Source of the DNA: Mycobacterium vicinigordonae
GTDB taxonomy: Bacteria; Actinomycetota; Actinomycetes; Mycobacteriales; Mycobacteriaceae
Assembly (NCBI RefSeq): GCF_013466425.1
Contig: NZ_CP059165.1
Location: 3,162,001-3,226,000, forward strand
Direction of reading: 5' to 3'
DNA: 64,000 nucleotides
Shown: piece after piece, positions 1 to 64,000 of the stretch
How the letters are laid out: each line of letters begins with the position of its first letter
Numbering within the stretch: position 1 is the first letter of the stretch
The notes under the pieces: generated by a model
Databases searched by the model: none
What the model saw: only the letters and a program-made list of their open reading frames with translations
Told to the model about the DNA's origin: nothing
Program-made: the position numbers and the translations under genes

Positions 1-501
1 ACGGCGGACGCTCCGCCGGATGTGCAGGGCGTCCTATTTTTCGCCTACGCGATCTCGGCGGCGGTGGATTGGCTGTACTCTGGATTGCCCAGCAGATACC
101 CCGAACTCAAAATCTGTTTGTCCGAGGGTGGAATCGGTTGGGTGGCGGGCTTGCTAGACCGCCTCGACCACATGCTCAGCTATCACGAAATGTACGGGAC
201 TTGGCGGGTCTTGGGTGAAAAGCTCACGCCCGCTCAGGTTTTCACCCGAAATTTTTGGTTCTGCGCGGTCGAGGACAAGTCATCGTTCGTGCAGTACGAG
301 CGCATCGGCGTGGACAACATTATGTTGGAAGCGGACTACCCACACTGCGACTCGACTTGGCCGCACACCCAGCAGACGATAGACGACGAGATCGGCGGTC
401 TGCCCGACGACGTGGTCCGCAAAATCACCTGGGAGAACGCTTCGAGGTTGTACCACCACCCGGTGCCTGTCGACATCCAGCAGAACCCGGACGCCTTCTG
501 A
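1..501 (+). CDS. Amidohydrolase family protein, C-terminal part (5' end outside window)
   Basis: The frame is open from the first base, so the N-terminus lies upstream and about 166 codons are visible. The C-terminal motif EADYPHCDSTWP, with its metal-ligand-type aspartate, and the ending WENASRLYHH are typical of the amidohydrolase-2 (PF04909) TIM-barrel family of cytosolic metal-dependent hydrolases and decarboxylases, many of which act on aromatic or ring-cleavage acids. The substrate is not evident. It is convergent with the CBS gene that follows, whose stop is 5 bases away. The family call is firm; the reaction is not. Confidence 0.8.
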   Translation, partial: TADAPPDVQGVLFFAYAISAAVDWLYSGLPSRYPELKICLSEGGIGWVAGLLDRLDHMLSYHEMYGTWRVLGEKLTPAQVFTRNFWFCAVEDKSSFVQYERIGVDNIMLEADYPHCDSTWPHTQQTIDDEIGGLPDDVVRKITWENASRLYHHPVPVDIQQNPDAF

Positions 502-506
502 GTGAG

Positions 507-923
507 CTAATCGGCATCCAGCACGGCATCGGAGCTATACACCCCGAGCAGGTCGCGGGCCGAGACGATCCCCATCAGCTCGCCGTCGCGCTCGACCAGG
601 ATGTGCCGGATGTAGTGCTCCATCATCTGGGTTGCGACTTCGTCGACGGTGGCGTCGGCATCGCACCACACGAGTTTCGCGCTGGCTACCTCAGCGGCGC
701 GGACAGCGTTGGGGTTCTTGCCATCTGCGACGACCCGAAGCACATCGCGCTCGCTGAGCAGCGCCGACGGCCAGGTTTCCTCGCCCACCAGGATCGCGCC
801 GACATTGACGGCGGCCATCGCGGCGGCCGCGTCCGCAACGGTGGCGTCGGGCGCAACACGGGCAACGGGATCGCCGACGACGGAGGACACGGGCAGGGCC
901 CCAGCTGAAGAGGAGGTAGTCAT
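507..923 (-). CDS. CBS-domain pair protein
   Basis: The 138-residue product consists almost entirely of two CBS domains (about residues 12-65 and 75-132), with the typical ends ALLSERDVLRVV and LMGIVSARDLLG. Stand-alone CBS pairs bind adenosyl nucleotides and act as cytosolic energy or ligand sensors. No enzymatic domain is attached. It reads toward the amidohydrolase and lies just downstream of the fabG3-like gene on the same strand, with a 76-base gap, so co-transcription is possible. The specific partner is unknown. Confidence 0.85.
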   Translation of the reverse strand: MTTSSSAGALPVSSVVGDPVARVAPDATVADAAAAMAAVNVGAILVGEETWPSALLSERDVLRVVADGKNPNAVRAAEVASAKLVWCDADATVDEVATQMMEHYIRHILVERDGELMGIVSARDLLGVYSSDAVLDAD

Positions 924-999
924 ATCACCATGCTCATGGCCGGTACCGGTCGGCTCTAGTGACTTCGGTCCTCAGTTTCCAGGGCCTTCGCGCACCCGG

Positions 1000-1782
1000 T
1001 TAGGTCACCCATTCGGGCTGTTCGGCGGTATCGACCGCGGAGAAGTCTTTATGGCCGAGACCCGCCACGCATCCGCCGTCGACGACGAATTCCGAGCCGG
1101 TGGAATAGCTGGACTCGTCACTGGCCAGGTACACCACCAGGTTGGAGACCTCTTCGGGTTCGGCGGCCCGGCCGAGGGCGGTCTGGAAGATGTCCTCCGG
1201 GACCCATTCGGTCATCGGAGTTTTGACGAGTCCGGGATGAATCGAGTTCACCCGGATACCGCTGGGACCCAGCTCCAGTGCCGCCGATTTGGTCAGGCCG
1301 CGGACGGCGAACTTGGTTGCGGTGTAACCGTGGCAGGCGATGGTACCGGCGATCCCCTCGATGGAGGAGATGTTGATGATGGACCCGCGGCCCGCTTCCT
1401 TCATGGGCTTGACGACCGCGCGGATGCCTAGGAAGACACCGGTCAGGTTGATGTCCAGGATTCGTTGCCACTCAGACAGGGCGTAGTCCTCGAATGTACC
1501 GATGTTGATGATGCCGGCGTTGTTCACCAAAATGTCGAGGCGGCCGAACTCCTGGAGCGCGGTTGCGACGGCGGCGTCCCACTGCTCGGGCAGGGTCACG
1601 TCGAGGCGTAGATAGCGCGCTGCCTCGCCGACCTCGGCGGCGAGCGCCTTGCCTTCGTCGTCGAGGATGTCACCGAATACCACCCTGGCTCCCTCGGCGA
1701 CCAGTTTCCGGACGTGGGCCGCGCCCATCCCGCGGGCGCCCCCACTAATCAGTGCGACTTTGTCAGTCAGACGGTTCGGCAT
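1000..1782 (-). CDS. fabG3: 20-beta-hydroxysteroid dehydrogenase-type SDR (FabG3/Rv2002-like)
   Basis: A 260-residue NAD(P)-dependent short-chain dehydrogenase with glycine motif GGARGMG (14-20), NNAG (87-90) and catalytic Ser140, Tyr153, Lys157. Length, these positions and stretches such as HGYTATKFAVRGLTKS match M. tuberculosis Rv2002 (FabG3), an NADH-dependent 20-beta-hydroxysteroid dehydrogenase. The start at 1782 (MPNRLTDKV) is favoured over a 53-residue longer frame because AGGAGG lies 5 bases upstream. A perfect 8-bp-arm inverted repeat (1865-1890) sits in the promoter, so it is probably repressor-controlled. The steroid substrate is inferred from the family. Confidence 0.9.
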   Translation of the reverse strand: MPNRLTDKVALISGGARGMGAAHVRKLVAEGARVVFGDILDDEGKALAAEVGEAARYLRLDVTLPEQWDAAVATALQEFGRLDILVNNAGIINIGTFEDYALSEWQRILDINLTGVFLGIRAVVKPMKEAGRGSIINISSIEGIAGTIACHGYTATKFAVRGLTKSAALELGPSGIRVNSIHPGLVKTPMTEWVPEDIFQTALGRAAEPEEVSNLVVYLASDESSYSTGSEFVVDGGCVAGLGHKDFSAVDTAEQPEWVT

Positions 1783-1864
1783 CGACCCTCCTATGGGACA
1801 ACCAGCGTTGGTAGAAGATCCTGACGCGGCCCCGGCGCAAGACACCCGGCACTGCGCAGATCCA

Positions 1865-1890
1865 CCATACATTTCACTAGCGATGTATGG
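1865..1890. promoter_or_regulatory. Candidate operator upstream of fabG3
   Basis: Perfect inverted repeat CCATACAT - N10 - ATGTATGG, 83-108 bases upstream of the fabG3 start and 60 bases before the divergent gene at 1951. A second 26-bp element with nearly the same arms lies at 24966-24991 before the PF10118 gene. The geometry fits a dimeric repressor such as a TetR-family protein. The regulator is unknown. Confidence 0.6.
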
Positions 1891-1950
1891 CCGTCGGGTA
1901 GGGCAGAGCACTAGCCACGGACAGCGTCGAATCGGTGGCATCCTGGCCGA

Positions 1951-2613
1951 GTGGGAGTGTTGTTGCGCTTACTTGAACTACTGCTGTTGCTCTTGCCGCT
2001 GGTCGGCCTGATCGTCGCCGGCCTGAAGGCGATTTCGGCGTTGGGTCGGCGCGCGGAGCAGCAGGCCGAAAATGCTGCGGCGGCCGAAGTGTCGAAGGCC
2101 CCGGCCGGAAACCAGGCGGCACGCTGGCGCGCGATCCGACGCGCTATCGAAGCGCATGAACAGACCGACGCCCGCTGGTTGCAGTACGAACTCGACGTTG
2201 CCAGACTGCTCGATTTCCCGCTGATGACCGACCTGCGCGATCCCCTCACGGCCGGCTTTCACAAGGCCAAGCTGCGCGCCGATCTGCACAAGCCACTGCG
2301 GGCCGAGGACCTGTTCGACGACCGGGACGGCGCCAGTGCCTATCTCAGCGCGGTCGAGGACTACGTGACGGCGTTCAACGCCGCGGAGGCCGAGGCGAGG
2401 CGCAGGCAACGCAGCGACTTTTCCGCCGAAGAGAAGCAACGGTTGGCGCGCGCGCAAAACCTGCTGCGCATTGCCGCGGACTCCGCCGCAACCGCGCAGG
2501 AGCGCAAGCACGCCTACGGCCTGGCCCGCACCGAACTCGACGGCCTGGTCGTGCTCCCCGACATCACTCGCGCCGGTATCGAGCGCGACATCGCCGGCGA
2601 ACTCGATTCTTAA
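1951..2613 (+). CDS. Hypothetical protein with N-terminal membrane anchor
   Basis: 220 residues. One hydrophobic helix at about residues 4-28 (LLRLLELLLLLLPLVGLIVAGL) is followed by a charged, mostly helical, probably cytosolic domain rich in Ala, Glu and Arg, containing RRAIEAHEQTDARWLQYELD and a possible coiled coil at 140-190. No catalytic motif is visible and I do not recognise the family. The GTG start at 1951 has only a weak ribosome site; GTG at 1957 is an alternative. The gene is divergent from fabG3 and shares its intergenic operator region. Confidence 0.7.
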   Translation: MGVLLRLLELLLLLLPLVGLIVAGLKAISALGRRAEQQAENAAAAEVSKAPAGNQAARWRAIRRAIEAHEQTDARWLQYELDVARLLDFPLMTDLRDPLTAGFHKAKLRADLHKPLRAEDLFDDRDGASAYLSAVEDYVTAFNAAEAEARRRQRSDFSAEEKQRLARAQNLLRIAADSAATAQERKHAYGLARTELDGLVVLPDITRAGIERDIAGELDS

Positions 2614-2622
2614 CCAGGCCGT

Positions 2623-3486
2623 CTAGGCACTATCGGTTTTGAGCCGCACCATACGCGTGGTGGTGCTCTCGTCGAGGTCCACAAGATCATTGCGGGAGCG
2701 CAGGAAGTCGCTGAATGACTTGAAGCCCAACGACTTCTCGCTGAAGGACGGGTTCATCCGCTTCATCTGCGCCTTCACTTCGGAGTTGTGCAGCCAGTCT
2801 GCGTCATCTTTTTCCAGGCCGATCCGCAGCGCCCGTTCGAGCAGCCCGGTGGCAGCGGCTTGGGGATCTGGTGGCGGCGGCTCGTCGTCGACCTCGGCCT
2901 GACTTGCATGCCGACCACGCTTTCTGGGCGGAGACGCCGTGGTGGAGATTCCGGGCAACGCGTCGTAGGTGACGAACTCGTCGCAAGCGGCGGCCAGCGA
3001 ACCACTGCTGGCGCCGGCCACCCCGATCCCAACCACATAGCGGCCCAGGCGTTTACAACGTTGCGCCAGCGCGATGTAGTCCGAATCGCCGCCGACGATC
3101 ACCACGTGGGTGAGATCAGGCAGCCGAAACATGTCCTCGACGGCGTCGACGGCCAACCGGATGTCGGCACCGTTCTTCCCGTAGGAGGCTGCCGGGAACA
3201 ACTGCACCAGGTCGACCGCCCGCCCGACCAGCTGACCGTGATAATTAGCATTCACCTCAGCCGACCAGTCGGCGTACGCGCGCGTGAGCACCAGCGTGCC
3301 AAACGACGCTGCAAAGTCGACAATGGCGCCGAGGTCGACCTTGGCCGTGCGCAGCCTGTCCTTATCCAGCCCCTTGGCCTTGTCCCGGTGGAACGTATTG
3401 CGGCCGTGGATCTGGTCGTACCGCGAGATGACGATGTTGTCGAAGTCGAAATAGACGGCCACGCGGGTTGCGCCGGAGTCGGTCAT
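2623..3486 (-). CDS. NYN-domain putative RNase with C-terminal OST-HTH/LOTUS-like domain
   Basis: 287 residues. The N-terminal NYN (PIN-like, LabA type) nuclease domain spans about 8-180, with the acidic motif YFDFDN, ADIRLAVDA and VGGDSDY, placing Asp residues where this fold binds metal. After a proline-rich linker, residues 210-287 (LLERALRI to LGFKSFSDFL) resemble an OST-HTH/LOTUS RNA-binding domain. Such proteins are inferred to act on RNA in the cytosol. The start at 3486 (MTDSGATR) replaces a longer frame running back into fadD1. It lies 25 bases after the fadD1 stop on the same strand, so it is probably the last gene of the TetR-fadD1-NYN operon. Confidence 0.82.
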   Translation of the reverse strand: MTDSGATRVAVYFDFDNIVISRYDQIHGRNTFHRDKAKGLDKDRLRTAKVDLGAIVDFAASFGTLVLTRAYADWSAEVNANYHGQLVGRAVDLVQLFPAASYGKNGADIRLAVDAVEDMFRLPDLTHVVIVGGDSDYIALAQRCKRLGRYVVGIGVAGASSGSLAAACDEFVTYDALPGISTTASPPRKRGRHASQAEVDDEPPPPDPQAAATGLLERALRIGLEKDDADWLHNSEVKAQMKRMNPSFSEKSLGFKSFSDFLRSRNDLVDLDESTTTRMVRLKTDSA

Positions 3487-3511
3487 GGGCTCATCGTCCG
3501 CTATCGCCCGG

Positions 3512-5104
3512 TCAACTACCAGTGCGCGGCTGTATCCGGTAGGCAGTGCCGCGTTCGTCGCGCGCCCACAGCGTCTCGCCCTCACCTACCGCAGTTCCCT
3601 CGGCGATCAGCTGACGTTTGAGCACCTTGTGGGTGGCGGTGCTGGGCAGCTCGGAAGCGATGCGCACGTATCGCGGGCGCGCCTTGGGGGACAGGTCGGG
3701 TTGGTCGTCGAGGAACGCTTCGAAAGATTCGGGGTCTAGGGCGCCGCCTCGGTGGGGCACCACCGCCGCCATCACCTGGTCGCCCACCCGCTCGTCCGCA
3801 ACGGCATACACCGCTACCCGGCTTATGGAGTCGTGCCGCAACAGAATCCGTTCGATCGGTGCGGCTGCGAGGTTCTCGCCGTCCACCCGCATCCAGTCCG
3901 CGGTGCGGCCGGCTAGATAAATCCAGCCCTCGGCGTCCTGGTAGGCGAGATCGCCGGACCAATACATGCCGTGGCGCATCCGTTCGGCGTTGGCCTCGGG
4001 GTCGTTGTAGTACCCGCTGAACAGCCCTGAGCCGGTCGGGTTGACCAACTCACCGATGGCCTCGTCGGCGTTGGTCAGGACACCGTTTTCGTCGAACCGA
4101 GCGACCGGGCACTGGGTGACGGTGTCGCTGTTGTAGACCGCCGCGGCGCCCATCCCCTTGCCGATCGAACCCGGCGGGGTACCGGCTTCGCGCACCACGA
4201 TGACGGCATTCTCGGTGGAGCCGAAGCCGTCCTCGACCCGGGTGCCGAAGCGACGCGCGAATTGTTCGATGTCCTTTTCGTTCGCTTCGTTGCCGAACGC
4301 CACCCGCAGCGGATTCTCGGCATCGTCGTCACGTTCGGCAGTGGCCAGAATGTAGGCAAGTGGCTTACCGACGTAATTCATGTAGGTGACGTTGTAGCGG
4401 CGTACATCGCGCAGGAAGTTGGTCGCCGAGAACCTTGCCGGCACGATGGCCGCACCAGAGACCACCGCTGGCGCCCAGCCGGCAACCACCGCGTTGGAAT
4501 GGAATAGCGGCATCGAGACGTAGCACGTGTCCTGCTGAGTCAGCGCGAAACGCTCGGCCAGGTTGATCCCGGCGAATGCCGGCATCAGATGCGACACCCG
4601 CACGGCCTTCGGATTCCCACTGGTTCCGGAGGTGAAGATCATCATGAACGGGTCCGTCATCTCGACCTGACGATGCGGGACCAGGGTCCCGGCTGCGGCG
4701 GTCAATCCTTTCCATTGCGCAGTCGAGGTATCCAGGACCAGCGCGCCGGCCAGATCCAGGCCGTCGAGCAGCCCCCGGTGCTCGGCGTCGGTTACAACGA
4801 TCTGACAGTCGGAGCGCCGAACGTCGGCGGCCAGGGCCTCGCCCCGCCGGGTGGTGTTCAGCCCGCAAAGCACGTACCCGCCCAACCCGGCCGCGGCCAT
4901 CTGGGTCAGCATGTCGGGAGTATTGCCCAACAGTGTGCCGACGTGCATCGGCCGTTGGGGGTCGGCGGCAGCCAGCAGAGCTGCGGCCTGGGCCGCGGAC
5001 TCAGCAAGATACTGCGCCCAAGTCCATTGCGCGTCACCATACTTCACAGCGATCGCCGGATCGGAGACCCGTCGTTGCAGCAGCGCTTGGATCGTCTCGG
5101 TCAT
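3512..5104 (-). CDS. fadD1: Fatty-acyl-CoA/AMP ligase, FadD1-like
   Basis: 530-residue member of the acyl-adenylate-forming family, activating a carboxylic acid to its CoA ester via acyl-AMP. The phosphate-binding loop is FTSGTSGNPKAV, the A5/A7 regions are DGFGSTE and YWSGDLAY, the hinge region is GRTADWMRVDGEN, and a C-terminal catalytic-lysine motif THKVLKRQL is present. Length and the adjacent FAD monooxygenase match M. tuberculosis Rv1750c (fadD1, about 532 residues) and Rv1751; FadD17 is a close alternative. The start overlaps the TetR stop (ATGA), so the two are translationally coupled. The substrate is unknown. Confidence 0.82.
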   Translation of the reverse strand: MTETIQALLQRRVSDPAIAVKYGDAQWTWAQYLAESAAQAAALLAAADPQRPMHVGTLLGNTPDMLTQMAAAGLGGYVLCGLNTTRRGEALAADVRRSDCQIVVTDAEHRGLLDGLDLAGALVLDTSTAQWKGLTAAAGTLVPHRQVEMTDPFMMIFTSGTSGNPKAVRVSHLMPAFAGINLAERFALTQQDTCYVSMPLFHSNAVVAGWAPAVVSGAAIVPARFSATNFLRDVRRYNVTYMNYVGKPLAYILATAERDDDAENPLRVAFGNEANEKDIEQFARRFGTRVEDGFGSTENAVIVVREAGTPPGSIGKGMGAAAVYNSDTVTQCPVARFDENGVLTNADEAIGELVNPTGSGLFSGYYNDPEANAERMRHGMYWSGDLAYQDAEGWIYLAGRTADWMRVDGENLAAAPIERILLRHDSISRVAVYAVADERVGDQVMAAVVPHRGGALDPESFEAFLDDQPDLSPKARPRYVRIASELPSTATHKVLKRQLIAEGTAVGEGETLWARDERGTAYRIQPRTGS

Positions 5105-5757
5105 GGATGCGATTCCGTTCGTCGCGTGTCTTGGTGGTGATGATCGAGATAGCTGCTCAGGATGTCGACGAGGACACGCCGCTCGTGGCTGGTGTCGGCC
5201 GGCCGGTCCGTCACGAGTTGGTTGGCGACCATGCCGCGCAGTGCAGTCAACAGATGCTCACCGATGGCTGCGCTGCGGGTAGGGTCCAAGTCGCGGTCGA
5301 GCGTGGCGCCAAGGTTCTTGAACGCGTTGGCAAGTCGCCTGATGTGGCCGTTCGATTGGGCACCCCGGCTTACCCGCGTGCCGATCAGGATCTCGGTCGC
5401 CGCGCGTGCCGTGGGGCTCGACATCTCACGCCATGCCGCATCCACAACGGCCCCTACGCGTTCCCGGGTAGGAGCGTCGCGGTTGACCGGCGGAAGCGTC
5501 CGTAAGGTGTCCAGCAGCCCGGTGAATGCTTGATCGACCACGGCCATCAGCAGCCCGTCGCGGTCTCCGAAGTGATATTGGATCACGCCCCAGGTCACCT
5601 CTGCGGTGTCGGCGATGTGCCTGCCGCTGGCGGCGGCCAGGCCCTCGCTCAGCACGATTTGGACCGTTGCGTCGATCACGGCGACGCGAGTGCGTTCGGC
5701 TCGGGCCTGGTTGCCGTGTGCGGGGCGGGTTGGGGCCGCCCGCCGCGAAGGCATCAT
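5101..5757 (-). CDS. TetR-family regulator, likely local repressor of fadD1 operon
   Basis: About 218 residues. The N-terminal helix-turn-helix (ADTAEVTWGVIQYHFGDRDG) is typical of TetR, followed by a helical ligand-binding domain. Its stop overlaps the fadD1 start by 4 bases. ATG at 5757 is chosen; a TTG at 5799 would add 14 residues, and neither has a good ribosome site. It is divergent from the FAD monooxygenase, and a palindrome in the shared promoter region (5801-5818) is a plausible binding site. The ligand is probably an acyl-CoA or a substrate of the neighbouring enzymes (inference). Confidence 0.85.
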   Translation of the reverse strand: MMPSRRAAPTRPAHGNQARAERTRVAVIDATVQIVLSEGLAAASGRHIADTAEVTWGVIQYHFGDRDGLLMAVVDQAFTGLLDTLRTLPPVNRDAPTRERVGAVVDAAWREMSSPTARAATEILIGTRVSRGAQSNGHIRRLANAFKNLGATLDRDLDPTRSAAIGEHLLTALRGMVANQLVTDRPADTSHERRVLVDILSSYLDHHHQDTRRTESHP

Positions 5758-5800
5758 GTGGATACCGGATGCGGTCGTGGGGTGATGGCTTGAGAACAAA

Positions 5801-5818
5801 ACATTGCACTTGCAAGGT
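5801..5818. promoter_or_regulatory. Candidate TetR operator between divergent genes
   Basis: Imperfect palindrome with arms ACATTGCA and TGCAAGGT around a 2-base centre (7 of 8 pairs match). It lies between the TetR-fadD1 operon and the FAD monooxygenase gene, where an autoregulating TetR would bind. Confidence 0.45.
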
Positions 5819-5888
5819 TATGCCAACCGGTATGCGTGCGGACCGCGGGGTTGCCGACGATCGCGTCCGCGCCTCTATGCTTGCGCCA

Positions 5889-7106
5889 ATGGTCGAGAAG
5901 ACGCCGTGCGTGATCATCGGGGGCGGTCCGGCAGGTCTGGTCCTGGGGCTGTTGTTAGCCCGTGCCGGCGTTGCAGTCACGCTGCTGGAGAAGCACGGCG
6001 ACTTTCTTCGCGACTTCCGTGGCGACACCGTGCATTGCTCGACGATGCGACTGCTCGACGAACTCGGACTGTGGGAGCGATTCTCGACATTGCCCTTCAC
6101 AGAGGTTCGCAGCGCAGCGTTCGAATCGGGTGGTCGACCAGTGACCTACATCGACTTTGAACGACTTCGTCAACCGCATCCGTTCATCGCGATGGTGCCC
6201 CAGTGGGACCTGCTGAATCTGCTCGCCGAGGCCGCGCTGGCCGAGCCCACCTTCACCTTGCGGATGAATACCGAAGTCACCGGGCTGATTCGAGAAGGCA
6301 AACGGGTCTCCGGAGTTCGCTATCGTGGGCCCGGCAGGTCGGGTGAACTGCGGGCCGACCTCACGGTCGCGTGCGACGGACGCTGGTCGGTCGCCCGGCG
6401 GGATTCTGGGCTGCGGGCCCGTAACTACCCGGTGAAGTTCGACGTCTGGTGGTTTAAGCTGCCGCGCCACGACGACGCGGAGTTCTCCTTTCTGCCCCGC
6501 ACCGGTCCGGGCAAGGCGCTCGGAGTCATCCCCCGCGAGGGCTACTACCAGATCGCGTATATCGGGTTGAAGGGCACCGACTCGCAGTTGCGTTCGCAGG
6601 GGATCGAGACGTTCCGCCGCGATGTCGCCGCGCTGGTGCCCGAAGCCGCGGACTCGATGGATGCGTTGGTGTCGATGGACGACGTCAAACATCTTGACGT
6701 CCAGGTGAATCGCTTGCGCCGCTGGCACTGTGACGGTCTGCTTTGCATCGGCGATGCTGCGCACGCGATGTCCCCGCTGGGGGGAGTAGGGATCAATCTG
6801 GCGGTGCAGGATGCCGTGGCCGCGGCAGCCATCCTCGCCGAGCCGCTACTTACCAGTCGGGTCTGCTCCCGCGACCTGGCGGCGGTGCGGCGTCGGCGTG
6901 TCTTTCCTACCGCGATAACACAATTGGTGCAGCGGATACTGCACCGCGGGTTGTTGGGCCCGCTGCTGCGTGGTGCGGACCCGGCCCCACCGGCCGCCCT
7001 GTTCCGAATGCTCGAACGGTTGCCGTGGCTGTCAGTGGTGCCCGCATATTTCATTGGGGTAGGTGTGCTGCCCGAGCATGCTCCCGCCTTCGCCCGACGC
7101 AACTGA
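5889..7106 (+). CDS. FAD-dependent monooxygenase (Rv1751-like)
   Basis: 405 residues, class A flavoprotein monooxygenase fold. Rossmann motif CVIIGGGPAGL lies at residues 7-17, followed by EKH at the end of beta-2. The second FAD motif GDAAHAMSPLGGVGINLAVQD is typical of PHBH-like hydroxylases. The next-to-last helix is hydrophobic. ATG 5889 (MVEKTPCV) is preferred; ATG 5877 is possible, and the longer open frame upstream overlaps the TetR gene and has no domain support. It probably hydroxylates an aromatic or lipophilic substrate in partnership with the divergent fadD1 operon, as at Rv1750c-Rv1751. The substrate is unknown. Confidence 0.85.
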   Translation: MVEKTPCVIIGGGPAGLVLGLLLARAGVAVTLLEKHGDFLRDFRGDTVHCSTMRLLDELGLWERFSTLPFTEVRSAAFESGGRPVTYIDFERLRQPHPFIAMVPQWDLLNLLAEAALAEPTFTLRMNTEVTGLIREGKRVSGVRYRGPGRSGELRADLTVACDGRWSVARRDSGLRARNYPVKFDVWWFKLPRHDDAEFSFLPRTGPGKALGVIPREGYYQIAYIGLKGTDSQLRSQGIETFRRDVAALVPEAADSMDALVSMDDVKHLDVQVNRLRRWHCDGLLCIGDAAHAMSPLGGVGINLAVQDAVAAAAILAEPLLTSRVCSRDLAAVRRRRVFPTAITQLVQRILHRGLLGPLLRGADPAPPAALFRMLERLPWLSVVPAYFIGVGVLPEHAPAFARRN

Positions 7107-7125
7107 AACCGCTGCCCGCCGACGG

Positions 7126-7962
7126 CTATCCGGTCTTACTTTGCGACAGCAGGCGGCGCGTCGCCTCGATACACGGCGCCAAGCGATCAAACGGGCTGAT
7201 GCCGGCCAGCGCCAGGGACCGTTGTGGTACCTCGACTTCAACCACGAGCCCCGGAGGCAGCGCAGCAAGGATCTGAGGCAACGGGAGCTCACCGTCACCA
7301 GGCACCATCCGTTCGAACATGGCCTCCTCCATGTAATTTGGTAATCGTGGCTGCAGCGTCGTGTCGTTGATCTGTGCATAGCCGACATAGTCGGGGTCGA
7401 CTGCCGCCAGATCGCCCGGGGTGGAACCGGATCGGATGAGGTGCATAGCGTCGATGAGGAGCTGGAAGTCGGAGCGTCCCACGTGACGTACGGCTGCGAC
7501 GGCGGTCGGAAGATCTCCGATGGTCAAGCTCGGCACCGGTTCAACGAGTGTTCGGAGGCTGCGTTGCGCGGCGAACCCGGCCAGCTCGGCGAATTGGTCG
7601 AAGGTCCGGGCGCGATCGGGGTCCAGGCTGACGACGTTGATACATGGCGCCCCAAGCTCGGCCAGCACATCAAGATCGATTGCCAACGATGCTACGTCGC
7701 TGTCCGGCAGCACCAGAAAGCCATCGCCCAGCGTGATCGTCACACCCCGATGCTGCAACGCGGCGCGCAGGTTCCTGCGCAGCGCGGCGTCGTGTGCAAG
7801 CGAAAAGCGTGGATAACCCAACGATGCCAACGGAAGTCCACGTAGGAACAGCGAGATGTGACGGCAACCCAGATCCGCGGCAAGGTCCACGAATTCTACG
7901 GGCGGGAGCCCGAACACACTGAGAAAACCCACGGCTAGTCGATCCATGTGATCACCGGACAT
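7126..7962 (-). CDS. Sugar phosphate isomerase/epimerase-like TIM-barrel protein
   Basis: 278 residues of AP-endonuclease-2/xylose-isomerase-like fold. Visible are LADLGCRHISLFLRG, LVEPVPS with a likely metal-binding Glu, LLIDAMHL with Asp and His, and GYAQINDT. These resemble metal-ligand positions in the family, which isomerises or epimerises sugars, inosose and related polyols in the cytosol. Starts at 7962 (MSGDHMDRLAV) or 7947 are both possible; the longer frame into the phospholipase gene is not supported. It follows the phospholipase gene by 31 bases on the same strand, so they may be co-transcribed. The substrate is not known. Confidence 0.72.
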   Translation of the reverse strand: MSGDHMDRLAVGFLSVFGLPPVEFVDLAADLGCRHISLFLRGLPLASLGYPRFSLAHDAALRRNLRAALQHRGVTITLGDGFLVLPDSDVASLAIDLDVLAELGAPCINVVSLDPDRARTFDQFAELAGFAAQRSLRTLVEPVPSLTIGDLPTAVAAVRHVGRSDFQLLIDAMHLIRSGSTPGDLAAVDPDYVGYAQINDTTLQPRLPNYMEEAMFERMVPGDGELPLPQILAALPPGLVVEVEVPQRSLALAGISPFDRLAPCIEATRRLLSQSKTG

Positions 7963-7993
7963 GTTCTCGAATCCATCTGGAAAGCCAGCGATT

Positions 7994-9544
7994 TCAGCAG
8001 CGACCGCTGGGGATACCGCGCGGCGGCGAGTTTTCCTGCGACGGCATTGCCTGAGGGTAAGGCACGCGATAGGGAATACCGGCTTGCACCCATCCCAGCG
8101 CCACATTCGGCACGCATTGGGGCACCTTCGACAGAGTGTGGAGTCCCGGGAAGCCGAGGTTGGGTCGAGACGAATTTGGCGGCACGGCGAAGTTGAACGC
8201 CGAAGTCATGTCTGCGGTCATACTTCTTCGCCAAGCGGTGAGGTTGGGAACCGTGACACCAAACCGCGTTTCGAGTAATCGCAATTGGGACGTGTGGTCA
8301 AACGTCTCGTGCGCCACGAGCGGCCCACGACTGTAAGGCGAGATGACAAAACAAGGAACGCGGTAGCCCAGCCCTATCGGACCACGGATCCCGCCCGAAC
8401 CCGGCACCGCGTCGATGTCGGGCACCGTGATGTATTCCCCGGCCGTTCCGGGTGGCGGGGTTGGCGGAATGACGTGATCGAAGAAGCCACCGTGTTCGTC
8501 GTAACTCACTATGAGCGCGGTCTTTTCCCAAACCGCGGGATTGGACAACAGAATACGCAGTAGATTCACGATCCCGAAGGCACCTGCGGCTGCGGGGAAT
8601 GCGGGATGCTCGGTTTCCAGGATGTTGCCGACCACCCAGGAAACCTGCGGTAACCGGTTGGCCAGGACGTCGGCCAGAAAATTCGCAGGATAGGTGGGTG
8701 CGAGCCCGAAGCGGGCGAAGTCCGACCTGGGGTCCGCTCCCTGCTTGAAGAACTCCATGATGCTGCCGTAATTGGCGAGACCTGAGATATAGGGACCGAA
8801 GGTCTTGTTGCGGTATACCTTCCAGCTCACACCGGCGTCGCTGAGGTTCTGCGGCATGATGCGCCAGCTGAACTTCTGCGTGGGGTAGACCAGCGGGCTT
8901 TCCAGTTCGGGGCCACCCTGCTGGCCGTCGGGGTCGAGGTGGGCGCCCATCCAGTAGAGCCGATTGGGCAGGGTCGGACCCAACACTGAGCAGAAATACC
9001 GATCGCACACGGTGAAGGCGTCAGCCAGCAGGTAGTGGATCGGGATATCCCTACGGGTGTGATAACCCATCGTTGTGGGTGTATGAGCCGCGGAGCGGGT
9101 AGCCGCCTGGGCCGGCAGCCAGTTATCGTTGGCGCCGCCGTTCCAGGTGTCGTGCACACCCTTCCATGTGTGATCGGGGTCGTTGACACAGGCACCATCG
9201 AGCAACGGGCCTCGGGTGGTATCGAAGCGGTACGGAATCGTGACGCCAGCCGGGTCGAAGGCCTGCGTCATGGGGTTCCAGCCCTTTTGCTGAAACAGCG
9301 GCGACGGGGTGTTGAACCCGTCAACCCCCGAGAGAGTGCCGAAGTAGTGATCGAAGGATCGGTTCTCCTGCATGAACAACACGATGTGCTCGATGTCGGC
9401 CAGGTGGCCCGAGCAAGGTCCCGCTCCATAGGCCGTTTCGATCACCGGACCGGCCAGCGCGAGCAGCGCACCTGCACCGCCGGCCGCAGCTGCCCGGCCC
9501 AGGAATTCGCGACGCGAGATTCCGCCGATCTCGCTTTCTCGCAA
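7994..9544 (-). CDS. Tat-exported phospholipase C (mycobacterial PlcA-D family, plcD position)
   Basis: 516 residues. The Tat signal SRREFLG at residues 10-16 is followed by an Ala/Gly-rich helix. The mature protein begins near GAGPCSGH and carries the family signatures [30 protein letters not shown] and [12 protein letters not shown], with metal and nucleophile residues of the phosphoesterase/acid-phosphatase superfamily. Length and C-terminus ([14 protein letters not shown]) match PlcA-C. It would be exported to the cell envelope to cleave phospholipids. It uses TTG at 9544 with GAGAGGAC upstream. The position relative to fadD1 and Rv1760-like genes suggests the plcD locus, which is interrupted in M. 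tuberculosis H37Rv. Confidence 0.9.
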
Positions 9545-9651
9545 CGGGGTGTCCTCTCGCCGTCTGGTCAGCTAAAGGTAGAGGACGGCAGCGATCGAAT
9601 ATGTTGTAGCGGTCGGCGTGTCGTGCGGAGTGAAGTTCTTGTTTGCCGGCA

Positions 9652-9668
9652 CTACGAATATAGAGTAG
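9652..9668. promoter_or_regulatory. Candidate operator in plc / tetR divergent region
   Basis: Element with ends CTAC and GTAG containing the 14-mer CTACGAATATAGAG. The same 14-mer with one change recurs at 10417-10430 downstream of the TetR gene; both contain CTA-N6-TAG. This is expected if the TetR protein at 9688 controls both the phospholipase gene and the crotonase operon. Confidence 0.5.
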
Positions 9669-9687
9669 CCTCTGCCCCCGAACCCCT

Positions 9688-10386
9688 ATGGACTCAGTGA
9701 TGGATAAGCGCCGGAAACCCAACTCCACCGAACGCCGTCGTGATCTCTGCGATGCGGCGATCCAGTTGCTAGCGGACGACGGGGCCAAGGGCGTGAGTCA
9801 CCTGAAGGTCGACCGCAAGGCCGGCGTCCCGGACGGCACGACATCCTTTTACTTCCGCACTCGTTCGGCGCTGCTGCTTGCCGCGGCGGAGCGGCTGGCC
9901 GAGTTGGACTTAGCGAGATTGCAGTCGGTCGCCGACGATTCGGCCGGGAGCGGTGTGGGGGACTCACCGTCACGACTGTCGCAAGTGGTGATCCAAAGCG
10001 GTCGCGAACCCGAATTGACCCGGACCCGGGCAAGATACGAGCTGACGATGCAGGCTGCCCGCGATCCTCAGTTGGCGGCAGCCCTCGCGCATAGCACCGA
10101 CGCTTTCACCAAGCTGCATCGCGAGATCCTGGTGCAACTACTGCCGCGTGGCGCCGAGTTGGAGCCGGCTGTTGTCGAGGACCTGAGTAATGTGACGCTG
10201 ACATTCATCAACGGCCTGCTGTTGCGGTTTGCCCACGGCGACCGAATCATCGACAGCGCAGCGCAACTCGACGGAATCTTGGCTGCGATCGCCCGTGGCA
10301 TGCTTAGAAGTCCCGAGAAAGGCCGGCTCACCGGTGTTGATCCAGCGCGCCCGGCCGGCCGTAACAAGGTGAAAAAGCGCGGCTGA
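9688..10386 (+). CDS. TetR-family transcriptional regulator
   Basis: 232 residues. The N-terminal DNA-binding domain has RRDLCDAAIQLLADDG and a recognition-helix region VPDGTTSFYFRTRSALL. The C-terminal part is helical. It is divergent from the phospholipase gene, with a 143-base shared promoter region, and lies upstream of the crotonase at 10702. ATG 9688 is used; ATG 9700 is also possible, and neither has a clear ribosome site. Two related operator-like elements flank it, suggesting autoregulation and control of both neighbours (inference). Confidence 0.87.
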   Translation: MDSVMDKRRKPNSTERRRDLCDAAIQLLADDGAKGVSHLKVDRKAGVPDGTTSFYFRTRSALLLAAAERLAELDLARLQSVADDSAGSGVGDSPSRLSQVVIQSGREPELTRTRARYELTMQAARDPQLAAALAHSTDAFTKLHREILVQLLPRGAELEPAVVEDLSNVTLTFINGLLLRFAHGDRIIDSAAQLDGILAAIARGMLRSPEKGRLTGVDPARPAGRNKVKKRG

Positions 10387-10412
10387 GCCTTGTCAAGACA
10401 CCGGCCGTATGG

Positions 10413-10432
10413 TTCTCTACGAGTATAGAGAA
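10413..10432. promoter_or_regulatory. Candidate operator with perfect 7-bp arms
   Basis: TTCTCTA - N6 - TAGAGAA, located 27 bases after the TetR stop and upstream of the broken SDR and crotonase genes. It shares the core CTACGAxTATAGAG with the element at 9652. It is probably the binding site of the adjacent TetR protein. Confidence 0.6.
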
Positions 10433-10499
10433 TATTGGTGTCTGCCACCTCGATTCCAGCCACGACCGTTCCCTGCGCATCGCGAGGTATATAAGCGAG

Positions 10500-10688
10500 A
10501 TGTACCTGACCCACCAGCCGTCGGCACCGGGCGATCTCGCTCCGGCTTCGCAACTGATGCATACGTTGCCCTTACCATGGGTGGACGCTGCCGACATCAG
10601 CAATGCGGTCCTGTTCCTCGCCTCTGACGAATCTCGTTATGTCACCGGCGTTTCGCTTCCCGTCGATGCGGGCAGCTTGCTCAACTAG
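10500..10688 (+). pseudogene. C-terminal remnant of a short-chain dehydrogenase
   Basis: About 62 codons ending at a TAG just before the crotonase. The stretch WVDAADISNAVLFLASDESRY followed by VTGVSLPVDAG is the unmistakable C-terminus of a mycofactocin-type SDR, as seen intact at the end of the gene at 37089-37952. The Rossmann and catalytic regions (about 200 residues) are absent, and the upstream 100 bases contain the operator-like element instead. A deletion evidently removed the 5' part. Whether the short frame is still translated is unknown. Confidence 0.75.
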
Positions 10689-10701
10689 AGGAGAGAGTCA
10701 C

Positions 10702-11670
10702 ATGCCCGACTACGACTACGAAGAAATGAAAAAGGAAGCAGAGCAATACATTAAGTTCGAAAAGGACGTCAAGAATCGGATCGCCTACATCACGTTCGAC
10801 CGTCCCGACGCGCAGAACTCCACCACACTGGGGATGCGGCAGAACTATGCCGATCTGATCCACAAGTGCAACGTAGACGACGAGATCAAGGTTGTCGTGA
10901 TCCGCGGCGAGGGTGAGGATTTCGGCAGCGGCGGCGACCTGCCCGAGCAACGCGACATGCTGGAGAACCCCGGCATGCCGCTACTGCACGAGCTTGCGAT
11001 CAACGACGACAACGTCAAGTATCCGCCGGGTGGCTCGTATCGCTACTTGTCCACGGTCACCGACTTCTACGCCAAGGCCCGAGCGGGAAACCGCCCGCTG
11101 CAGGAACTCCGCAAGATCAGCATCATCGAGGCCAAGGGTTACTGCTACGGGTGGCACTTCTACCAGGCAGGCGATGCCGACCTGGTGATCTCCTCCGACG
11201 ACGCACTGTTCGGCCATCCGGCCTTTCGGTACGTGGGTTGGGGTCCGCGGCTGTGGTGGTGGGCCGAAACCATGGGACTGCGCAAGTTCTCCGAAATGCT
11301 TTTCACTGGAAGGCCGTTCAGCGCGAAAGAGATGTACGACTGCGGCTTCGTCAACAGTGTGGTGCCCCGCGACAAATTGGAGGCAGAGACCGCGAAGTAC
11401 GCCCAGGCCTGTTCACGTTCCCGACCGACCGACACAGTCGCGGTACAGAAGACATTCCTCGAGTTGTACAAGCAGCACAAGGGCGAATACTTCGGCAGCC
11501 TGCTCACCGGCATGGTCGAGGGCATGCTCCCGCTGATCGCCAACGACGCCGAGGAGGTCGACCTGACCGCGGGCACCTTCGAGAAGGGCCTCAATAATGT
11601 GGTCAAGGACAACGACCTGAACTTCCCGCCGGAATGGCGGCTTAGCCGCTCGGGGCGAAATAAGCCTTGA
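10702..11670 (+). CDS. Crotonase (enoyl-CoA hydratase/isomerase) superfamily protein, atypical active site
   Basis: 322 residues, longer than typical enoyl-CoA hydratases (about 260). The crotonase fold is recognisable from FDRPDAQNS, VVVIRGEGEDFGSGGDL and AKGYCYGWHFYQAGDADLVI. In place of the oxyanion-loop GGG and following Glu it has GWHFY (150-154), and the second catalytic Glu position is Ala174 (FGHPA). It therefore probably does not act as an ordinary hydratase; ring-cleaving or hydrolytic crotonases are alternatives. ATG 10702 has an AGAGGAGAGAG ribosome site. It follows the SDR remnant by 13 bases. Confidence 0.85.
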   Translation: MPDYDYEEMKKEAEQYIKFEKDVKNRIAYITFDRPDAQNSTTLGMRQNYADLIHKCNVDDEIKVVVIRGEGEDFGSGGDLPEQRDMLENPGMPLLHELAINDDNVKYPPGGSYRYLSTVTDFYAKARAGNRPLQELRKISIIEAKGYCYGWHFYQAGDADLVISSDDALFGHPAFRYVGWGPRLWWWAETMGLRKFSEMLFTGRPFSAKEMYDCGFVNSVVPRDKLEAETAKYAQACSRSRPTDTVAVQKTFLELYKQHKGEYFGSLLTGMVEGMLPLIANDAEEVDLTAGTFEKGLNNVVKDNDLNFPPEWRLSRSGRNKP

Positions 11671-11689
11671 TCGCTGAGAGGGCGAGGGT

Positions 11690-12055
11690 ATGTCGGCGCT
11701 GACCGGCAAGTTGCTGCCGGACCTCGGCGGAAAGTCGCACGCCGACTGTGCAACGACACGGCCAAGGAACTACAACGAATCATCACAATTCGGGCACTGC
11801 GCTGGAGTTGTCGACAGACCGAATGCGACCGTGGTCGGCGTGAGTCTCGATGTCGGCGAACGATCGCATGTTGCGCGGGGACAGTGGGCGGACCGCCCAC
11901 CACGCCGCTGTGCGCGTGGCCACTGGCTGTTGCCCGGCCACATGACCGTCGCTACCATCGCGTGCTCCTGCGGTCCGCACGTGCGCTGGGAATGCGAATG
12001 CGGCGCAGCCACTTACGGTCCCGCACTGGTCGAATCCTGCAGCCTCGCGATCTAG
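11690..12055 (+). CDS. Small Cys/His-rich putative zinc-binding protein
   Basis: 121 residues. The N-terminal half is low in recognisable motif. The C-terminal 50 residues carry a dense Cys/His pattern: C74, H78, H84, C92, C94, H97, C102, C104, C117 (RRCARGHWLLPGH, ACSCGPH, ECECGA). Short mycobacterial zinc-ribbon-like proteins share this arrangement (CxxGHxL and later Cys pairs). GAGGGCGAGG precedes ATG 11690; GTG 11840 would give only the Cys-rich part and is an alternative start. Function unknown. Confidence 0.5.
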   Translation: MSALTGKLLPDLGGKSHADCATTRPRNYNESSQFGHCAGVVDRPNATVVGVSLDVGERSHVARGQWADRPPRRCARGHWLLPGHMTVATIACSCGPHVRWECECGAATYGPALVESCSLAI

Positions 12056-12064
12056 ATTCGGCGC

Positions 12065-13204
12065 TTAGAAACCGCTGATCAGCCGTGGTTCGGCTGGTTG
12101 GGGCCCGGCCAGGGTGGTAAGCATCCCGGCTGCGGCGCGGCGCCAGGTGAACATCTCGGCGCGGCGCCGTGCGCAGACACGGCGCCGCGGCTCGGGTCGA
12201 CTGATGACCTCGCTGACCGCGGCAGCGATGGCCACCGGATCGTTGTCGGCCACCGCGCCGCTGTCCGCGGTGACAATCTCGGACAGTGCTGACGTGCTGG
12301 ACACCACCGCCGGCGTTCCGCAGGCCAGTGATTCCAGGGCGGCCAGCCCGAATGTCTCATGCGGGCCGGGCGCCAGCGTGACGTCGGCGGATGCCAGCAG
12401 CGCGGCGACCGCGCGCCGGTCCGCGACGAACCCGGTGAAGTGGACTGGAAGACCGGTGGCCTGACGCTGCAGCCTGGCCCGCAACGGGCCTGCGCCGACG
12501 ACGACCAATCGGGCATCAACACCGCCGTCGCGCAGAGCGCCAAGCGCATCGATGCTGCGGTCTACACGCTTCTCCACCGACAATCGTCCGCAGTGCACCA
12601 GCAGCAGCTGCCGGGGTGTCGCAAAGCGACGCCGCAACGCAGCACACCGGTGCCGCGGGTGGAACGTTCCGAGGTCGACACCGAGCGGGACCGTGACAAC
12701 ATTGTCCGCCCCGATGCGGTTGAACTCTTCGCGTGCGAAATCCGTTGTGCACACCACGGCGTCGTAATCGTCCGCGGTGTGCCGATTAGCGATGTCGGCG
12801 ACAAGCTGCGCGGTTCGGCGCGGAAGCACCTGTCCGGCAAGGCGATCCAACCTTTCATGCGAGATCATCACCGTGGTGGCTCCGTGCGCGCGACCCCATT
12901 GGCCGAGCGAGCGCAACGTGAGCCGGTCGGAAACTTCCAGCGCGTCCGGGCGCAGCACACTCAACAGTGCCCGAACCGGTCCGGGCATGATTGCGCGGTA
13001 ACCACCGGTGAGCGGCAGTAGCCTGGCGGGCAGCGTGATTCGTACGACACCGGTCTGAAGCCGGGTCCGATGCGCATGAGCACCCGGGACTATCAGGAAG
13101 ACCTCGTGGCCCCTCGCCCGGTACTCGGCGCCGAGACGGTCGACCGCGGTACGCAGCCCGCCGGACCGGGGTCCGTAGAAGTTGGCGACCTGAACCACCC
13201 GCAT
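12065..13204 (-). CDS. Glycosyltransferase, MgtA-like alpha-mannosyltransferase
   Basis: 379-residue GT-B enzyme of the GT4 type. It starts MRVVQVANFYGPRSGG, has the nucleotide-sugar region HCGRLSVEKR (about 210-219) and the donor-binding E-x7-E motif ETFGLAALE. Sequence and length closely follow M. tuberculosis MgtA (Rv0557), a GDP-mannose-dependent alpha-mannosyltransferase acting on glucuronosyl-diacylglycerol at the cytoplasmic face of the membrane. This copy lies in a different neighbourhood from mgtA, so it is probably a paralogue with its own acceptor. It is convergent with the Cys-rich gene. Confidence 0.85.
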   Translation of the reverse strand: MRVVQVANFYGPRSGGLRTAVDRLGAEYRARGHEVFLIVPGAHAHRTRLQTGVVRITLPARLLPLTGGYRAIMPGPVRALLSVLRPDALEVSDRLTLRSLGQWGRAHGATTVMISHERLDRLAGQVLPRRTAQLVADIANRHTADDYDAVVCTTDFAREEFNRIGADNVVTVPLGVDLGTFHPRHRCAALRRRFATPRQLLLVHCGRLSVEKRVDRSIDALGALRDGGVDARLVVVGAGPLRARLQRQATGLPVHFTGFVADRRAVAALLASADVTLAPGPHETFGLAALESLACGTPAVVSSTSALSEIVTADSGAVADNDPVAIAAAVSEVISRPEPRRRVCARRRAEMFTWRRAAAGMLTTLAGPQPAEPRLISGF

Positions 13205-13289
13205 ACCCGCGAGGAAAACCGGTGTTCATGTGCGGTCAACGAGCGCTCGCCAACCGCAGCCTGAATACTGCGTGAACTCCGACCCGGGG

Positions 13290-14210
13290 TCAGCTGGGCT
13301 TCTTCAGGTGCGGGTCCAGCAGCTGATGCCACGCCCGGGACATGTTCTTGAATTCGTCCTCACAGTTGCCGGCCCGGTCCTCCGGCAGATCCCCGGAGGT
13401 GACGATGCTCGCATTGGCGGTCGTATCCGAGCCATAGATCCAGCACTCCCAGTTGTACATCCGGGTGATGTCCATCGGGTGTCCGTCCCAGAACGGCAAC
13501 TCGTTGGCGTCGCCGGCTTCCCTGGCGCTCAGCTTCCAGTCCTGGGCGGTGTTCATCGCGATGCGCACGCCGTTGGGGTAAGGCTGATTGTCTGCCCCCG
13601 GTGCGAGCAATTCGAACGCGGACAGCTGATCGGCCACGTCCTCCTCGCGTCCGGTGAAGGCCAGGTCGTAGATGGCCAGGGTGGCGTGACCGAGTTCGTG
13701 GTAGAAGGCGGAAATCTTCGCGTCGACGGCGGCCTGCACCGCGTCTGGGTTGCCGGCATTGGCAAAACGTTGCTCGCTGTGCGCGATGTCCTCGTAGCAC
13801 AGCAGCACCTCGTTGGCGTTCGGATCCCAGAAGTCGTTGTCACCACACGCCTTGCCGACCACCGCCACGTCGTGCGGCAGATTCAGGGTGTCATTGACGT
13901 GCTGAGACACCGACTCCAACACCTTGGCGTCCACCATCAATTTGCGACCGGCTTGCGCGTCGGGCGACTCAGCCTCTTCGTAGCGGAATGTCATGATGGC
14001 CCCCGTAGCGCCCTCAGCGACCGAGCTCGCTGCCCCGGACCCGGGCGCCTGCGCCGTCGTGGCAGGCCGGTTGGTGGCCGATGCCCCTTGGGCTTGGTGG
14101 CTCTTGGAGCCGCCACACCCGACTGCCGTCAGCAACGAAAGACAGGTAGCGACAACGATAACCGGCCTGAGCAAGTGGTCCAGCCCCCTCCCATGACGCC
14201 CGCGTGTCAT
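13290..14210 (-). CDS. Putative lipoprotein metallopeptidase (DUF4344-like)
   Basis: 306 residues. The N-terminal signal peptide (VIVVATCLSLLTAVGC) has a lipobox-type cysteine at residue 32 followed by GG, so it is probably a lipid-anchored envelope protein. A Ser/Thr/Ala-rich linker precedes a domain containing YHELGH (HExxH zinc-binding motif), a downstream EEDVADQLSAFELL with candidate third ligands, and paired cysteines. This fits the DUF4344 putative metallopeptidase family. The substrate is unknown. It lies 85 bases upstream of the glycosyltransferase on the same strand. Confidence 0.8.
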   Translation of the reverse strand: MTRGRHGRGLDHLLRPVIVVATCLSLLTAVGCGGSKSHQAQGASATNRPATTAQAPGSGAASSVAEGATGAIMTFRYEEAESPDAQAGRKLMVDAKVLESVSQHVNDTLNLPHDVAVVGKACGDNDFWDPNANEVLLCYEDIAHSEQRFANAGNPDAVQAAVDAKISAFYHELGHATLAIYDLAFTGREEDVADQLSAFELLAPGADNQPYPNGVRIAMNTAQDWKLSAREAGDANELPFWDGHPMDITRMYNWECWIYGSDTTANASIVTSGDLPEDRAGNCEDEFKNMSRAWHQLLDPHLKKPS

Positions 14211-14475
14211 GTCATGCCATGAGAGTGCCGGTGGGCACCTGTCAGAACGTTACGACAGCTGCGCCCTAGATGTAGGCGATTCTGCCGCGCTGCGACCGGC
14301 CTGACCGCTCCCGGCGCCAGGTGCTGAAATTGCTGTCGATCCGATCGCGACAATGGTTGAATTAGCCGACTTCGTCCGGGTTTGTTTCGGCGTCGAACGA
14401 GAAGGTGATTTCACAGTTGAACTTCTATGAGCCGGCGCCGGCTACCCGACGCTCGGGACGGCTGAGGTTCAGGCG

Positions 14476-17304
14476 GTGATCAGCCGATTTATCTATCGCT
14501 TCGCGCTGCTGATCGTCGGAGTCTGGGCGCTGCTTGCCGTTGCGGGTAACAGCCTGGCCCAACCCCTCGAATCAGTGGTCGCCAACGAGGACCAGCCGTT
14601 CCTGCCGTCGGGTACCAGCACCGCGCTTGCGGTGCAGCGGTCCGCCGCAGCGTTCAACCAAACACCCACCGACAACGTCGGCTACCTGGTCCTGACCCGC
14701 AATGCGATGATCGATGAGCACGATCGAGCGTTCTACAACCAGTTGGTCACGGCCCTGCGCGCGGATTCGGCGCACGTTCTCGAGCTGACGGATTGGTTGC
14801 GGGTACCAGTCTTGGCAGACGCCGCCAGCAGCGACGACAAGCATGTGTTGATCGCTCGCATGCGTCTCAACGGCATGGTTGGCACGACCGAAGCCGCCGG
14901 TTCGATCAACTCGGTGCGTGCCGTTGTGGCACGAATGCATCCGCCCGAGGGGCTGCACGTCTACATCACCGGCGCTGGCGCGACGGTCATGGACGAGTTC
15001 GGGGCGATCGACCGCCAGACCCAGGTCATTACAGCAACGACGTTCGCGGTACTGCTAGTCCTGCTGCTGATCGTGTACCGATCCCCGATCACCGCGATGA
15101 TTCCGCTGGTTTCGGTGATCATGGCGTTGGGGCTGGCCAAGCCGCTGGTATCAGAGCTGGCCGCCCACGAAATGATCAGCATTTCGCTGTTCTCCTTGGC
15201 CGTCAGTGTGGCGGTGGCCGTAGGCGCTGGAACCGGCTTTGCGATATTCCTGATCGGGCGTTACCACGAAAGACGACGGCAGCATTTCGAGCCGGCCGAG
15301 GCGCTTGCCGACGCCTACCGGGGCGTGGCTCCCGCGATCATCGGCTCGGCTCTGATCGTCGTCGCGCCGTTGGGGACATTGGCGTGGCTGAGCCTGGCGC
15401 GGATCAGCATGTTTGCAGCCACCGGGATTCTCTGCGCGATCGGCGTTTTCGCGGCCGGTTTGTCCGTGTTGACGGTTACGCCGGCCCTGATCGCCCTCGC
15501 CTCGCGCGCCGGCCTGGTCAGGCCTCCGCAGCGAAAGGGCCTGCGGCGCCGGTGGCGCCGCATCGGCACACATGTGGCTCGCTGGCCGGCGCCGATCCTG
15601 GTGTCCAGCGGAGTATTGGTGCTCATCCTGATGATCTGGCTACCAGGGGTGCCCATCGGATGGGACGAAACGGCGACAACCTCGGCCAACTCGGAATCCC
15701 GTCGCGGGTATACGGTCGTCGACCAGCACTTCCCGCCGAATCAGCTGCTTCCGGCGGTCGTCACGATCGAGACCGACCACGACATCCGCGACCCCGCGGG
15801 GTTGACCGCCCTCGAACGTGTCACCAGCGCGATCATGGGCATCTCGGGTGTGCGCATGGTGCAGTCCGCCAGCCACCCCGGCGGAATGGTGTCCAAGCAG
15901 GCCGCGCTGACAGCCACCGCCGGCAACGTCGGCGACCAAATCGACGAATTCTCCGACCGGCTCACCGCCCGGGCTGCGACTTTCGTCAACCTCGATGCCG
16001 CTCTGACCGAGGTTTACAACGGTCTCGACCTGATCCAGTCGGGCGCGGCCGCGGGTAGCTATGCCATCGGCGGCGTCAGCTTGGCGGTCCACATGACGCA
16101 GCAGGCGATAGGCAAGGTCCGCGATCGCTCGGCGGATGTCTCCGAGATCTTCGATCCGCTGCACAGCTTTGTAGGTGCGATAGCGGACTGCGGCAAGACT
16201 CCGGTGTGCGTGGCCGCCCGGGAGGCGATGCAGTGGGCGAGCACCGTCGTCGGCGGCTCGGCCAAGATCGTTGACGCCGCGGACCAGCTCGCCAAGGCGG
16301 TTGCCGACGCTGCCACATCATCCGGACTGGCTGGCATCGCGACGGTGGTAAACGGCGCGGGCGGACAGATGGCGCAGGTGCGGGCCTCGGGTACGGATCT
16401 GCGGCAGGTGCTGGGCAGTCCTCGTCCGGTGCCTACCCAAGAGCTTCCGACCTATCTGCACAGCCTCATGTCCATCTCGCAGGGCAGCCCCGGCGTAGAT
16501 CTCTATGCCTCCCGAAAGATCCTGACCGACCCGAGTATGCGCCCGGCACTCGAGGAATTCTTTTCCCCGAGTGGCAAAGCGACGCGACTTTACGTCTACG
16601 GAAACGGCCACGAATGGGGCAACGAGGGTGCGGTACGCGCTCGCGCCATTTCGGCTGCCGTCACCGATGCCACCAAAGATGGCGCACTGAAAGCGAGCAC
16701 CGTGGAACTTGCCGGCGTGGGGCCGGCCACTCGCGACCTGCAAGACATCCTTAGTGGTGACCTGTCCTTGATGGTTGTGCTCACATTGGTAGTCATCGTG
16801 ATCATCTCTGCGGTGCTGCTGCGAAGCACGTTCGCCGGATTGATTGTGCTGGGCACCATCGCAGCGTCCTACCTCTGTTCACTCGGTGCCAGCGTGTTGT
16901 TTTGGCACCGGATGTTGCACCACGAAGTGCATTGGTCGGTAGCGCCAATCGCGTTCATGTCGATGATCGGCGTGGCGTCCGGCGGTAACCTCCTGTTCGC
17001 TCTGCGGATCAGGGAAGGCGTGGCCGCGGGGCTACGCACCAGCATCATCCGGGCCTGCGCTGCCACCGGCGGTGTGGTTACCGCTGGTGGCATCGTCGTC
17101 GGCATCGCAACAATCGCGCTCTCGGCGAGCACGGTGTTGAACGTGGCGCAGATTGGTTTCACCGTCGGCGTTGGACTGCTGTTGAACGCCTTGGTGATGC
17201 GAGCGTTCGTGCTGCCGGCGATGATGGTGGTGCTGGACCGGTGGCTGTGGTGGCCGCGTCGCTCCAGGGTCGACGAATCCGAATTCGAGCCTGTCACCGC
17301 TTGA
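14476..17304 (+). CDS. MmpL-family RND transporter lacking the Asp-Tyr proton-relay pairs
   Basis: 942 residues with MmpL architecture: TM1 at 5-28, a periplasmic domain, TM helices at about 185-345, a loop, TM7 near 375, a second periplasmic domain, and a C-terminal TM bundle at 760-920. Conserved landmarks include AIFLIGRYHE. However, the Asp-Tyr pairs required for proton coupling in MmpL3 are replaced by Gly254-Phe255 in TM4 (GAGTGFAIFL) and Gly836-Gly837 in TM10 (VASGGNLLF). No MmpS partner is adjacent. The GTG start at 14476 is at the end of a 265-base region holding only a GC-rich palindrome. It may be an inactive, differently energised or scaffold MmpL. Confidence 0.88.
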   Translation: MISRFIYRFALLIVGVWALLAVAGNSLAQPLESVVANEDQPFLPSGTSTALAVQRSAAAFNQTPTDNVGYLVLTRNAMIDEHDRAFYNQLVTALRADSAHVLELTDWLRVPVLADAASSDDKHVLIARMRLNGMVGTTEAAGSINSVRAVVARMHPPEGLHVYITGAGATVMDEFGAIDRQTQVITATTFAVLLVLLLIVYRSPITAMIPLVSVIMALGLAKPLVSELAAHEMISISLFSLAVSVAVAVGAGTGFAIFLIGRYHERRRQHFEPAEALADAYRGVAPAIIGSALIVVAPLGTLAWLSLARISMFAATGILCAIGVFAAGLSVLTVTPALIALASRAGLVRPPQRKGLRRRWRRIGTHVARWPAPILVSSGVLVLILMIWLPGVPIGWDETATTSANSESRRGYTVVDQHFPPNQLLPAVVTIETDHDIRDPAGLTALERVTSAIMGISGVRMVQSASHPGGMVSKQAALTATAGNVGDQIDEFSDRLTARAATFVNLDAALTEVYNGLDLIQSGAAAGSYAIGGVSLAVHMTQQAIGKVRDRSADVSEIFDPLHSFVGAIADCGKTPVCVAAREAMQWASTVVGGSAKIVDAADQLAKAVADAATSSGLAGIATVVNGAGGQMAQVRASGTDLRQVLGSPRPVPTQELPTYLHSLMSISQGSPGVDLYASRKILTDPSMRPALEEFFSPSGKATRLYVYGNGHEWGNEGAVRARAISAAVTDATKDGALKASTVELAGVGPATRDLQDILSGDLSLMVVLTLVVIVIISAVLLRSTFAGLIVLGTIAASYLCSLGASVLFWHRMLHHEVHWSVAPIAFMSMIGVASGGNLLFALRIREGVAAGLRTSIIRACAATGGVVTAGGIVVGIATIALSASTVLNVAQIGFTVGVGLLLNALVMRAFVLPAMMVVLDRWLWWPRRSRVDESEFEPVTA

Positions 17305-17361
17305 TCCGCCTGATTCCCAACCAGTTTGGTGGCGTGTCAGCTGTCGACGGAGGTGTTCACT

Positions 17362-18237
17362 ATGAGCGGTGACCGGTTGCTGGCAGGGCGCGCTGCGGTG
17401 GTTGTCGGCGGCAGTCGCGGCATCGGACGGGCGGTTGCGGAGTTGCTTTGCGGTCTGGGCGCTTCGGTGGTCATCAACGGCCGCGACCCGGATGCGGTGC
17501 AGCAGACCGTGGATGCACTGACCACATCCGGCGGTCAGGCCGGTGCGGTGACCGGGTCGGCTAACGACGAGCGCGTCGCCGCCGCACTGATCGAAGAGTG
17601 CACGAATACGTTCGGGCGACTGGACATACTGGTCAACTGCGCGGGGATAGCCGAACCGCCGCGCTCGTCGATACTGCGGATCTCGCCCCAGGAGTTCGAC
17701 CTACTGATCGGATCCCACCTGGGCACGGTGTTCCACACCTGCCGTCTGGCGGCACCTCTCATGGCGGCGCAGGGCAACGGCGCGATCATTAACACGGGTT
17801 CGTCGGCGTTTCTCGGCGACTACGGTGGCACCGGCTACCCGGCCGGCAAAGGCGCCGTCAACGCGCTGACGATGGCGATCGCCGCGGAGTTGAAGGCCGA
17901 CGGGGTACGCGCCAACGTGGTGTGCCCCGGCGCCCGGACGCGGCTGTCCACCGGGCCGGAGTATGAGCAGCACATCGCGAATCTGCATCGGCGTGGATTA
18001 CTCGACGAGCTGACGATGCGTGCGTCGCTGGACGCCGCGCCCGCGGAGTTCGTCGCACCGGTCTACGCCTACCTGGCCAGCGACGTTGCCCGCGACGTCA
18101 CCGGTCAGATCCTGGTTGCGGCAGGAGGTTTCGTCGGGCGTTATGACCGGCCGACCCCGACGTTGCTCGGCTATCGCGACCACCACGACAGTGACCCTTG
18201 GTCGGTCGCCGAGTTGCACGCGATGATCGGCGGCTGA
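17362..18237 (+). CDS. Short-chain dehydrogenase/reductase
   Basis: 291-residue classical SDR with cofactor motif GGSRGIG (16-22), NCAG (92-95), catalytic Ser147/148, Tyr159 and Lys163 (GYPAGKGA), and a C-terminal extension beyond the usual VxGG end (FVGRYDRPTPTLLG). Cytosolic NAD(P)-dependent oxidoreductase of unknown substrate. ATG 17362 is chosen over an upstream frame because CGGAGG lies 8 bases before it. It follows the MmpL gene by 57 bases, so co-transcription is likely. Its TGA abuts the TGA of the opposing gene (TGATCA). Confidence 0.87.
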   Translation: MSGDRLLAGRAAVVVGGSRGIGRAVAELLCGLGASVVINGRDPDAVQQTVDALTTSGGQAGAVTGSANDERVAAALIEECTNTFGRLDILVNCAGIAEPPRSSILRISPQEFDLLIGSHLGTVFHTCRLAAPLMAAQGNGAIINTGSSAFLGDYGGTGYPAGKGAVNALTMAIAAELKADGVRANVVCPGARTRLSTGPEYEQHIANLHRRGLLDELTMRASLDAAPAEFVAPVYAYLASDVARDVTGQILVAAGGFVGRYDRPTPTLLGYRDHHDSDPWSVAELHAMIGG

Positions 18238-19164
18238 TCACCCGATCAGGGTGAAGATCAGCAGGGCGGCCGCGTAGCCGACCGCAACCACCGCCGCTCC
18301 GGCCGCGCTGATTCGCCTGCTCTCTCCCTCGATCGGGTCCAGCCAGCGCCGGAACGGCCGCGACGCTGCGGGCACCAGAACCCATTGCAAGAGAACAACA
18401 CTGATGACGTTACCTAGGAAGACCGCCGGCGCCTGCTGGAGTCCGAGGTGGCTCAGCACGGGTGCCAGCCACCGGGACAGCAGCATCACGGTGGGGTACA
18501 GGCAGAGCACCACCAACATCGCCGACTTCCATGCCGGGGTGATCTTGGTTTGGCCGTCCGCGACGCGGACGGTCGACCCGAATGGAGCGCTGCGGGGCAG
18601 CTCGGCGAAGTCGCGGGACAGTTCGTCGCGCAGGCGCGGCAAGGCCTGCTGACGCTCCTGCGAGCGAATCCAGCCGCCGAGCTGCCCGGCAGTTCGGAAC
18701 CGCAGCACCGACATCCACTGCCCGTCACGATCCGGCGGAAATAGTGCGGTGCCCTCGTACCCTGGAAATGTCGTGCTGGCCAGCGTCAGATTACGTTGGG
18801 CCACAACGAATTCAGACTCCTTGCCCGGAGCTACGCTGTGCAGAAAGACACCCCGGTCAGCTGGCGGCGGCTCGCCCTGGGCAAGTACCAGGTCCGAAGC
18901 GCAGCGCCAGCACCCCAGCGGTTGGCCCTGGACGAGCATCGCTCGGCGTTCTGAGCCGTCCAGCCAGCTATCGAGGGTGCTGACACTATCGAACGTGATC
19001 GCTAACGCACAGTCCAACTGCTGCCCGCGCTGCACCGCGGCGCGGGCGCTGACGAATCCGGCCGCATCGCGAGCGGAGTCCAGGTAAGCATCCGCCCACT
19101 GATTGAATTGGCCGGGATCGGCGGGCGGGTGGAAGAACGTGATAGCGGTAGCGCCAACTGTCAT
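18238..19164 (-). CDS. Membrane protein with two antibiotic-biosynthesis-monooxygenase (ABM)-like domains
   Basis: 308 residues. Two tandem dimeric alpha/beta-barrel (ABM-like) domains lie at about 4-100 and 104-190; each has the FITFxxxxxxDSWLxS or VLRFRTAxxLGGWIRS pattern preceding a basic tail. Three hydrophobic segments follow at about 212-234, 246-264 and 285-306. The soluble part probably faces the cytosol. Similar ABM proteins in mycobacteria are of unknown role. Convergent with the SDR, the two stop codons being directly adjacent. Confidence 0.7.
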   Translation of the reverse strand: MTVGATAITFFHPPADPGQFNQWADAYLDSARDAAGFVSARAAVQRGQQLDCALAITFDSVSTLDSWLDGSERRAMLVQGQPLGCWRCASDLVLAQGEPPPADRGVFLHSVAPGKESEFVVAQRNLTLASTTFPGYEGTALFPPDRDGQWMSVLRFRTAGQLGGWIRSQERQQALPRLRDELSRDFAELPRSAPFGSTVRVADGQTKITPAWKSAMLVVLCLYPTVMLLSRWLAPVLSHLGLQQAPAVFLGNVISVVLLQWVLVPAASRPFRRWLDPIEGESRRISAAGAAVVAVGYAAALLIFTLIG

Positions 19165-19399
19165 GCCAGTGTCTTACCACTGGGTGGCTACCACGAGGTG
19201 TCATTGCACTGCCTCGTCGACGAGCCCCGGCGGGTGCGGGCGCGTCCCGGCCAGCGCGGCTATGCAGGACCAATGAGATCAAGGTTTACCGGAATACGTG
19301 GTGGGGTAAGGAGATCATTGGGGTTTTTGTGCTCGACGGGGAGCCGGGGATTCAAAACCTCGAAAATTCATGCACGCCAACGACTCAGGTAGCCGGTCA

Positions 19400-20815
19400 A
19401 TGGAGCGATTAAGCGGAATAGACGCCTTTTTTCTCTACATGGAGACACCAACCCAGCCGCTGAATGTGTGCTGCGTCCTGGAGTTGGACACCTCGTCGAT
19501 GCCGGGGGGCTATGCCTACGGCAAGTTGCGTGCCCTGCTTGCCAAACACGTCCGAGCAATGCCGGAGTTCCGGATGAAGCTCGCCGACAGCCAGTTCAAC
19601 CCCGACCATCCGGTCTGGGTCGACGATGATGACTTCAAGTTGCGGCGCCACCTGCACCGCCTCGCCGTGCCCGGGCCCGGCGGCCGCCGCGAGTTATCCG
19701 AGATCTGTGGACATATTGCCGGACTGCCGTTGGATCGTGATCACCCGTTGTGGGAAATGTGGGTGATCGAGGGAGGGGCCCGCGAGCATTGCCTGACGGT
19801 GATGCTCAAGGTTCACCACGCGTTGGTCGACGGCGTGGCAGGGGCGAACCTGCTGGCTCAGCTGTGCAGCCCGCAGCCGGACGCACCAATTCCCGAACCC
19901 GTTACGGGTGCGGGGCGGGCAAGCGCGCTGCAGATCGCAGTGAGTGGGCTGATGAACGTCGTGAAAAGGCCGCTGCGCCTGGCGACCGTGGTGCCCGCAA
20001 CTGCGTTGACTCTGGCTCAGACGGCACTAAGCGCACGAGAGGGCCGCACGATGGCCGCCCCTTTCCGTGCTCCGCAGACACCGTTCAACGGTCCGCTCAC
20101 TCGGCAGCGCAATGTCGCCTACACCCAGCTCGATATGCGCGACGTCAAGCGGGTCAAGAACGCGTTCGGGGTGACGGTCAACGACGTGGTGGTCGCGTTG
20201 TGCGCCGGAGTGCTTCGGCGCTTCCTGCTCGAACGCGACGAGCTGCCGGACACCCCGCTGGTGGCCACCGTGCCGGTTTCGGTGCGGGGCAAATCCGACC
20301 GGCCCGGGCGAAATCAGACCACGTGGATGTTCTGCCGGCTGGCCACCCAGATTAACGATCCCGTCGAGCGCATCCGTGCCATCGCTGCGGGGAATGCCGC
20401 CGCCAAAGACCACGCGGCCGCCATGGGGGCCGCGCTGTTGCACGACTGGACCGAGTTCGGTGGGCAAACGATGTTCGGCACGGCGATGCGCATCTTGCCG
20501 CGAATTCCATTGACCAGCAGTCCCGTCTACAACATGATTCTGTCGAACGTGCCGGGCCCGCAGGACCACCTCTATTTCCTGGGTTGCGGCGTCGAGTCGA
20601 TGTATCCATTGGGTCCGCTGCTCGGCGGTGCGGGGCTCAACATCACGGTCATGTCGCTCAACGGAGCCCTGGGCATCGGCATTATTTCCTGCCCAGATCT
20701 GCTGCCCGAGTTGTGGGGGATGGCTGATGCATTTCCCGATGCGCTCAAGGAGCTGCTGGTGTGCTGTGACAGCGTGGAGCGCAGCGCTGTTACGGTCGCC
20801 TCAGACCCAGAGTGA
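19400..20815 (+). CDS. Wax ester synthase/diacylglycerol acyltransferase (WS/DGAT)
   Basis: 471 residues. The catalytic motif HHALVDG sits near residue 145, as in the WS/DGAT family that esterifies fatty alcohols or diacylglycerol with acyl-CoA for storage lipid. The later family motifs VPVSVRG and SNVPGPQ are also present, so it looks intact. ATG 19400 gives MERLSGIDAFFLYMET, the usual family N-terminus. A second, distinct paralogue occurs at 44152. Membrane-associated or lipid-droplet location is typical. Not obviously in an operon. Confidence 0.9.
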   Translation: MERLSGIDAFFLYMETPTQPLNVCCVLELDTSSMPGGYAYGKLRALLAKHVRAMPEFRMKLADSQFNPDHPVWVDDDDFKLRRHLHRLAVPGPGGRRELSEICGHIAGLPLDRDHPLWEMWVIEGGAREHCLTVMLKVHHALVDGVAGANLLAQLCSPQPDAPIPEPVTGAGRASALQIAVSGLMNVVKRPLRLATVVPATALTLAQTALSAREGRTMAAPFRAPQTPFNGPLTRQRNVAYTQLDMRDVKRVKNAFGVTVNDVVVALCAGVLRRFLLERDELPDTPLVATVPVSVRGKSDRPGRNQTTWMFCRLATQINDPVERIRAIAAGNAAAKDHAAAMGAALLHDWTEFGGQTMFGTAMRILPRIPLTSSPVYNMILSNVPGPQDHLYFLGCGVESMYPLGPLLGGAGLNITVMSLNGALGIGIISCPDLLPELWGMADAFPDALKELLVCCDSVERSAVTVASDPE

Positions 20816-20827
20816 CCTTTTCGACCC

Positions 20828-21211
20828 TCACCACGGATTGCCGGTGCTGGTACCGAGCACCTCGACGGCCGCGTTGATGTTGGGGATGACGGTGGCGCCG
20901 TAGCGGGCCACGATCTGACCGAGTGCACGGGTGATGTGCGGTCCGACGGCCTCGGCAAGCAAGATGTCCTCGGCGATGACGATGCCGTTGACGACGTGCC
21001 CGGCCAGCAGTCGCCCGTCGCGGGTCAGTTCGTATCGCCAATCGCCAATCTGGATCCGCTCCGGATTGGACGAGAAGAACCCTCGTTTGGCTGGCGTGTG
21101 CACCACGCCGGGCAAGCCGGCGAACACCTGGACCACCAACGCGACACCACCGGGGCCGGACAGTGCACCGCCGATGGTGCGACTGACCCGCTCGGGGTTG
21201 AATTCCAGCAT
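20828..21211 (-). CDS. Conserved hypothetical protein coupled to YbjQ-like gene
   Basis: 127 residues, MLEFNPERVSRTI at the start. No transmembrane helix; the middle is LPGVVHTPAKRGFFSSNPERIQIGDWRYEL, and the end is a helical, hydrophobic region (HITRALGQIVARYGATVIP). I do not recognise a catalytic motif. ATG 21211 overlaps the upstream stop (ATGA), which fixes the start and implies translational coupling and a shared job with the tandem-domain protein. Confidence 0.65.
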   Translation of the reverse strand: MLEFNPERVSRTIGGALSGPGGVALVVQVFAGLPGVVHTPAKRGFFSSNPERIQIGDWRYELTRDGRLLAGHVVNGIVIAEDILLAEAVGPHITRALGQIVARYGATVIPNINAAVEVLGTSTGNPW

Positions 21212-21999
21212 CAGTTGTCCATCGGCAGTACGAAGGTGGGCTTGATGGTCTCGCCACTTCCGGTGCGCCGCACCGCGGTTCCCGCGGTGTAGAACTCCAC
21301 GGTGTGGTGGCCCCACGCGTAGTTGGAAATGGCGAAGTGCACGCCAACCACCCCTGTTCCGCCGTCGCGCTCAGCCTCGGTTTGCATTCGCGACATCGCC
21401 AACTCGCGCGCCTGATAGTTGCCCTGAGTCCACTGCGGCATCTCCATGTTGCGCCCCATTTGCTTGAGCGTCTGCATAAACCCCTGCACCGCGATGTGAA
21501 ATACGCAATTGCCCATCACGAACGCCACCGGGGTGTGCCCGGAACGCAGCAGGGTCACCATGTCCTGGCCGGATAGGTGGCTGGAAAATGCCTGCCCGTT
21601 GGGACGGCGGAAGGCGCCTGGCTTCTCGGTGTACCGGACGGCGGTCCCCACCGCCATGAACTCAAGGTGCTCGCCGCCCTCGCCGTGGTGGCGCCAACTG
21701 AGCCGAACCCCGACGATCCCGTCGGCGTGCAAGGCGTCGGCTTCAGCCTGCATGCGTGCCATCGCGTTCCAGCGTGCCCGATACGTTGCCTCGGTGAGAA
21801 CACCCAACTCTTGCTGCTGGCGCATGCCGGTGAATTGATAACCGACGTGGTAAACCGAAACCCCCATTACCAACTCGATCGGTTCGAAGCCAGCGCCGTG
21901 CAACAGCGCGAACTCGTTGATCGACAGGTCGGACGTCCACGATTTCGACGCGTGCGACAACCGTTCGCTGGCTACTGGATCGAGCGCGTTTGGCTCCAT
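21211..21999 (-). CDS. Protein with two tandem YbjQ/UPF0145-like domains
   Basis: 262 residues made of two similar halves. The first has GVSVYHVGYQF, ARMQAEADALHADGIVGVRL and FMAVGTAVR; the second has GNCVFHIAVQG, SRMQTEAERDGGTGVVGVHF and FYTAGTAVR. This repeat is the YbjQ/UPF0145 heavy-metal-binding-like fold, usually a single domain that forms pentamers, so an internal duplication is evident. Soluble, no signal peptide. Function is unknown; metal binding is a family label only. Coupled to the following 127-residue gene. Confidence 0.75.
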   Translation of the reverse strand: MEPNALDPVASERLSHASKSWTSDLSINEFALLHGAGFEPIELVMGVSVYHVGYQFTGMRQQQELGVLTEATYRARWNAMARMQAEADALHADGIVGVRLSWRHHGEGGEHLEFMAVGTAVRYTEKPGAFRRPNGQAFSSHLSGQDMVTLLRSGHTPVAFVMGNCVFHIAVQGFMQTLKQMGRNMEMPQWTQGNYQARELAMSRMQTEAERDGGTGVVGVHFAISNYAWGHHTVEFYTAGTAVRRTGSGETIKPTFVLPMDN

Positions 22000-22041
22000 G
22001 TGCGGACGTCCCTTCTTTGGTTTGCGTCAGCGTACCGAGCC

Positions 22042-22233
22042 TTACGTCAGCGTGATCGCGTCCTCGGGGCAGTTTTGCGCGCCCGTCAGCGCGTGCCGTT
22101 CGAGCTCGCCCGACACATCCGCGACGAGCACCACCGAATGCCCGACGTCGTCGCAGTCGTAGACCTCGGGTGCCAGTGAGTAGCAGCGCCCGTGGCCCAT
22201 GCACCGCTCGGGATCGACGGTGACGTGCTTCAT
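22042..22233 (-). CDS. Ferredoxin with CxxHxxC cluster motif, P450 partner
   Basis: 63 residues. Cluster ligands are C11, C17 and C55 (CMGHGRC and NCPEDAI), with His14 where a fourth cysteine would sit, giving the [3Fe-4S] or histidine-variant ferredoxins typical of mycobacterial P450 systems. Its ATG overlaps the P450 stop by 4 bases, so it is translated with that enzyme and presumably supplies its electrons. Cytosolic. Confidence 0.9.
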   Translation of the reverse strand: MKHVTVDPERCMGHGRCYSLAPEVYDCDDVGHSVVLVADVSGELERHALTGAQNCPEDAITLT

Positions 22234-23414
22234 CGTTGGACCGGCGGGAACGTCAGTGGTAGGGCTTCCACCGAGCGCAGCGCTGCGGTGTACTTCAGCT
22301 CGGTGCCAGGTGGAATCTCGTAATCCGGTATACGCCGGTGGAATTCGCGCAGTGCCACCCGAAGCTCCATACGCGCCAGGTGGGATCCGAGGCAGCGGTG
22401 CGGGCCTCCGCCGAACGCCCGGTGACGATTCGGACTGCGAGTGAAGTCCACCAGTTCGGGGTCGGGGAATTCGGCCGGGTCGGTGTTCGCCGCGCCAAGC
22501 AACGGGCTGACCCGCTCGCCCTTGCTGACTGGACAGCCACCGACCTCGACATCTTGCATCGCCACCCGCACGACGCCGGGAACCGGTGTCTCCCATCGCA
22601 ACAACTCCTCGACGGCGTGCGGCAGGATATCGGGCTGTTCGACCAGCTGGTGACGGTGCTCCGGATGCCGTGCCAGATACACGAAGAAGCAGTCGAGGGA
22701 GTCGGTGACCGTATCCAGTCCGGCGATCAGGAATAGGAAGCAAATGTCGAGTAACTCTTCGCGCGATAGCGTCCCGCCACCGTCCTCCTTGAAGTGCGTC
22801 GCGATCATTGCCGACAACACGTCGTCGCGGGGGTTGGCGATGTGGTCGTCGATCGCGCGGTCGAAGTACTCGTAGATCTGCAGTGCCACCGGCGCCGACG
22901 CCGCATGCCGATCATCCGAAGCGATGGCACCCTCCGGGCGAATTACGCCGTCCTTCCACTCCAGGAACTTGTCGAGATCTGCCAGCGGCAGTCCGAGCAG
23001 CTGCAGGAATACGGTGCAGGGCAGCGGCACGGCGAACTCGGCGTGGAAATCGCATTCGCCGCGCTCGGCGAAGACATCGATCATCTCGTTGACCAGTGCG
23101 CCCACCTGCGGTTCACGCCGGGCCATCTCCCGTGGGGTAAACAGCGGATCGAGGATGCGGCGGTACTTCGCGTGGTCGGGCGGGTCGATCTGCAGCGGGA
23201 TCAGCGGCCGCAGATTGCCGAGATCCACCGCGTCCATGTTCGACGAGAACAGATCAGTGCGCTTGAGCGCCATCTCAATGTCGGCAAGCCGGCTGAGCAC
23301 TACCGCTTGGGGGGATCGGAACACCGGAGCCGACTCTCGTAGTGCCTTGTACATCGGTTGTGGTTCGGCCAGTCCCATCATGGCCTGGTCGACGAACGAT
23401 TCGGCTTCAGTCAT
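22230..23414 (-). CDS. Cytochrome P450
   Basis: 394-residue soluble bacterial P450. The I-helix oxygen-activation motif is AGLDT (231-235), the ExxR motif E270-R273, and the heme loop [10 protein letters not shown] has ligand Cys341. It is overlapped by a ferredoxin gene at its 3' end, so reductant is encoded in the same transcript. The CYP family number cannot be assigned by eye. A short intergenic region upstream carries a TGTA-AAAA-TACA palindrome and a direct repeat. Substrate unknown; the surrounding block suggests lipid or steroid chemistry. Confidence 0.93.
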   Translation of the reverse strand: MTEAESFVDQAMMGLAEPQPMYKALRESAPVFRSPQAVVLSRLADIEMALKRTDLFSSNMDAVDLGNLRPLIPLQIDPPDHAKYRRILDPLFTPREMARREPQVGALVNEMIDVFAERGECDFHAEFAVPLPCTVFLQLLGLPLADLDKFLEWKDGVIRPEGAIASDDRHAASAPVALQIYEYFDRAIDDHIANPRDDVLSAMIATHFKEDGGGTLSREELLDICFLFLIAGLDTVTDSLDCFFVYLARHPEHRHQLVEQPDILPHAVEELLRWETPVPGVVRVAMQDVEVGGCPVSKGERVSPLLGAANTDPAEFPDPELVDFTRSPNRHRAFGGGPHRCLGSHLARMELRVALREFHRRIPDYEIPPGTELKYTAALRSVEALPLTFPPVQR

Positions 23415-23455
23415 GCGATCAGCCTGGCACCGCGCCGACGGGTGGGCAATCCTTT

Positions 23456-23485
23456 ATTGTAAAAATACATAAGTTAGATAAGTTA
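23456..23485. promoter_or_regulatory. Control region of P450-ferredoxin operon
   Basis: AT-rich stretch in a GC-rich window. It holds TGTA-AAAA-TACA and two copies of TAAGTTA (23470-23476 and 23479-23485) with a 9-base period. It lies 40-70 bases upstream of the P450 start, a usual position for promoter and operator. Confidence 0.4.
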
Positions 23486-23944
23486 TCGATGTGGTCGCTG
23501 GCGGCGTTGCAGCAACACCAGCCCGGCGCGGAACGCTCCGCGCAGGGCATATAGGGCCGTCACTACCGACAACACGATCAGCAGGACGAAGGTGGGCAGC
23601 CAGTTGCTCCGGCTATGGCTGACGTCCCACCAGATGACGGTGAATAACAGCACGCAGATCAGCAGGACGATGTCCCTCCAGTTGCCCTGGTACGACGCCG
23701 CGGTCTGGCGCAGTCGACGGCCCCGGTCAGTCGCCTCCACGAGGTCGTCGATGCGGTCGTCGATGGTGCGCTGGAGTTCGGCTCGTCTCCGGGTCGACTC
23801 CGGGGGGAGCCGGTCAAGTAGGTCCATGTCCTGCTTGATCAAGCCGCGAAAGTCCGGGCCGCGGAATTGGCCGGCCGCCAGCGCCAGCATGGCGCCACCC
23901 AGGATGGGCGCACTGTTCAGCGCGATCTGTCCGAAACCAGCCAC
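23483..23944 (-). CDS. Hypothetical membrane protein
   Basis: 153 residues. An N-terminal hydrophobic segment (8-25) is followed by a long charged helix (RRRAELQRTIDDRIDDLVEATD), then two adjacent transmembrane helices (91-109 and 115-137) and a basic tail ending RRQRPHR. GTG 23944 has an excellent ribosome site (GAGGAGGATC). I do not recognise the family. It lies directly upstream of the P450 operon on the same strand, and its stop is at the edge of the P450 control region, so it is probably a separate unit. Confidence 0.7.
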   Translation of the reverse strand: MAGFGQIALNSAPILGGAMLALAAGQFRGPDFRGLIKQDMDLLDRLPPESTRRRAELQRTIDDRIDDLVEATDRGRRLRQTAASYQGNWRDIVLLICVLLFTVIWWDVSHSRSNWLPTFVLLIVLSVVTALYALRGAFRAGLVLLQRRQRPHR

Positions 23945-24001
23945 GGCCGATCCTCCTCTGTTCAGACGTTTCGTCGAGGATCGCCGAAGCGGGAGAGCAG
24001 A

Positions 24002-24934
24002 TCAACTCCGTCGGGCGCTGCCCGCCCCGACGGTGTACCAGCGGGCGGCCGCCTTCGGATTCTCGTCGTACTCCGCAAACCAGCGGGCAGCGAGTTCGGG
24101 CAGCTTCTCGGTCGTAGGGTTGTGCCTGGGCCCTTGGGAGCGAATCAGGCCGACCAGCATGTCAAGCACCTCACGTCGCGGCACCCCCGCATACGTTCCC
24201 TGGCCGGGCGGCAGGAGTTCCCGGGAGGCTTTGAGTGAGCTGCGAAACGCGCTCAGCGACAACCCATTCGGAATGAGTCGGCCGAACTCGCCACCCTGCT
24301 CCTTGGGAACGTGCCGTTGGAATCCGCTGGAGATGATCTTAAGGATGTCGCTGATGTGCCGCACGACGCCGCCGATGGTCTTGACGCGGTAGGGGTAGCT
24401 GTCGTGGACGGCGTCGTAGACCAGCAGGGCTGAACTGCGGTGCTCGATCTCTTCGCAGAAGTGCCAGATGAACATTGAGGCGACTCGCTCGTCACCGGGC
24501 CGGAACAGCTTGTCCTCGTGGTCGAGGAAGACCTTGAAGTAGGGCGTGAAGGTCGCCTCGACCACGGCCGGGTAGGCCAGTCGCCATGCCAGCGGCTTGG
24601 TTGCGGTGAGTCGGTCGAACGAGGCGGTGACCTGCTCCATGGTGTCCTGCAGACCTGGCCAGCGACGGCTCAGCGCCCGGACATGGCTCTGGTGTGCGGC
24701 CGAGTGCTGCGCTTCCTGACGTAGATAGGCATTGGCCTCGGCGGCGTCGGCCGGATTGCGCATCAACGGTATTGCCTCGCGCGTCGCGTCGACGATGAAC
24801 TTCTCGAATCCCGGTGCGAATAACGAGATCACGTTGCACTGCATGCCGAACGCCGGGCGTTCGGGCTGCCAATTGAAGGGGATGTCGTCGCCGGCGAAGT
24901 CGAAGCGAACCCGCCTGACCTGTAGGTCCGTCAT
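24002..24934 (-). CDS. PF10118-type predicted metal-dependent hydrolase
   Basis: 310 residues. Glu and His clusters RQEAQHSAAH (about 72-81) and HFCEEIEHRSSAL (about 156-168) are placed as in helical di-metal (ferritin-like) proteins and define the PF10118 family found in many mycobacteria. It is a soluble protein of unknown reaction. ATG 24934 has GAGGGGGCTCG upstream. The promoter region holds a 26-bp inverted element related to the fabG3 operator, which suggests shared control with steroid metabolism (inference). Confidence 0.8.
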   Translation of the reverse strand: MTDLQVRRVRFDFAGDDIPFNWQPERPAFGMQCNVISLFAPGFEKFIVDATREAIPLMRNPADAAEANAYLRQEAQHSAAHQSHVRALSRRWPGLQDTMEQVTASFDRLTATKPLAWRLAYPAVVEATFTPYFKVFLDHEDKLFRPGDERVASMFIWHFCEEIEHRSSALLVYDAVHDSYPYRVKTIGGVVRHISDILKIISSGFQRHVPKEQGGEFGRLIPNGLSLSAFRSSLKASRELLPPGQGTYAGVPRREVLDMLVGLIRSQGPRHNPTTEKLPELAARWFAEYDENPKAAARWYTVGAGSARRS

Positions 24935-25279
24935 CGTCGAGCCCCCTCACAGTCGATGAGACTGACAATACACATTCTGGTCTATGTATGGCGACTTGGC
25001 AATGGAGAGTGCCTTGGCAGGAGTCGTCCCGCCAGCCGTGATGGACATCTGTCCAGGATTCTCTAGCCAACCAGCGGTGCCGAGGCCAGGAATGTCTGCT
25101 GAAGCGAGGCGGTCTCGCGCTACCGAAACCTGTCTTACACGACGTATAGCGTCCTTGTCCGAGCGAGCAGGGTCGACTAAGGTTGATTGCGAAACCAGAC
25201 ACCTGTCCATAATTGACCGCGTATGCAGCCCGTTGAGCCGTCAACCTCGACAGTGTCACCACTCGGAGGACCCTTTTCC
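24935..25279. other. Divergent intergenic region with operator
   Basis: 345 bases between the PF10118 gene (leftward) and the 408-residue unknown gene (rightward). It contains the operator-like element at 24966-24991 and the ribosome site CGGAGGACC at its right end. No other gene or RNA was seen. Confidence 0.6.
24966..24991. promoter_or_regulatory. Candidate operator related to the fabG3 operator
   Basis: 26-bp element beginning CAATACA and ending ATGTATGG. Its ATACA and TGTAT arms are complementary, and its length and ends match the perfect palindrome at 1865-1890. It sits 32 bases before the PF10118 start. Confidence 0.5.
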
Positions 25280-26506
25280 ATGACCAGCAGGTACGCCGGC
25301 CTCGGCCGTGACCAGCTCGCCATCCTGGTACCGGAGTTGCTGCTGATCGGCCAGATGATCGACCGCTCCGGAATGGCCTGGTGCATCCAGCATTTCGGCC
25401 GGGAAGCGATGCTGCAGATCGCCATTGACGAATGGGCGGGCGCCAGCCCGTTATACACCAAACGCATGCAGCGGGCGCTGCGCTTCGAGGGCGACGACGT
25501 GATCACCATCTTCAAGGGACTGCAGCTCGACATCGGTGCTCCGCCACAGTTCATGGACTTTCGCTACACCGTGCACGACCGGTGGCACGGCGAGTTCCAC
25601 CTCGACCACTGCGGGGCGCTGCTGGATGTGGAACCGATGGGCGAGGAATACGTGCGCGGCATGTGCCATGACATCGAGGACCCGACGTTCGACGCCACCG
25701 CGCTGGCCACCAATCGCAAGGCCCAGGTTCGGCCGATCCATCGGCCGCCTCGGGTGCCCGCCGACCGCAACCCGCATTGCGCCTGGACGGTGATCATCGA
25801 CGACTCTCACCCGGAGGTGGGTTTCATTCCGGCTCTCGAAATCGTCGGCCGAACTCGGGCGGCCACCACCGAACTCGACGAGATCGACGGGACTGAGCCC
25901 GGGCAGTCGGACTACTCTGGCCCGCTGGTCTCCGACTTCGATTTCGGCGCCTTCTCCCATTCAGCCCTGGTACGCCTCGCCGACGAGGTGTGCCTGCAGA
26001 TGCACCTGCTATTCCTGTCGTTCGCCCTCGCGGTGAGCAAGCATGCCGCAGACGATGTGGAGATAACCCGCTCGATAGCCACCAAGCAACTGATCGGGCT
26101 GGCGGGCTTGGCCGCCGAGCGGATCCACCGGGCACTGCACCTGCCCGGCGGTGTCGAGGGTGCGGTACGGGTGCTGGAACTGCACCCGCTATTCAATCCC
26201 GCCGCGTATGTGTCTGCCGATTTCGAAAGCGACCGGGTGCACCTGCATCCGTCACCGGCCCACGAAGACAACGCGTGGCCGGCGCTGGTCTCGCCTGACT
26301 CCGTCAAACCGCTACAGGCGATCGTGGCCGCGGTTGATCCGAACCTGAACGTCGAAGTCAACGGCAGGCCAACGGACTGGACCGCGATCGTGATCGAAAC
26401 CGGCACTGCGGCAAAGGAATTTTCTGAGGTCGCGGTCACCAAGTTCAGTGGCGGTTCGACGTTCGTCTTCCAGCCACGAAAGTCGCTACCCCTAACGCCG
26501 GTCTAG
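25280..26506 (+). CDS. Conserved hypothetical protein
   Basis: 408 residues, soluble, no signal peptide. Features are a His/Asp/Cys-rich central part (HDRWHGEFHLDHCGALLDVEP, GMCHDIEDPTFDATA) and a helical segment LMHLLFLSFALAVS-like near 255-275. I do not recognise a family or an active site with confidence. ATG 25280 is fixed by CGGAGGACC 10 bases upstream; the longer frame starts in the promoter. It is divergent from the PF10118 gene and shares its control region, which suggests a common pathway. Confidence 0.75.
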   Translation: MTSRYAGLGRDQLAILVPELLLIGQMIDRSGMAWCIQHFGREAMLQIAIDEWAGASPLYTKRMQRALRFEGDDVITIFKGLQLDIGAPPQFMDFRYTVHDRWHGEFHLDHCGALLDVEPMGEEYVRGMCHDIEDPTFDATALATNRKAQVRPIHRPPRVPADRNPHCAWTVIIDDSHPEVGFIPALEIVGRTRAATTELDEIDGTEPGQSDYSGPLVSDFDFGAFSHSALVRLADEVCLQMHLLFLSFALAVSKHAADDVEITRSIATKQLIGLAGLAAERIHRALHLPGGVEGAVRVLELHPLFNPAAYVSADFESDRVHLHPSPAHEDNAWPALVSPDSVKPLQAIVAAVDPNLNVEVNGRPTDWTAIVIETGTAAKEFSEVAVTKFSGGSTFVFQPRKSLPLTPV

Positions 26507-26663
26507 CCAAACGCTATTGGCGAGCACAGAAGTTCTGATCACCTCGGCTACCAACAACCCCGCACCAACTGCATGCACCACCGGCGAACTACCACTCAAA
26601 CACGAGGACGACTTGTAGCGGGAGGGAATTTCGCTTGCCGAGAAAGCTGTCTCGTGCGACGCC

Positions 26664-27275
26664 TCAGGCGACGGAAGCACCGAGGATGAGGTTGACGGCC
26701 TCATCGAGTTGACCCGCGATCTCCTGATAGGTGAGAAAGCGGGCTGTCATCAGGGCACCCGCAAAAGTCATCTGCAGCGTGGACTTCACCGGACGTGGCC
26801 AGCCGGGACCCAGCGCCGCACCGATCCGCCGAGACACCTCCTCGGAGATCTGTTGACGCAGCGGCGCGACGGCCGGGTCGTCGGCCATTAAGGCCGCTCC
26901 GCATCCGGCGGTCAACTCAGGTTCGTCGGCAACCACCAGTGCCATGTCCCGCATCGTTGCGCTTACCCGGGTCTTGGTTGTGTCGTTCACGTCGGTGTGC
27001 AGCGGTAGCTCGCGCAGCAATCGCAAGTAGACCGCCGCGACCAGAGCGCTTTTGGAGGAAAAGTACGTATAGGCACTCGCCGGCGACACCCCGGCGCGCT
27101 GTGCCACCGCACGCATCGTCAGGTTGGCGTAGGACGATTCGCGCAATTCCTCCAGCCCGGCATCAAGGACTTTGCGGATCGTCTGCCCCGGCCGCCGATC
27201 TGACCTGCGCGACGCGGTGCTCCCGGCCGCGGTGCTGGCATGACCGCTAACCCGCGGAGCCGCTTCTCTAGACAC
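26664..27275 (-). CDS. TetR-family transcriptional regulator
   Basis: About 203 residues. A basic N-terminal tail is followed by the helix-turn-helix AQRAGVSPASAYTYFSSKSALV and a helical C-terminal domain. GTG 27275 is preferred, with GGACGG just upstream; a TTG 36 bases earlier is the alternative. An inverted repeat GACCA-N11-TGGTC lies 56 bases upstream (27331-27351). Nearby target genes are gene remnants and a methyltransferase, so the original target may be lost. Confidence 0.85.
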   Translation of the reverse strand: MSREAAPRVSGHASTAAGSTASRRSDRRPGQTIRKVLDAGLEELRESSYANLTMRAVAQRAGVSPASAYTYFSSKSALVAAVYLRLLRELPLHTDVNDTTKTRVSATMRDMALVVADEPELTAGCGAALMADDPAVAPLRQQISEEVSRRIGAALGPGWPRPVKSTLQMTFAGALMTARFLTYQEIAGQLDEAVNLILGASVA

Positions 27276-27330
27276 CCGTCCAGTGTAGAAAACAGCTACG
27301 GTCAGCCACAACCACCCAAGAAACGCTCTT

Positions 27331-27351
27331 GACCAGCGTATATTCGTGGTC
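27331..27351. promoter_or_regulatory. Inverted repeat upstream of TetR gene
   Basis: GACCA - N11 - TGGTC, 56 bases upstream of the TetR start and upstream of the rightward remnants. It could be the TetR operator. Short arms make this tentative. Confidence 0.35.
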
Positions 27352-27439
27352 TTAGGACAGCCGCCGGCCCCGCTGAACCTTGCCCGCTAGCACCAGTATC
27401 GATAGCGTCATTACGGATAGCAGACAAATGTCCAGAAAA

Positions 27440-27550
27440 ATGGATGAGACGCTGGAGGGCTCGAACGTGCATCTGGATCGTGTGCTGGTGACCGGAGCGT
27501 TCGGCCTCGTCGGATCTGCCGTCGTGGCTGCGGTTGCCGCTGCGGCTCGC
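27440..27550 (+). pseudogene. N-terminal remnant of an NAD-dependent epimerase/dehydrogenase
   Basis: Starts at ATG 27440 and reads RVLVTGAFGLVGSAVV, the nucleotide-binding beta-alpha-beta of extended SDRs. After about 35 codons the frame changes to low-complexity Ala/Arg/Pro sequence with no similarity. The rest of the enzyme is missing, so it is a truncated gene. The 405-base stretch 27312-27716 holds only this remnant and the inverted repeat. Confidence 0.55.
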
Positions 27551-27716
27551 CTCGCCTCTGGTGCGGTGGTACCTGCGGCGCCGTTCTCCGTATCGCGGAT
27601 TCCCCGGTGCCACAGCAGATCCCATGCGCGTTATCCGGTTCCGTTTCGGAGACCCGACACCCTCGGAGTCAGCAGATTCCGGGGTGCTGCACCCTTAGTA
27701 CGAGTACTTTGGTCCA

Positions 27717-28319
27717 GTGACCAAGCAAGACCGACACCGGTGGGACGAGCGCTATGCCCGACTTGGCACCGTGCCGGGCGAAACGGTCGAGGCCCCCGCT
27801 TTCCTTGCGCCCCATCTGAGCGTGCTGCCAAGCACAGGACAGGCGCTGGACCTAGCCTGTGGCCGGGGACGCGACTCGGTGTGGCTGGCACGCCAAGGAC
27901 TGCACACGTGGGGATTGGACATCTCGGCAGTAGCTATCGAGCAGGCACGAGAACTTGCGCAGCGCAACGGAGTTAGCGATCGCTGCCGATTCGACGTTGT
28001 CGACCTCGATCAGGGCCTGCCGGAGGGCGGACCCGTTGAAATGCTCCTTTGCAACCGATTTCGCAACCAACGCCTGGACCGGGCGCTAATACAGCGATTG
28101 GCACCGGGCGGGCTGCTGGCCATCGCCACTCTCAGCGAGGTCGGCGCCACGCCAGGTCCATTTCGGTCCAAACCGGGGGAATTGACCGCCGCATTCGCCG
28201 AATTGAACCTGCTGGCGGCGGGTGAGGGCGACGGAAAGGCATGGTTACTGGCGCGCCGCGAAGGCTCAGGCCTCCCGGATGGTCAGCTGCAGGCGCGAGG
28301 CCACGCCAAGGATGCATAG
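27717..28319 (+). CDS. SAM-dependent methyltransferase (class I)
   Basis: 200 residues. AdoMet-binding motif I LDLACGRGRDSVWLA lies near 42-56, an acidic residue ends beta-2 (GLDIS), and the later LAPGGLLAI is the usual post-motif region. It resembles the TehB-like small-molecule methyltransferases. GTG 27717 is the start. The last 18 residues after WLLARREGSG look foreign and run into the acyl-CoA dehydrogenase remnant, so the natural C-terminus may have been replaced by a deletion junction. Substrate unknown. Confidence 0.78.
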   Translation: MTKQDRHRWDERYARLGTVPGETVEAPAFLAPHLSVLPSTGQALDLACGRGRDSVWLARQGLHTWGLDISAVAIEQARELAQRNGVSDRCRFDVVDLDQGLPEGGPVEMLLCNRFRNQRLDRALIQRLAPGGLLAIATLSEVGATPGPFRSKPGELTAAFAELNLLAAGEGDGKAWLLARREGSGLPDGQLQARGHAKDA

Positions 28320-28432
28320 TGGACTGCCCGATCGCAGACGTATCGGCTGGGGCCAGGGTGACCAAGATCTACGGCGGCACAAGCGAAATCATGAAAGAAA
28401 TCATCAGTCGCTCCCTGGGAGACAACGCCTGA
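28319..28432 (+). pseudogene. C-terminal remnant of an acyl-CoA dehydrogenase
   Basis: About 37 codons ending at TGA 28430. The segment GARVTKIYGGTSEIMKEI followed by ISRSLG is the C-terminal FAD/CoA-contacting helix of FadE-type acyl-CoA dehydrogenases. The preceding 340 or so residues are missing; the upstream sequence belongs to the methyltransferase gene. It sits 19 bases before the crotonase, as in a former fadE-crotonase operon. Confidence 0.75.
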
Positions 28433-28451
28433 GTCCGGTAGTGTCACCACA

Positions 28452-29282
28452 ATGGAACGTCGCGTCCTCGAAGCCGTCATCTACGAGCGCGAGCCGCCCA
28501 TCGCGCGGATCATCCTCAACCGGGTCGACAAGGCCAACACCAAGGACGCGGTGCTGGTGACCGAAGTCGACACGTGCCTGCGCGAGGCCGACCGCGACAA
28601 GGAGATCAAAGTCGTCATCCTCAAAGCCAACGGCAACGGCTTCTGCGGTGGACATGTCGCCCGCTGGGGCCCGGACGAAAACCCTTATCCCGACTTCGGC
28701 AACACCTTCGAGGATCTCTACAAGGGCACCGCGGACCTGTTCCTGTGGCCGACGCTGTACCTGTGGGAGTTCCCGAAGCCCACCATCTCCCAGATCCACG
28801 GCTACTGCATGGGCGGCGGAATCTACCTCGGCCTGCTGACCGACTTCTGCGTCGCCTCCGAGGACGCGTATTTTCAGATGCCGCTTGCCCAAAGCCTCGG
28901 CGAGCCCGGCGGTCACACCATGATCGAACCGTGGTTAATGATGAATTGGCACCGCACCATGGACTGGCTGCTGCTGGCGCCCACACTGTCGGCTCAGCAG
29001 GCCCTGGACTGGGGACTGCTCAACCGGGTGGTAGCGCGAGAGGACCTCGAGGACACGGTGGAGGAGATGGCGCGCAAGATCGCGCAGATTCCGCTGACCA
29101 CGCTGATGGCAGTGAAGAGCAACGTGAAGCGGGCCTGGGAATTGATGGGTATGCGGGTGCACCTGCAGGTCAGCCACATCCTGACCAACATGGTCGGCGC
29201 GGCGACCGACGTGCAGGCCCGCCGCGCCGAACTTATGCAGTCGGGGATGAAGCCACGCGACTTCGTAGACCGCGACGAGTAG
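28452..29282 (+). CDS. Crotonase-family protein (enoyl-CoA hydratase-like), catalytic Glu positions changed
   Basis: 276 residues. Crotonase landmarks are NRVDKANTKDA, KANGNGFCGGHVA (first oxyanion loop) and HGYCMGGGIYLGL (second). The residues equivalent to the two catalytic glutamates of rat enoyl-CoA hydratase are Tyr125 (GGGIY) and Leu145 (FQMPL), so normal hydration is unlikely. It is a close paralogue of the operon crotonase at 33936-34808, sharing WELMGMRVH. It follows a fadE remnant and is convergent with the eight-gene operon, whose last stop is 5 bases away. Confidence 0.87.
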   Translation: MERRVLEAVIYEREPPIARIILNRVDKANTKDAVLVTEVDTCLREADRDKEIKVVILKANGNGFCGGHVARWGPDENPYPDFGNTFEDLYKGTADLFLWPTLYLWEFPKPTISQIHGYCMGGGIYLGLLTDFCVASEDAYFQMPLAQSLGEPGGHTMIEPWLMMNWHRTMDWLLLAPTLSAQQALDWGLLNRVVAREDLEDTVEEMARKIAQIPLTTLMAVKSNVKRAWELMGMRVHLQVSHILTNMVGAATDVQARRAELMQSGMKPRDFVDRDE

Positions 29283-29287
29283 CCGCG

Positions 29288-30988
29288 TCAACGGCTCTTT
29301 TCCCCGGCGATTTTGCGGCCGGCGGCATGTCGTGCCGCGACATAACCGAAAACCATCGAGCTGGCGATGCTCGCCCCCGCTCCCGGATAGGTTCGGCCCA
29401 TCACGGTGGCGGTGGTATTGCCGGTTGCGTACAGGCCCTCGATGACCCGGTCTTGTTCGTCGAGAACCTGGGCGTACTCGTTGGTGATCACCCCTCCGCA
29501 GGTACCGACGTCGGCCGGCAACACCCTGGTGGCGTAATACGGTGCCCGATCTAGTGGTCCCACCGCGGCATTCGGCCGGTAGCCCGGATCGCCCAAACAG
29601 TCGTTGTAGGCGGATTGGCCGCGGCCAAAGTCCGGGTCCAAACCCTTTGCGGCGTAACCGTTAAACCGTTGAACGGTGCGGATGAGTTCCTCGGCGGGAA
29701 GCTCGATCTGGCGCGCGAGTTCACCGAGGGTGTCAGCCCGCTTGACCGCGCCACTCTCTATCAATTCCGGGGGCAGGTGCTGACGCTTGATCGGGTTGGT
29801 GCCCGCCACGTAGCGGCGCACGTACCCGTGGTCGAAGATCATCCAGCAGGGCACCGCCTTATTGGCGTACATCGCTTTACCCACTTCGACATACGAATTC
29901 GACTCGTTGCAGAACCTCCGGCCGGTCGAGTCGACGTAGATGGCGCCAGGCCGTTGCCGTCCCGAACCCAGCGACGCAGCGGCCGCGCCGCCATTGGCGA
30001 TAAAGACGGACGGCAACCACCAGGCCTCGTCGAGGAGATCGGTCTTGGCGCCGAGCCGCATCGCGGCCTGCAGCACCTCGCCGGTGTCTCCGGCGTTGGC
30101 AATCGACCATTGTCCCTCGTTGGGCTGATCGCCGCTGTAACGGCGGCGCATATCAGGATTGTGCCCGAAACCTCCGGCCGCCAACAGAACTCCCTTGCGC
30201 GCCTCGACATTCATCGCTGTGCCACCGTGGTTGATGCGCGCGCCGAGCACCCTCCCGTCCTCGATGATGAGGTCCTCCATGGCGGCGTTGACCCACAGTG
30301 GCGGCTGACCGTCACTGAGGCCGATCAGCACCTTGAGCATCTGCCCGATCAACGAGGCCCCGTTGGTGAGGACCTGGCGTCGTGCGATTTTCGCGGCGTT
30401 GGTACGCGCGAAAACCTTGGTGGCTACGGCCAGCGCACGAGGAGACCGGTTGAAGTACTGCACCGAACGCAGCTCATTGGTCAGCACGACGTATCCGTAG
30501 TTCTTGGCCAGCGACGGCTGCACTTTGTCGCGCCACCCGCCCAGTTCGGCTGCGTCGAACGGAATCCCTTCGACGGCGCGGCCGGATTCGTTGCCGCCCT
30601 TGTGATTCGGGTAGTAGTCGCTCCATCCGGCGCAGCGGATCAGCCGAACACCCTTGCGCACCAGGAAATTGATCATCTCGTAGCCGGCGGTGAGGAACAT
30701 CTCCCGTCGCTCCGGTGAGGATGCCTGGCCGACGTCACCGACCACGTCGGCCAGGTATGCCAGACCGTCCTCGTGAGAGTCAACGATTCCGTCGGCCCGC
30801 ATCAGCGGGTTGTTCGGCAGCCAGACGATTCCCCCGGACAATCCCGTCGAACCGCCCACCAGGGACTGCTTCTCGACGATCAGCGGTTGCAACCCGGCGT
30901 CCAGTGCGGCCAGGCCGGCGACCATGCCCCCGCCGCCACTGCCCGCGATCACCAGGTCGACGGAACGATCCCAGTTGACGGCGCTCAC
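29288..30988 (-). CDS. KstD-like FAD-dependent dehydrogenase (3-ketosteroid delta-1 dehydrogenase family)
   Basis: 566 residues. FAD-binding motif GSGGGGMVAGLAALDAG is followed by VGGSTGLSGGIVWLPNN (near 42-58) as in KstD and related flavoproteins. The KstD-type active-site region SDYYPNHKGG and the C-terminal FAD loop MGRTYPGAGASI are present. The family introduces 1,2-double bonds into ketosteroid A rings or similar cyclic ketones. It is the last gene of the operon, and its ATG overlaps the Rieske stop (ATGA), so both are made together. The actual substrate is unknown. Confidence 0.88.
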   Translation of the reverse strand: MSAVNWDRSVDLVIAGSGGGGMVAGLAALDAGLQPLIVEKQSLVGGSTGLSGGIVWLPNNPLMRADGIVDSHEDGLAYLADVVGDVGQASSPERREMFLTAGYEMINFLVRKGVRLIRCAGWSDYYPNHKGGNESGRAVEGIPFDAAELGGWRDKVQPSLAKNYGYVVLTNELRSVQYFNRSPRALAVATKVFARTNAAKIARRQVLTNGASLIGQMLKVLIGLSDGQPPLWVNAAMEDLIIEDGRVLGARINHGGTAMNVEARKGVLLAAGGFGHNPDMRRRYSGDQPNEGQWSIANAGDTGEVLQAAMRLGAKTDLLDEAWWLPSVFIANGGAAAASLGSGRQRPGAIYVDSTGRRFCNESNSYVEVGKAMYANKAVPCWMIFDHGYVRRYVAGTNPIKRQHLPPELIESGAVKRADTLGELARQIELPAEELIRTVQRFNGYAAKGLDPDFGRGQSAYNDCLGDPGYRPNAAVGPLDRAPYYATRVLPADVGTCGGVITNEYAQVLDEQDRVIEGLYATGNTTATVMGRTYPGAGASIASSMVFGYVAARHAAGRKIAGEKSR

Positions 30989-32355
30989 CGTGCCCCTCCT
31001 GTCGCAGTGGCCGCACCGGAGGTGAAGCCGAGGTCCACCACTGGGACATCGATGGTCGTGTTGGTCTTTTGGATCGCCGGCACCAGCGTCTGATATGGCA
31101 ATCCGGCCAAGAATCCATCAATGACGCGTTCGAAGTTCGAGATCAAACCTTCAATTTGGCTGGACAACCTCATGAACTCGAAACCCTTGGAATGCAGGCC
31201 CTTTTGCTGCTTGGGCAGATTAGAGAAATCCTGGGCGGGGATCGGTGGCCAGCGCGGGTCATCTGGCGCCATGGGTTCCGGCGGTGTCGGCTTACCGGTG
31301 ACCTGGTCGGCCGGGATACGGGTGAGCGACCAGATCTCGAATAAGGTCTCCTCGGGACCCAGTGGCCGGATGCGGTACGACGAGGCGCTGCTGTACTGAG
31401 GCAAGAGGAAGTAGTGCGGGAAGCCGAACCCGATCGCATCGACGATGCCGCGACGCTGCAGCTCGTTGAGATCGGGGATGTCGCAGCCGCGGGCCCGATG
31501 CCAGTGCACCACAGCGTCATTGAGGGTGCGCTTCCACACCGCCATTGCCTCGGCGGGATCGGCGGGCAATTCGATGTCCTGCAGTCCTTCGGCAATGCGT
31601 ACGTCGTTCTCATGGGTCATGCCGGCCATCCCCGTACCGAGGGTACGCATGAAGTACAGGCTGGTCTGGACGAGTCCCGGAGGTTTGTCGCTGGCGGGCT
31701 GTGCCGACGGCAGCAGTTGCGGATGGGTCTGGGGAACGTGATAGCCCTCCATGAAGGCGGCAGTCGCCAGCTTCCAGTTCACTGGCAGCCGACACGACTG
31801 CCACCACTCGGTGCGCAGCGATTCGACCTTCCAGGCGTCATAGATCGTGGCAAACGGTTCCAAGCAGTCGCGCAGTCCAGGGGCTTCGTCGTCGAGGTTG
31901 ATCCAGACGCAGCCACCCCACAGTTCGCATCGCACCGGCACCAGCGCAAGGTCGTTCGGATCCAGGTTGTGCTCGTCGAATGCCTCGGGCCGCAGCACGA
32001 AGGTGTTGCGGCCGTCGATGTTCCAGCACCAGCCGTGGAACGGGCAGACGAAGGTACGCCGAGACCCGTTGCCCTCCACCAGTTTCACACCGCGATGCCG
32101 ACAGGCATTGTGGTATGCCCGCACGGTGTCGGTGTCGACCCGAACCACAATGATCGACTGGTCGAGGATCTCGTACTCCACGAAATCACCGGTCTTGGGG
32201 ATCTCTTCGAGCCGGCAGGCCATCTGCCACACCCGCGGCCAGAGCTTCTCGTTCTCCAGCGCGTAGAACTCCGGATCGTAATACCGCTGTTTGGGAATCC
32301 GATCGGCGGCCTGCACCGCCCACGGCACCGGCAGTGGCGTCCAGTTCACGTCCAT
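30985..32355 (-). CDS. Rieske non-heme iron oxygenase, alpha subunit
   Basis: 456 residues. The Rieske [2Fe-2S] ligands C85, H87, C104, H107 sit in CRHRG and CPFHGW. The mononuclear iron site has GYHVPQTHP (H206, H211). It belongs to the aromatic-ring-hydroxylating dioxygenase alpha subunits and related KshA-like monooxygenases. No beta subunit, reductase or ferredoxin gene is adjacent, so electrons must come from elsewhere. Stop overlaps the start of the KstD-like gene; start lies 22 bases after fadD. Confidence 0.92.
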   Translation of the reverse strand: MDVNWTPLPVPWAVQAADRIPKQRYYDPEFYALENEKLWPRVWQMACRLEEIPKTGDFVEYEILDQSIIVVRVDTDTVRAYHNACRHRGVKLVEGNGSRRTFVCPFHGWCWNIDGRNTFVLRPEAFDEHNLDPNDLALVPVRCELWGGCVWINLDDEAPGLRDCLEPFATIYDAWKVESLRTEWWQSCRLPVNWKLATAAFMEGYHVPQTHPQLLPSAQPASDKPPGLVQTSLYFMRTLGTGMAGMTHENDVRIAEGLQDIELPADPAEAMAVWKRTLNDAVVHWHRARGCDIPDLNELQRRGIVDAIGFGFPHYFLLPQYSSASSYRIRPLGPEETLFEIWSLTRIPADQVTGKPTPPEPMAPDDPRWPPIPAQDFSNLPKQQKGLHSKGFEFMRLSSQIEGLISNFERVIDGFLAGLPYQTLVPAIQKTNTTIDVPVVDLGFTSGAATATGGAR

Positions 32356-32377
32356 GTCTTCTCCGTTGGTTTTGGGC

Positions 32378-33919
32378 TCATAGAATCCTGGACATCCGGC
32401 CCTGCCAATAGCGTTCTCTGAGCCGCTTTTTGTAGAGCTTGCCGTTCGGGTCGCGGGGCAACTCCAACTCGAATTCGATCGTGCGCGGGCACTTGTAGGT
32501 CGCCAGGTGCGATCGGCAGTAGGCGATCAACTCCGCTTCCAGTTCCGGGCCGGGCGTGACACCCACGATCGGTTGCACGACGGCCTTGACCTCCTCGCCG
32601 TACTCGTCATTCGGTACGCCGAATACTGCGGCGTCGACGAGTTTGGGATGCATGACCAGTAGGTTCTCCGCCTCCTGCGGGTAGATGTTGACCCCGCCGG
32701 AGACGATCATGAACGTGGAGCGGTCGGTGAGGTAGAGGTAACCGTCCTCATCGACGCGACCGATGTCGCCCAAGGTCCGCCAACCACGCTCGTTATACAC
32801 CGACGCGGTCTTGGCGGGATCCTTGAAGTACTGGAACTCGGGGCCGCCTTCGAAGTACAGCTCCCCGGATTCGCCGACGGGTAGTTCGTTGCCGTCGTCG
32901 CCGATGACATGAACCGGAGTCATCGGGATGCCCACCGACCCTGGGTGGGCCAGCCACTCTTCGGGGCCGATCGTAGTGCCGGCGAATCCTTCGGTGCCAC
33001 CGTAGTATTCGTGGATGATCGGCCCGAACCAATCCATCATTTGGTGTTTGACCTCGACCGGGCAGGGCGCGGCGGCGTGGATCACACACTGCAAGCTCGA
33101 CACGTCGTACTTGTCGCGGACGGCCCTGGGCAGCTTGAGCAACCGCACGAACATGGTCGGCACGAACTGCGCGTGCGTCACTCGATGGGCCTCGATCAGG
33201 CGGAGCACTTCTTCGGCATCGAACTTGGGCATGATGACCGACGCCGCGCCCACTCGGTTGACGGCCATCGTGTAGTTCACCCCAGCCGCGTGGTAGAGCG
33301 GGGCAGGGGAGAGGTACACACTCGACGCGGTCATCGCGTACTTGTGCCTCAGTGCCATCTCCAACACTGCCTGCGCCCAAGAACCGTTGCCGTCCAATGG
33401 AAGCGGGCGGCGCACCGCCTTGGGCCGGCCGGTGGTGCCCGACGAGTACAGCATCTCCGACCCGTCCGAGATCGGCGGCGCCTGCCCCGCCACCGCTAGC
33501 ACATCCGCGTACGGCTGCCATCCGGGCACATCGCCGCCCACTCCCACGTGGACGGCCACTGCGTTGTTGACATCGCGAACGTGCACCGCCAGCTCGCGTC
33601 CCACGCCGCGGGAAACGTCGACGAACACCGCCTTGGCGTCGGAGTCGTCGATCACATACGCCGCTTCCTCGGGCGTGAAGTGGGTATTGACAGCGGTGTA
33701 GTACAACCCGGAAAACTGGCAGCCCCAGGTTATCTCGAAGAATTCGGGCCGGTTCGGCAGGACCAGGGCCACGCCGTCACCGCGGCGCAGCCCGGCATCG
33801 TGCAGCGCCCCGGCGACCTTCTGGCTGCGGGCGTAGAGGTCACCGAAGGAGACCGTACCGTCCTCGACGATCAGAGCGGGCGCCAGCGGATTCCGCTGCG
33901 CGTGGTCGGCGATGTTCAC
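32378..33919 (-). CDS. Acyl-CoA synthetase (FadD family)
   Basis: 513-residue adenylate-forming ligase. P-loop MLYSSGTTGRPKAV, motif EYYGGTEG, hinge DGYLYLTDRSTFMIVSGG and catalytic lysine region PRDPNGKLYKKRL are intact. It activates a carboxylic acid to its CoA ester at the start of a catabolic route. The operon context (Rieske, KstD-like, crotonase) suggests a bulky cyclic acid rather than a simple fatty acid. Located 16 bases after the crotonase stop. The substrate cannot be read from sequence. Confidence 0.9.
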   Translation of the reverse strand: MNIADHAQRNPLAPALIVEDGTVSFGDLYARSQKVAGALHDAGLRRGDGVALVLPNRPEFFEITWGCQFSGLYYTAVNTHFTPEEAAYVIDDSDAKAVFVDVSRGVGRELAVHVRDVNNAVAVHVGVGGDVPGWQPYADVLAVAGQAPPISDGSEMLYSSGTTGRPKAVRRPLPLDGNGSWAQAVLEMALRHKYAMTASSVYLSPAPLYHAAGVNYTMAVNRVGAASVIMPKFDAEEVLRLIEAHRVTHAQFVPTMFVRLLKLPRAVRDKYDVSSLQCVIHAAAPCPVEVKHQMMDWFGPIIHEYYGGTEGFAGTTIGPEEWLAHPGSVGIPMTPVHVIGDDGNELPVGESGELYFEGGPEFQYFKDPAKTASVYNERGWRTLGDIGRVDEDGYLYLTDRSTFMIVSGGVNIYPQEAENLLVMHPKLVDAAVFGVPNDEYGEEVKAVVQPIVGVTPGPELEAELIAYCRSHLATYKCPRTIEFELELPRDPNGKLYKKRLRERYWQGRMSRIL

Positions 33920-33935
33920 CGGGCGACCCCCACCA

Positions 33936-34808
33936 CTACGTCGTTGCAGCGGCGCCGTCGGTCGATGCGGCGGCTGCCTGGCGGCGGGCCTGCTCGGAGG
34001 GCAGCACCTTGTCCTTGAACACGGTCTGGATGAGCTGTTGCACGTCCTTGCTGATCGACGCGAGGGCCACCAGGTCGTTGGAGCTCTGCCAGTGCACCCG
34101 CATACCCATCAGCTCCCAGGCCCGCTTGAGGTTGGCCTTGGTCGCCAGCAGCGTCGTCATCGGCGCTTGAGCAATGTGGCGGGCGATCGCTTCAACGCGG
34201 TCGTTGAGCTGATCGCGCGGAACCACCTCGTTGACTAGCCCGACCTCTAGTGCCTTCTTGGCGTCGATGACCTCGGCGAGATACAGGTAGTAGGCGGCAC
34301 GACGCCAGTTCATGAACACCCAAGGTTCGATCGAGCATTCACCGGAGGGCATGCCGAAGCCCTGCAACGGCGGGTAGGAGAAGTAGGCGTCCTCTGCGGC
34401 GATGACAATGTCGGTGGTCAGCCCGTAATGCGTGCCGCCGCCCACGCAGTAGCCGTGCACCTGCGCGATCGTCGGCTTGGAGAACTCCCAGAGATTCAGG
34501 ATCGGCTTGACGAACAGGTCGGTCTGCGGCTTCCACGGCGTGCCCATCACCCCGGCAGCCTCGACGAACGACGGGTAGTCGACGGCGTTATTGCCGATGG
34601 CGTGCCCCGAGCAGAAGCCCTTGCCGTTGGCCTTGAGGATCAGCACCTTGATGTCGTAGTCGCGGTCAGCGTCCAGCAACGCGGCGTCGACCTCCTCCGC
34701 GAGCTTCTGGTCCTGGGCGTTGGCCTTCTCGGGCCAGTTCAGGGTGACGCGGGCGATGGGCCCTTCCTTTTCGTAGATGATTCGTTCGCGGGTTTCTTTG
34801 AGGTCCAT
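33936..34808 (-). CDS. Operon crotonase (enoyl-CoA hydratase-like), catalytic Glu positions changed
   Basis: 290 residues. Landmarks are NWPEKANAQD, KANGKGFCSGHAIG (first oxyanion loop) and HGYCVGGGTHYGL (second). The catalytic Glu equivalents are His127 (GGGTH) and Pro147 (FSYPP). It shares WELMGMRVH with the crotonase at 28452. ATG 34808 (MDLKETRERI) is chosen over a frame extending upstream. It sits between the lipoyl carrier and fadD. A retro-aldol, ring-opening or hydrolase role is possible. Confidence 0.88.
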   Translation of the reverse strand: MDLKETRERIIYEKEGPIARVTLNWPEKANAQDQKLAEEVDAALLDADRDYDIKVLILKANGKGFCSGHAIGNNAVDYPSFVEAAGVMGTPWKPQTDLFVKPILNLWEFSKPTIAQVHGYCVGGGTHYGLTTDIVIAAEDAYFSYPPLQGFGMPSGECSIEPWVFMNWRRAAYYLYLAEVIDAKKALEVGLVNEVVPRDQLNDRVEAIARHIAQAPMTTLLATKANLKRAWELMGMRVHWQSSNDLVALASISKDVQQLIQTVFKDKVLPSEQARRQAAAASTDGAAATT

Positions 34809-34842
34809 GGCTTTTCGATACCTTTCGTGATGGGGTGACTCG

Positions 34843-35079
34843 TTACGGAGTGATGACGCCGATCTGGGCGCCGATGTCATAGGTCGTTCCGATCTGACCG
34901 GTCCACTGCACGGTGCCCGACGCTCCAGCTTCGATTTCCTGTTCCACCTTTTCGGTGGCGATCACGTAGATCGGCGTACCTTCCTCGACGTACTCGCCAC
35001 CGTTGACCAGGAGGTCGGTGAGTTCGGCCTCCGACACGGCCACCGACACCCGGGGAATCCGAATCACAAACTCAGCCAT
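34843..35079 (-). CDS. Free-standing lipoyl-domain carrier protein
   Basis: 78 residues, all one lipoyl/biotinyl domain. The modified lysine is most likely Lys44 in ATEKVEQEI, at the tip of the central beta hairpin. Start overlaps the stop of the E1 beta gene by 8 bases. Normal ketoacid dehydrogenases carry the lipoyl domain on a larger E2 that also has the catalytic acyltransferase core; here no core or peripheral-binding domain is attached. It is presumably a swinging-arm substrate for the E1 in the same operon. Confidence 0.88.
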   Translation of the reverse strand: MAEFVIRIPRVSVAVSEAELTDLLVNGGEYVEEGTPIYVIATEKVEQEIEAGASGTVQWTGQIGTTYDIGAQIGVITP

Positions 35080-36079
35080 GCGCTCTCGCCCTCTCCAAAG
35101 TGAGCTGCGCCGCAGCCACGATGCGGGCCGGCGACGGATACACCTGGGCCTCTAGGGCGGCCGCGGCCGGATTGGGCACGAATCGGGCCCCGACCCGCTG
35201 GATGGGGGCGGCGAGCTCACCGAACAGCTCGGCCTGCAGGATCGCCGCGATCTCGGCCCCCGGCCCGGCGAATTGGACCGCATCGTGCACGATCACGACT
35301 CGCCGGGTACGGCGGGCGGATTCAACGATTGTCTCCACATCCAGTGGTACCAGCGTCCGCAAGTCGACCACCTCGGCGCTGACATCTTGTTCCTGCAAGG
35401 TAGCCGCCGCCGCGAGCGCGTCGTGCACCGCGCGTCCGTAGGCGATCAACGTTACGTCGGTACCGGGACGCTTGATATCGGCCTGGCCCAACGGGATCGA
35501 GAACCCCTCCGCTATCGGGACGGGCCCCTTGCGGCTTTGTAGCCGGATCGTCTCGACGAACAGGCACGGATCCTCGTCGAAAATCGCCGACGTCAGCAGC
35601 CCCTTGCCGTCCCGGGGAGTGGACGGGACGATCACTTTCATCCCGGGGATGTGCATGAACCAGGCCTCCAGCGACTGCGAGTGCGTCGCGCCGGTGGCCA
35701 GGCCTGCGTACACCTGGGTACGGATGGTGATCGGTGCGGTAGTGCGCCCGGCGGTCATGAATCGCAATTTGGCGGCGCTGTTGATCAGTTGGTCGGCGGC
35801 GATGCCGATGAAGTCCATAATCATGATTTCGGCAACCGGCAACAGCCCGTCGATCGCCGCGCCGACCGCCGCACCGACAATCGCGGCCTCCGATATCGGC
35901 GTGTCCAACACCCGATCGTGGCCGTACTTGGTCGACAACCCTGCGGTGGGGCCAGAGGCGCCGGGGTCGGCGATGTCCTCGCCGAGGAGGAACACTCGAT
36001 CATCGGCGTGCAACGCCTGGTCCAGCGCGAGGTTCAGCGCCTCGCGCATGGTCATCTCTTGCTCGTCCTCTGGTTGCAT
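35072..36079 (-). CDS. 2-oxoacid dehydrogenase E1 component, beta subunit
   Basis: 335 residues. Typical PdhB/BkdB features are REALNLALDQ, FLLGEDIADPG, DTPISEAAIVGAAVG, EIMIMDFIGIAADQLINSAA and a transketolase C-terminal domain with VVDLRTLVPLD. It forms the TPP enzyme with the E1 alpha encoded just upstream (12-base gap). ATG 36079 is used; ATG 36055 (MTMREAL reading) is a possible shorter start. Substrate class (pyruvate, branched-chain or acetoin-like) not decided. Confidence 0.93.
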   Translation of the reverse strand: MQPEDEQEMTMREALNLALDQALHADDRVFLLGEDIADPGASGPTAGLSTKYGHDRVLDTPISEAAIVGAAVGAAIDGLLPVAEIMIMDFIGIAADQLINSAAKLRFMTAGRTTAPITIRTQVYAGLATGATHSQSLEAWFMHIPGMKVIVPSTPRDGKGLLTSAIFDEDPCLFVETIRLQSRKGPVPIAEGFSIPLGQADIKRPGTDVTLIAYGRAVHDALAAAATLQEQDVSAEVVDLRTLVPLDVETIVESARRTRRVVIVHDAVQFAGPGAEIAAILQAELFGELAAPIQRVGARFVPNPAAAALEAQVYPSPARIVAAAQLTLERARAHG

Positions 36080-36091
36080 TACGCGGACTCC

Positions 36092-37066
36092 TTACCGGGG
36101 GAAGCTAATCGGCGTCGCGTACACGTCGCGCTCAAGTTCCGCTGCCGAAGGCGAGTCGGCGCTGAGCACCGCCTGCAGCGCTGCCTCGACCGCCGCCGCG
36201 GCGTCAGCGTCGATGCGGTCTAATTCCTCGTCGCTGCAGATCCCCTCCTCGGCCAGCCGGCTACGGAACCGCGGCACCGGGTCGGCAGCCATCGCGGTGG
36301 CAAGCTGATCCTTCGGGATGTAGGGCATCCGATCACCGAAATAGTGGCCGCGGAAGCGGAAAGTCACGCATTCGATCAAGGTGGGACCCGCGCCGGTCCG
36401 AGCCCGTTCCAGCGCCGTGTCCAGCGCGGTTTTCACCGCCCGCGGGTCGTTGCCGTCGACTCTTACGCCGGGCATGCCGTAGCCGGCCGCGCGGTCGGCG
36501 ACCTGGTTGATCTTCATCGTGTCCGACGTTGGGGTCATCTCGGCGTAGAGATTGTTCTGGCACACGAAGACCAGCGGCAGATCCCACAGCGCAGCCATGT
36601 TGGCCGCCTCGTGGAATGAGCCGGTGTTGGTCGCGCCGTCGCCGAAGCTGACCACGGTCACCCGATCGGAGCCCCTGCGCTTTGCGGCCATCGCCAGACC
36701 CACCGCAACCGGCGGGCCGGCCCCGACGATCCCGGTCGAAAACATCACGCCGACAGCGGGGTTGGCGATGTGCATGGTGCCGCCTTTGCCGCGTCCTGCG
36801 CCAACGACACGGCCCATCATCTCGCCGTAGATCTCCTCGAGCGGCACTCCCTTTCCAATCAGGTCGTGCAGCCCCCGGTAAGTCGTGACCAACTGGTCGT
36901 CGGGTCGCAACGCCTCTGCCATGGCCGCGGCGACGGCTTCCTGACCACGCGAGGGCCAGTAGACGCACATGAACTCCCCGGTACCGATGCCTTTGGACAG
37001 CCGATCATCGGCCGTCTTCATCAGCACCATCAGCTCGTAGAGGCGACGCTCACTCACCCGATACAC
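36092..37066 (-). CDS. 2-oxoacid/acetoin-type dehydrogenase E1 component, alpha subunit
   Basis: 324 residues. The thiamine diphosphate motif GDGATNTGSFHEAANM (142-157) through NN (171-172) is complete, and the substrate-side region TYRGLHDL and KGGTMHI resemble acetoin dehydrogenase (AcoA) and PdhA. It decarboxylates a 2-oxoacid (or cleaves an acyloin) and passes the acyl group to a lipoyl arm. GTG 37066 is the start. It lies 22 bases after the SDR gene, second in the operon. Confidence 0.93.
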   Translation of the reverse strand: MYRVSERRLYELMVLMKTADDRLSKGIGTGEFMCVYWPSRGQEAVAAAMAEALRPDDQLVTTYRGLHDLIGKGVPLEEIYGEMMGRVVGAGRGKGGTMHIANPAVGVMFSTGIVGAGPPVAVGLAMAAKRRGSDRVTVVSFGDGATNTGSFHEAANMAALWDLPLVFVCQNNLYAEMTPTSDTMKINQVADRAAGYGMPGVRVDGNDPRAVKTALDTALERARTGAGPTLIECVTFRFRGHYFGDRMPYIPKDQLATAMAADPVPRFRSRLAEEGICSDEELDRIDADAAAAVEAALQAVLSADSPSAAELERDVYATPISFPR

Positions 37067-37088
37067 CTAATTCCGTTGCGCGACAAGG

Positions 37089-37952
37089 CTATGACCCCGA
37101 CCAGGGCTTGACTTTGAGGAAGCCGCCGGCATCCACCCGCAACTGCTGGCCGGTGATGTACCGCGCGGCGTCGGAGGCCAGGAACACCACGGCCTCACTG
37201 ATGTCTTCGGGCTCCACATAAGGGACCGGCATCGCCTGCACCAGTGGAAAGATCGGTTCGGCATCCTCGCGGGTCGGATTCGCCAGGTCGGGCCGAAACG
37301 CCCGGTACATCGGCGCGCTGTGCAGCATGTCGGTGTTGACGTTGGTGGGGTGGATCGCGTTCATCCTGATGAAGAACGGCGCCAGCGCCCGCGCGAAGTC
37401 GTTCACGTAGTGTGAGGCAGCGATTTTCGCGAATGCGTAACCAGCGCCCCCAGGTCCACCGTCGATGCCGGTGGTGTTCATCGACGACATGAATGCGGCG
37501 TTGGACCCGATCACGATGACCGATGCCCCAGACTGCAGATGTTTGAGGCTGGTGTGCACCAGATTGAGCACCCCGACCAAGTCGACGTCGACGGCATCGG
37601 CGAAGGCCTGCGGCGGCAGGCCCGCGGTCAATGGGCAGATTCCGGCGTTGGCGACGACGATGTCGAGCCGGCCCAGTTGCGCCACGCCTTCGTCGACAGC
37701 GGCCGATAACGCGGCCCGGTCACGAACATCGACGACCGCGGAGAAGATGCGCTGACCCTCCTTCTCCACTAGCCGTACGGTTTCTTCGAGGTCCTCCGGC
37801 CGGGCCAACGGGTACTCGTTGGTCTCGATGTCGGCACACAAGTCCAGCGCGATGATGTCTGCGCCCTCGGCCGCGAGCATCCGCGCATGCGACCGGCCCT
37901 GCCCCCGTGCCGCTCCGCTGATCACCGCGACCTTGCCGGTAACTCGGCCCAT
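37089..37952 (-). CDS. Mycofactocin-type short-chain dehydrogenase
   Basis: 287 residues. Cofactor motif SGAARGQGRSHA is followed by the insert LDLCADIETNEYPLA and PEDLEETVRLVE, which mark the SDRs that hold NAD non-exchangeably and rely on mycofactocin. NAG (102-104), Ser150, Tyr172 and Lys176 (GYAFAK) complete the active site. Start at 37952 (MGRVTGKVAV). It is the first gene of the eight-gene leftward operon and is divergent from the CoA-transferase. Likely oxidises a secondary alcohol intermediate (inference). Confidence 0.9.
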   Translation of the reverse strand: MGRVTGKVAVISGAARGQGRSHARMLAAEGADIIALDLCADIETNEYPLARPEDLEETVRLVEKEGQRIFSAVVDVRDRAALSAAVDEGVAQLGRLDIVVANAGICPLTAGLPPQAFADAVDVDLVGVLNLVHTSLKHLQSGASVIVIGSNAAFMSSMNTTGIDGGPGGAGYAFAKIAASHYVNDFARALAPFFIRMNAIHPTNVNTDMLHSAPMYRAFRPDLANPTREDAEPIFPLVQAMPVPYVEPEDISEAVVFLASDAARYITGQQLRVDAGGFLKVKPWSGS

Positions 37953-38150
37953 CACCCGCCCCCTACTCACTTGAACTGACAGCGCATTGGGCACGAGAAA
38001 CACTGTGGCCCAATGCATCTAATTGTGCGGAAGAGCACCCGAGGAGATCCACGGACACGGGGTCCGGGATCAGGTCAATCGTCGGCTCCATCCCATCTCT
38101 TCCACGAGCAGCCGCGGTGCGAACACCCGCGTGGCTGCAGCCGGGCTATC

Positions 38151-38177
38151 GATATTCCTTACACTAGCTAGAATATC
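38151..38177. promoter_or_regulatory. Palindromic operator in divergent promoter of the accessory catabolic cluster
   Basis: Perfect inverted repeat GATATTC - N13 - GAATATC enclosing CTAGCTAG (38164-38171). TAAAAT follows directly (38178-38183) and could be a -10 box for the CoA-transferase gene. A second CTAGCTA occurs at 38197-38203, 33 bases away, about three helical turns. Confidence 0.55.
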
Positions 38178-38196
38178 TAAAATAGCAAGAAATGAC

Positions 38197-38203
38197 CTAG
38201 CTA
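38197..38203. promoter_or_regulatory. Second CTAGCTA half-element
   Basis: Repeat of the core found inside the palindrome at 38151-38177, between the likely -10 region and the start of the CoA-transferase gene. Fits a roadblock or cooperative second operator. Confidence 0.35.
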
Positions 38204-38219
38204 ACAGAGAGGCCGGTCG

Positions 38220-39440
38220 ATGACGGGTGTGCTCAGCGGTGTTCGAGTGGTGGAACTGGCGTCCTGGACGTATGTGCCTTCGGCCGGAGTCGCGTTGGCG
38301 GACTGGGGCGCTGACGTAATCAAGGTGGAGGGCGTCGCGTCCGGTGACCCCGGCCGGGCGCTGGTCGTCGGCGGTTTCACCCGCCAGGCCGCACGCGCCG
38401 ACACCGACTTCATCCTGGAACTGAGCAACCGGGGCAAGCGCAGCGTCGCGATCGACATCAAGTCGGACACCGGCCGTGAGTTGTTCGGTCGCCTACTGGC
38501 CTCCGCCGACGTGTTCCTCACCAACTGGCTGCCCGGCGCGCTGGACCGGGCCCGGCTAACCGTCGAGGACATCCGCTCGTTCAATCCGAACATCATCATC
38601 GCCCGCGGTACCGGGCTGGGGGTGCGCGGCCCGGACCGAGACCGCGGCGGATTCGACGCTGCCACTTACCTTGCGCGCGGCGGGGTGGCATACACTCTCA
38701 CCCCGTTCGGTACTGAGAACCCCGCGGTCCAGGGTCCGGCGTTCGGCGACCTACAAGGCGGAGCCACGCTGGCGGGCGGGGTGTGCGCCGCGCTGTTCCA
38801 TCGGGAGCGCACCGGCGAGCCCAGCATCGTCGACTCCTCGTTGCTAGCCCAAGCGATGTGGGCGATCGCACCGTCCATTTCGGTGGCCGACCTGTTCGAC
38901 ATCGACGGAATCCCCGGCGCGCCACCTGGACTGGCCATCAACCCGCTGGTGGCGCGGTATAAGACCAAGGACGACAGATGGATTCAGCTGGTCTTCCTGC
39001 AGCCGGACAAATTCTGGGCCGGCTTCTGCCAGCGCATGGGCCTTCCGGAGCTGGTCAACGACGAGCGGTTCGTACCGTCCAGCAACCTCATCGCCAACGC
39101 CGCCGAAGCCACCGCGATCTTCGCGAATGCATTTGCGGCCCAAGATCTCGCGCACTGGCGGCAGGTGCTCCAGGACGAGCCGGGTGTCTGGGGTGCGCTG
39201 GCCACGCCGAAAGAGGCGCTCAACGACCCGCAGGTCGAGCCCAACGGGTACGTCATCACCAACGTCGACGACCAGGGTGAGAAATACCGGATCGTAGCCG
39301 CCCCCGTCCAGTTCAACGAGACCCCGCCGGGGCCCACGCGAGCGCCCGAACACGGCCAACACACCGAGGAGGTGCTGCTCGAACTCGATCTCGATTGGGA
39401 CGAAATCGCCCGCGCGAAGGACAGCAAGGCAATCCTGTGA
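38220..39440 (+). CDS. CaiB/BaiF-family CoA-transferase
   Basis: 406 residues of the class III CoA-transferase fold. The start VRVVELASWTYVPSAG, the DIKSDTGRELF segment and SIVDSSLLAQAMW, with the family's catalytic-type Asp, are characteristic. It moves CoA between carboxylic acids, which in steroid or bile-acid routes recycles CoA to the substrate. ATG 38220 has AGAGAGG upstream. It is divergent from the eight-gene operon and shares its palindromic control region, so it probably belongs to that pathway. Confidence 0.9.
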   Translation: MTGVLSGVRVVELASWTYVPSAGVALADWGADVIKVEGVASGDPGRALVVGGFTRQAARADTDFILELSNRGKRSVAIDIKSDTGRELFGRLLASADVFLTNWLPGALDRARLTVEDIRSFNPNIIIARGTGLGVRGPDRDRGGFDAATYLARGGVAYTLTPFGTENPAVQGPAFGDLQGGATLAGGVCAALFHRERTGEPSIVDSSLLAQAMWAIAPSISVADLFDIDGIPGAPPGLAINPLVARYKTKDDRWIQLVFLQPDKFWAGFCQRMGLPELVNDERFVPSSNLIANAAEATAIFANAFAAQDLAHWRQVLQDEPGVWGALATPKEALNDPQVEPNGYVITNVDDQGEKYRIVAAPVQFNETPPGPTRAPEHGQHTEEVLLELDLDWDEIARAKDSKAIL

Positions 39441-39604
39441 GTTACCCCATTGTCGCGGAGCGTGATCCCGGCACGGGTGAACTGTTCGCCTGAGATGATC
39501 GGTGCCGGCCCCGGATACTGAGCCACGTCGGCGCACCGAAATGCGGGGTGCGCCGACGCTGTCGCGATAGCCTTTGCGAGGTTTTCGACGGCGGGAGGCA
39601 TCTG

Positions 39605-41527
39605 GTGAGTTTCTTTGGGTCGCCGAATCTCGTCGCGGCGCCTGAGTTCCTGACGGCGGCCGCGTCCGATCTGGCGAATTTGGGCACGTCACTCAACGCG
39701 GCCAGCGCCGCGGCAGCAGCTCCGACAACGGCTCTGATCGCCGCGGGAGCTGACGATGTTTCGGTTGCGGTTGCCGCATTATTCGGTGCGCACGCGCAGA
39801 CATACCAATCGCTGAGCGCCCAGGCGGCGGCCTTTCATCAGCAATTCGTCCAGGCATTGAGCGCGGGCGCGGGCGCCTACTCATTTGCCGAGTCCGCCAA
39901 TGCGGTGCCGCTGGCCGCACAATCCATCGGTGAAGACCTGCTCAATCTGATCAACATGCCGACGCAGACGTTGTTCGGGCGGCCCCTGATCGGTAACGGC
40001 GCCGACGGCGCCCCGGGTACCGGAGCCAGCGGCGGAGCCGGCGGGATCCTGTGGGGCAACGGTGGCAACGGCGGGTCCGGCGCCACCAATCAGGGCGGCG
40101 GCAACGGTGGCAACGCCGGTCTATTCGGCAACGGCGGCAATGGCGGCGCTGCGGGGAACAGCAGCACCGCGGGCGGCAACGGGTTCGCCGGCGGTGCTGG
40201 CGGCAACGGCGGACTGCTGTGGGGCAACGGCGGTTTCGGCGGCACCGGCGGAAACGGAGCCGCCCCGCTGACCGGCAGCATCGTCGGCACCAGCGGCGGC
40301 AGCGGCGGCAATGGCGGCAGCGCCGGATTGCTCTACGGCTTCGGCGGAGCGGGTGGTGCGGGCGGCACCGGCGGGGCGGCCCCGCTGCCGAGTCCCACGC
40401 AGACCATCCCGTCGGCCGGCGGAGTCGGTGGATCCGGCGGCGCGGGTGGCAGCGGCGCGGCGCTGTTCGGCGGCGGCGGGTCGGGCGGCGCGGGCGGCGC
40501 CGGCGGCCTCAGCGACGCAACGACCAGCAGCGTGGGCGGCTACGGCGGCCAAGGCGGCACCGGTGGCCAGAGCGGCCTGTTGTACGGCGCGCCCGGCGGC
40601 GGGGGCGACGGCGGGCACGGCGGCGCCGGTGTGGACAGTCTCGGCAACCTGGGCAACCCCGGCGGTCACGGCGGCGCCGGCGGCGCAGGGGGAGCGGTCG
40701 GCCTGTTCGGCAGCGGAGGCCACGGCGGCGATGGCGGGCCCGGTGGGAACGGCAGCAGCACTTCGATCGCCCTTGGGACCGGCGGCAACGGTGGTGTCGG
40801 CGGAACGGGCGGCAGCGGCGCAGCCGGTGGTTTGATCTACGGCAACGGCGGAACCGGCGGCAACGGTGCGCTCGGGGGCAGCGGTGGCGGCGGACTCACT
40901 GAGGGCTACGCCGGTTCGGGTGGCTTCGGTGGCGCCGGTGGCAATGCCTGGCTGCTCGGCGTCGGCGGCCAGGGTGGCAATGGCGGGGGCATCGGCCTTG
41001 CTGGGTTGACCGCTGGGACCCCGGCCACCACGCAACCGGTCGGCGGTATCGGCGGCAACGGAGGTCGGGCCGGGCTACTGCTCGGCGTCGGGGGCAATGG
41101 CGGAAACGGCGGAGCGACCAGCCCCGGCGGGGTGCTCTACGCCTCCGGAGGAAGTGGCGGCAATGGCGGCTGGATCGTCGGCAACGGCGGCATCGGGGGC
41201 AACGGCGGTGCCGGCACCGGCAGCATCGCCAACGGCGGTTCCGGCGGCAATGCCGCGTTGCTGTTCGGGACCGGCGGCGCCGGCGGGACCGCGGGTGCCG
41301 GAGGTATTGGCACAGGCGGTTCCGGCGGCCTCGGTGGCTTGCTGCTCGGAAACGGCGGGGCGGGCGGCAACGGCGCCCCAGGCGGTACGGGTGCGGGCGG
41401 CGCCGGTGGCAACGCCTGGTTGATCGGCAATGGCGGAAACGGTGGGGCAGGCACCGGCGGGGCGCCGGGCGGTGCAGGCGGTCGCCGGGGATTGCTGTTG
41501 GGTCAGGACGGCGCGAATGGACCGTGA
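39605..41527 (+). CDS. PE_PGRS family protein
   Basis: 640 residues. PE domain (1-100) with the [17 protein letters not shown] start and the YxxxE export-type motif at Tyr92-Glu96, a linker with GRPLIGNG (125-132), then about 500 residues of GGxGG repeats (PGRS). Such proteins are secreted by ESX-5 and shown at the cell surface. GTG 39605 has GGGAGG upstream. It resembles PE_PGRS31 (Rv1768) in place and size. Its 3' end overlaps the next start by 11 bases. Long opposite-strand frames over the repeats are composition artefacts. Confidence 0.92.
40003..41520 (+). repeat. PGRS Gly/Ala/Asn repeat tract
   Basis: About 1.5 kb of GGC/GGN-rich imperfect repeats, coding GGNGG and GGAGG units separated by short inserts such as LLYGFGGA and WGNGGFGG. 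This is a recombination-prone and assembly-prone tract inside the PE_PGRS gene. Confidence 0.9.
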
Positions 41528-42737
41528 CTCGCCCGTTCCGCTGGATCTGCAGGGCCGGCTGCAGCGCTACGAGCAGGCATTCGCCGAGCTCGATGCGCCG
41601 TTCGCCTTCGTAGACCTCGACGCGATGTGGCACAACGCTGGCCAGATGCTGTCCAGAGCCGGCGACAAGCCCATCCGAGTTGCCTCGAAGTCATTGCGGT
41701 GTAGGCATTTACACCGTGAAATCCTGGACTCGGAGCAACGGTTCGACGGGTTGATGACGTTTACCCTGGAGGAGACCCTGTGGCTGGCCGGGCATGGGTT
41801 CGACAACCTGCTGCTGGCTTACCCGAGCACCGATCGCGCCGGCCTGCGCCGACTCGGCGAACTCACCGCAGCCGATCCCGATGGCGCGCCGATCCTGATG
41901 GTCGACAGCATTGAGCACCTGGACTTGATCCAAAGCGCGACAGATCGGCCCTTTCGATTGGGTCTGGACTTCGACGCCGGTTACTGGCTTGCCGGCGGGC
42001 GGCTGCGGATCGGTCCCAAACGTTCGCCGGTGCACAGCCCCGAGCAGGCCCGCGCCCTAGCTGAGGCGATCGGTCGACGACCGGGGCTGAAACTTGTCGC
42101 GCTGATGTGCTACGAGGGCCACGTCGCCGGACTCGGAGACCAGGTCGCCGGCAAGCTCGCACAGAACGCGATTGTTGGGTGGCTGCAGCGCCGATCGATG
42201 GCGGAACTGCGAGACCGCCGCGCTCGCGCGGTCGAACTTGTACGAGAGGTCGCCGACCTCGAGGTCGTCAACGCCGGCGGCACTGGAGACCTGCAACTGG
42301 TCGCCCAGGAGCCGGCGATGACCGAGGCGACCGCCGGCTCCGGGTTTTTTGCGCCGACGCTGTTTGACTCCTATTCCACGTTCACGTTGCAGCCCGCAGC
42401 CATGTTCGCGCTGCCGATCTGCCGCCGGCCCGACCAGAACACGGTCACCGCCCTTGGCGGCGGCTACCTGGCCAGCGGTGTCGGCGCCAGGGACCGCATG
42501 CCCACGCCCTACCTTCCGGCCGGGCTCAAGCTCAACCCGATGGAAGGCGCCGGTGAAGTCCAGACACCGCTGACCGGCGCGGCCGCGCGCCAACTCAAGG
42601 TGGGCGACCGCGTGTACTTCCGCCATACCAAGGCGGGGGAGTTGTGCGAGCGGTTCGCCCGATTGCATTTAGTTCGGGGTGCGCAGATCGTCGACACGGT
42701 GCCGACCTACCGCGGTGAAGGGCAAACGTTCCTGTGA
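41517..42737 (+). CDS. PLP-dependent amino-acid deaminase/aldolase-like enzyme (Rv1769-like)
   Basis: 406 residues, fold-type III (alanine-racemase-like) N-terminal barrel with VASKSLRC, where Lys is the probable PLP Schiff-base residue. A C-terminal beta domain contains [13 protein letters not shown] as in D-threonine aldolase and D-serine dehydratase-like proteins, with candidate metal ligands His and Cys. ATG 41517 overlaps the PE_PGRS stop, so translation is probably coupled. Neighbourhood and length correspond to M. tuberculosis Rv1769. Substrate unknown. Confidence 0.85.
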
Positions 42738-42762
42738 CGCGGTTGATGCGAGAGTTGGTGCA

Positions 42763-44058
42763 ATGACGGATAAATGGGTCAACTGGGCCGGCGACCAGGT
42801 GTGCGCACCGTCGGCGATCGAGCGTCCCGCCTCGGAGGCCGAACTGGTCGATGCCGTAGCCAGGGCAGCCCGAAATGGTCAGCGAGTACGTGCCGTCGGT
42901 ACCGGCCACTCGTTCACCGACTGCGCCTGCACCGACGGCGTTATGGTCGACATGACGGGTCTGCAGCGGATCCTCGACGTCGACTCGGCCAACGGGCTCG
43001 CCACCGTCGAAGGTGGCGCTAAGCTCCATACGCTCTTGGCGCAGCTGGCCCGTCGAGGGGTCGGCATAGAGAATCAGGGCGACATCGACAAGCAGTCGAT
43101 CACCGGGGCAACCGCTACCGCCACGCACGGCACCGGTGCCCGCTTCCAAAATGTGTCGGCACAGATCGTGGCTGCCCGGTTGGTTACTGCCACCGGCGAC
43201 GTCCTCGAGATCGCCGACGGCTCAGCGCAGGACGACTATCTGGCGGCGCGGGTATCGCTAGGTGCTTTGGGGGTCATCTCGCAGGTCACCATCAAGGTGG
43301 TGCCACTGTTCACGCTGCACCGCCGCGACGAGCTGATACCCCTTAACACGACGATGCATCACCTCGACGAATACGTCGACGGCAACGACCATTTCGAATT
43401 CTTCGTGTTCCCCTACGGCGACACCGCGCTGGCGCGCAGCACGCGCCGCAGCCACGAGGAACCCAGACCGCAGCCGCGGTGGAAGAAGCGACTCGGCGAG
43501 GAAATCGAGAATGCTGGCCTCAATGTCATTTGCCAGGCCGGACGCCGCTTCCCCAGTGCGGCACCGCAACTCAACCGGCTGCTGACCAGTCTGCTGTCAC
43601 CGTCCAGCGTGCAGGACCATGGCTGGAAGGTCTACGCGAGCACACGCAAAGTGAAGTTCACCGAGATGGAGTACGCGATTCCCCGGGGACGTGCACGCGA
43701 GGCCGTTCAGCGGGTTATCGACGTGGTGCGCCGCCGCAAGCTGCCGATCATGTTTCCGCTCGAAGTGCGATTCAGCGCTCCCGACGACGCGTTCCTGTCG
43801 ACCGCGTACGGCCGCGACACCTGCTACATCGCTGTGCACCAATTCACCGGCATGGAATTCGAAGGCTATTTCCGCGCCGTCGAGGAAATCATGGATGACT
43901 ATGCGGGACGGCCACATTGGGGAAAGCGACACTATCAAAACGCCGCCACCCTGCGTCCGCGATACCCGGAGTGGGACCGCTTTACCGCCGTGCGCGACCG
44001 ACTCGACCCCAACCGGGTCTTCCTCAACGACTACACCCGGCGAGTGCTCGGCGACTGA
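42763..44058 (+). CDS. L-gulono-1,4-lactone dehydrogenase-like FAD oxidoreductase (Rv1771-like)
   Basis: 431 residues of the VAO/PCMH flavoprotein family. The FAD-binding part has GTGHSFTDCA and IENQGDIDKQSITGATATATHG; the C-terminal ALO domain has FPLEVRF and the diagnostic HWGK (PHWGKRH). M. tuberculosis Rv1771 (428 residues) oxidises L-gulono-1,4-lactone using cytochrome c rather than oxygen. ATG 42763 is supported by that length. It lies 25 bases after the PLP enzyme, so the two are likely co-transcribed. Confidence 0.9.
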   Translation: MTDKWVNWAGDQVCAPSAIERPASEAELVDAVARAARNGQRVRAVGTGHSFTDCACTDGVMVDMTGLQRILDVDSANGLATVEGGAKLHTLLAQLARRGVGIENQGDIDKQSITGATATATHGTGARFQNVSAQIVAARLVTATGDVLEIADGSAQDDYLAARVSLGALGVISQVTIKVVPLFTLHRRDELIPLNTTMHHLDEYVDGNDHFEFFVFPYGDTALARSTRRSHEEPRPQPRWKKRLGEEIENAGLNVICQAGRRFPSAAPQLNRLLTSLLSPSSVQDHGWKVYASTRKVKFTEMEYAIPRGRAREAVQRVIDVVRRRKLPIMFPLEVRFSAPDDAFLSTAYGRDTCYIAVHQFTGMEFEGYFRAVEEIMDDYAGRPHWGKRHYQNAATLRPRYPEWDRFTAVRDRLDPNRVFLNDYTRRVLGD

Positions 44059-44151
44059 CCGCCACGACCAAGGACCCGAATCGCAGGGACCAAGGTCCTC
44101 GGCTGAGTTGAAGCTAGCGACATCGACAGCGCTCGGTCGTAGGTTTATCGC

Positions 44152-45525
44152 GTGGGATCAGCGACCGAATTCATGCGCAACAGCGACGCCTTCACCTGGA
44201 GCATGGAAAGCGATCCGCGGCTGCGGTCAACCGTGGTCAGCGTCATCATGCTGGATCGGTCGCCGGACTGGGATTCGGTCCGCGAGCGTTTCGACGTACT
44301 GAGCCGCACAATGCCGATGTTCCGTCAATGCGTGGTCCAATCGCCCCCGCCCACTCCGCCGCGGTGGGAGTTCGACCGCGATTTCGACCTGGATTACCAC
44401 ATGCGCCGCACCGCGATAGCCGGCTCCGGCACAATCGATGACGTCCTGGAGATGGCACGGCTGGCCCAGATGCAGGATTTCGACCGGGCCCGCGCCCTGT
44501 GGGAGACCACCCTGGTCGAGGGACTGCAGGATGGTGGCGCGGCCGTCATCTGCAAATTCCACCACGCGCTCACCGATGGGGTGGGCGGTGTTCAGATCGC
44601 GATGACCTTGTTCGACCTGTCCGCCGAACACTTCCAAGTCGAGGCGTTGCCGCCCATTCCGGAGGCATCCAAGTCTTCCCCTCTAAGCAGCTACCGGGAT
44701 GCCGTGCGCTACAACGCTTCCCTGTTTGGAAGTGCGTTGGTGGGCGCGGCGAAGTTGGCGCCGCGACTGGTGTACGACGGTGTTCGGCAGCCCGTTACCA
44801 CCGCCCGCTCGGCGGTGGCCCAGGCGGCTTCGGTGTATCGCACCATTCGGCCGCTCAACCGCACCGGATCCGAACTCGCCAAGGAACGCAGCCTGATCCG
44901 CCGCCTGGGCGTGCATGAAGTACCACGCCTGCAATTGCGCGAAGCCGCCCACCGCGCCGGCGGGGCACTCAACGACGCGTTCGTCGCCGGTGTCGCCGGT
45001 GGGCTGCGGCGCTACCACGAGAAGCATGGCGTCAGCGTCGGTGACCTGCACCTGTCGATGCCGATCAGCCTGCGCACCGAGAACGACGGCATGGGCGGCA
45101 ACCGGATCACGTTAATGCGGTTCGATGTGCCCGTCGGACAAGCCGATCCGGCGTTACGCATCAAGGGGATACACGAGCGGGCTAGTGCGGTACGCGACGA
45201 ACGGTCACTGCCCTACACCCAAGCCATCGCCGGCCTGCTCAACCTGATGCCACGCTGGTATATCGGTTCGGTGCTGCGGCACGTCGACTTCGTGGCCAGC
45301 GACGTTCCCGGTGTGCCGATTCCGGTCTTCCTGGGCGGCGCCTCGGTGCGCGGACAATATGCATTCGGTCCGACCATCGGCGCATCTGTCAACGTCACCC
45401 TGTTGTCCTACTGCGATACCTGCGCCATTGGCATCAACGTCGACACCGCCGCCATCCCCGACTACCAGGTCTTTCACGACGCTCTTGTTGCCGGCTTCGA
45501 CGAAGTGCTAGCACTGGCGGACTGA
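44152..45525 (+). CDS. Wax ester synthase/diacylglycerol acyltransferase (Rv1760-like)
   Basis: 457 residues. Catalytic motif HHALTDG is near residue 138. It begins FMRNSDAFTWSMESDP, a clade distinct from the WS/DGAT at 19400, and ends with VNVTLLSYCDTCAIGINVD. These enzymes make triacylglycerol or wax esters from acyl-CoA for storage. GTG 44152 is the start. Neighbourhood suggests an Rv1760 relative, though that protein is longer (about 502 residues). Confidence 0.88.
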   Translation: MGSATEFMRNSDAFTWSMESDPRLRSTVVSVIMLDRSPDWDSVRERFDVLSRTMPMFRQCVVQSPPPTPPRWEFDRDFDLDYHMRRTAIAGSGTIDDVLEMARLAQMQDFDRARALWETTLVEGLQDGGAAVICKFHHALTDGVGGVQIAMTLFDLSAEHFQVEALPPIPEASKSSPLSSYRDAVRYNASLFGSALVGAAKLAPRLVYDGVRQPVTTARSAVAQAASVYRTIRPLNRTGSELAKERSLIRRLGVHEVPRLQLREAAHRAGGALNDAFVAGVAGGLRRYHEKHGVSVGDLHLSMPISLRTENDGMGGNRITLMRFDVPVGQADPALRIKGIHERASAVRDERSLPYTQAIAGLLNLMPRWYIGSVLRHVDFVASDVPGVPIPVFLGGASVRGQYAFGPTIGASVNVTLLSYCDTCAIGINVDTAAIPDYQVFHDALVAGFDEVLALAD

Positions 45526-45628
45526 TTCGAGCAACCGGCCGGTATCAACCCGCTCACGGGAGGGTATCGATGCCGACTCACGTCTGGCGCTTGCGGCGCG
45601 ACCCACAAATCATTGCACGGGATGCCAA

Positions 45629-45655
45629 TTGGGACTCGCGGCGGTGAGATATATT
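45629..45655 (+). promoter_or_regulatory. Possible promoter of the ANTAR gene
   Basis: TATATT (45650-45655) is a good -10-like hexamer with TTGGGA 15 bases upstream. It lies 54 bases before the ATG. Spacing is short, so the -35 call is weak. Confidence 0.3.
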
Positions 45656-45708
45656 CCGATTCAACATGATCCTCCGCCCGGCAGACATCGGTAGGAGGTA
45701 ACCGAGGC

Positions 45709-46020
45709 ATGACGGCAAGCTGGGCTCCCACCCAGGCCTCGCACAGTCCGAGTTCGGGCCGCATTCTCGACACCGCGCAGGGTATTTTGATCGGCCTGCG
45801 CCGGTGCCGTTCAGACACCGCGTTCGATGAGTTGCACAGTGCCGCACAGCGGCACCGGGTTCCCGTGTTCGCGATGGCATGGGCACTGGTTCATCTGGCC
45901 GGCGAAGGCGAGAAGACGCCCAGCTTCGTGGATGCACAGTCCGCGGCCCGCGACGAGTGGGGCGAGTTGTTCGCCACCGATCACCTGCGTTCGTTGGCGG
46001 ACGTGGCCGGGATGCGTTGA
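45709..46020 (+). CDS. Stand-alone ANTAR-domain protein
   Basis: 103 residues. Residues 17-65 (ILDTAQGILIGLRRCR, AFDELHSAAQRH and VFAMAWALVHLA) match the three-helix ANTAR RNA-binding domain, which dimerises on two-hexaloop RNA hairpins and prevents termination. ANTAR proteins usually carry a GAF or receiver sensor; none is visible here. ATG 45709 has TAGGAGGT upstream. It is monocistronic by position. The target RNA is unknown. Confidence 0.75.
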   Translation: MTASWAPTQASHSPSSGRILDTAQGILIGLRRCRSDTAFDELHSAAQRHRVPVFAMAWALVHLAGEGEKTPSFVDAQSAARDEWGELFATDHLRSLADVAGMR

Positions 46021-46167
46021 GCACGGCCGCGGTAACGGGGAAGTACCGCGGCCGTCAGCGAGTCCGTGGCGATGAGCCAGCAACGGCATACATGCGCCTT
46101 CAACACACCACTCAATTGGCGCTCCGGAGTCAATCAGCACGCACGCCAATATATTTCGATAACCACC

Positions 46168-46614
46168 CTAGGCAGGTGGTGGCACCACACCCCCGGGGGA
46201 CACGATGAATGCCTCGACGGCGGTTGCCTGTTCGAAACCCTCCACCTCGACGCGCCATTCGTAGATTCCCGGGTCCAGCGGAATCCCGCCGGGAATGTTG
46301 AGGGTGAGCGGCATGCGGACGGCGGTGCCGTGAATAGCCCCCGGCAACCGGCCAGCCTCGGCGGCCGCCTCGAACAGGATGCGCTGCGGTCCCTGTGGCC
46401 CCTGCACAACCACCGGCTGGCCGTCGGTGTTCAGCAATTGGCATTTCAGCTTGTGCTGCTTGTTGGTCTCGTCCCAGTCGATGTCCAGAAACATCACCAA
46501 AGCGAAAGGGGGAGTAGGTGTTTGACATTGTCGCCAGCCCAACCCCAGCGTGTGGACCTTCCCCGACTGGACATCGGACTGGGCCGCGTCGGCGAGAAAG
46601 AGACTGACCTTCAT
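46168..46614 (-). CDS. Conserved hypothetical protein (Rv1778c-like)
   Basis: 148 residues, MKVSLFLADAAQ at the start. It looks like a small beta-rich domain: LTLNIPGGIPLDPGIYEWRV and EGFEQATAVEAFIV. No signal peptide or membrane helix. Similar mycobacterial proteins are uncharacterised. ATG 46614 is chosen; a longer frame has no support. It is on the same strand as the large membrane protein upstream (231-base gap). Confidence 0.7.
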   Translation of the reverse strand: MKVSLFLADAAQSDVQSGKVHTLGLGWRQCQTPTPPFALVMFLDIDWDETNKQHKLKCQLLNTDGQPVVVQGPQGPQRILFEAAAEAGRLPGAIHGTAVRMPLTLNIPGGIPLDPGIYEWRVEVEGFEQATAVEAFIVSPGGVVPPPA

Positions 46615-46845
46615 GCCGCGTCCGCAGGGGGCGCGGTAGCGCCAGAAGCCGCAAGGTGCTGCGTTGTGATTGCTGCCGTCACGAGATCCACCAGATCCAC
46701 GTCCTGCTTCCAATCCAGAATTTCGCGGCCTACGACCGTCGGGCAAGTCCGGGCCGATAATACGCCCGGCCCGACAGCTCAATACGCCAGGTTTACACCG
46801 CGCATTCCGCCGGCGATAGCGGAAGCAATCAGGGCAACTGGCACC

Positions 46846-48723
46846 CTATTTCGCGGGCGGCAACTGACGGGGCCCCTCCGGTGGACGCAGTTCGCGTGGT
46901 CCCTCGCGCTGGACGAGCTCGTGCCGGCCAGGTCGGCCGGAGTCCGTCCCGACCGACAATCCGGCCAGGTCGCGGGGCTGTCCGTAACCCAACGGCGGGT
47001 ATTCGGTCTCGGTGCCGACCTGGCCGTAATCGGCCGCATGATGCCGTCGCGCCGCCTGGCCACGCGAGGACTCGACCCTGTTGTCCCGAGTGGCCTGAGC
47101 TGCCGGGGACGCTTCCAGACCGGCGCCGCCGCCATCGGAGGTCTCCGAGTCGACCGTCACCTTGCGGGTGCGCTTGAGTGAGAATGCGATCTCCTCGACC
47201 TCTTCGAATACCTGGCGCGCACTGCGCAGCGGCTGGGTGGTGTTGTCGATCACCCGCGCGACGAACGGGGGCACCAGCGGGCGGATCCACCGGGCCGCAG
47301 CTTTGGTGGCGTCCTCGATTGACGGAATCAACGGGCTTCCTCGTTCCTCGTCTCGGCCTTGCGGCTCTTCGTATCGCTGCAGGCCGTATTGCGCCTGCTC
47401 GGCTCGAACGTTGGTGGCGAGCTCGCCATCCTGAACTCCGGCTTCCCGATGTCCGGCGGGCAATTCGGCCACCGCGCGGCTGGCCGCCTCCGCTTCGGCG
47501 GCGATCGGCAAATACATGTCTTCCTCCACTGTCTCAAGCACTGGCTCGAAGGTGCGTTCCGACGTTGCGTGCACCGGGGCTTCCAGCGCCTCGACGACCC
47601 GCCGCCGCTGCTGCTCCCGGTCGATTTCGGCCTGCGCCTCAATGGCGAGGCGGGTCTGGGTGAGTTGATGCTCGGCCCACATGATCTCGGCGGCCCGGCG
47701 CACCTCGGCCCGCTTGATCGCAATCGCGGTCTCGGCATCGAGTTCGGCACGTTCTCGTTCCGCCCGTGCCGTGGCACGGCGGTCGTGGGTGGTCTCGCCG
47801 CGCCACGTCCGCAGGATCAGCGGCAGCAGGTACAGCAGCACGCAGAACGCGATGGTCAACAGGCGCAGCACCAAGGCGCCGTAGTCGGCACCAGGGCCGG
47901 CAAGGGTCAGGTCGTTCATGGCCACCCAGCGCGCCCCTAGACCCTGGCGGCCGTCGTCGAGCACTGCGCGCCGCGCACTGGCGAAGGCCTGCTCGTCCCG
48001 CGCCACGCGGGCATCGAGTTCCGGAGCCTGCCGGTCGCGGGCCGTCAGCGCGTTGTCCAGCTCGCGCTGCGCGTCGGCGAGCAATTCGTTGGACGATCGT
48101 GTCTCCGGGCCCTGACCGGGAACACCGGTGATGCGGGTCTGCGGACACGCCGGAGTGGGATTGTATTCACAGCGTGCTACCACCAAAGCTTGGTCGAGGT
48201 GTGCGCGCGCCTGCTCCACTGTCGTGTCGAGCGCTGATCGCGCCATGCGGGCCTGCTGAAGCGACGACTCGGCCTGCGCGACGGCGGGGGCCGCGCCCGC
48301 CGTGCGCACCGCGCCTTCGGTGAGGCGCTGGTCGATCACTCCGGAAAACACCACCAGCGCCGCGAGGTCTCCAACGATCACGCCGACGGCGACGGCGACC
48401 GTGGCACGACCCAGGATTCCGGCCCTGCCGCGGTCCGGGCCGCCTGCTATGGCACGGGTAACCGCACCCACCAGCAGCCCGACCAGCAAAGTTAGCGCGA
48501 CAACGGCCCACAGCGGCGCGGTGTGCACCGACGAGTGCACTGCCAGTGCCGCGACAACCCAGGCCAGCACGGCGCCGAGCGCCACAACCGCACCCGCGAC
48601 GGCGTGCGTGGACCGCTCGTGGTGCTCGCCGAGTTCGCGCCAGTATCCGCCGCCCAACCAGGTCAGCAGCCCTTGCAAACGCGAGACTGAGGAGCGCTGC
48701 TCGGGGGGTTCATTCGCGCGCAT
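46846..48723 (-). CDS. DUF4407-like membrane protein (Rv1779c-like)
   Basis: 625 residues. Transmembrane helices lie at about 40-62, 70-88, 105-127 and 285-308. Between and after them are long charged helical stretches (SSLQQARMARSALDTTVEQAR and RRATARAERERAELDAE) that probably form coiled coils. The C-terminus is basic and disordered. This fits the DUF4407 family and the size of Rv1779c. Function unknown; location next to ESX-5 is conserved in M. tuberculosis. Confidence 0.78.
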   Translation of the reverse strand: MRANEPPEQRSSVSRLQGLLTWLGGGYWRELGEHHERSTHAVAGAVVALGAVLAWVVAALAVHSSVHTAPLWAVVALTLLVGLLVGAVTRAIAGGPDRGRAGILGRATVAVAVGVIVGDLAALVVFSGVIDQRLTEGAVRTAGAAPAVAQAESSLQQARMARSALDTTVEQARAHLDQALVVARCEYNPTPACPQTRITGVPGQGPETRSSNELLADAQRELDNALTARDRQAPELDARVARDEQAFASARRAVLDDGRQGLGARWVAMNDLTLAGPGADYGALVLRLLTIAFCVLLYLLPLILRTWRGETTHDRRATARAERERAELDAETAIAIKRAEVRRAAEIMWAEHQLTQTRLAIEAQAEIDREQQRRRVVEALEAPVHATSERTFEPVLETVEEDMYLPIAAEAEAASRAVAELPAGHREAGVQDGELATNVRAEQAQYGLQRYEEPQGRDEERGSPLIPSIEDATKAAARWIRPLVPPFVARVIDNTTQPLRSARQVFEEVEEIAFSLKRTRKVTVDSETSDGGGAGLEASPAAQATRDNRVESSRGQAARRHHAADYGQVGTETEYPPLGYGQPRDLAGLSVGTDSGRPGRHELVQREGPRELRPPEGPRQLPPAK

Positions 48724-48944
48724 GACAATCCAACACCTCCAATGACTTCAAGCGTGGCAGCCCGCCCCGCGACACACCGAATCGAAGAGCCCGCTTGTGG
48801 CGTTGTTCACAAACGCGGCAAAAGTGGCCCAGCTCACCCTGGTGGGCCGGTCAGACTCGACCGAGCCGGAAGCACTGCGGAAATTTCGGCGACGCAAGCG
48901 GGTCGGCAACCGAGTGGGCCGCTGACGTGAGACGGTAGGAGCTT

Positions 48945-49508
48945 ATGGAAAACCACGAACTGCTCACCTACGAAGAATTCGGCCGCAGATTCTTCGAGGT
49001 TGCCGTCACGCCGGATCGGGTGGCTGCTGCGTTCTCCGAGATCGCGGGCAGCGAGTTCGCCATGGAACCAATCGCCCAGGGCCCCGGCGGCATTGCCAAG
49101 GTCAGCGCGAACGTCAAGATTCAGGAACCGCGGGTCACCCGCAAGCTCGGCGATCTCATCACGTTCGTGATCCACATCCCGCTCACCATCGACCTGCTGC
49201 TGGATCTGCGACTGGACAAGCAACGCTTCGTTGTCGCCGGCGATATCGCGTTGCGAGCCACCGCGCGTGCCGCGGAACCATTGCTGATCATCGTTGACGT
49301 ATCCAAGCCGCGGCCCTCCGACATCACCGTCAATGTCTCGTCCAAGTCGATCCGCGGCGAGGTGCTGCGCATCCTGGCCGGCGTCGACGGAGAGATCCGG
49401 CGGTTCATCGCTCAGTACGTCAAAGAGGAGATCGACTCGCCGAAGTCGCAGGCTGCCCAGGTCATCGACGTCGCCACCCAGGTGGAAACCGCCTGGACCG
49501 GCATCTGA
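48945..49508 (+). CDS. Conserved hypothetical protein (Rv1780-like)
   Basis: 187 residues, identical in length to Rv1780. It begins MENHELLTYEEFGRRFFE and has an internal beta-rich domain (LITFVIHIPLTIDLLLDLRL) that resembles lipid- or ligand-binding barrels. No signal or catalytic motif. AGGAG lies 5 bases before ATG 48945. It is between the DUF4407 gene and an SRPBCC gene. Function unknown. Confidence 0.75.
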   Translation: MENHELLTYEEFGRRFFEVAVTPDRVAAAFSEIAGSEFAMEPIAQGPGGIAKVSANVKIQEPRVTRKLGDLITFVIHIPLTIDLLLDLRLDKQRFVVAGDIALRATARAAEPLLIIVDVSKPRPSDITVNVSSKSIRGEVLRILAGVDGEIRRFIAQYVKEEIDSPKSQAAQVIDVATQVETAWTGI

Positions 49509-49642
49509 GGCGGACTCAACACTCTCGCGGCGCGGCAGCGTGATCTGCGTCGCATCAGGCACGGCGTCGTTGGTGCGGTGTTTCCCGGTGAATGCCGCCG
49601 GGTAGCTAAGCCGGAAGTAACCAGCGGCGGGGAGGTGCGGAT

Positions 49643-50071
49643 GTGGCGCAGGTAGATGTCTCGACGACGTCGGACGTGTCACCCGAAGCCGCCTGGAAAC
49701 TCGCGTCAGACCTGAAGCGGTTCGACGAGTGGATGACGATCTTCGGCGGCTGGCGCGGCGAGGTTCCGGCGACCGTTGAGCAAGGCACGTGTGTCTCATC
49801 GCTGATCAAGGTCAAAGGTTTCCGCAATGTCATCCACTGGGAGGTGACCCATTACGACGAGCCGAATTCCATCGAATTGCGCGGTCACGGCCGCGGCGGG
49901 GTTCGGCTCGCGGTCGCGATGAGCGTTGCCCCTAACGACCAAGGCTCGACGTTGCACCTCCACGCCGATCTGTCCGGTGGCGTGCTGAGCGGGCCGGTAG
50001 GTCGGTTGGTGGCTCGTGTGCTGCGTTCGGATGTGCGCAATTCGGTGCAGAACCTCGCCGAATTGCGTTAG
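49643..50071 (+). CDS. SRPBCC (START-like) domain protein
   Basis: 142 residues. VDVSTTSDVSPEAAWKLASDLKRF, followed by TIFGGWRG and a long C-terminal helix, is the Bet v1/polyketide-cyclase-like SRPBCC fold, a hydrophobic-ligand pocket. GTG 49643 is preceded by GGGGAGGTG. Its stop overlaps the stop of the opposing membrane gene by 4 bases. The ligand is unknown. Confidence 0.82.
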   Translation: MAQVDVSTTSDVSPEAAWKLASDLKRFDEWMTIFGGWRGEVPATVEQGTCVSSLIKVKGFRNVIHWEVTHYDEPNSIELRGHGRGGVRLAVAMSVAPNDQGSTLHLHADLSGGVLSGPVGRLVARVLRSDVRNSVQNLAELR

Positions 50072-50367
50072 CCCGCTTGGCGGTTGCGCAACCGGATGCC
50101 CCGCTCATGGTCGCGTACTCGCCGACGCTCCATTGCCAGCCAGGACAAACCCGCACTCAGGACCAGCATTCCGACGCTGGCGGTGGCGATTCCGGCATCC
50201 ACCTTCCCAAGCGAGAAAGCCGCCACCGAAACCACGAAGGCCAGTACGGCACCCGCGACGACGAGGAGTCCCGGTGCGCGCTGCGCGGCGTCGGGAACCT
50301 GCAGCGGCTCGTGTCGATGTGGGCGCCGGCGACTGGGACCGTCAGCACGTTGGTCGGTTTCAGGCAC
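50068..50367 (-). CDS. Small membrane protein, two helices
   Basis: 99 residues. Basic N-terminus, two transmembrane helices (about 33-53 and 60-79), and a short charged tail ending RGIRLRNRQAG. GTG 50367 has AAAGGAG upstream. I do not recognise the family. It is downstream of the molybdoenzyme on the same strand, but 130 bases away. Confidence 0.6.
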   Translation of the reverse strand: MPETDQRADGPSRRRPHRHEPLQVPDAAQRAPGLLVVAGAVLAFVVSVAAFSLGKVDAGIATASVGMLVLSAGLSWLAMERRRVRDHERGIRLRNRQAG

Positions 50368-50499
50368 GACCTAGAACTCCTTTGCAGCGATGTCATTAGC
50401 CGAGACAACCCGTTGTCGTCGCACGGCTTCTACCTCGATGCCTACCCGAATGTCGTTCGGCATAAACGACTTCCGCACCCAAGAGTGGTTTGCGCGGTG

Positions 50500-52281
50500 T
50501 CAAAGCGTCTGATGGCGCCCAAAGTACTTGTGGTCTTCGCTGTAGCCGCCGTAGCCGCTTCCGATTTCGGAGTAATCGGCAACGAACTCAATACCTTTGA
50601 TCCACTTCACCTGTTTGAAGCCGTGCTGCAGTTCGTTGCGCAGCCGAAGCGGTCGGCCGTGCAGGTAGGGCAGCGGTTGATCATTCATGTTGTACGCCAA
50701 CATGCTCATGTGGTGTGTCATCTGCTCCAGCGGATGCGCGTTGTAGTAGATGCCGCCGGTGGCGCCTTCGCCCATGGAGTAGAAGACCACCCATTTGGCC
50801 TCCGGGAGGGGCTTCACGATGTCGATGATGGTTTGCATCGACACCCCACCCCATTTGGCCACACCCGACCATGCCTGGATGCAGAAATGCTGGGTGATCT
50901 GATCGTGGTAGGGCAACGCTTTGAGGTCCTCGAGCGAGAAGGCCGTCGGGTTCTCGACGAGACCGTAAACCCGCAACCGCCAGTCCGCGAAGTCGTTCTT
51001 CTCCAGCTCCTTGTATTCGACTGTTTCGGGCAACCGGCCATTGCGCCAGTGGTACGGCGAGATGTCTTTCTCGGTGAACGCGCCGGGCTTCGGGTTCAGC
51101 CTTTCCAGTGCCCGCTGGAAGGGGCCAACCAGCGCGTAGCCCACCCGCTGCACCACCCGGGGATGGCGAATAGTGAACGGCGAGGCCGCCACCCAACCAG
51201 CGGCCACCACCGCCATCGCGGCGAGGAACACCGCAAAGCCCACCCAGCTTTCGTCGTCGCGGGAGGCGAACATGTGGTTCAGATTTCGCAGCGCATCGGT
51301 GGTGAAGACCATCGTGACATGGGTGAGTATGAAGAACAGGAAGTACACCAGGACAAGGAAATGCAACGAACGTGCGTGCTGAATGCTCAATCGCTTGCTC
51401 AACCAGTGCACGCGCTGCGACAGCGCCGGGGACATGCCAAGGCCAGTAATCAAAGCGGCCGGACCGGCGATGAAGACGGTGGTGAAGTAGGCGAGCAACT
51501 GCATGCTGTTGTACGCGACCCAGCCGTTGTCGTTCGGCCATTGGAGCGAAAGGTATTGAATACCAACTGATAAGGCATTGGGAAAGACGTCCCAGTTGGT
51601 CGGGACGAGGTGCCGCCACTGCCCGGTGGCGAATAGCAATACATAGAAGACGACGCCGTTGACCAGCCAGAGCACGTCGATACCCAGGTGCCACCAGCGC
51701 GCTAGCCCGATCGAGTGCCGGAAGCCGGGTAATCCGAATTGTGGTGGCAGCGCCACGGTGTCGGCGTTGGCTGTCCACAGCGGGTCATCGGGCACCGGTG
51801 GCCCAACGCGCAGCCACTCGTCTTTGCCGGGTGTGGCGTTGCGGCTGAAGTAAAGTCTCGGATGGTCACAAAGGATCTGGATGCCCGATCGGATGATGAA
51901 CATCATCATGAAGAGGTTGAAAAAGTGCGTCCAACCGATCCAGGCCGGTCGGCCGGGAATCACATCTGCATGGCTACCGGTTCCCGGGTAGCGCTGGATG
52001 AACGACTGCACCGCCGGCATGCTGTGCAAGCCCTTGCCGATCGCCACTCCGGCGACCAGTAGCGCGAATCCGATGGGAAGCAGCCAGAGCAGGTTGAACC
52101 ATCTGTCCCGCCCCACCCGCAGCTTGGGTGCGGTGGCCCGCCGGGTCAGATCGAACCCGCCGCCGTAATTCTCGACATCCACCACGTCCTCGGCTTCGTG
52201 CACTTCGCTGGCGTAGTCCACGCCAAGCCGCCGATCGAGTACTCGAGTACGTCGCGCCGAAGTCTCGTGTGCAGTGCTCAC
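50500..52281 (-). CDS. Fused cytochrome b561-like / sulfite-oxidase-fold molybdoenzyme
   Basis: 593 residues. The N-terminal half has about six membrane helices (60-82, 112-134, 198-220, 255-283, 303-327, 344-368) with His119, His198, His302/307 and His321 placed to bind b-type hemes. Residues 430-593 are a molybdopterin-binding oxidoreductase (YedY/sulfite-oxidase) domain with the likely molybdenum ligand Cys467 in HFCIQAWSGVAKWGGV. It joins in one chain what MsrP (YedY) and MsrQ (YedZ) do as two proteins. No Tat signal. GTG 52281 has GAGGGGC upstream. Confidence 0.88.
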   Translation of the reverse strand: MSTAHETSARRTRVLDRRLGVDYASEVHEAEDVVDVENYGGGFDLTRRATAPKLRVGRDRWFNLLWLLPIGFALLVAGVAIGKGLHSMPAVQSFIQRYPGTGSHADVIPGRPAWIGWTHFFNLFMMMFIIRSGIQILCDHPRLYFSRNATPGKDEWLRVGPPVPDDPLWTANADTVALPPQFGLPGFRHSIGLARWWHLGIDVLWLVNGVVFYVLLFATGQWRHLVPTNWDVFPNALSVGIQYLSLQWPNDNGWVAYNSMQLLAYFTTVFIAGPAALITGLGMSPALSQRVHWLSKRLSIQHARSLHFLVLVYFLFFILTHVTMVFTTDALRNLNHMFASRDDESWVGFAVFLAAMAVVAAGWVAASPFTIRHPRVVQRVGYALVGPFQRALERLNPKPGAFTEKDISPYHWRNGRLPETVEYKELEKNDFADWRLRVYGLVENPTAFSLEDLKALPYHDQITQHFCIQAWSGVAKWGGVSMQTIIDIVKPLPEAKWVVFYSMGEGATGGIYYNAHPLEQMTHHMSMLAYNMNDQPLPYLHGRPLRLRNELQHGFKQVKWIKGIEFVADYSEIGSGYGGYSEDHKYFGRHQTL

Positions 52282-52389
52282 CCGATGCCCCTCATTTCCA
52301 GCCGGAAAATTTTACGACATCGATTGTATAAATCATGGTGGTTGAAACCTAGACAATCGCCGAGTTCAGCCACTCCGCTGGACTTCGCG

Positions 52390-52851
52390 CTACTCGGGGT
52401 CGCGGGGCAGCAATCGGCGCACCGACCGCGTTTCGATGGCGTTGACCGTCAGGGCCCGGCGGTTGATCCGCCAGCCCTCGCCGGCGAGTTCGTACTCGTC
52501 GTCGTAGCGCAGGTGCCAGACGACGTCCGACACCCCGTCGTGGCGCTGGCTCCAGTGGTGGGCAATGCAGGCGATGCGGCCGACGGCGCACCCAGCGCGT
52601 GCGCCGTCGCAGTAGACCTCGCCGACGATCGCGTGCTCGGTGCGGGTCACTGCGGCCACCGCGGCCACCGCCGACGCGATCGCCCCTCGCCCGCGATGTG
52701 CGTGTATCGGTTTCAACGACTCCGGCGGATCGGGCACCGTCAACGTCGCGTCAACGGTGAAAAGCCCTGCTGTCAAATCGAATTGGTGGTCGTCGACGTA
52801 GGCCGCATAGCGATGGACCAAGTCGCTGAGTTCAGCGCGCGCCACCATCAC
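52390..52851 (-). CDS. SnoaL/NTF2-like domain protein
   Basis: 153 residues. The cone-shaped NTF2-like fold is indicated by LSDLVHRYAAYVDDHQFDL, LFTVDATLTV and the late strand DDEYELAGEGWRINRRAL. Members bind or isomerise small hydrophobic molecules. GTG 52851 overlaps the malQ stop (GTGA), so it is translated after malQ. Its relation to glycogen metabolism is not obvious. Confidence 0.8.
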   Translation of the reverse strand: MMVARAELSDLVHRYAAYVDDHQFDLTAGLFTVDATLTVPDPPESLKPIHAHRGRGAIASAVAAVAAVTRTEHAIVGEVYCDGARAGCAVGRIACIAHHWSQRHDGVSDVVWHLRYDDEYELAGEGWRINRRALTVNAIETRSVRRLLPRDPE

Positions 52852-55013
52852 GCCGGCTCCGTCGCCGCCCGGACCGCTTGCAGCAGCGTGGCTGCCCGCA
52901 CGTCGGTGAACACGTCCTCCAACATCATTGGTCGCCCGTCCGGACCGGTCAGCGGTACCCGCCAGTTGGGATATTCGTCGGTGGTCCCGGGCTGATTCTG
53001 GGTTCGCTGATCACCTATCGCGTCGGTCAGCGCGACCCCAAGCAGCCGAGACGGCGTGCGCCCCAGATATCGGTACAGCGCCACGATCACCTGTTCGGGT
53101 CGGTCCTCACCGTCGGCGAGCAGCCCGGTCCGGCGCAGCTCCGCCAACCATGCCGCCCGCTCGGCCGCGGCGAACTCCAACTCCGCCTCCACCGGCCGGG
53201 TGAGTAACCCCAACGATTCCCGCAACCGCACATGTTCGCCGGCCAGATAGCCGGCCGTCGGCGGCAGGTCGTGGGTGGTGACCGAGGACAAGCAGTACTC
53301 CCGCCATCTTTCGGCAGGCAGCGGTCCACCGCCCGGAGCGGAGTCGTCCTGCTCGAACCACAGAATCGACGTGCCCAGCAGCCCGCGTAGTAATAGGTAG
53401 TCACGCACCCACGGCTCGACGGTGCCCAGATCCTCCCCGACAACGACGGCCCCGGCCCGCTGCGCCTCCAGCGCGACGATGCCGATCATCGCTTCGTGGT
53501 CGTAGCGGATGTAGGTGCCTTCGGTGGGTGGCGTACCGCTGGGAATCCACCACAGCCGAAACAACCCGATGATGTGGTCGATGCGTACGCCGCCGGCGTG
53601 GCGCAGCACCGCCCGAATCAGCGACCGGAAGGGCCGGTACTCAAATTCGTCGAGTCGGTCAGGCCGCCACGGCGGCTGCGACCAGTCCTGACCCAGCTGA
53701 TTGAACTCGTCTGGGGGTGCACCTGCGGTCACCCCCAGCGCCAGCACATCCTGCAGGGCCCATGCATCGGCCCCGTTGGGATGCACACCGACCGCCAAGT
53801 CGTGCATGATCCCGAGGGTCATTCCGGCCCGCACCGCCTGTGACTGCGTCGCGGCGAGCTGTTCGTCCAGCTGCCACTGCAACCAACGGTGAAAATCGAT
53901 CGCATCCTCGTTCTTGACGAATTTCGCGATCCCCGCGGCATCTGGGTGCCGCACCGACTCCGGCCAGCGATGCCAATCAGCGCCGTATTTCTCGGCCAGG
54001 GCACACCAAGTGGCGAAGTCGTCCAGGTCTCGGCCCTCGCGGGCACGAAATGCGGCGTAGGACAGTTCGCGGCCCGCTGAGCGCGGCACCCGGTGCAGCA
54101 ATTCGAGTGCCTCCCGTTTGGCTGCCCAGGCGGTATCGCGGTCGATGCTGTCGACGCGGCCGGCCCGATGCTGCACGTCGGCGCGCAGCTGGCGCACCCG
54201 TCCGCGCTTGGGCAGCTCGACCAATTCGGGAACGGCTTCGACACGCAGATACAGCGGGTTGACAAAACGCCGCGAGGTCGGCAGATAGGGCGAGGGTTCC
54301 ATGGGTTTGAGGTCTCCCTGCTCCCCGGGCAGCGTCGCGGCGTGCAAGGGGTTGACCAACACATAGTCGGCGCCGTGCACCGAAGCCGACCAAAGCGCCA
54401 GATCGGCCAGATCGGTGAGGTCGCCAATACCCCACGACCCTCGCGACCGCACGCTGTACAGCTGGGTGGCAAGCCCCCAGGCGCGCCGGCCGCCGAGCCG
54501 CTCCGGCAGGCCGAGCCAGTCCGGCGTCACGATCAGAGCGGTGCTGGCCTGGTCGTGGTCCGAACGTAGGTGCACCCGGTGGTAGCCCAGTGGCAGATCG
54601 GTGGGTAGCAGAAAACTAGCTTCGCCAATCCAGCGTCCGTCCAGATCGAACGGCGGCGTGAAGTTGTCGACCTGCACGATCCCGCTGTCCCGGCCGCGGC
54701 GCTCGGTGCCGTCCTCGAGCTCGAGCCACACGTCGGCGGGCGCCCCATGAGTCACATGCACCCAGAACCGGGTCTGCGCCCCGGAACGCCCGACGATGGT
54801 CGGCGGCATGAGCCGTTCCCAGTAGGAGCGACGCTCGGCAATCAGGGCGTCGTTGCGGTGTTGCTCCGTATCGGCCGCGACGCCGAGCGCCCCGAGGACA
54901 GCGACCAGGGTGTCCTCTGACACGAGCACGTGCCGGCCCGTCCAATCCTGATAACTGGTGGCGATGCCGAAGCGGCGGGCGAGTTCGACGAGGGAGGGCG
55001 CGAGCTCAGTCAT
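52848..55013 (-). CDS. malQ: 4-alpha-glucanotransferase (amylomaltase)
   Basis: 721 residues, GH77. Catalytic landmarks include GVRIDHIIGLFRLWWIP with the nucleophile Asp, GEDLGTVEPWV with the acid Glu, and TTHDLPPTAGYL. An N-terminal beta-sandwich extension is typical of actinobacterial MalQ. It disproportionates maltodextrins in the cytosol. Length and its place directly before eccB5 match Rv1781c (724 residues). Confidence 0.95.
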   Translation of the reverse strand: MTELAPSLVELARRFGIATSYQDWTGRHVLVSEDTLVAVLGALGVAADTEQHRNDALIAERRSYWERLMPPTIVGRSGAQTRFWVHVTHGAPADVWLELEDGTERRGRDSGIVQVDNFTPPFDLDGRWIGEASFLLPTDLPLGYHRVHLRSDHDQASTALIVTPDWLGLPERLGGRRAWGLATQLYSVRSRGSWGIGDLTDLADLALWSASVHGADYVLVNPLHAATLPGEQGDLKPMEPSPYLPTSRRFVNPLYLRVEAVPELVELPKRGRVRQLRADVQHRAGRVDSIDRDTAWAAKREALELLHRVPRSAGRELSYAAFRAREGRDLDDFATWCALAEKYGADWHRWPESVRHPDAAGIAKFVKNEDAIDFHRWLQWQLDEQLAATQSQAVRAGMTLGIMHDLAVGVHPNGADAWALQDVLALGVTAGAPPDEFNQLGQDWSQPPWRPDRLDEFEYRPFRSLIRAVLRHAGGVRIDHIIGLFRLWWIPSGTPPTEGTYIRYDHEAMIGIVALEAQRAGAVVVGEDLGTVEPWVRDYLLLRGLLGTSILWFEQDDSAPGGGPLPAERWREYCLSSVTTHDLPPTAGYLAGEHVRLRESLGLLTRPVEAELEFAAAERAAWLAELRRTGLLADGEDRPEQVIVALYRYLGRTPSRLLGVALTDAIGDQRTQNQPGTTDEYPNWRVPLTGPDGRPMMLEDVFTDVRAATLLQAVRAATEPA

Positions 55014-55353
55014 GACGCCAATCTTGCGGCCACGCGGGACACATGGGGGAGCGCGGGGCCTTTGTAACCGTCGGCGGACGCGTTCGGCGTCCGAGACGCA
55101 TCCGGCACGGCGGCGCTATCCGCAGCTCAAAGCGGTTGATCGAACCTCAATGCATTTGATTGAGCGGTATGCGACTTAGCGCGCCGAGTCGGCCGATGCC
55201 GGTTACCATGCCCAATGAAGACACGATGAAGCCGTGGGGGACGCCGTGCGGGCACTAACGCCTGGCGAGGTCGCTGCGGGTGCCCTACGGTTACCGATGT
55301 ACCCGAAGGGCTTTATATCCAGGCGTTTTGACACAACCGGAAGGTGATCGAGC
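55014..55353. other. malQ-eccB5 divergent intergenic region
   Basis: 340 bases with no gene. It should hold the leftward malQ and rightward ESX-5 promoters. The only box-like pair I see for eccB5 is the one at 55291-55319. Confidence 0.5.
55291..55319 (+). promoter_or_regulatory. Possible eccB5 promoter
   Basis: TTACCG - N17 - TATATC, giving a start site about 30 bases before the GTG. Consensus match is modest. Weak evidence. Confidence 0.25.
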
Positions 55354-56880
55354 GTGGCCGAACATAGCCGCGGACAGCGGGGGTCGGGTTACGGCCTCGG
55401 TTTGTCGACGCGGACCCAGGTGACGGGTTATCAGTTCCTGGCGCGCCGCACCGCGATGGCATTGACCCGCTGGCGGGTCCGGATGGAGATCGAACCGGGC
55501 CGGCGCCAGACGCTGGCCGTCGTCGCGTCGGTGTCGGCGGCCCTGGTGATCTGCCTGGGAGCGTTGCTGTACTCGTTCATCAGCCCCGCGGGCCAGATCA
55601 ACGAGGCGCCAATCATCGCCGATCGCGACTCCGGCGCGCTGTACGTCAAGGTGGGCGACCGGCTCTACCCGGCGCTGAACCTGGCCTCGGCGCGACTGAT
55701 CACCGGGCGGCCAGACAACCCGCACCTGGTCCGTGGCAGCCAGATCGCCAAGATGCCGCACGGACCGCTGGTCGGGATCCCGGGCGCACCGGCGGAGTTC
55801 TCTCCCAAGAGTCCGACGGCCTCGTCCTGGCTGGTCTGTGACACCGTCGGCGGCACCTCCGCGTCGGACATTCCCTCCGCCGGAGGTGTCACGGTCACCG
55901 TCATCGACGGGACCCCGGACATGAGCGGCCATCGCCGCGTGCTGAGCGGTTCGGACGCCGTCGTGCTCAGCTACGGCGGGAGCGCCTGGGTAATCCGCGA
56001 GGGTCGCCGGTCGAAGATCGACGCCACCGATCGTTCGGTGCTCCTACCACTGGGCCTGACGCCCGAGCAGGTCAGTCAGGCGCGGCCGATGAGCCACGCA
56101 CTGTACGACGCCCTGCCGGTCGGGCCCGAACTGCTGGTCCCCGAGGTGCCCAACGCCGGGGCCCCGGCTACCTTCCCCGGTGCTCCCGGACCCGTCGGCA
56201 CCATTCTCGTCACGCCCCAAATCAGCGGGCCTCAGCAGTATTCGCTGGTCCTGGTGGACGGGGTCCAGACCCTGCCACCGTTGGTGGCCCAGATCCTGCA
56301 GAACGCCGGGCGTCCGGGCAACACCAAGCCGGTGACGGTCGAGCCGTCCGCGTTGGCCAAGATGCCCGTGGTCAACCGGCTGGACCTGTCGGCCTACCCG
56401 AACGATCCACTGAACGTGCTGGACATCCGGGAGAACCCGTCCACCTGCTGGTGGTGGGAACGGACCGCCGGCGAGAACCGCGCCCGGGTCCAGGTGGTGT
56501 CCGGTCCAACACTGCCCATCAAATCTAGCGAGATGAACCGCGTCGTGAATCTGGTGAAGGCTGACCCGACCGGTCGCCAGGCCGACCAGGTTTACTTCGG
56601 CCCCGACTACGCGAACTTCGTGGCCGTCACCGGCAACAACCCCGACGCACAGACCACCGAGTCGCTGTGGTGGCTGACCAATGCGGGCGCGCGGTTCGGC
56701 GTCGACGACACCAAGGAAGCCAGAGAAGCACTGGGCCTGTCGTCGCGACCGAGCCTGGCTCCCTGGGTGGCATTGCGACTGCTGCCGCAGGGCCCGACGC
56801 TGTCGCGGGCAGACGCGCTGGTCGAACACGACACCCTTCCGATGGATCTATCCCCTGCCGAGTTGGTGGTACCCAAGTGA
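55354..56880 (+). CDS. eccB5: ESX-5 type VII secretion core protein EccB5
   Basis: 508 residues. Short cytosolic N-terminus, one transmembrane helix (53-75) and a large periplasmic domain with paired cysteines and SSxxx repeats as in EccB proteins (APGPVGTILVTPQ, STCWWW). It forms the ESX-5 membrane complex with EccC5, EccD5 and EccE5. GTG 55354 follows AAGGTGAT. The stop overlaps the eccC5 GTG (GTGA). Matches Rv1782. Confidence 0.95.
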   Translation: MAEHSRGQRGSGYGLGLSTRTQVTGYQFLARRTAMALTRWRVRMEIEPGRRQTLAVVASVSAALVICLGALLYSFISPAGQINEAPIIADRDSGALYVKVGDRLYPALNLASARLITGRPDNPHLVRGSQIAKMPHGPLVGIPGAPAEFSPKSPTASSWLVCDTVGGTSASDIPSAGGVTVTVIDGTPDMSGHRRVLSGSDAVVLSYGGSAWVIREGRRSKIDATDRSVLLPLGLTPEQVSQARPMSHALYDALPVGPELLVPEVPNAGAPATFPGAPGPVGTILVTPQISGPQQYSLVLVDGVQTLPPLVAQILQNAGRPGNTKPVTVEPSALAKMPVVNRLDLSAYPNDPLNVLDIRENPSTCWWWERTAGENRARVQVVSGPTLPIKSSEMNRVVNLVKADPTGRQADQVYFGPDYANFVAVTGNNPDAQTTESLWWLTNAGARFGVDDTKEAREALGLSSRPSLAPWVALRLLPQGPTLSRADALVEHDTLPMDLSPAELVVPK

Positions 56881-59800
56881 AACGTGGTTTTGCCCGGCCG
56901 ACCCCGGAGAAGCCTCCGGTCATCAAACCGGAAAACATCGTCCTGCCGACACCGCTGAGCATTCCTCCGCCCGAGGGCAAGCCGTGGTACATGATCGTCA
57001 TCGGGGTCGTGGTGATCGGCCTGCTGGGCGGCATGGTCGCCATGACGTTCGCCAGCGGCTCGCACGTATTCGGCGGCGTCGGTTCGATCTTCCCGATCTT
57101 CATGGTCGGCGGGATGATGATGATGATGTTCGGTGGCCGGTTCGGCGGCCAGCAACAGATGAGCCGGCCCAAATTGGACGCGATGCGCGCGCAGTTCATG
57201 CTGATGCTGGACATGCTGCGGGAGACCGCGCAGGAGTCGGCCGACAGCATGGACGCCAACTACCGGTGGTACCACCCGGCGCCCAACACGCTGTCGGCGG
57301 CTGTCGGATCGTCGCGGATGTGGGAGCGCAAGCCCGACGGTAAAGATCTCAACTTCGGTGTGGTCCGGGTCGGCGTCGGCATGACTCGCCCCGAGGTGAC
57401 CTGGGGTGAGCCGCAGAACATGCCCACCGACATCGAGCTTGAGCCGGTGACAGGTAAGGCGCTGCAAGAGTTTGGGCGCTACCAAAGCGTCGTCTACAAC
57501 CTGCCGAAGATGATCTCGGTGCTCGTCGAACCGTGGTACGCGCTCGTCGGCAATCGCGAGCAGGTGCTGGGATTGATGCGCTCGATCATTTGCCAGCTGA
57601 CCTTCTCGCACGGCCCCGACCACATGCAGTTCATCATCGTCAGCTCCGACCTGGAGGAGTGGGACTGGGTCAAGTGGCTTCCGCACTTCGGTGACTCGCG
57701 CCGCCACGACGCGGCGGGCAACGCTCGCATGGTCTACAGCTCGGTTCGCGAGTTCGCCGCCGAGCAAGCCGAATTGTTCGCCGGGCGAGGGTCTTTCACA
57801 CCGCGGCACGCCAGCTCCTCGGCGCAGACACCGACACCGCACCATGTGATCATTGCCGACGTCGACGACCCGCAATGGGAGTACGTGATCAGCGCGGAGG
57901 GTGTCGACGGGGTGACGTTCTTCGATCTCACGGGATCGTCGATGTGGACCGAAGTACCTGAGCGCAAGCTGCAATTCGACGAGATCGGCGTCATCGAGGC
58001 GTTGCCACGCGACCGCGACACCTGGATGGTGATCGACGACAAGGCCTGGTTCTTTGCGCTCACCGACCACATGAGCTCCGCCGAGGCTGAGGAGTTCGGC
58101 CAGAAGCTGGCACAGTGGCGACTGGCCGAAGCGTACGAAGAGATCGGTCAGCGGGTGGCCCACATCGGCGCCCGAGACATCCTGTCCTACTACGGGATTG
58201 ACGATCCGGCATCGATTGACTTCGACGACCTGTGGGGTAGCCGTACCGACACGATGGGCCGCTCACGGTTGCGGGTGCCGTTCGGCAACCGCTCCGATAA
58301 CGGCGAGCTGCTGTTCTTGGACATGAAGTCGCTCGACGAGGGCGGCGACGGCCCGCACGGCGTCATGTCGGGTACCACCGGTTCGGGTAAGTCGACGCTG
58401 GTGCGGACCGTGATCGAGTCCCTGATGCTGGGCCACCCACCCGAGGAGCTGCAGTTCGTACTGGCAGACCTCAAGGGTGGGTCGGCGGTCAAACCGTTCG
58501 CCGGGGTGCCGCACGTTTCACGCATCATCACTGACCTCGAAGAAGACCAGGCGCTAATGGAGCGCTTCCTGGACGCATTGTGGGGCGAGATCGCCCGCCG
58601 CAAGGCGATCTGCGACAGCGCCGGCGTCGACGACGCCAAGGAATACAACTCGGTGCGGACCAGGATGCGGGCACGCGGGCAGGACATGGCGCCGCTGCCC
58701 ATGCTGGTGGTCGTCATCGACGAGTTCTACGAGTGGTTCCGGATCATGCCGACCGCCGTCGACGTGCTTGACTCGATCGGGCGGCAGGGACGTGCCTACT
58801 GGATCCATCTGATGATGGCCTCCCAGACCATCGAGAGCCGTGCCGAAAAGCTCATGGAGAACATGGGTTACCGGTTGGTGTTGAAAGCCCGTACAGCGGG
58901 TGCCGCGCAGGCAGCGGGTGTGCCCAACGCCGTGAACCTGCCCGCCCAAGCTGGCCTGGGCTACTTCCGCAAGAGCCTCGAGGACATCATCCGATTCCAG
59001 GCCGAATTCCTGTGGCGCGACTACTTCCGACTGACCAGTGTCGACGGCGAGGAAGCGCCGGTGCTGGTGCACAACATCGATTACGTGCGCCCGCAGCTGT
59101 TTACCAATTCGTTTACGCCGCTAGAGGTCAGCGTCGGAGGCCCCAGCGTCGAGCCGACGCCCACTTACCCCAGCGGTGACCTGCTCGCCCTCCCCGGCGA
59201 CGAGCCCGACGAGGAAGAAGAAGCGATCCGGACGCCGAAGGTCGGCACGGTGATCATCGATCAGCTGCGCAAGATCAACTTCGAGCCGTACCGGCTGTGG
59301 CAGCCGCCCTTGACTCAGCCGGTCGCCATCGACGAACTGGTCAACCGACTTCTCGGTCGCCCGTGGCACACCGATTACGGTTCGGCCAGGAATCTAGTGT
59401 TCCCGATCGGCATCATCGACCGCCCCTTCAAGCACGACCAGCCGCCGTGGACGGTCGACACCTCTGGGCCCGGCTCCAACGTGCTGATCCTGGGCGCCGG
59501 AGGTTCGGGCAAGACGACGGCCCTGCAGACACTGATCTGTTCGGCCGCGCTGACCCACACACCCGAGCAGGTGCAGTTCTACTGCCTGGCCTACAGCAGC
59601 ACCGCGCTGACCACTATCGCGCAGCTGCCGCACGTGGGCGAGGTGGCCGGGCCCACCGATCCGTACGGCGTGCGCCGCACAGTGGCTGAGCTGCTGGCGC
59701 TGGTGCGTGAGCGCAAGCGCAGCTTCCTCGAGTACGGCATCGCGTCGATGGAGATGTTCCGGCGGCGCAGGTTCGGCGGTGAAGCGGGTCCGGTGCCCAA

Positions 59801-61043
59801 CGACGGTTTCGGCGACGTCTATCTGGTCATCGACAACTACCGGGCGCTGGCCGAAGAGAACGAGGTGTTGATCGATCAGGTCAACATGATCATCAACCAG
59901 GGTCCGTCCTTCGGCGTGCATGTCGTGGTCACCGCCGATCGCGAATCCGAGCTGCGGCCACCGGTGCGCAGTGGCTTCGGATCCCGCGTCGAGCTGCGCC
60001 TGGCTGCGGTGGAAGACGCCAAGCTGGTGCGGTCCAGGTTCGCCAAGGATGTCCCGGTCAAGCCCGGCCGGGGCATGGTTGCGGTCAACTACGTGCGGCT
60101 GGACAGCGACCCGCAAGCGGGTCTGCACACCCTGGTCGCGCGGCCCGCCCTGTCGAACACAGCAAACAACGTGTTCGAAAGTGACAGCGTTGTCGCCGCG
60201 GTCAGCCGCCTGACCACTGCCGCCGCTCCGCCGGTGCGACGGCTGCCAGCGAGATTCGGCGTTGAACAGGTGCGCGAACTCGCGGCCCGGGACACCCGCC
60301 AGGGCGTAGGCGTGGGCGGGATCGCTTGGGCCATCTCGGAATTGGATCTTCAGCCGGTTTACCTCAACTTCGCAGAGAACTCGCACCTAATGGTCACCGG
60401 CCGTCGCGAGTGCGGACGTACCACGACGCTGGCCACGATCATGTCCGAGATCGGGCGGTTGTACGCGCCCGGTGCCAGCAGTGCACCACCACCACCAGCC
60501 GGACGGCGGTCCGCACAGGTATGGCTGGTGGACCCGCGTCGTCAGCTGTTGACGACGCTCGGATCGGACTACGTGGAAAGGTTCGCCTACAACCTCGACG
60601 GCGTCGTGGCGATGATGGGCGAGCTGGCGGCTACCCTGGCGGGCCGGGAGCCACCACCCGGCTTGTCGGCCGAGGAGCTGCTGTCCCGGTCGTGGTGGAG
60701 CGGGCCGGAGATCTTCCTGATCGTCGACGACATCCAGCAGCTGCCCCCGGGCTTCGACTCGCCGTTGCACAAGGCGGTTCCGTTCGTGAACCGTGCCGCC
60801 GACGTCGGCCTGCACGTGATTGTCACTCGAAGCTTCGGCGGTTGGTCATCCGCGGGCAGCGACCCGATGCTGCGCGCCCTGCACCAGGCGAATGCGCCGC
60901 TGCTGGTGATGGACGCGGACGCGGACGAGGGCTTCATCCGCGGGAAGATGAAGGGTGGTCCGCTGCCCCGCGGCCGCGGCCTGCTGATGGCCGAGGACAC
61001 CGGAGTTTTCGTGCAAGTTGCTGCCACCGAGGTGCGCAAGTAG
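56877..61043 (+). CDS. eccC5: ESX-5 type VII secretion ATPase EccC5
   Basis: 1388 residues (Rv1783 is 1391). Two N-terminal membrane helices (38-60, 66-86) precede a DUF region and three FtsK/SpoIIIE ATPase domains. Walker A motifs are GTTGSGKS (499-506) and GAGGSGKT (873-880); the third is degenerate, GRRECGRT (1175-1182), with Arg where the P-loop Lys would be. It powers export of PE/PPE proteins. GTG 56877 overlaps the eccB5 stop, fixing the start and excluding the longer frame upstream. Ends before a hairpin shared with cyp143. Confidence 0.96.
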   Translation: MKRGFARPTPEKPPVIKPENIVLPTPLSIPPPEGKPWYMIVIGVVVIGLLGGMVAMTFASGSHVFGGVGSIFPIFMVGGMMMMMFGGRFGGQQQMSRPKLDAMRAQFMLMLDMLRETAQESADSMDANYRWYHPAPNTLSAAVGSSRMWERKPDGKDLNFGVVRVGVGMTRPEVTWGEPQNMPTDIELEPVTGKALQEFGRYQSVVYNLPKMISVLVEPWYALVGNREQVLGLMRSIICQLTFSHGPDHMQFIIVSSDLEEWDWVKWLPHFGDSRRHDAAGNARMVYSSVREFAAEQAELFAGRGSFTPRHASSSAQTPTPHHVIIADVDDPQWEYVISAEGVDGVTFFDLTGSSMWTEVPERKLQFDEIGVIEALPRDRDTWMVIDDKAWFFALTDHMSSAEAEEFGQKLAQWRLAEAYEEIGQRVAHIGARDILSYYGIDDPASIDFDDLWGSRTDTMGRSRLRVPFGNRSDNGELLFLDMKSLDEGGDGPHGVMSGTTGSGKSTLVRTVIESLMLGHPPEELQFVLADLKGGSAVKPFAGVPHVSRIITDLEEDQALMERFLDALWGEIARRKAICDSAGVDDAKEYNSVRTRMRARGQDMAPLPMLVVVIDEFYEWFRIMPTAVDVLDSIGRQGRAYWIHLMMASQTIESRAEKLMENMGYRLVLKARTAGAAQAAGVPNAVNLPAQAGLGYFRKSLEDIIRFQAEFLWRDYFRLTSVDGEEAPVLVHNIDYVRPQLFTNSFTPLEVSVGGPSVEPTPTYPSGDLLALPGDEPDEEEEAIRTPKVGTVIIDQLRKINFEPYRLWQPPLTQPVAIDELVNRLLGRPWHTDYGSARNLVFPIGIIDRPFKHDQPPWTVDTSGPGSNVLILGAGGSGKTTALQTLICSAALTHTPEQVQFYCLAYSSTALTTIAQLPHVGEVAGPTDPYGVRRTVAELLALVRERKRSFLEYGIASMEMFRRRRFGGEAGPVPNDGFGDVYLVIDNYRALAEENEVLIDQVNMIINQGPSFGVHVVVTADRESELRPPVRSGFGSRVELRLAAVEDAKLVRSRFAKDVPVKPGRGMVAVNYVRLDSDPQAGLHTLVARPALSNTANNVFESDSVVAAVSRLTTAAAPPVRRLPARFGVEQVRELAARDTRQGVGVGGIAWAISELDLQPVYLNFAENSHLMVTGRRECGRTTTLATIMSEIGRLYAPGASSAPPPPAGRRSAQVWLVDPRRQLLTTLGSDYVERFAYNLDGVVAMMGELAATLAGREPPPGLSAEELLSRSWWSGPEIFLIVDDIQQLPPGFDSPLHKAVPFVNRAADVGLHVIVTRSFGGWSSAGSDPMLRALHQANAPLLVMDADADEGFIRGKMKGGPLPRGRGLLMAEDTGVFVQVAATEVRK

Positions 61044-61051
61044 AAGGCCGG

Positions 61052-62630
<1,579 letters not shown>

Positions 62631-62994
62631 CCGCACCGGATTCACGCCGCCTCGCCCGGGCGCCGAGACAACCGTGTTTCTGCTGGTGAATTCGACCGCT
62701 CCGAACATCAAATTTAACGACGGTTGAACAGAAGTTTGCGCGGAATGAATAATTGGCGTCGTCGGCTCCTTCGCTCCTTTGCTGCCATTAGAGTCCCGTA
62801 TGAGTGTCAGGCAGGACGTACTACCAGCGAATGAACTGTGATACCGACCACGATGATGGCCCAGGACGTGCGAAGCGTTCGACATCGCCAAGCGTCGGCA
62901 CAGCACTCCACGATTTCCCGCAGCAACGTGGCTGCAGACGAACGCGAGAACAGGACAGCCAAGACCGACACGTGTGGCGGTTGAGGAGGGGTTG
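62631..62994. other. Ferredoxin-PPE intergenic region
   Basis: 364 bases without a gene. It contains a possible promoter (62724-62753) and the GAGGAGGGG ribosome site of the PPE gene. Confidence 0.5.
62724..62753 (+). promoter_or_regulatory. Possible promoter of the PPE gene
   Basis: TTGAAC - N18 - AATAAT, the best sigma-70-like pair in this region (AATAAT matches 5 of 6 in -10). It would give a leader of about 230 bases. Confidence 0.35.
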
Positions 62995-64000
62995 GTGTTT
63001 GACTTCGGCGCGTTGCCTCCCGAGATCAACTCGGGACGGATTTACAGCGGTCCCGGGTCCGCTCCGATGATCGCGGCCGCTTCGGCCTGGGACGGCGTGG
63101 CGGCGGAATTGAGTTCGGCCGCTTCCGGATACAACTCGGTGATCACGGAACTGACCGGCTCGCCCTGGCTGGGGCCGGCGTCGCAGGCGATGCTCGCAGC
63201 CGTCGTGCCGTATGTCGGCTGGCTCAGCGCGGCGGCTGCTCAGGCAGAGGAGACCGGGACTCAGGCCCGCGCCGCCGCGGCCGCATATGACGCGGCGTTT
63301 TCCATGACGGTGCCGCCCCCGGTGATCGCCGCCAACCGGGCGCTGCTGATGACGCTGGTAGCGACCAACTTCTTCGGACAGAACACCCCGGCAATCGCAA
63401 CAACCGAAGCCCACTACATCGAGATGTGGGCTCAGGATGCCGCCGCAATGTACGAATACGCTGCATCGTCGGCAATCGCCACCGAGTTGGCGCGGTTCGT
63501 CGCACCGCCGAATACGACGACACCCGACGGTGTGCCCGCGCAGGCCGCTGCGGTCAGCCACGCTGCCGCGACCCCAGCGGCGGAGGCGCAGACCACAGCC
63601 ACCCAACTCGTCTCCACCGCTGCGGTGCCCCAGGCACTGCAACAACTCGCGGCCGCCCCGGCGGCGGCCGTCGAACCGAACTTCGTCTGGAACACCATTC
63701 AGAATTTCATGATGTATGGCTTACCAACTCCTGCGAACAACTATCTGGGGTTAACCCCCGCCAACTACACCACGATGGTCCGAGCGCTGCAGCTCTATTT
63801 CGGCGTGGGCTTGGCGGCCTTCGGAACGCAAATTCAGCAGCAGTTGTTCAACGGGTTGGGAACCACGGCCGGTGCGAGTGGCGCCTGGTACCCGACCCCG
63901 CAATTCGCCGCCTTGGGCGCCGGCGGCTGGCACTTTCACTCCGGCGCCAGCCTCTCCTCGGCGAGCATCAGCATCGCATCATCCGGCAAGATCGGTGGGC
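62995..64000 (+). CDS. PPE family protein, ESX-5 locus (3' end outside window)
   Basis: About 335 codons visible, running off the right edge. It starts [21 protein letters not shown], the PPE signature, and the WxG-type turn is SPWLG. Later GAGxx and SVP-like parts are partly seen. PPE proteins pair with a PE protein and are ESX-5 substrates. GTG 62995 has GAGGAGGGG 5-13 bases upstream. Position corresponds to PPE25 (Rv1787) but orthology cannot be settled from the partial sequence. Confidence 0.9.

What the first reader, a model, noticed from the sequence alone, without database searches (positions are those of the whole stretch)
29288..39440. Eight-gene leftward operon plus divergent CoA-transferase: candidate undescribed catabolic system
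Seen: SDR, E1 alpha, E1 beta, lipoyl carrier, crotonase, acyl-CoA ligase, Rieske oxygenase and KstD-like flavoprotein run on one strand with gaps of 12-34 bases and two overlaps; a CaiB/BaiF CoA-transferase is divergent with a palindromic control region between. Known: each family acts in CoA activation, ring oxidation, ketosteroid-type dehydrogenation or ketoacid decarboxylation. Inference: a pathway for a cyclic acid (steroid-, bile-acid- or terpenoid-like) with a decarboxylating step, distinct from the classical kstR cholesterol operons, because I see no hsaC or kshB-like gene here.
Basis: partly seen in the sequence, partly recalled or inferred. Interest (0 to 1): 0.8.

Follow-up and report, generated by a model that had tools for sequence, protein, structure and literature searches.

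The report
Conserved mycobacterial ring-degradation gene cluster
A ten-gene cluster kept in the same order in many mycobacteria, and built around a set of enzymes also found together in some unrelated soil bacteria, probably breaks down a ring-shaped natural compound, but which compound is not known.

Summary
Eight genes run leftward (29288-37952) with gaps of 12-34 bases and two overlaps, and a CaiB/BaiF gene (38220-39440) diverges. The ten-gene order is intact in 53 of the 80 relatives kept. Eight others share a different arrangement that adds two acyl-CoA dehydrogenases and, where the sequence reaches, P450, ferredoxin and KshA-like Rieske genes. A 36-base element in the control region (59 of 59 sequences) recurs at those extra genes, suggesting one regulon. 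Three plasmids (Paraburkholderia, Azospirillum, Streptomyces) cluster Rieske, KstD-like flavoprotein, E1 alpha, E1 beta and lipoyl carrier; the Paraburkholderia one adds a separate E2 domain. Best reading: CoA-dependent catabolism of an alicyclic (terpenoid- or steroid-like) ring, with a split thiamine-diphosphate/lipoyl complex cutting a C-C bond. KstD residues recalled as catalytic are conserved; both crotonases lack the hydratase glutamate pair. Against: five relatives lost the E1 genes yet keep the rest; more distant Rieske relatives lack KstD beside them. Substrate unassigned; nine open-access searches found no description.

The parts
   Evidence: Pfam ECH_1; found in 76 of 80 loci, the other 4 being cut by contig ends; median 94% identity over those 76 matches
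29288..30988 (-). KstD-like FAD dehydrogenase (566 aa), NCBIfam PRK12844
   Evidence: 872.3 bits against a cut-off of 789; residues recalled as catalytic, Tyr119/318/487 and Gly491 of 4c3x, align to identical residues that are kept in at least 97% of 78 sequences
30985..32355 (-). Rieske oxygenase alpha subunit (456 aa)
   Evidence: Pfam Rieske + Ring_hydroxyl_A; nearest solved structures carnitine monooxygenase 6y9c and ring-hydroxylating dioxygenases; not among the KshA_C matches of the genome
32378..33919 (-). acyl-CoA ligase (513 aa), FadD4-like
   Evidence: Pfam AMP-binding; NCBIfam FadD4 609.7 bits, below its cut-off of 850
33936..34808 (-). ech: crotonase-fold protein (290 aa) without the hydratase Glu pair
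   Evidence: Pfam ECH_1; alignment to 5zai puts His127 and Pro147 where the two Glu stand; His127 kept in at least 97% of 69 sequences
34843..35079 (-). stand-alone lipoyl carrier (78 aa), probable lipoyl-Lys44, no acyltransferase domain
   Evidence: Pfam Biotin_lipoyl 37.5 bits; aligned to E2 lipoyl domains; TEKV motif
35072..36079 (-). E1 beta subunit (335 aa)
   Evidence: Pfam Transket_pyr + Transketolase_C; 317.3 bits to PRK09212, cut-off 321
36092..37066 (-). E1 alpha subunit (324 aa)
   Evidence: Pfam E1_dh; PDH/BCKDH E1 alpha in the PDB; relatives of 78% identity or more in 60 of 198 genus genomes, own included
37089..37952 (-). mycofactocin-coupled SDR (287 aa from the conserved start)
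   Evidence: NCBIfam TIGR03971, 332.7 bits against a cut-off of 300
38157..38192 (-). conserved AT-rich element TTTCTTGCTATTTTAGATATTCTAGCTAGTGTAAGG (minus strand), core at 38167-38186; regulatory role inferred
   Evidence: present in 59 of 59 intergenic sequences that hold caiB and sdr within 600 nt; only site with up to 3 mismatches in the whole genome
38220..39440 (+). CaiB/BaiF class III CoA-transferase (406 aa)
   Evidence: Pfam CoA_transf_3, 282.1 bits; 68 matches in the 80 loci
26664..27311 (-). TetR-family regulator, a candidate regulator of the block (link is inference)
   Evidence: Pfam TetR_N; 52 matches in the 80 loci

Best explanation
The block is an operon-type catabolic cluster for an alicyclic ring compound, most likely a terpenoid- or steroid-like ketone or acid. 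SHOWN: gene content, conserved order, conserved control element, conserved KstD residues, loss of the hydratase Glu pair in both crotonases, and recurrence of the Rieske / KstD-like / E1 alpha / E1 beta / lipoyl set on three plasmids of other taxa. INFERRED: the FadD ligase (and/or the CaiB transferase) puts the substrate or its degradation products on CoA. The Rieske oxygenase, fed by unlinked redox partners, hydroxylates the ring. The mycofactocin SDR oxidises a secondary alcohol to a ketone. The KstD-like flavoenzyme desaturates next to the ring ketone. The two atypical crotonases hydrolyse a C-C bond or rearrange a CoA ester rather than hydrate a double bond. E1 alpha-beta with the free lipoyl carrier cleaves a C-C bond next to a carbonyl (an alpha-keto acid, or an alpha-hydroxyketone/diketone as acetoin dehydrogenase does), and the acyl group passes from lipoyl to CoA by an acyltransferase encoded elsewhere.
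For: Ten-gene order in 53 of 80 loci. Clusters on three of the six plasmid regions fetched: Paraburkholderia (Rieske, FAD, E1a, E1b, lipoyl, E2 domain, ligase, crotonase, ECH, two acyl-CoA dehydrogenases, SDR), Azospirillum and Streptomyces. The Paraburkholderia and Azospirillum FAD proteins exceed the same PRK12844 cut-off, and the separate Paraburkholderia gene is the 2-oxoacid_dh acyltransferase domain. The two best of 8 plasmid KstD hits are those same two clusters. The element recurs at extra genes of the alternative arrangement. In a distant class, 5 of 11 Rieske loci fetched show a neighbour that I read as a Baeyer-Villiger type monooxygenase and 3 of 11 show E1. E1 alpha and E1 beta were lost together in 5 of 80 loci, as expected of one module.
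Against: No substrate, expression or biochemical data. No ferredoxin, reductase, E2 or E3 in the block. The E1 losses show that the rest can persist without the E1 module, so the E1 step may be peripheral. CaiB is not found in 5 otherwise complete loci. In 11 loci of the distant class the Rieske has no KstD-like, lipoyl, crotB or caiB match beside it, and a strict E1 alpha search there found 0 of 148 genomes. Of the other three plasmid regions, the one with the closest Rieske (48%, Sphingobium RAC03) shows no E1 within 29 kb, the Rhodococcus one has no annotated lipoyl gene, and the Sphingobium Tom one has E1 with only a 27% Rieske match. In Streptomyces the FAD protein between Rieske and E1 alpha is only 23% identical to the window's; the closer one (34%) lies further along and misses the PRK12844 cut-off. 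Identities outside the genus are low, so substrates may differ.
Confidence: 0.55

Rival explanations
1. The E1/lipoyl unit is an ordinary 2-oxo acid decarboxylase of a ring-derived keto acid, and the remaining genes are a standard beta-oxidation-like tail.
For: E1 alpha and beta match PDH/BCKDH families best; the Paraburkholderia E2 domain matches PDH acetyltransferases best.
Against: No curated cut-off for a named 2-oxo acid dehydrogenase is reached (E1 beta misses by 4 bits); ten listed Sphingobium relatives are annotated as acetoin:DCPIP oxidoreductase (annotators' label); no acetoin E1 model appeared in the hits, so the two kinds were not separated.
Confidence: 0.35
2. The cluster is a biosynthetic or detoxifying unit that modifies a lipid or terpenoid rather than a growth pathway.
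For: In 4 of the 8 loci of the alternative arrangement MmpS/MmpL-like genes lie nearby (labels read from the sequences), and such genes also occur in export and biosynthesis clusters (recalled).
Against: CoA ligase, CoA-transferase, paired acyl-CoA dehydrogenases, crotonases and an E1 are degradative in type; clusters in other taxa have a similar make-up.
Confidence: 0.15
3. It is a divergent branch of the cholesterol pathway, acting on a sterol or sterol intermediate.
For: KstD residues conserved; a Rieske gene that I call KshA-like (only a weak hit to 4beta-methylsterol monooxygenase, 82.9 bits, cut-off 600) lies in the alternative arrangement.
Against: Separate KshA-family and KstD-like genes exist elsewhere in the genome; the block's Rieske is not in the KshA_C hits; the control element occurs once in the genome, so it does not mark a large regulon here. 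KstR sites themselves were not searched.
Confidence: 0.2

Closest known systems
Actinobacterial 9,10-seco steroid (cholesterol) pathway: KstD + KshA/B (recalled; PMC4810484, passages seen)
   Same: KstD-type dehydrogenase with the recalled catalytic residues, Rieske oxygenase, CoA ligases, crotonases
   Different: Rieske not in the KshA_C hits; E1/lipoyl module present; distinct locus
Acetoin dehydrogenase / 2-oxo acid dehydrogenase complexes (E1 alpha-beta, lipoyl E2)
   Same: E1 alpha and beta and a lipoyl domain encoded in a row
   Different: Lipoyl domain is a free 78-aa carrier; no E2 catalytic domain or E3 in the block; joined to Rieske and KstD-like genes
Plasmid clusters of Paraburkholderia sprentiae WSM5005, Azospirillum sp. 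B510, Streptomyces sp. NBC_00564
   Same: Rieske, E1 alpha, E1 beta, lipoyl carrier and FAD dehydrogenase within about 13 kb, with AMP-binding ligase and SDR
   Different: Matches to window proteins 23-54% identical; a separate E2 domain in Paraburkholderia; substrates not known to me
NCBIfam PRK12844 '3-ketosteroid-delta-1-dehydrogenase'
   Same: Window protein exceeds the cut-off
   Different: The name reflects annotation; I saw no assay for this branch

Membership tests
KstD (PRK12844) flavin dehydrogenases | score above curated cut-off | tested here: met
   872.3 against 789 bits
KstD (PRK12844) flavin dehydrogenases | catalytic Tyr119, Tyr318, Tyr487, Gly491 (KstD1 numbering, recalled) | tested here: met
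   alignment to 4c3x; kept in at least 97% of 78 sequences
KstD (PRK12844) flavin dehydrogenases | activity on 3-ketosteroids | not testable with these tools
   needs an assay
Classical KstR cholesterol regulon | KshA-family Rieske in the block | tested here: not met
   nine KshA_C matches in the genome, none in the block
Classical KstR cholesterol regulon | hsaC and kshB in the block | tested here: not met
   none among the ten annotated proteins; rest of window and genome not searched
Classical KstR cholesterol regulon | KstR operator | not tested
   no KstR motif search was made
2-oxo acid / acetoin dehydrogenase complex | E1 alpha and E1 beta | tested here: met
2-oxo acid / acetoin dehydrogenase complex | lipoyl domain | tested here: met
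2-oxo acid / acetoin dehydrogenase complex | E2 acyltransferase domain and E3 in the operon | tested here: not met
   none among the ten proteins; among the regions examined a separate E2 domain was seen only in Paraburkholderia
Named 2-oxo acid dehydrogenase E1 equivalogs | score above a curated cut-off | tested here: not met
   best E1 alpha 271.7 against 393.85, E1 beta 317.3 against 321
Enoyl-CoA hydratase (catalytic pair Glu144/Glu164 type, recalled) | both Glu residues | tested here: not met
   His127 and Pro147 in ech; for crotB, Tyr and Leu read by eye from the ech/crotB correspondence
Mycofactocin-coupled SDR | score above TIGR03971 cut-off | tested here: met
   332.7 against 300 bits

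The most novel reading that the evidence does not exclude
A ring-degradation strategy shared across phyla and not described in the papers I could search: Rieske hydroxylation and mycofactocin or other SDR oxidation make a cyclic or side-chain alpha-hydroxyketone or diketone, KstD-type desaturation activates the ring, and a split thiamine-diphosphate E1 with a free lipoyl carrier performs the C-C cleavage, with atypical crotonases completing it by hydrolytic cleavage.
Probability: 0.2. Interest if true: 0.75.

Novelty: new variant of a known kind. Interest (0 to 1): 0.5.

Why it matters
If right, it gives a defined, conserved gene set and a regulon marker for a natural ring compound that many environmental and opportunistic mycobacteria can apparently use, and it ties an acetoin-dehydrogenase-like complex to terpenoid- or steroid-like catabolism in more than one phylum. 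That makes substrate hunting straightforward: one control element, one operon, and related clusters in named soil bacteria.

Tried and rejected
Palindrome as operator: the perfect 9-nt inverted repeat (37984-37992 / 38008-38016) lies outside the conserved stretch; the conserved element is elsewhere. Abscisic-acid and tomatine pathways were considered as named substrates. The tomatine paper (PMC10653915, passages seen) and the abscisic-acid paper (PMC7996341, passages seen) showed no E1/Rieske cassette in those passages, so I did not adopt them. Chance adjacency of E1 and lipoyl genes was rejected because the trio recurs on plasmids of other taxa and, with fused E1, in the same genome.

Structure prediction of ech with a 20-sequence alignment failed (mean pLDDT 39.9), so no fold search was run and the C-C hydrolase idea for the crotonases rests on residues alone. 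The PDB comparison of a P450 from the alternative arrangement did not point to a substrate class.

Paper searches: (listings and opening abstracts seen; passages read only in PMC10653915, PMC4810484, PMC7996341). One search returned nothing. 'Not described' means not found in those nine searches of the held open-access library.

Limits of the counts: the collection scan kept 80 of 279 relatives, so the synteny figure describes the best 80 only. Of the 27 without the full order: 8 show the other arrangement (L106, L107, L109, L110, L111, L114, L115, L118), 7 are cut by contig ends (L048, L053, L059, L068, L101, L102, L117), 1 is cut at the locus edge and carries about 2.8 kb between ech and fadD (L075), 5 lack the E1 genes (L039, L066, L077, L084, L095; L077 also lacks the SDR, L066 is a metagenome bin with N and also lacks fadD, so assembly faults are not excluded), 1 lacks fadD (L082), 5 lack caiB within the stretch held (L061, L097, L098, L104, L112). 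The 59 of 59 figure counts only sequences that hold both caiB and sdr within 600 nt. In some searches Rieske rows whose matched span contained a stop were dropped (46 and 53 rows used, the latter with 7 outgroup rows). In one search some loci come from the same genomes and overlap, so some sites are counted twice; the reversed control gave 0 sites at 12 bits or more in those loci, 1 at 9, 2 at 6, and one of 12.0 bits in the reversed window, so single sites of about 9-13 bits are not safe.

Empty or thin results: Rieske at E 1e-90 in 5 of 396 phylum genomes, own included; E1 alpha in 0 of 148 genomes of the class of G572 at E 1e-110; crotB in 0 of 1 at E 1e-40.
Full report
WHAT IS THERE. A CaiB/BaiF gene diverges at 38220. 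A tenth gene was missed: a second crotonase-fold protein at 28452-29282 (+), convergent and 5 nt from the KstD-like gene.

CONSERVATION. One scan with the Rieske protein found 279 relatives in a collection of one genome per species and kept 80. In 53 of these 80 the ten genes stand uninterrupted in the order caiB(-) sdr E1a E1b lipoyl ech fadD Rieske kstD crotB(-). The remaining 27 are itemised in Tried and rejected. The tenth gene is the most conserved protein (median 94% identity over 76 matches, against 80% for FadD). A close E1 alpha (78% or more) occurs in 60 of 198 sampled genomes of the genus, own included, with one further partial match. Outside the genus the Rieske is rare: at E 1e-90, 5 of 396 genomes drawn from the phylum had it, four of the genus (own included) and one other. 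In a Rieske tree of 53 rows (rows with a stop in the matched span dropped) the eight rows that I labelled 'fast_order', six with the other arrangement and two cut by contig ends, lie on one side of a branch with 99/99 support. That is compatible with one rearrangement and vertical descent; the outgroup branches are long. The window's nearest rows are M. asiaticum and M. gordonae.

THE OTHER ARRANGEMENT. In L106, L107, L109, L110, L111, L114, L115 and L118 (which include Mycolicibacterium stellerae, M. novocastrense and Mycobacterium neglectum) Rieske and kstD are followed by convergent crotB and caiB and by acyl-CoA dehydrogenase genes, two in all eight genomes. Then, divergently, come SDR (6 of 8; not in L109, nor at that place in the L118 genome), a small protein, E1 alpha, E1 beta and, where the stretch reaches, lipoyl, ech and fadD. 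Seven of these eight genomes were read further. The same P450 follows in 7 of 7; an alcohol dehydrogenase, a Rieske-type ferredoxin and two amidohydrolases in 6 of 7; a second P450 and a double CaiB in 5 of 7; a KshA-like Rieske gene in 4 of 7. Some stretches end before these genes, and the seventh genome (L129) has mce-like genes after the first P450 instead (labels read from the sequence).

CONTROL ELEMENT. The caiB/sdr intergenic regions share TTCCTTGCTATTTTAGATATTCTAGCTASTSTAAGG in 59 of 59 sequences, most positions at 90% or more, inside an otherwise variable stretch. In the whole 6.27-Mb genome it is the only site with up to 3 mismatches. A weight matrix built from it finds 18 sites of 15 bits or more in 347 kb of loci of the other arrangement and none in the same sequences reversed (overlapping loci counted twice, weaker-site controls in Tried and rejected). 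Strong sites lie between acyl-CoA dehydrogenase and SDR or the small gene, before Rieske (L107, L110; the other Rieske sites are weak or missing), at P450/ferredoxin (L124, L127) and at P450/KshA-like Rieske (L123-L126; weaker in L127). This is the best evidence that those extra genes belong to the same regulon. Which protein binds it is unknown; the nearby TetR gene (26664-27311; 52 matches in 80 loci) is a candidate only.

SAME SET ELSEWHERE. Among six plasmid regions fetched, three hold Rieske, a KstD-like FAD protein, E1 alpha, E1 beta and a lipoyl carrier within about 13 kb: Streptomyces sp. NBC_00564, Azospirillum sp. B510 and Paraburkholderia sprentiae WSM5005. The Paraburkholderia block reads Rieske, FAD protein, E1 alpha, E1 beta, lipoyl, E2 catalytic domain, ligase, crotonase, ECH, two acyl-CoA dehydrogenases, SDR. 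Its FAD protein and the one in Azospirillum pass the same PRK12844 cut-off as the window protein, and they are the two best of the 8 plasmid records with a KstD-like hit. The Streptomyces one misses that cut-off. The separate gene after the Paraburkholderia lipoyl carrier is a 2-oxoacid_dh acyltransferase domain, which shows how a free lipoyl carrier can be completed. The other three regions fit less well: Rhodococcus sp. ZPP has E1 and a 28% Rieske but no annotated lipoyl gene; Sphingobium TomMM7A has E1, two KstD-like proteins (31-33%) and a 27% Rieske match; Sphingobium RAC03 has the closest Rieske of this listed plasmid record set bar one (48%) but no E1 in the 29 kb fetched.

A DISTANT CLASS. 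In the 11 loci fetched, 5 clearly show a flavoprotein neighbour that I read as a Baeyer-Villiger type monooxygenase and 3 show E1 alpha and beta, but none shows a KstD-like, lipoyl, crotB or caiB match. So the Rieske also works in other company. The window's own genome holds two further E1 clusters, one with a fused E1 alpha-beta, a 77-aa lipoyl carrier, crotonases, P450 and an SDR 63% identical to the block's, one with Rieske, P450, a KstD-like protein, ligases and a flavoprotein monooxygenase.

ACTIVE SITES. Against 4c3x the KstD-like protein keeps the residues that I recall as catalytic, each in at least 97% of 78 sequences. Both crotonases differ from hydratases: in ech the two glutamates align to His127 and Pro147; His127 is kept in at least 97% of 69 sequences. 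The Rieske protein carries a CxH/CxxH cluster and an E-G-Y-H...H motif aligned to carnitine monooxygenase.

MECHANISM. The most economical reading is CoA-dependent degradation of an alicyclic ring: ligase and/or CoA-transferase activation, Rieske hydroxylation, SDR oxidation, KstD-type desaturation, and C-C cleavage by E1/lipoyl and by the atypical crotonases. The order of steps and the substrate are inference. E1 alpha and E1 beta were lost together in 5 of 80 loci with differing remnants or none, so they behave as a module, but one that the rest can outlive. That is a result against making the E1 step central.

COMPARISON WITH THE KNOWN. The genome has separate KshA-family matches (9) and six other KstD-like matches; one KshA-KstD pair lies about 0.5 kb apart and one about 10 kb. 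The block is therefore not the genome's only, and probably not its main, steroid-type locus. I did not search the genome for hsaC, kshB or KstR sites. Nine paper searches found no description of the set (calls listed in Tried and rejected); coverage is open-access only.

VERDICT. A real, conserved and probably co-regulated catabolic cluster, extended by one gene and tied to related clusters in other taxa, with class-level function likely and substrate unknown.

Noticed in passing
window 39548-41527: A glycine-rich repetitive ORF with a PE-like start (PE-PGRS type, label recalled) lies between caiB and the next gene (within 41430-42737); in the M. gordonae locus L040 those two genes are direct neighbours, so it looks inserted.
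   Followed up: partly
L039, L066, L077, L084, L095: Loss of E1 alpha and E1 beta, with or without lipoyl, from an otherwise largely kept operon, with differing remnants or none.
   Followed up: partly
L075 about 4321-7135: About 2.8 kb between ech and fadD where other species have a few tens of bases.
   Followed up: no
P0087 (736 aa): A protein listed with FAD_binding_2 plus Rieske domains, a possible fusion of the two neighbouring genes; a frameshift or assembly join is not excluded.
   Followed up: no
own genome 1640000-1659900 (L133) and 1876000-1895900 (L132): Two paralogous E1 clusters with P450, KstD-like or crotonase, SDR and ligase genes.
   Followed up: partly
L109, L111, L115, L118 left of the Rieske gene: MmpL-like and MmpS-like genes with a TetR regulator, and in L109, L115 and L118 an SDR-P450 pair, next to the cluster (labels read from the sequences).
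   Followed up: partly
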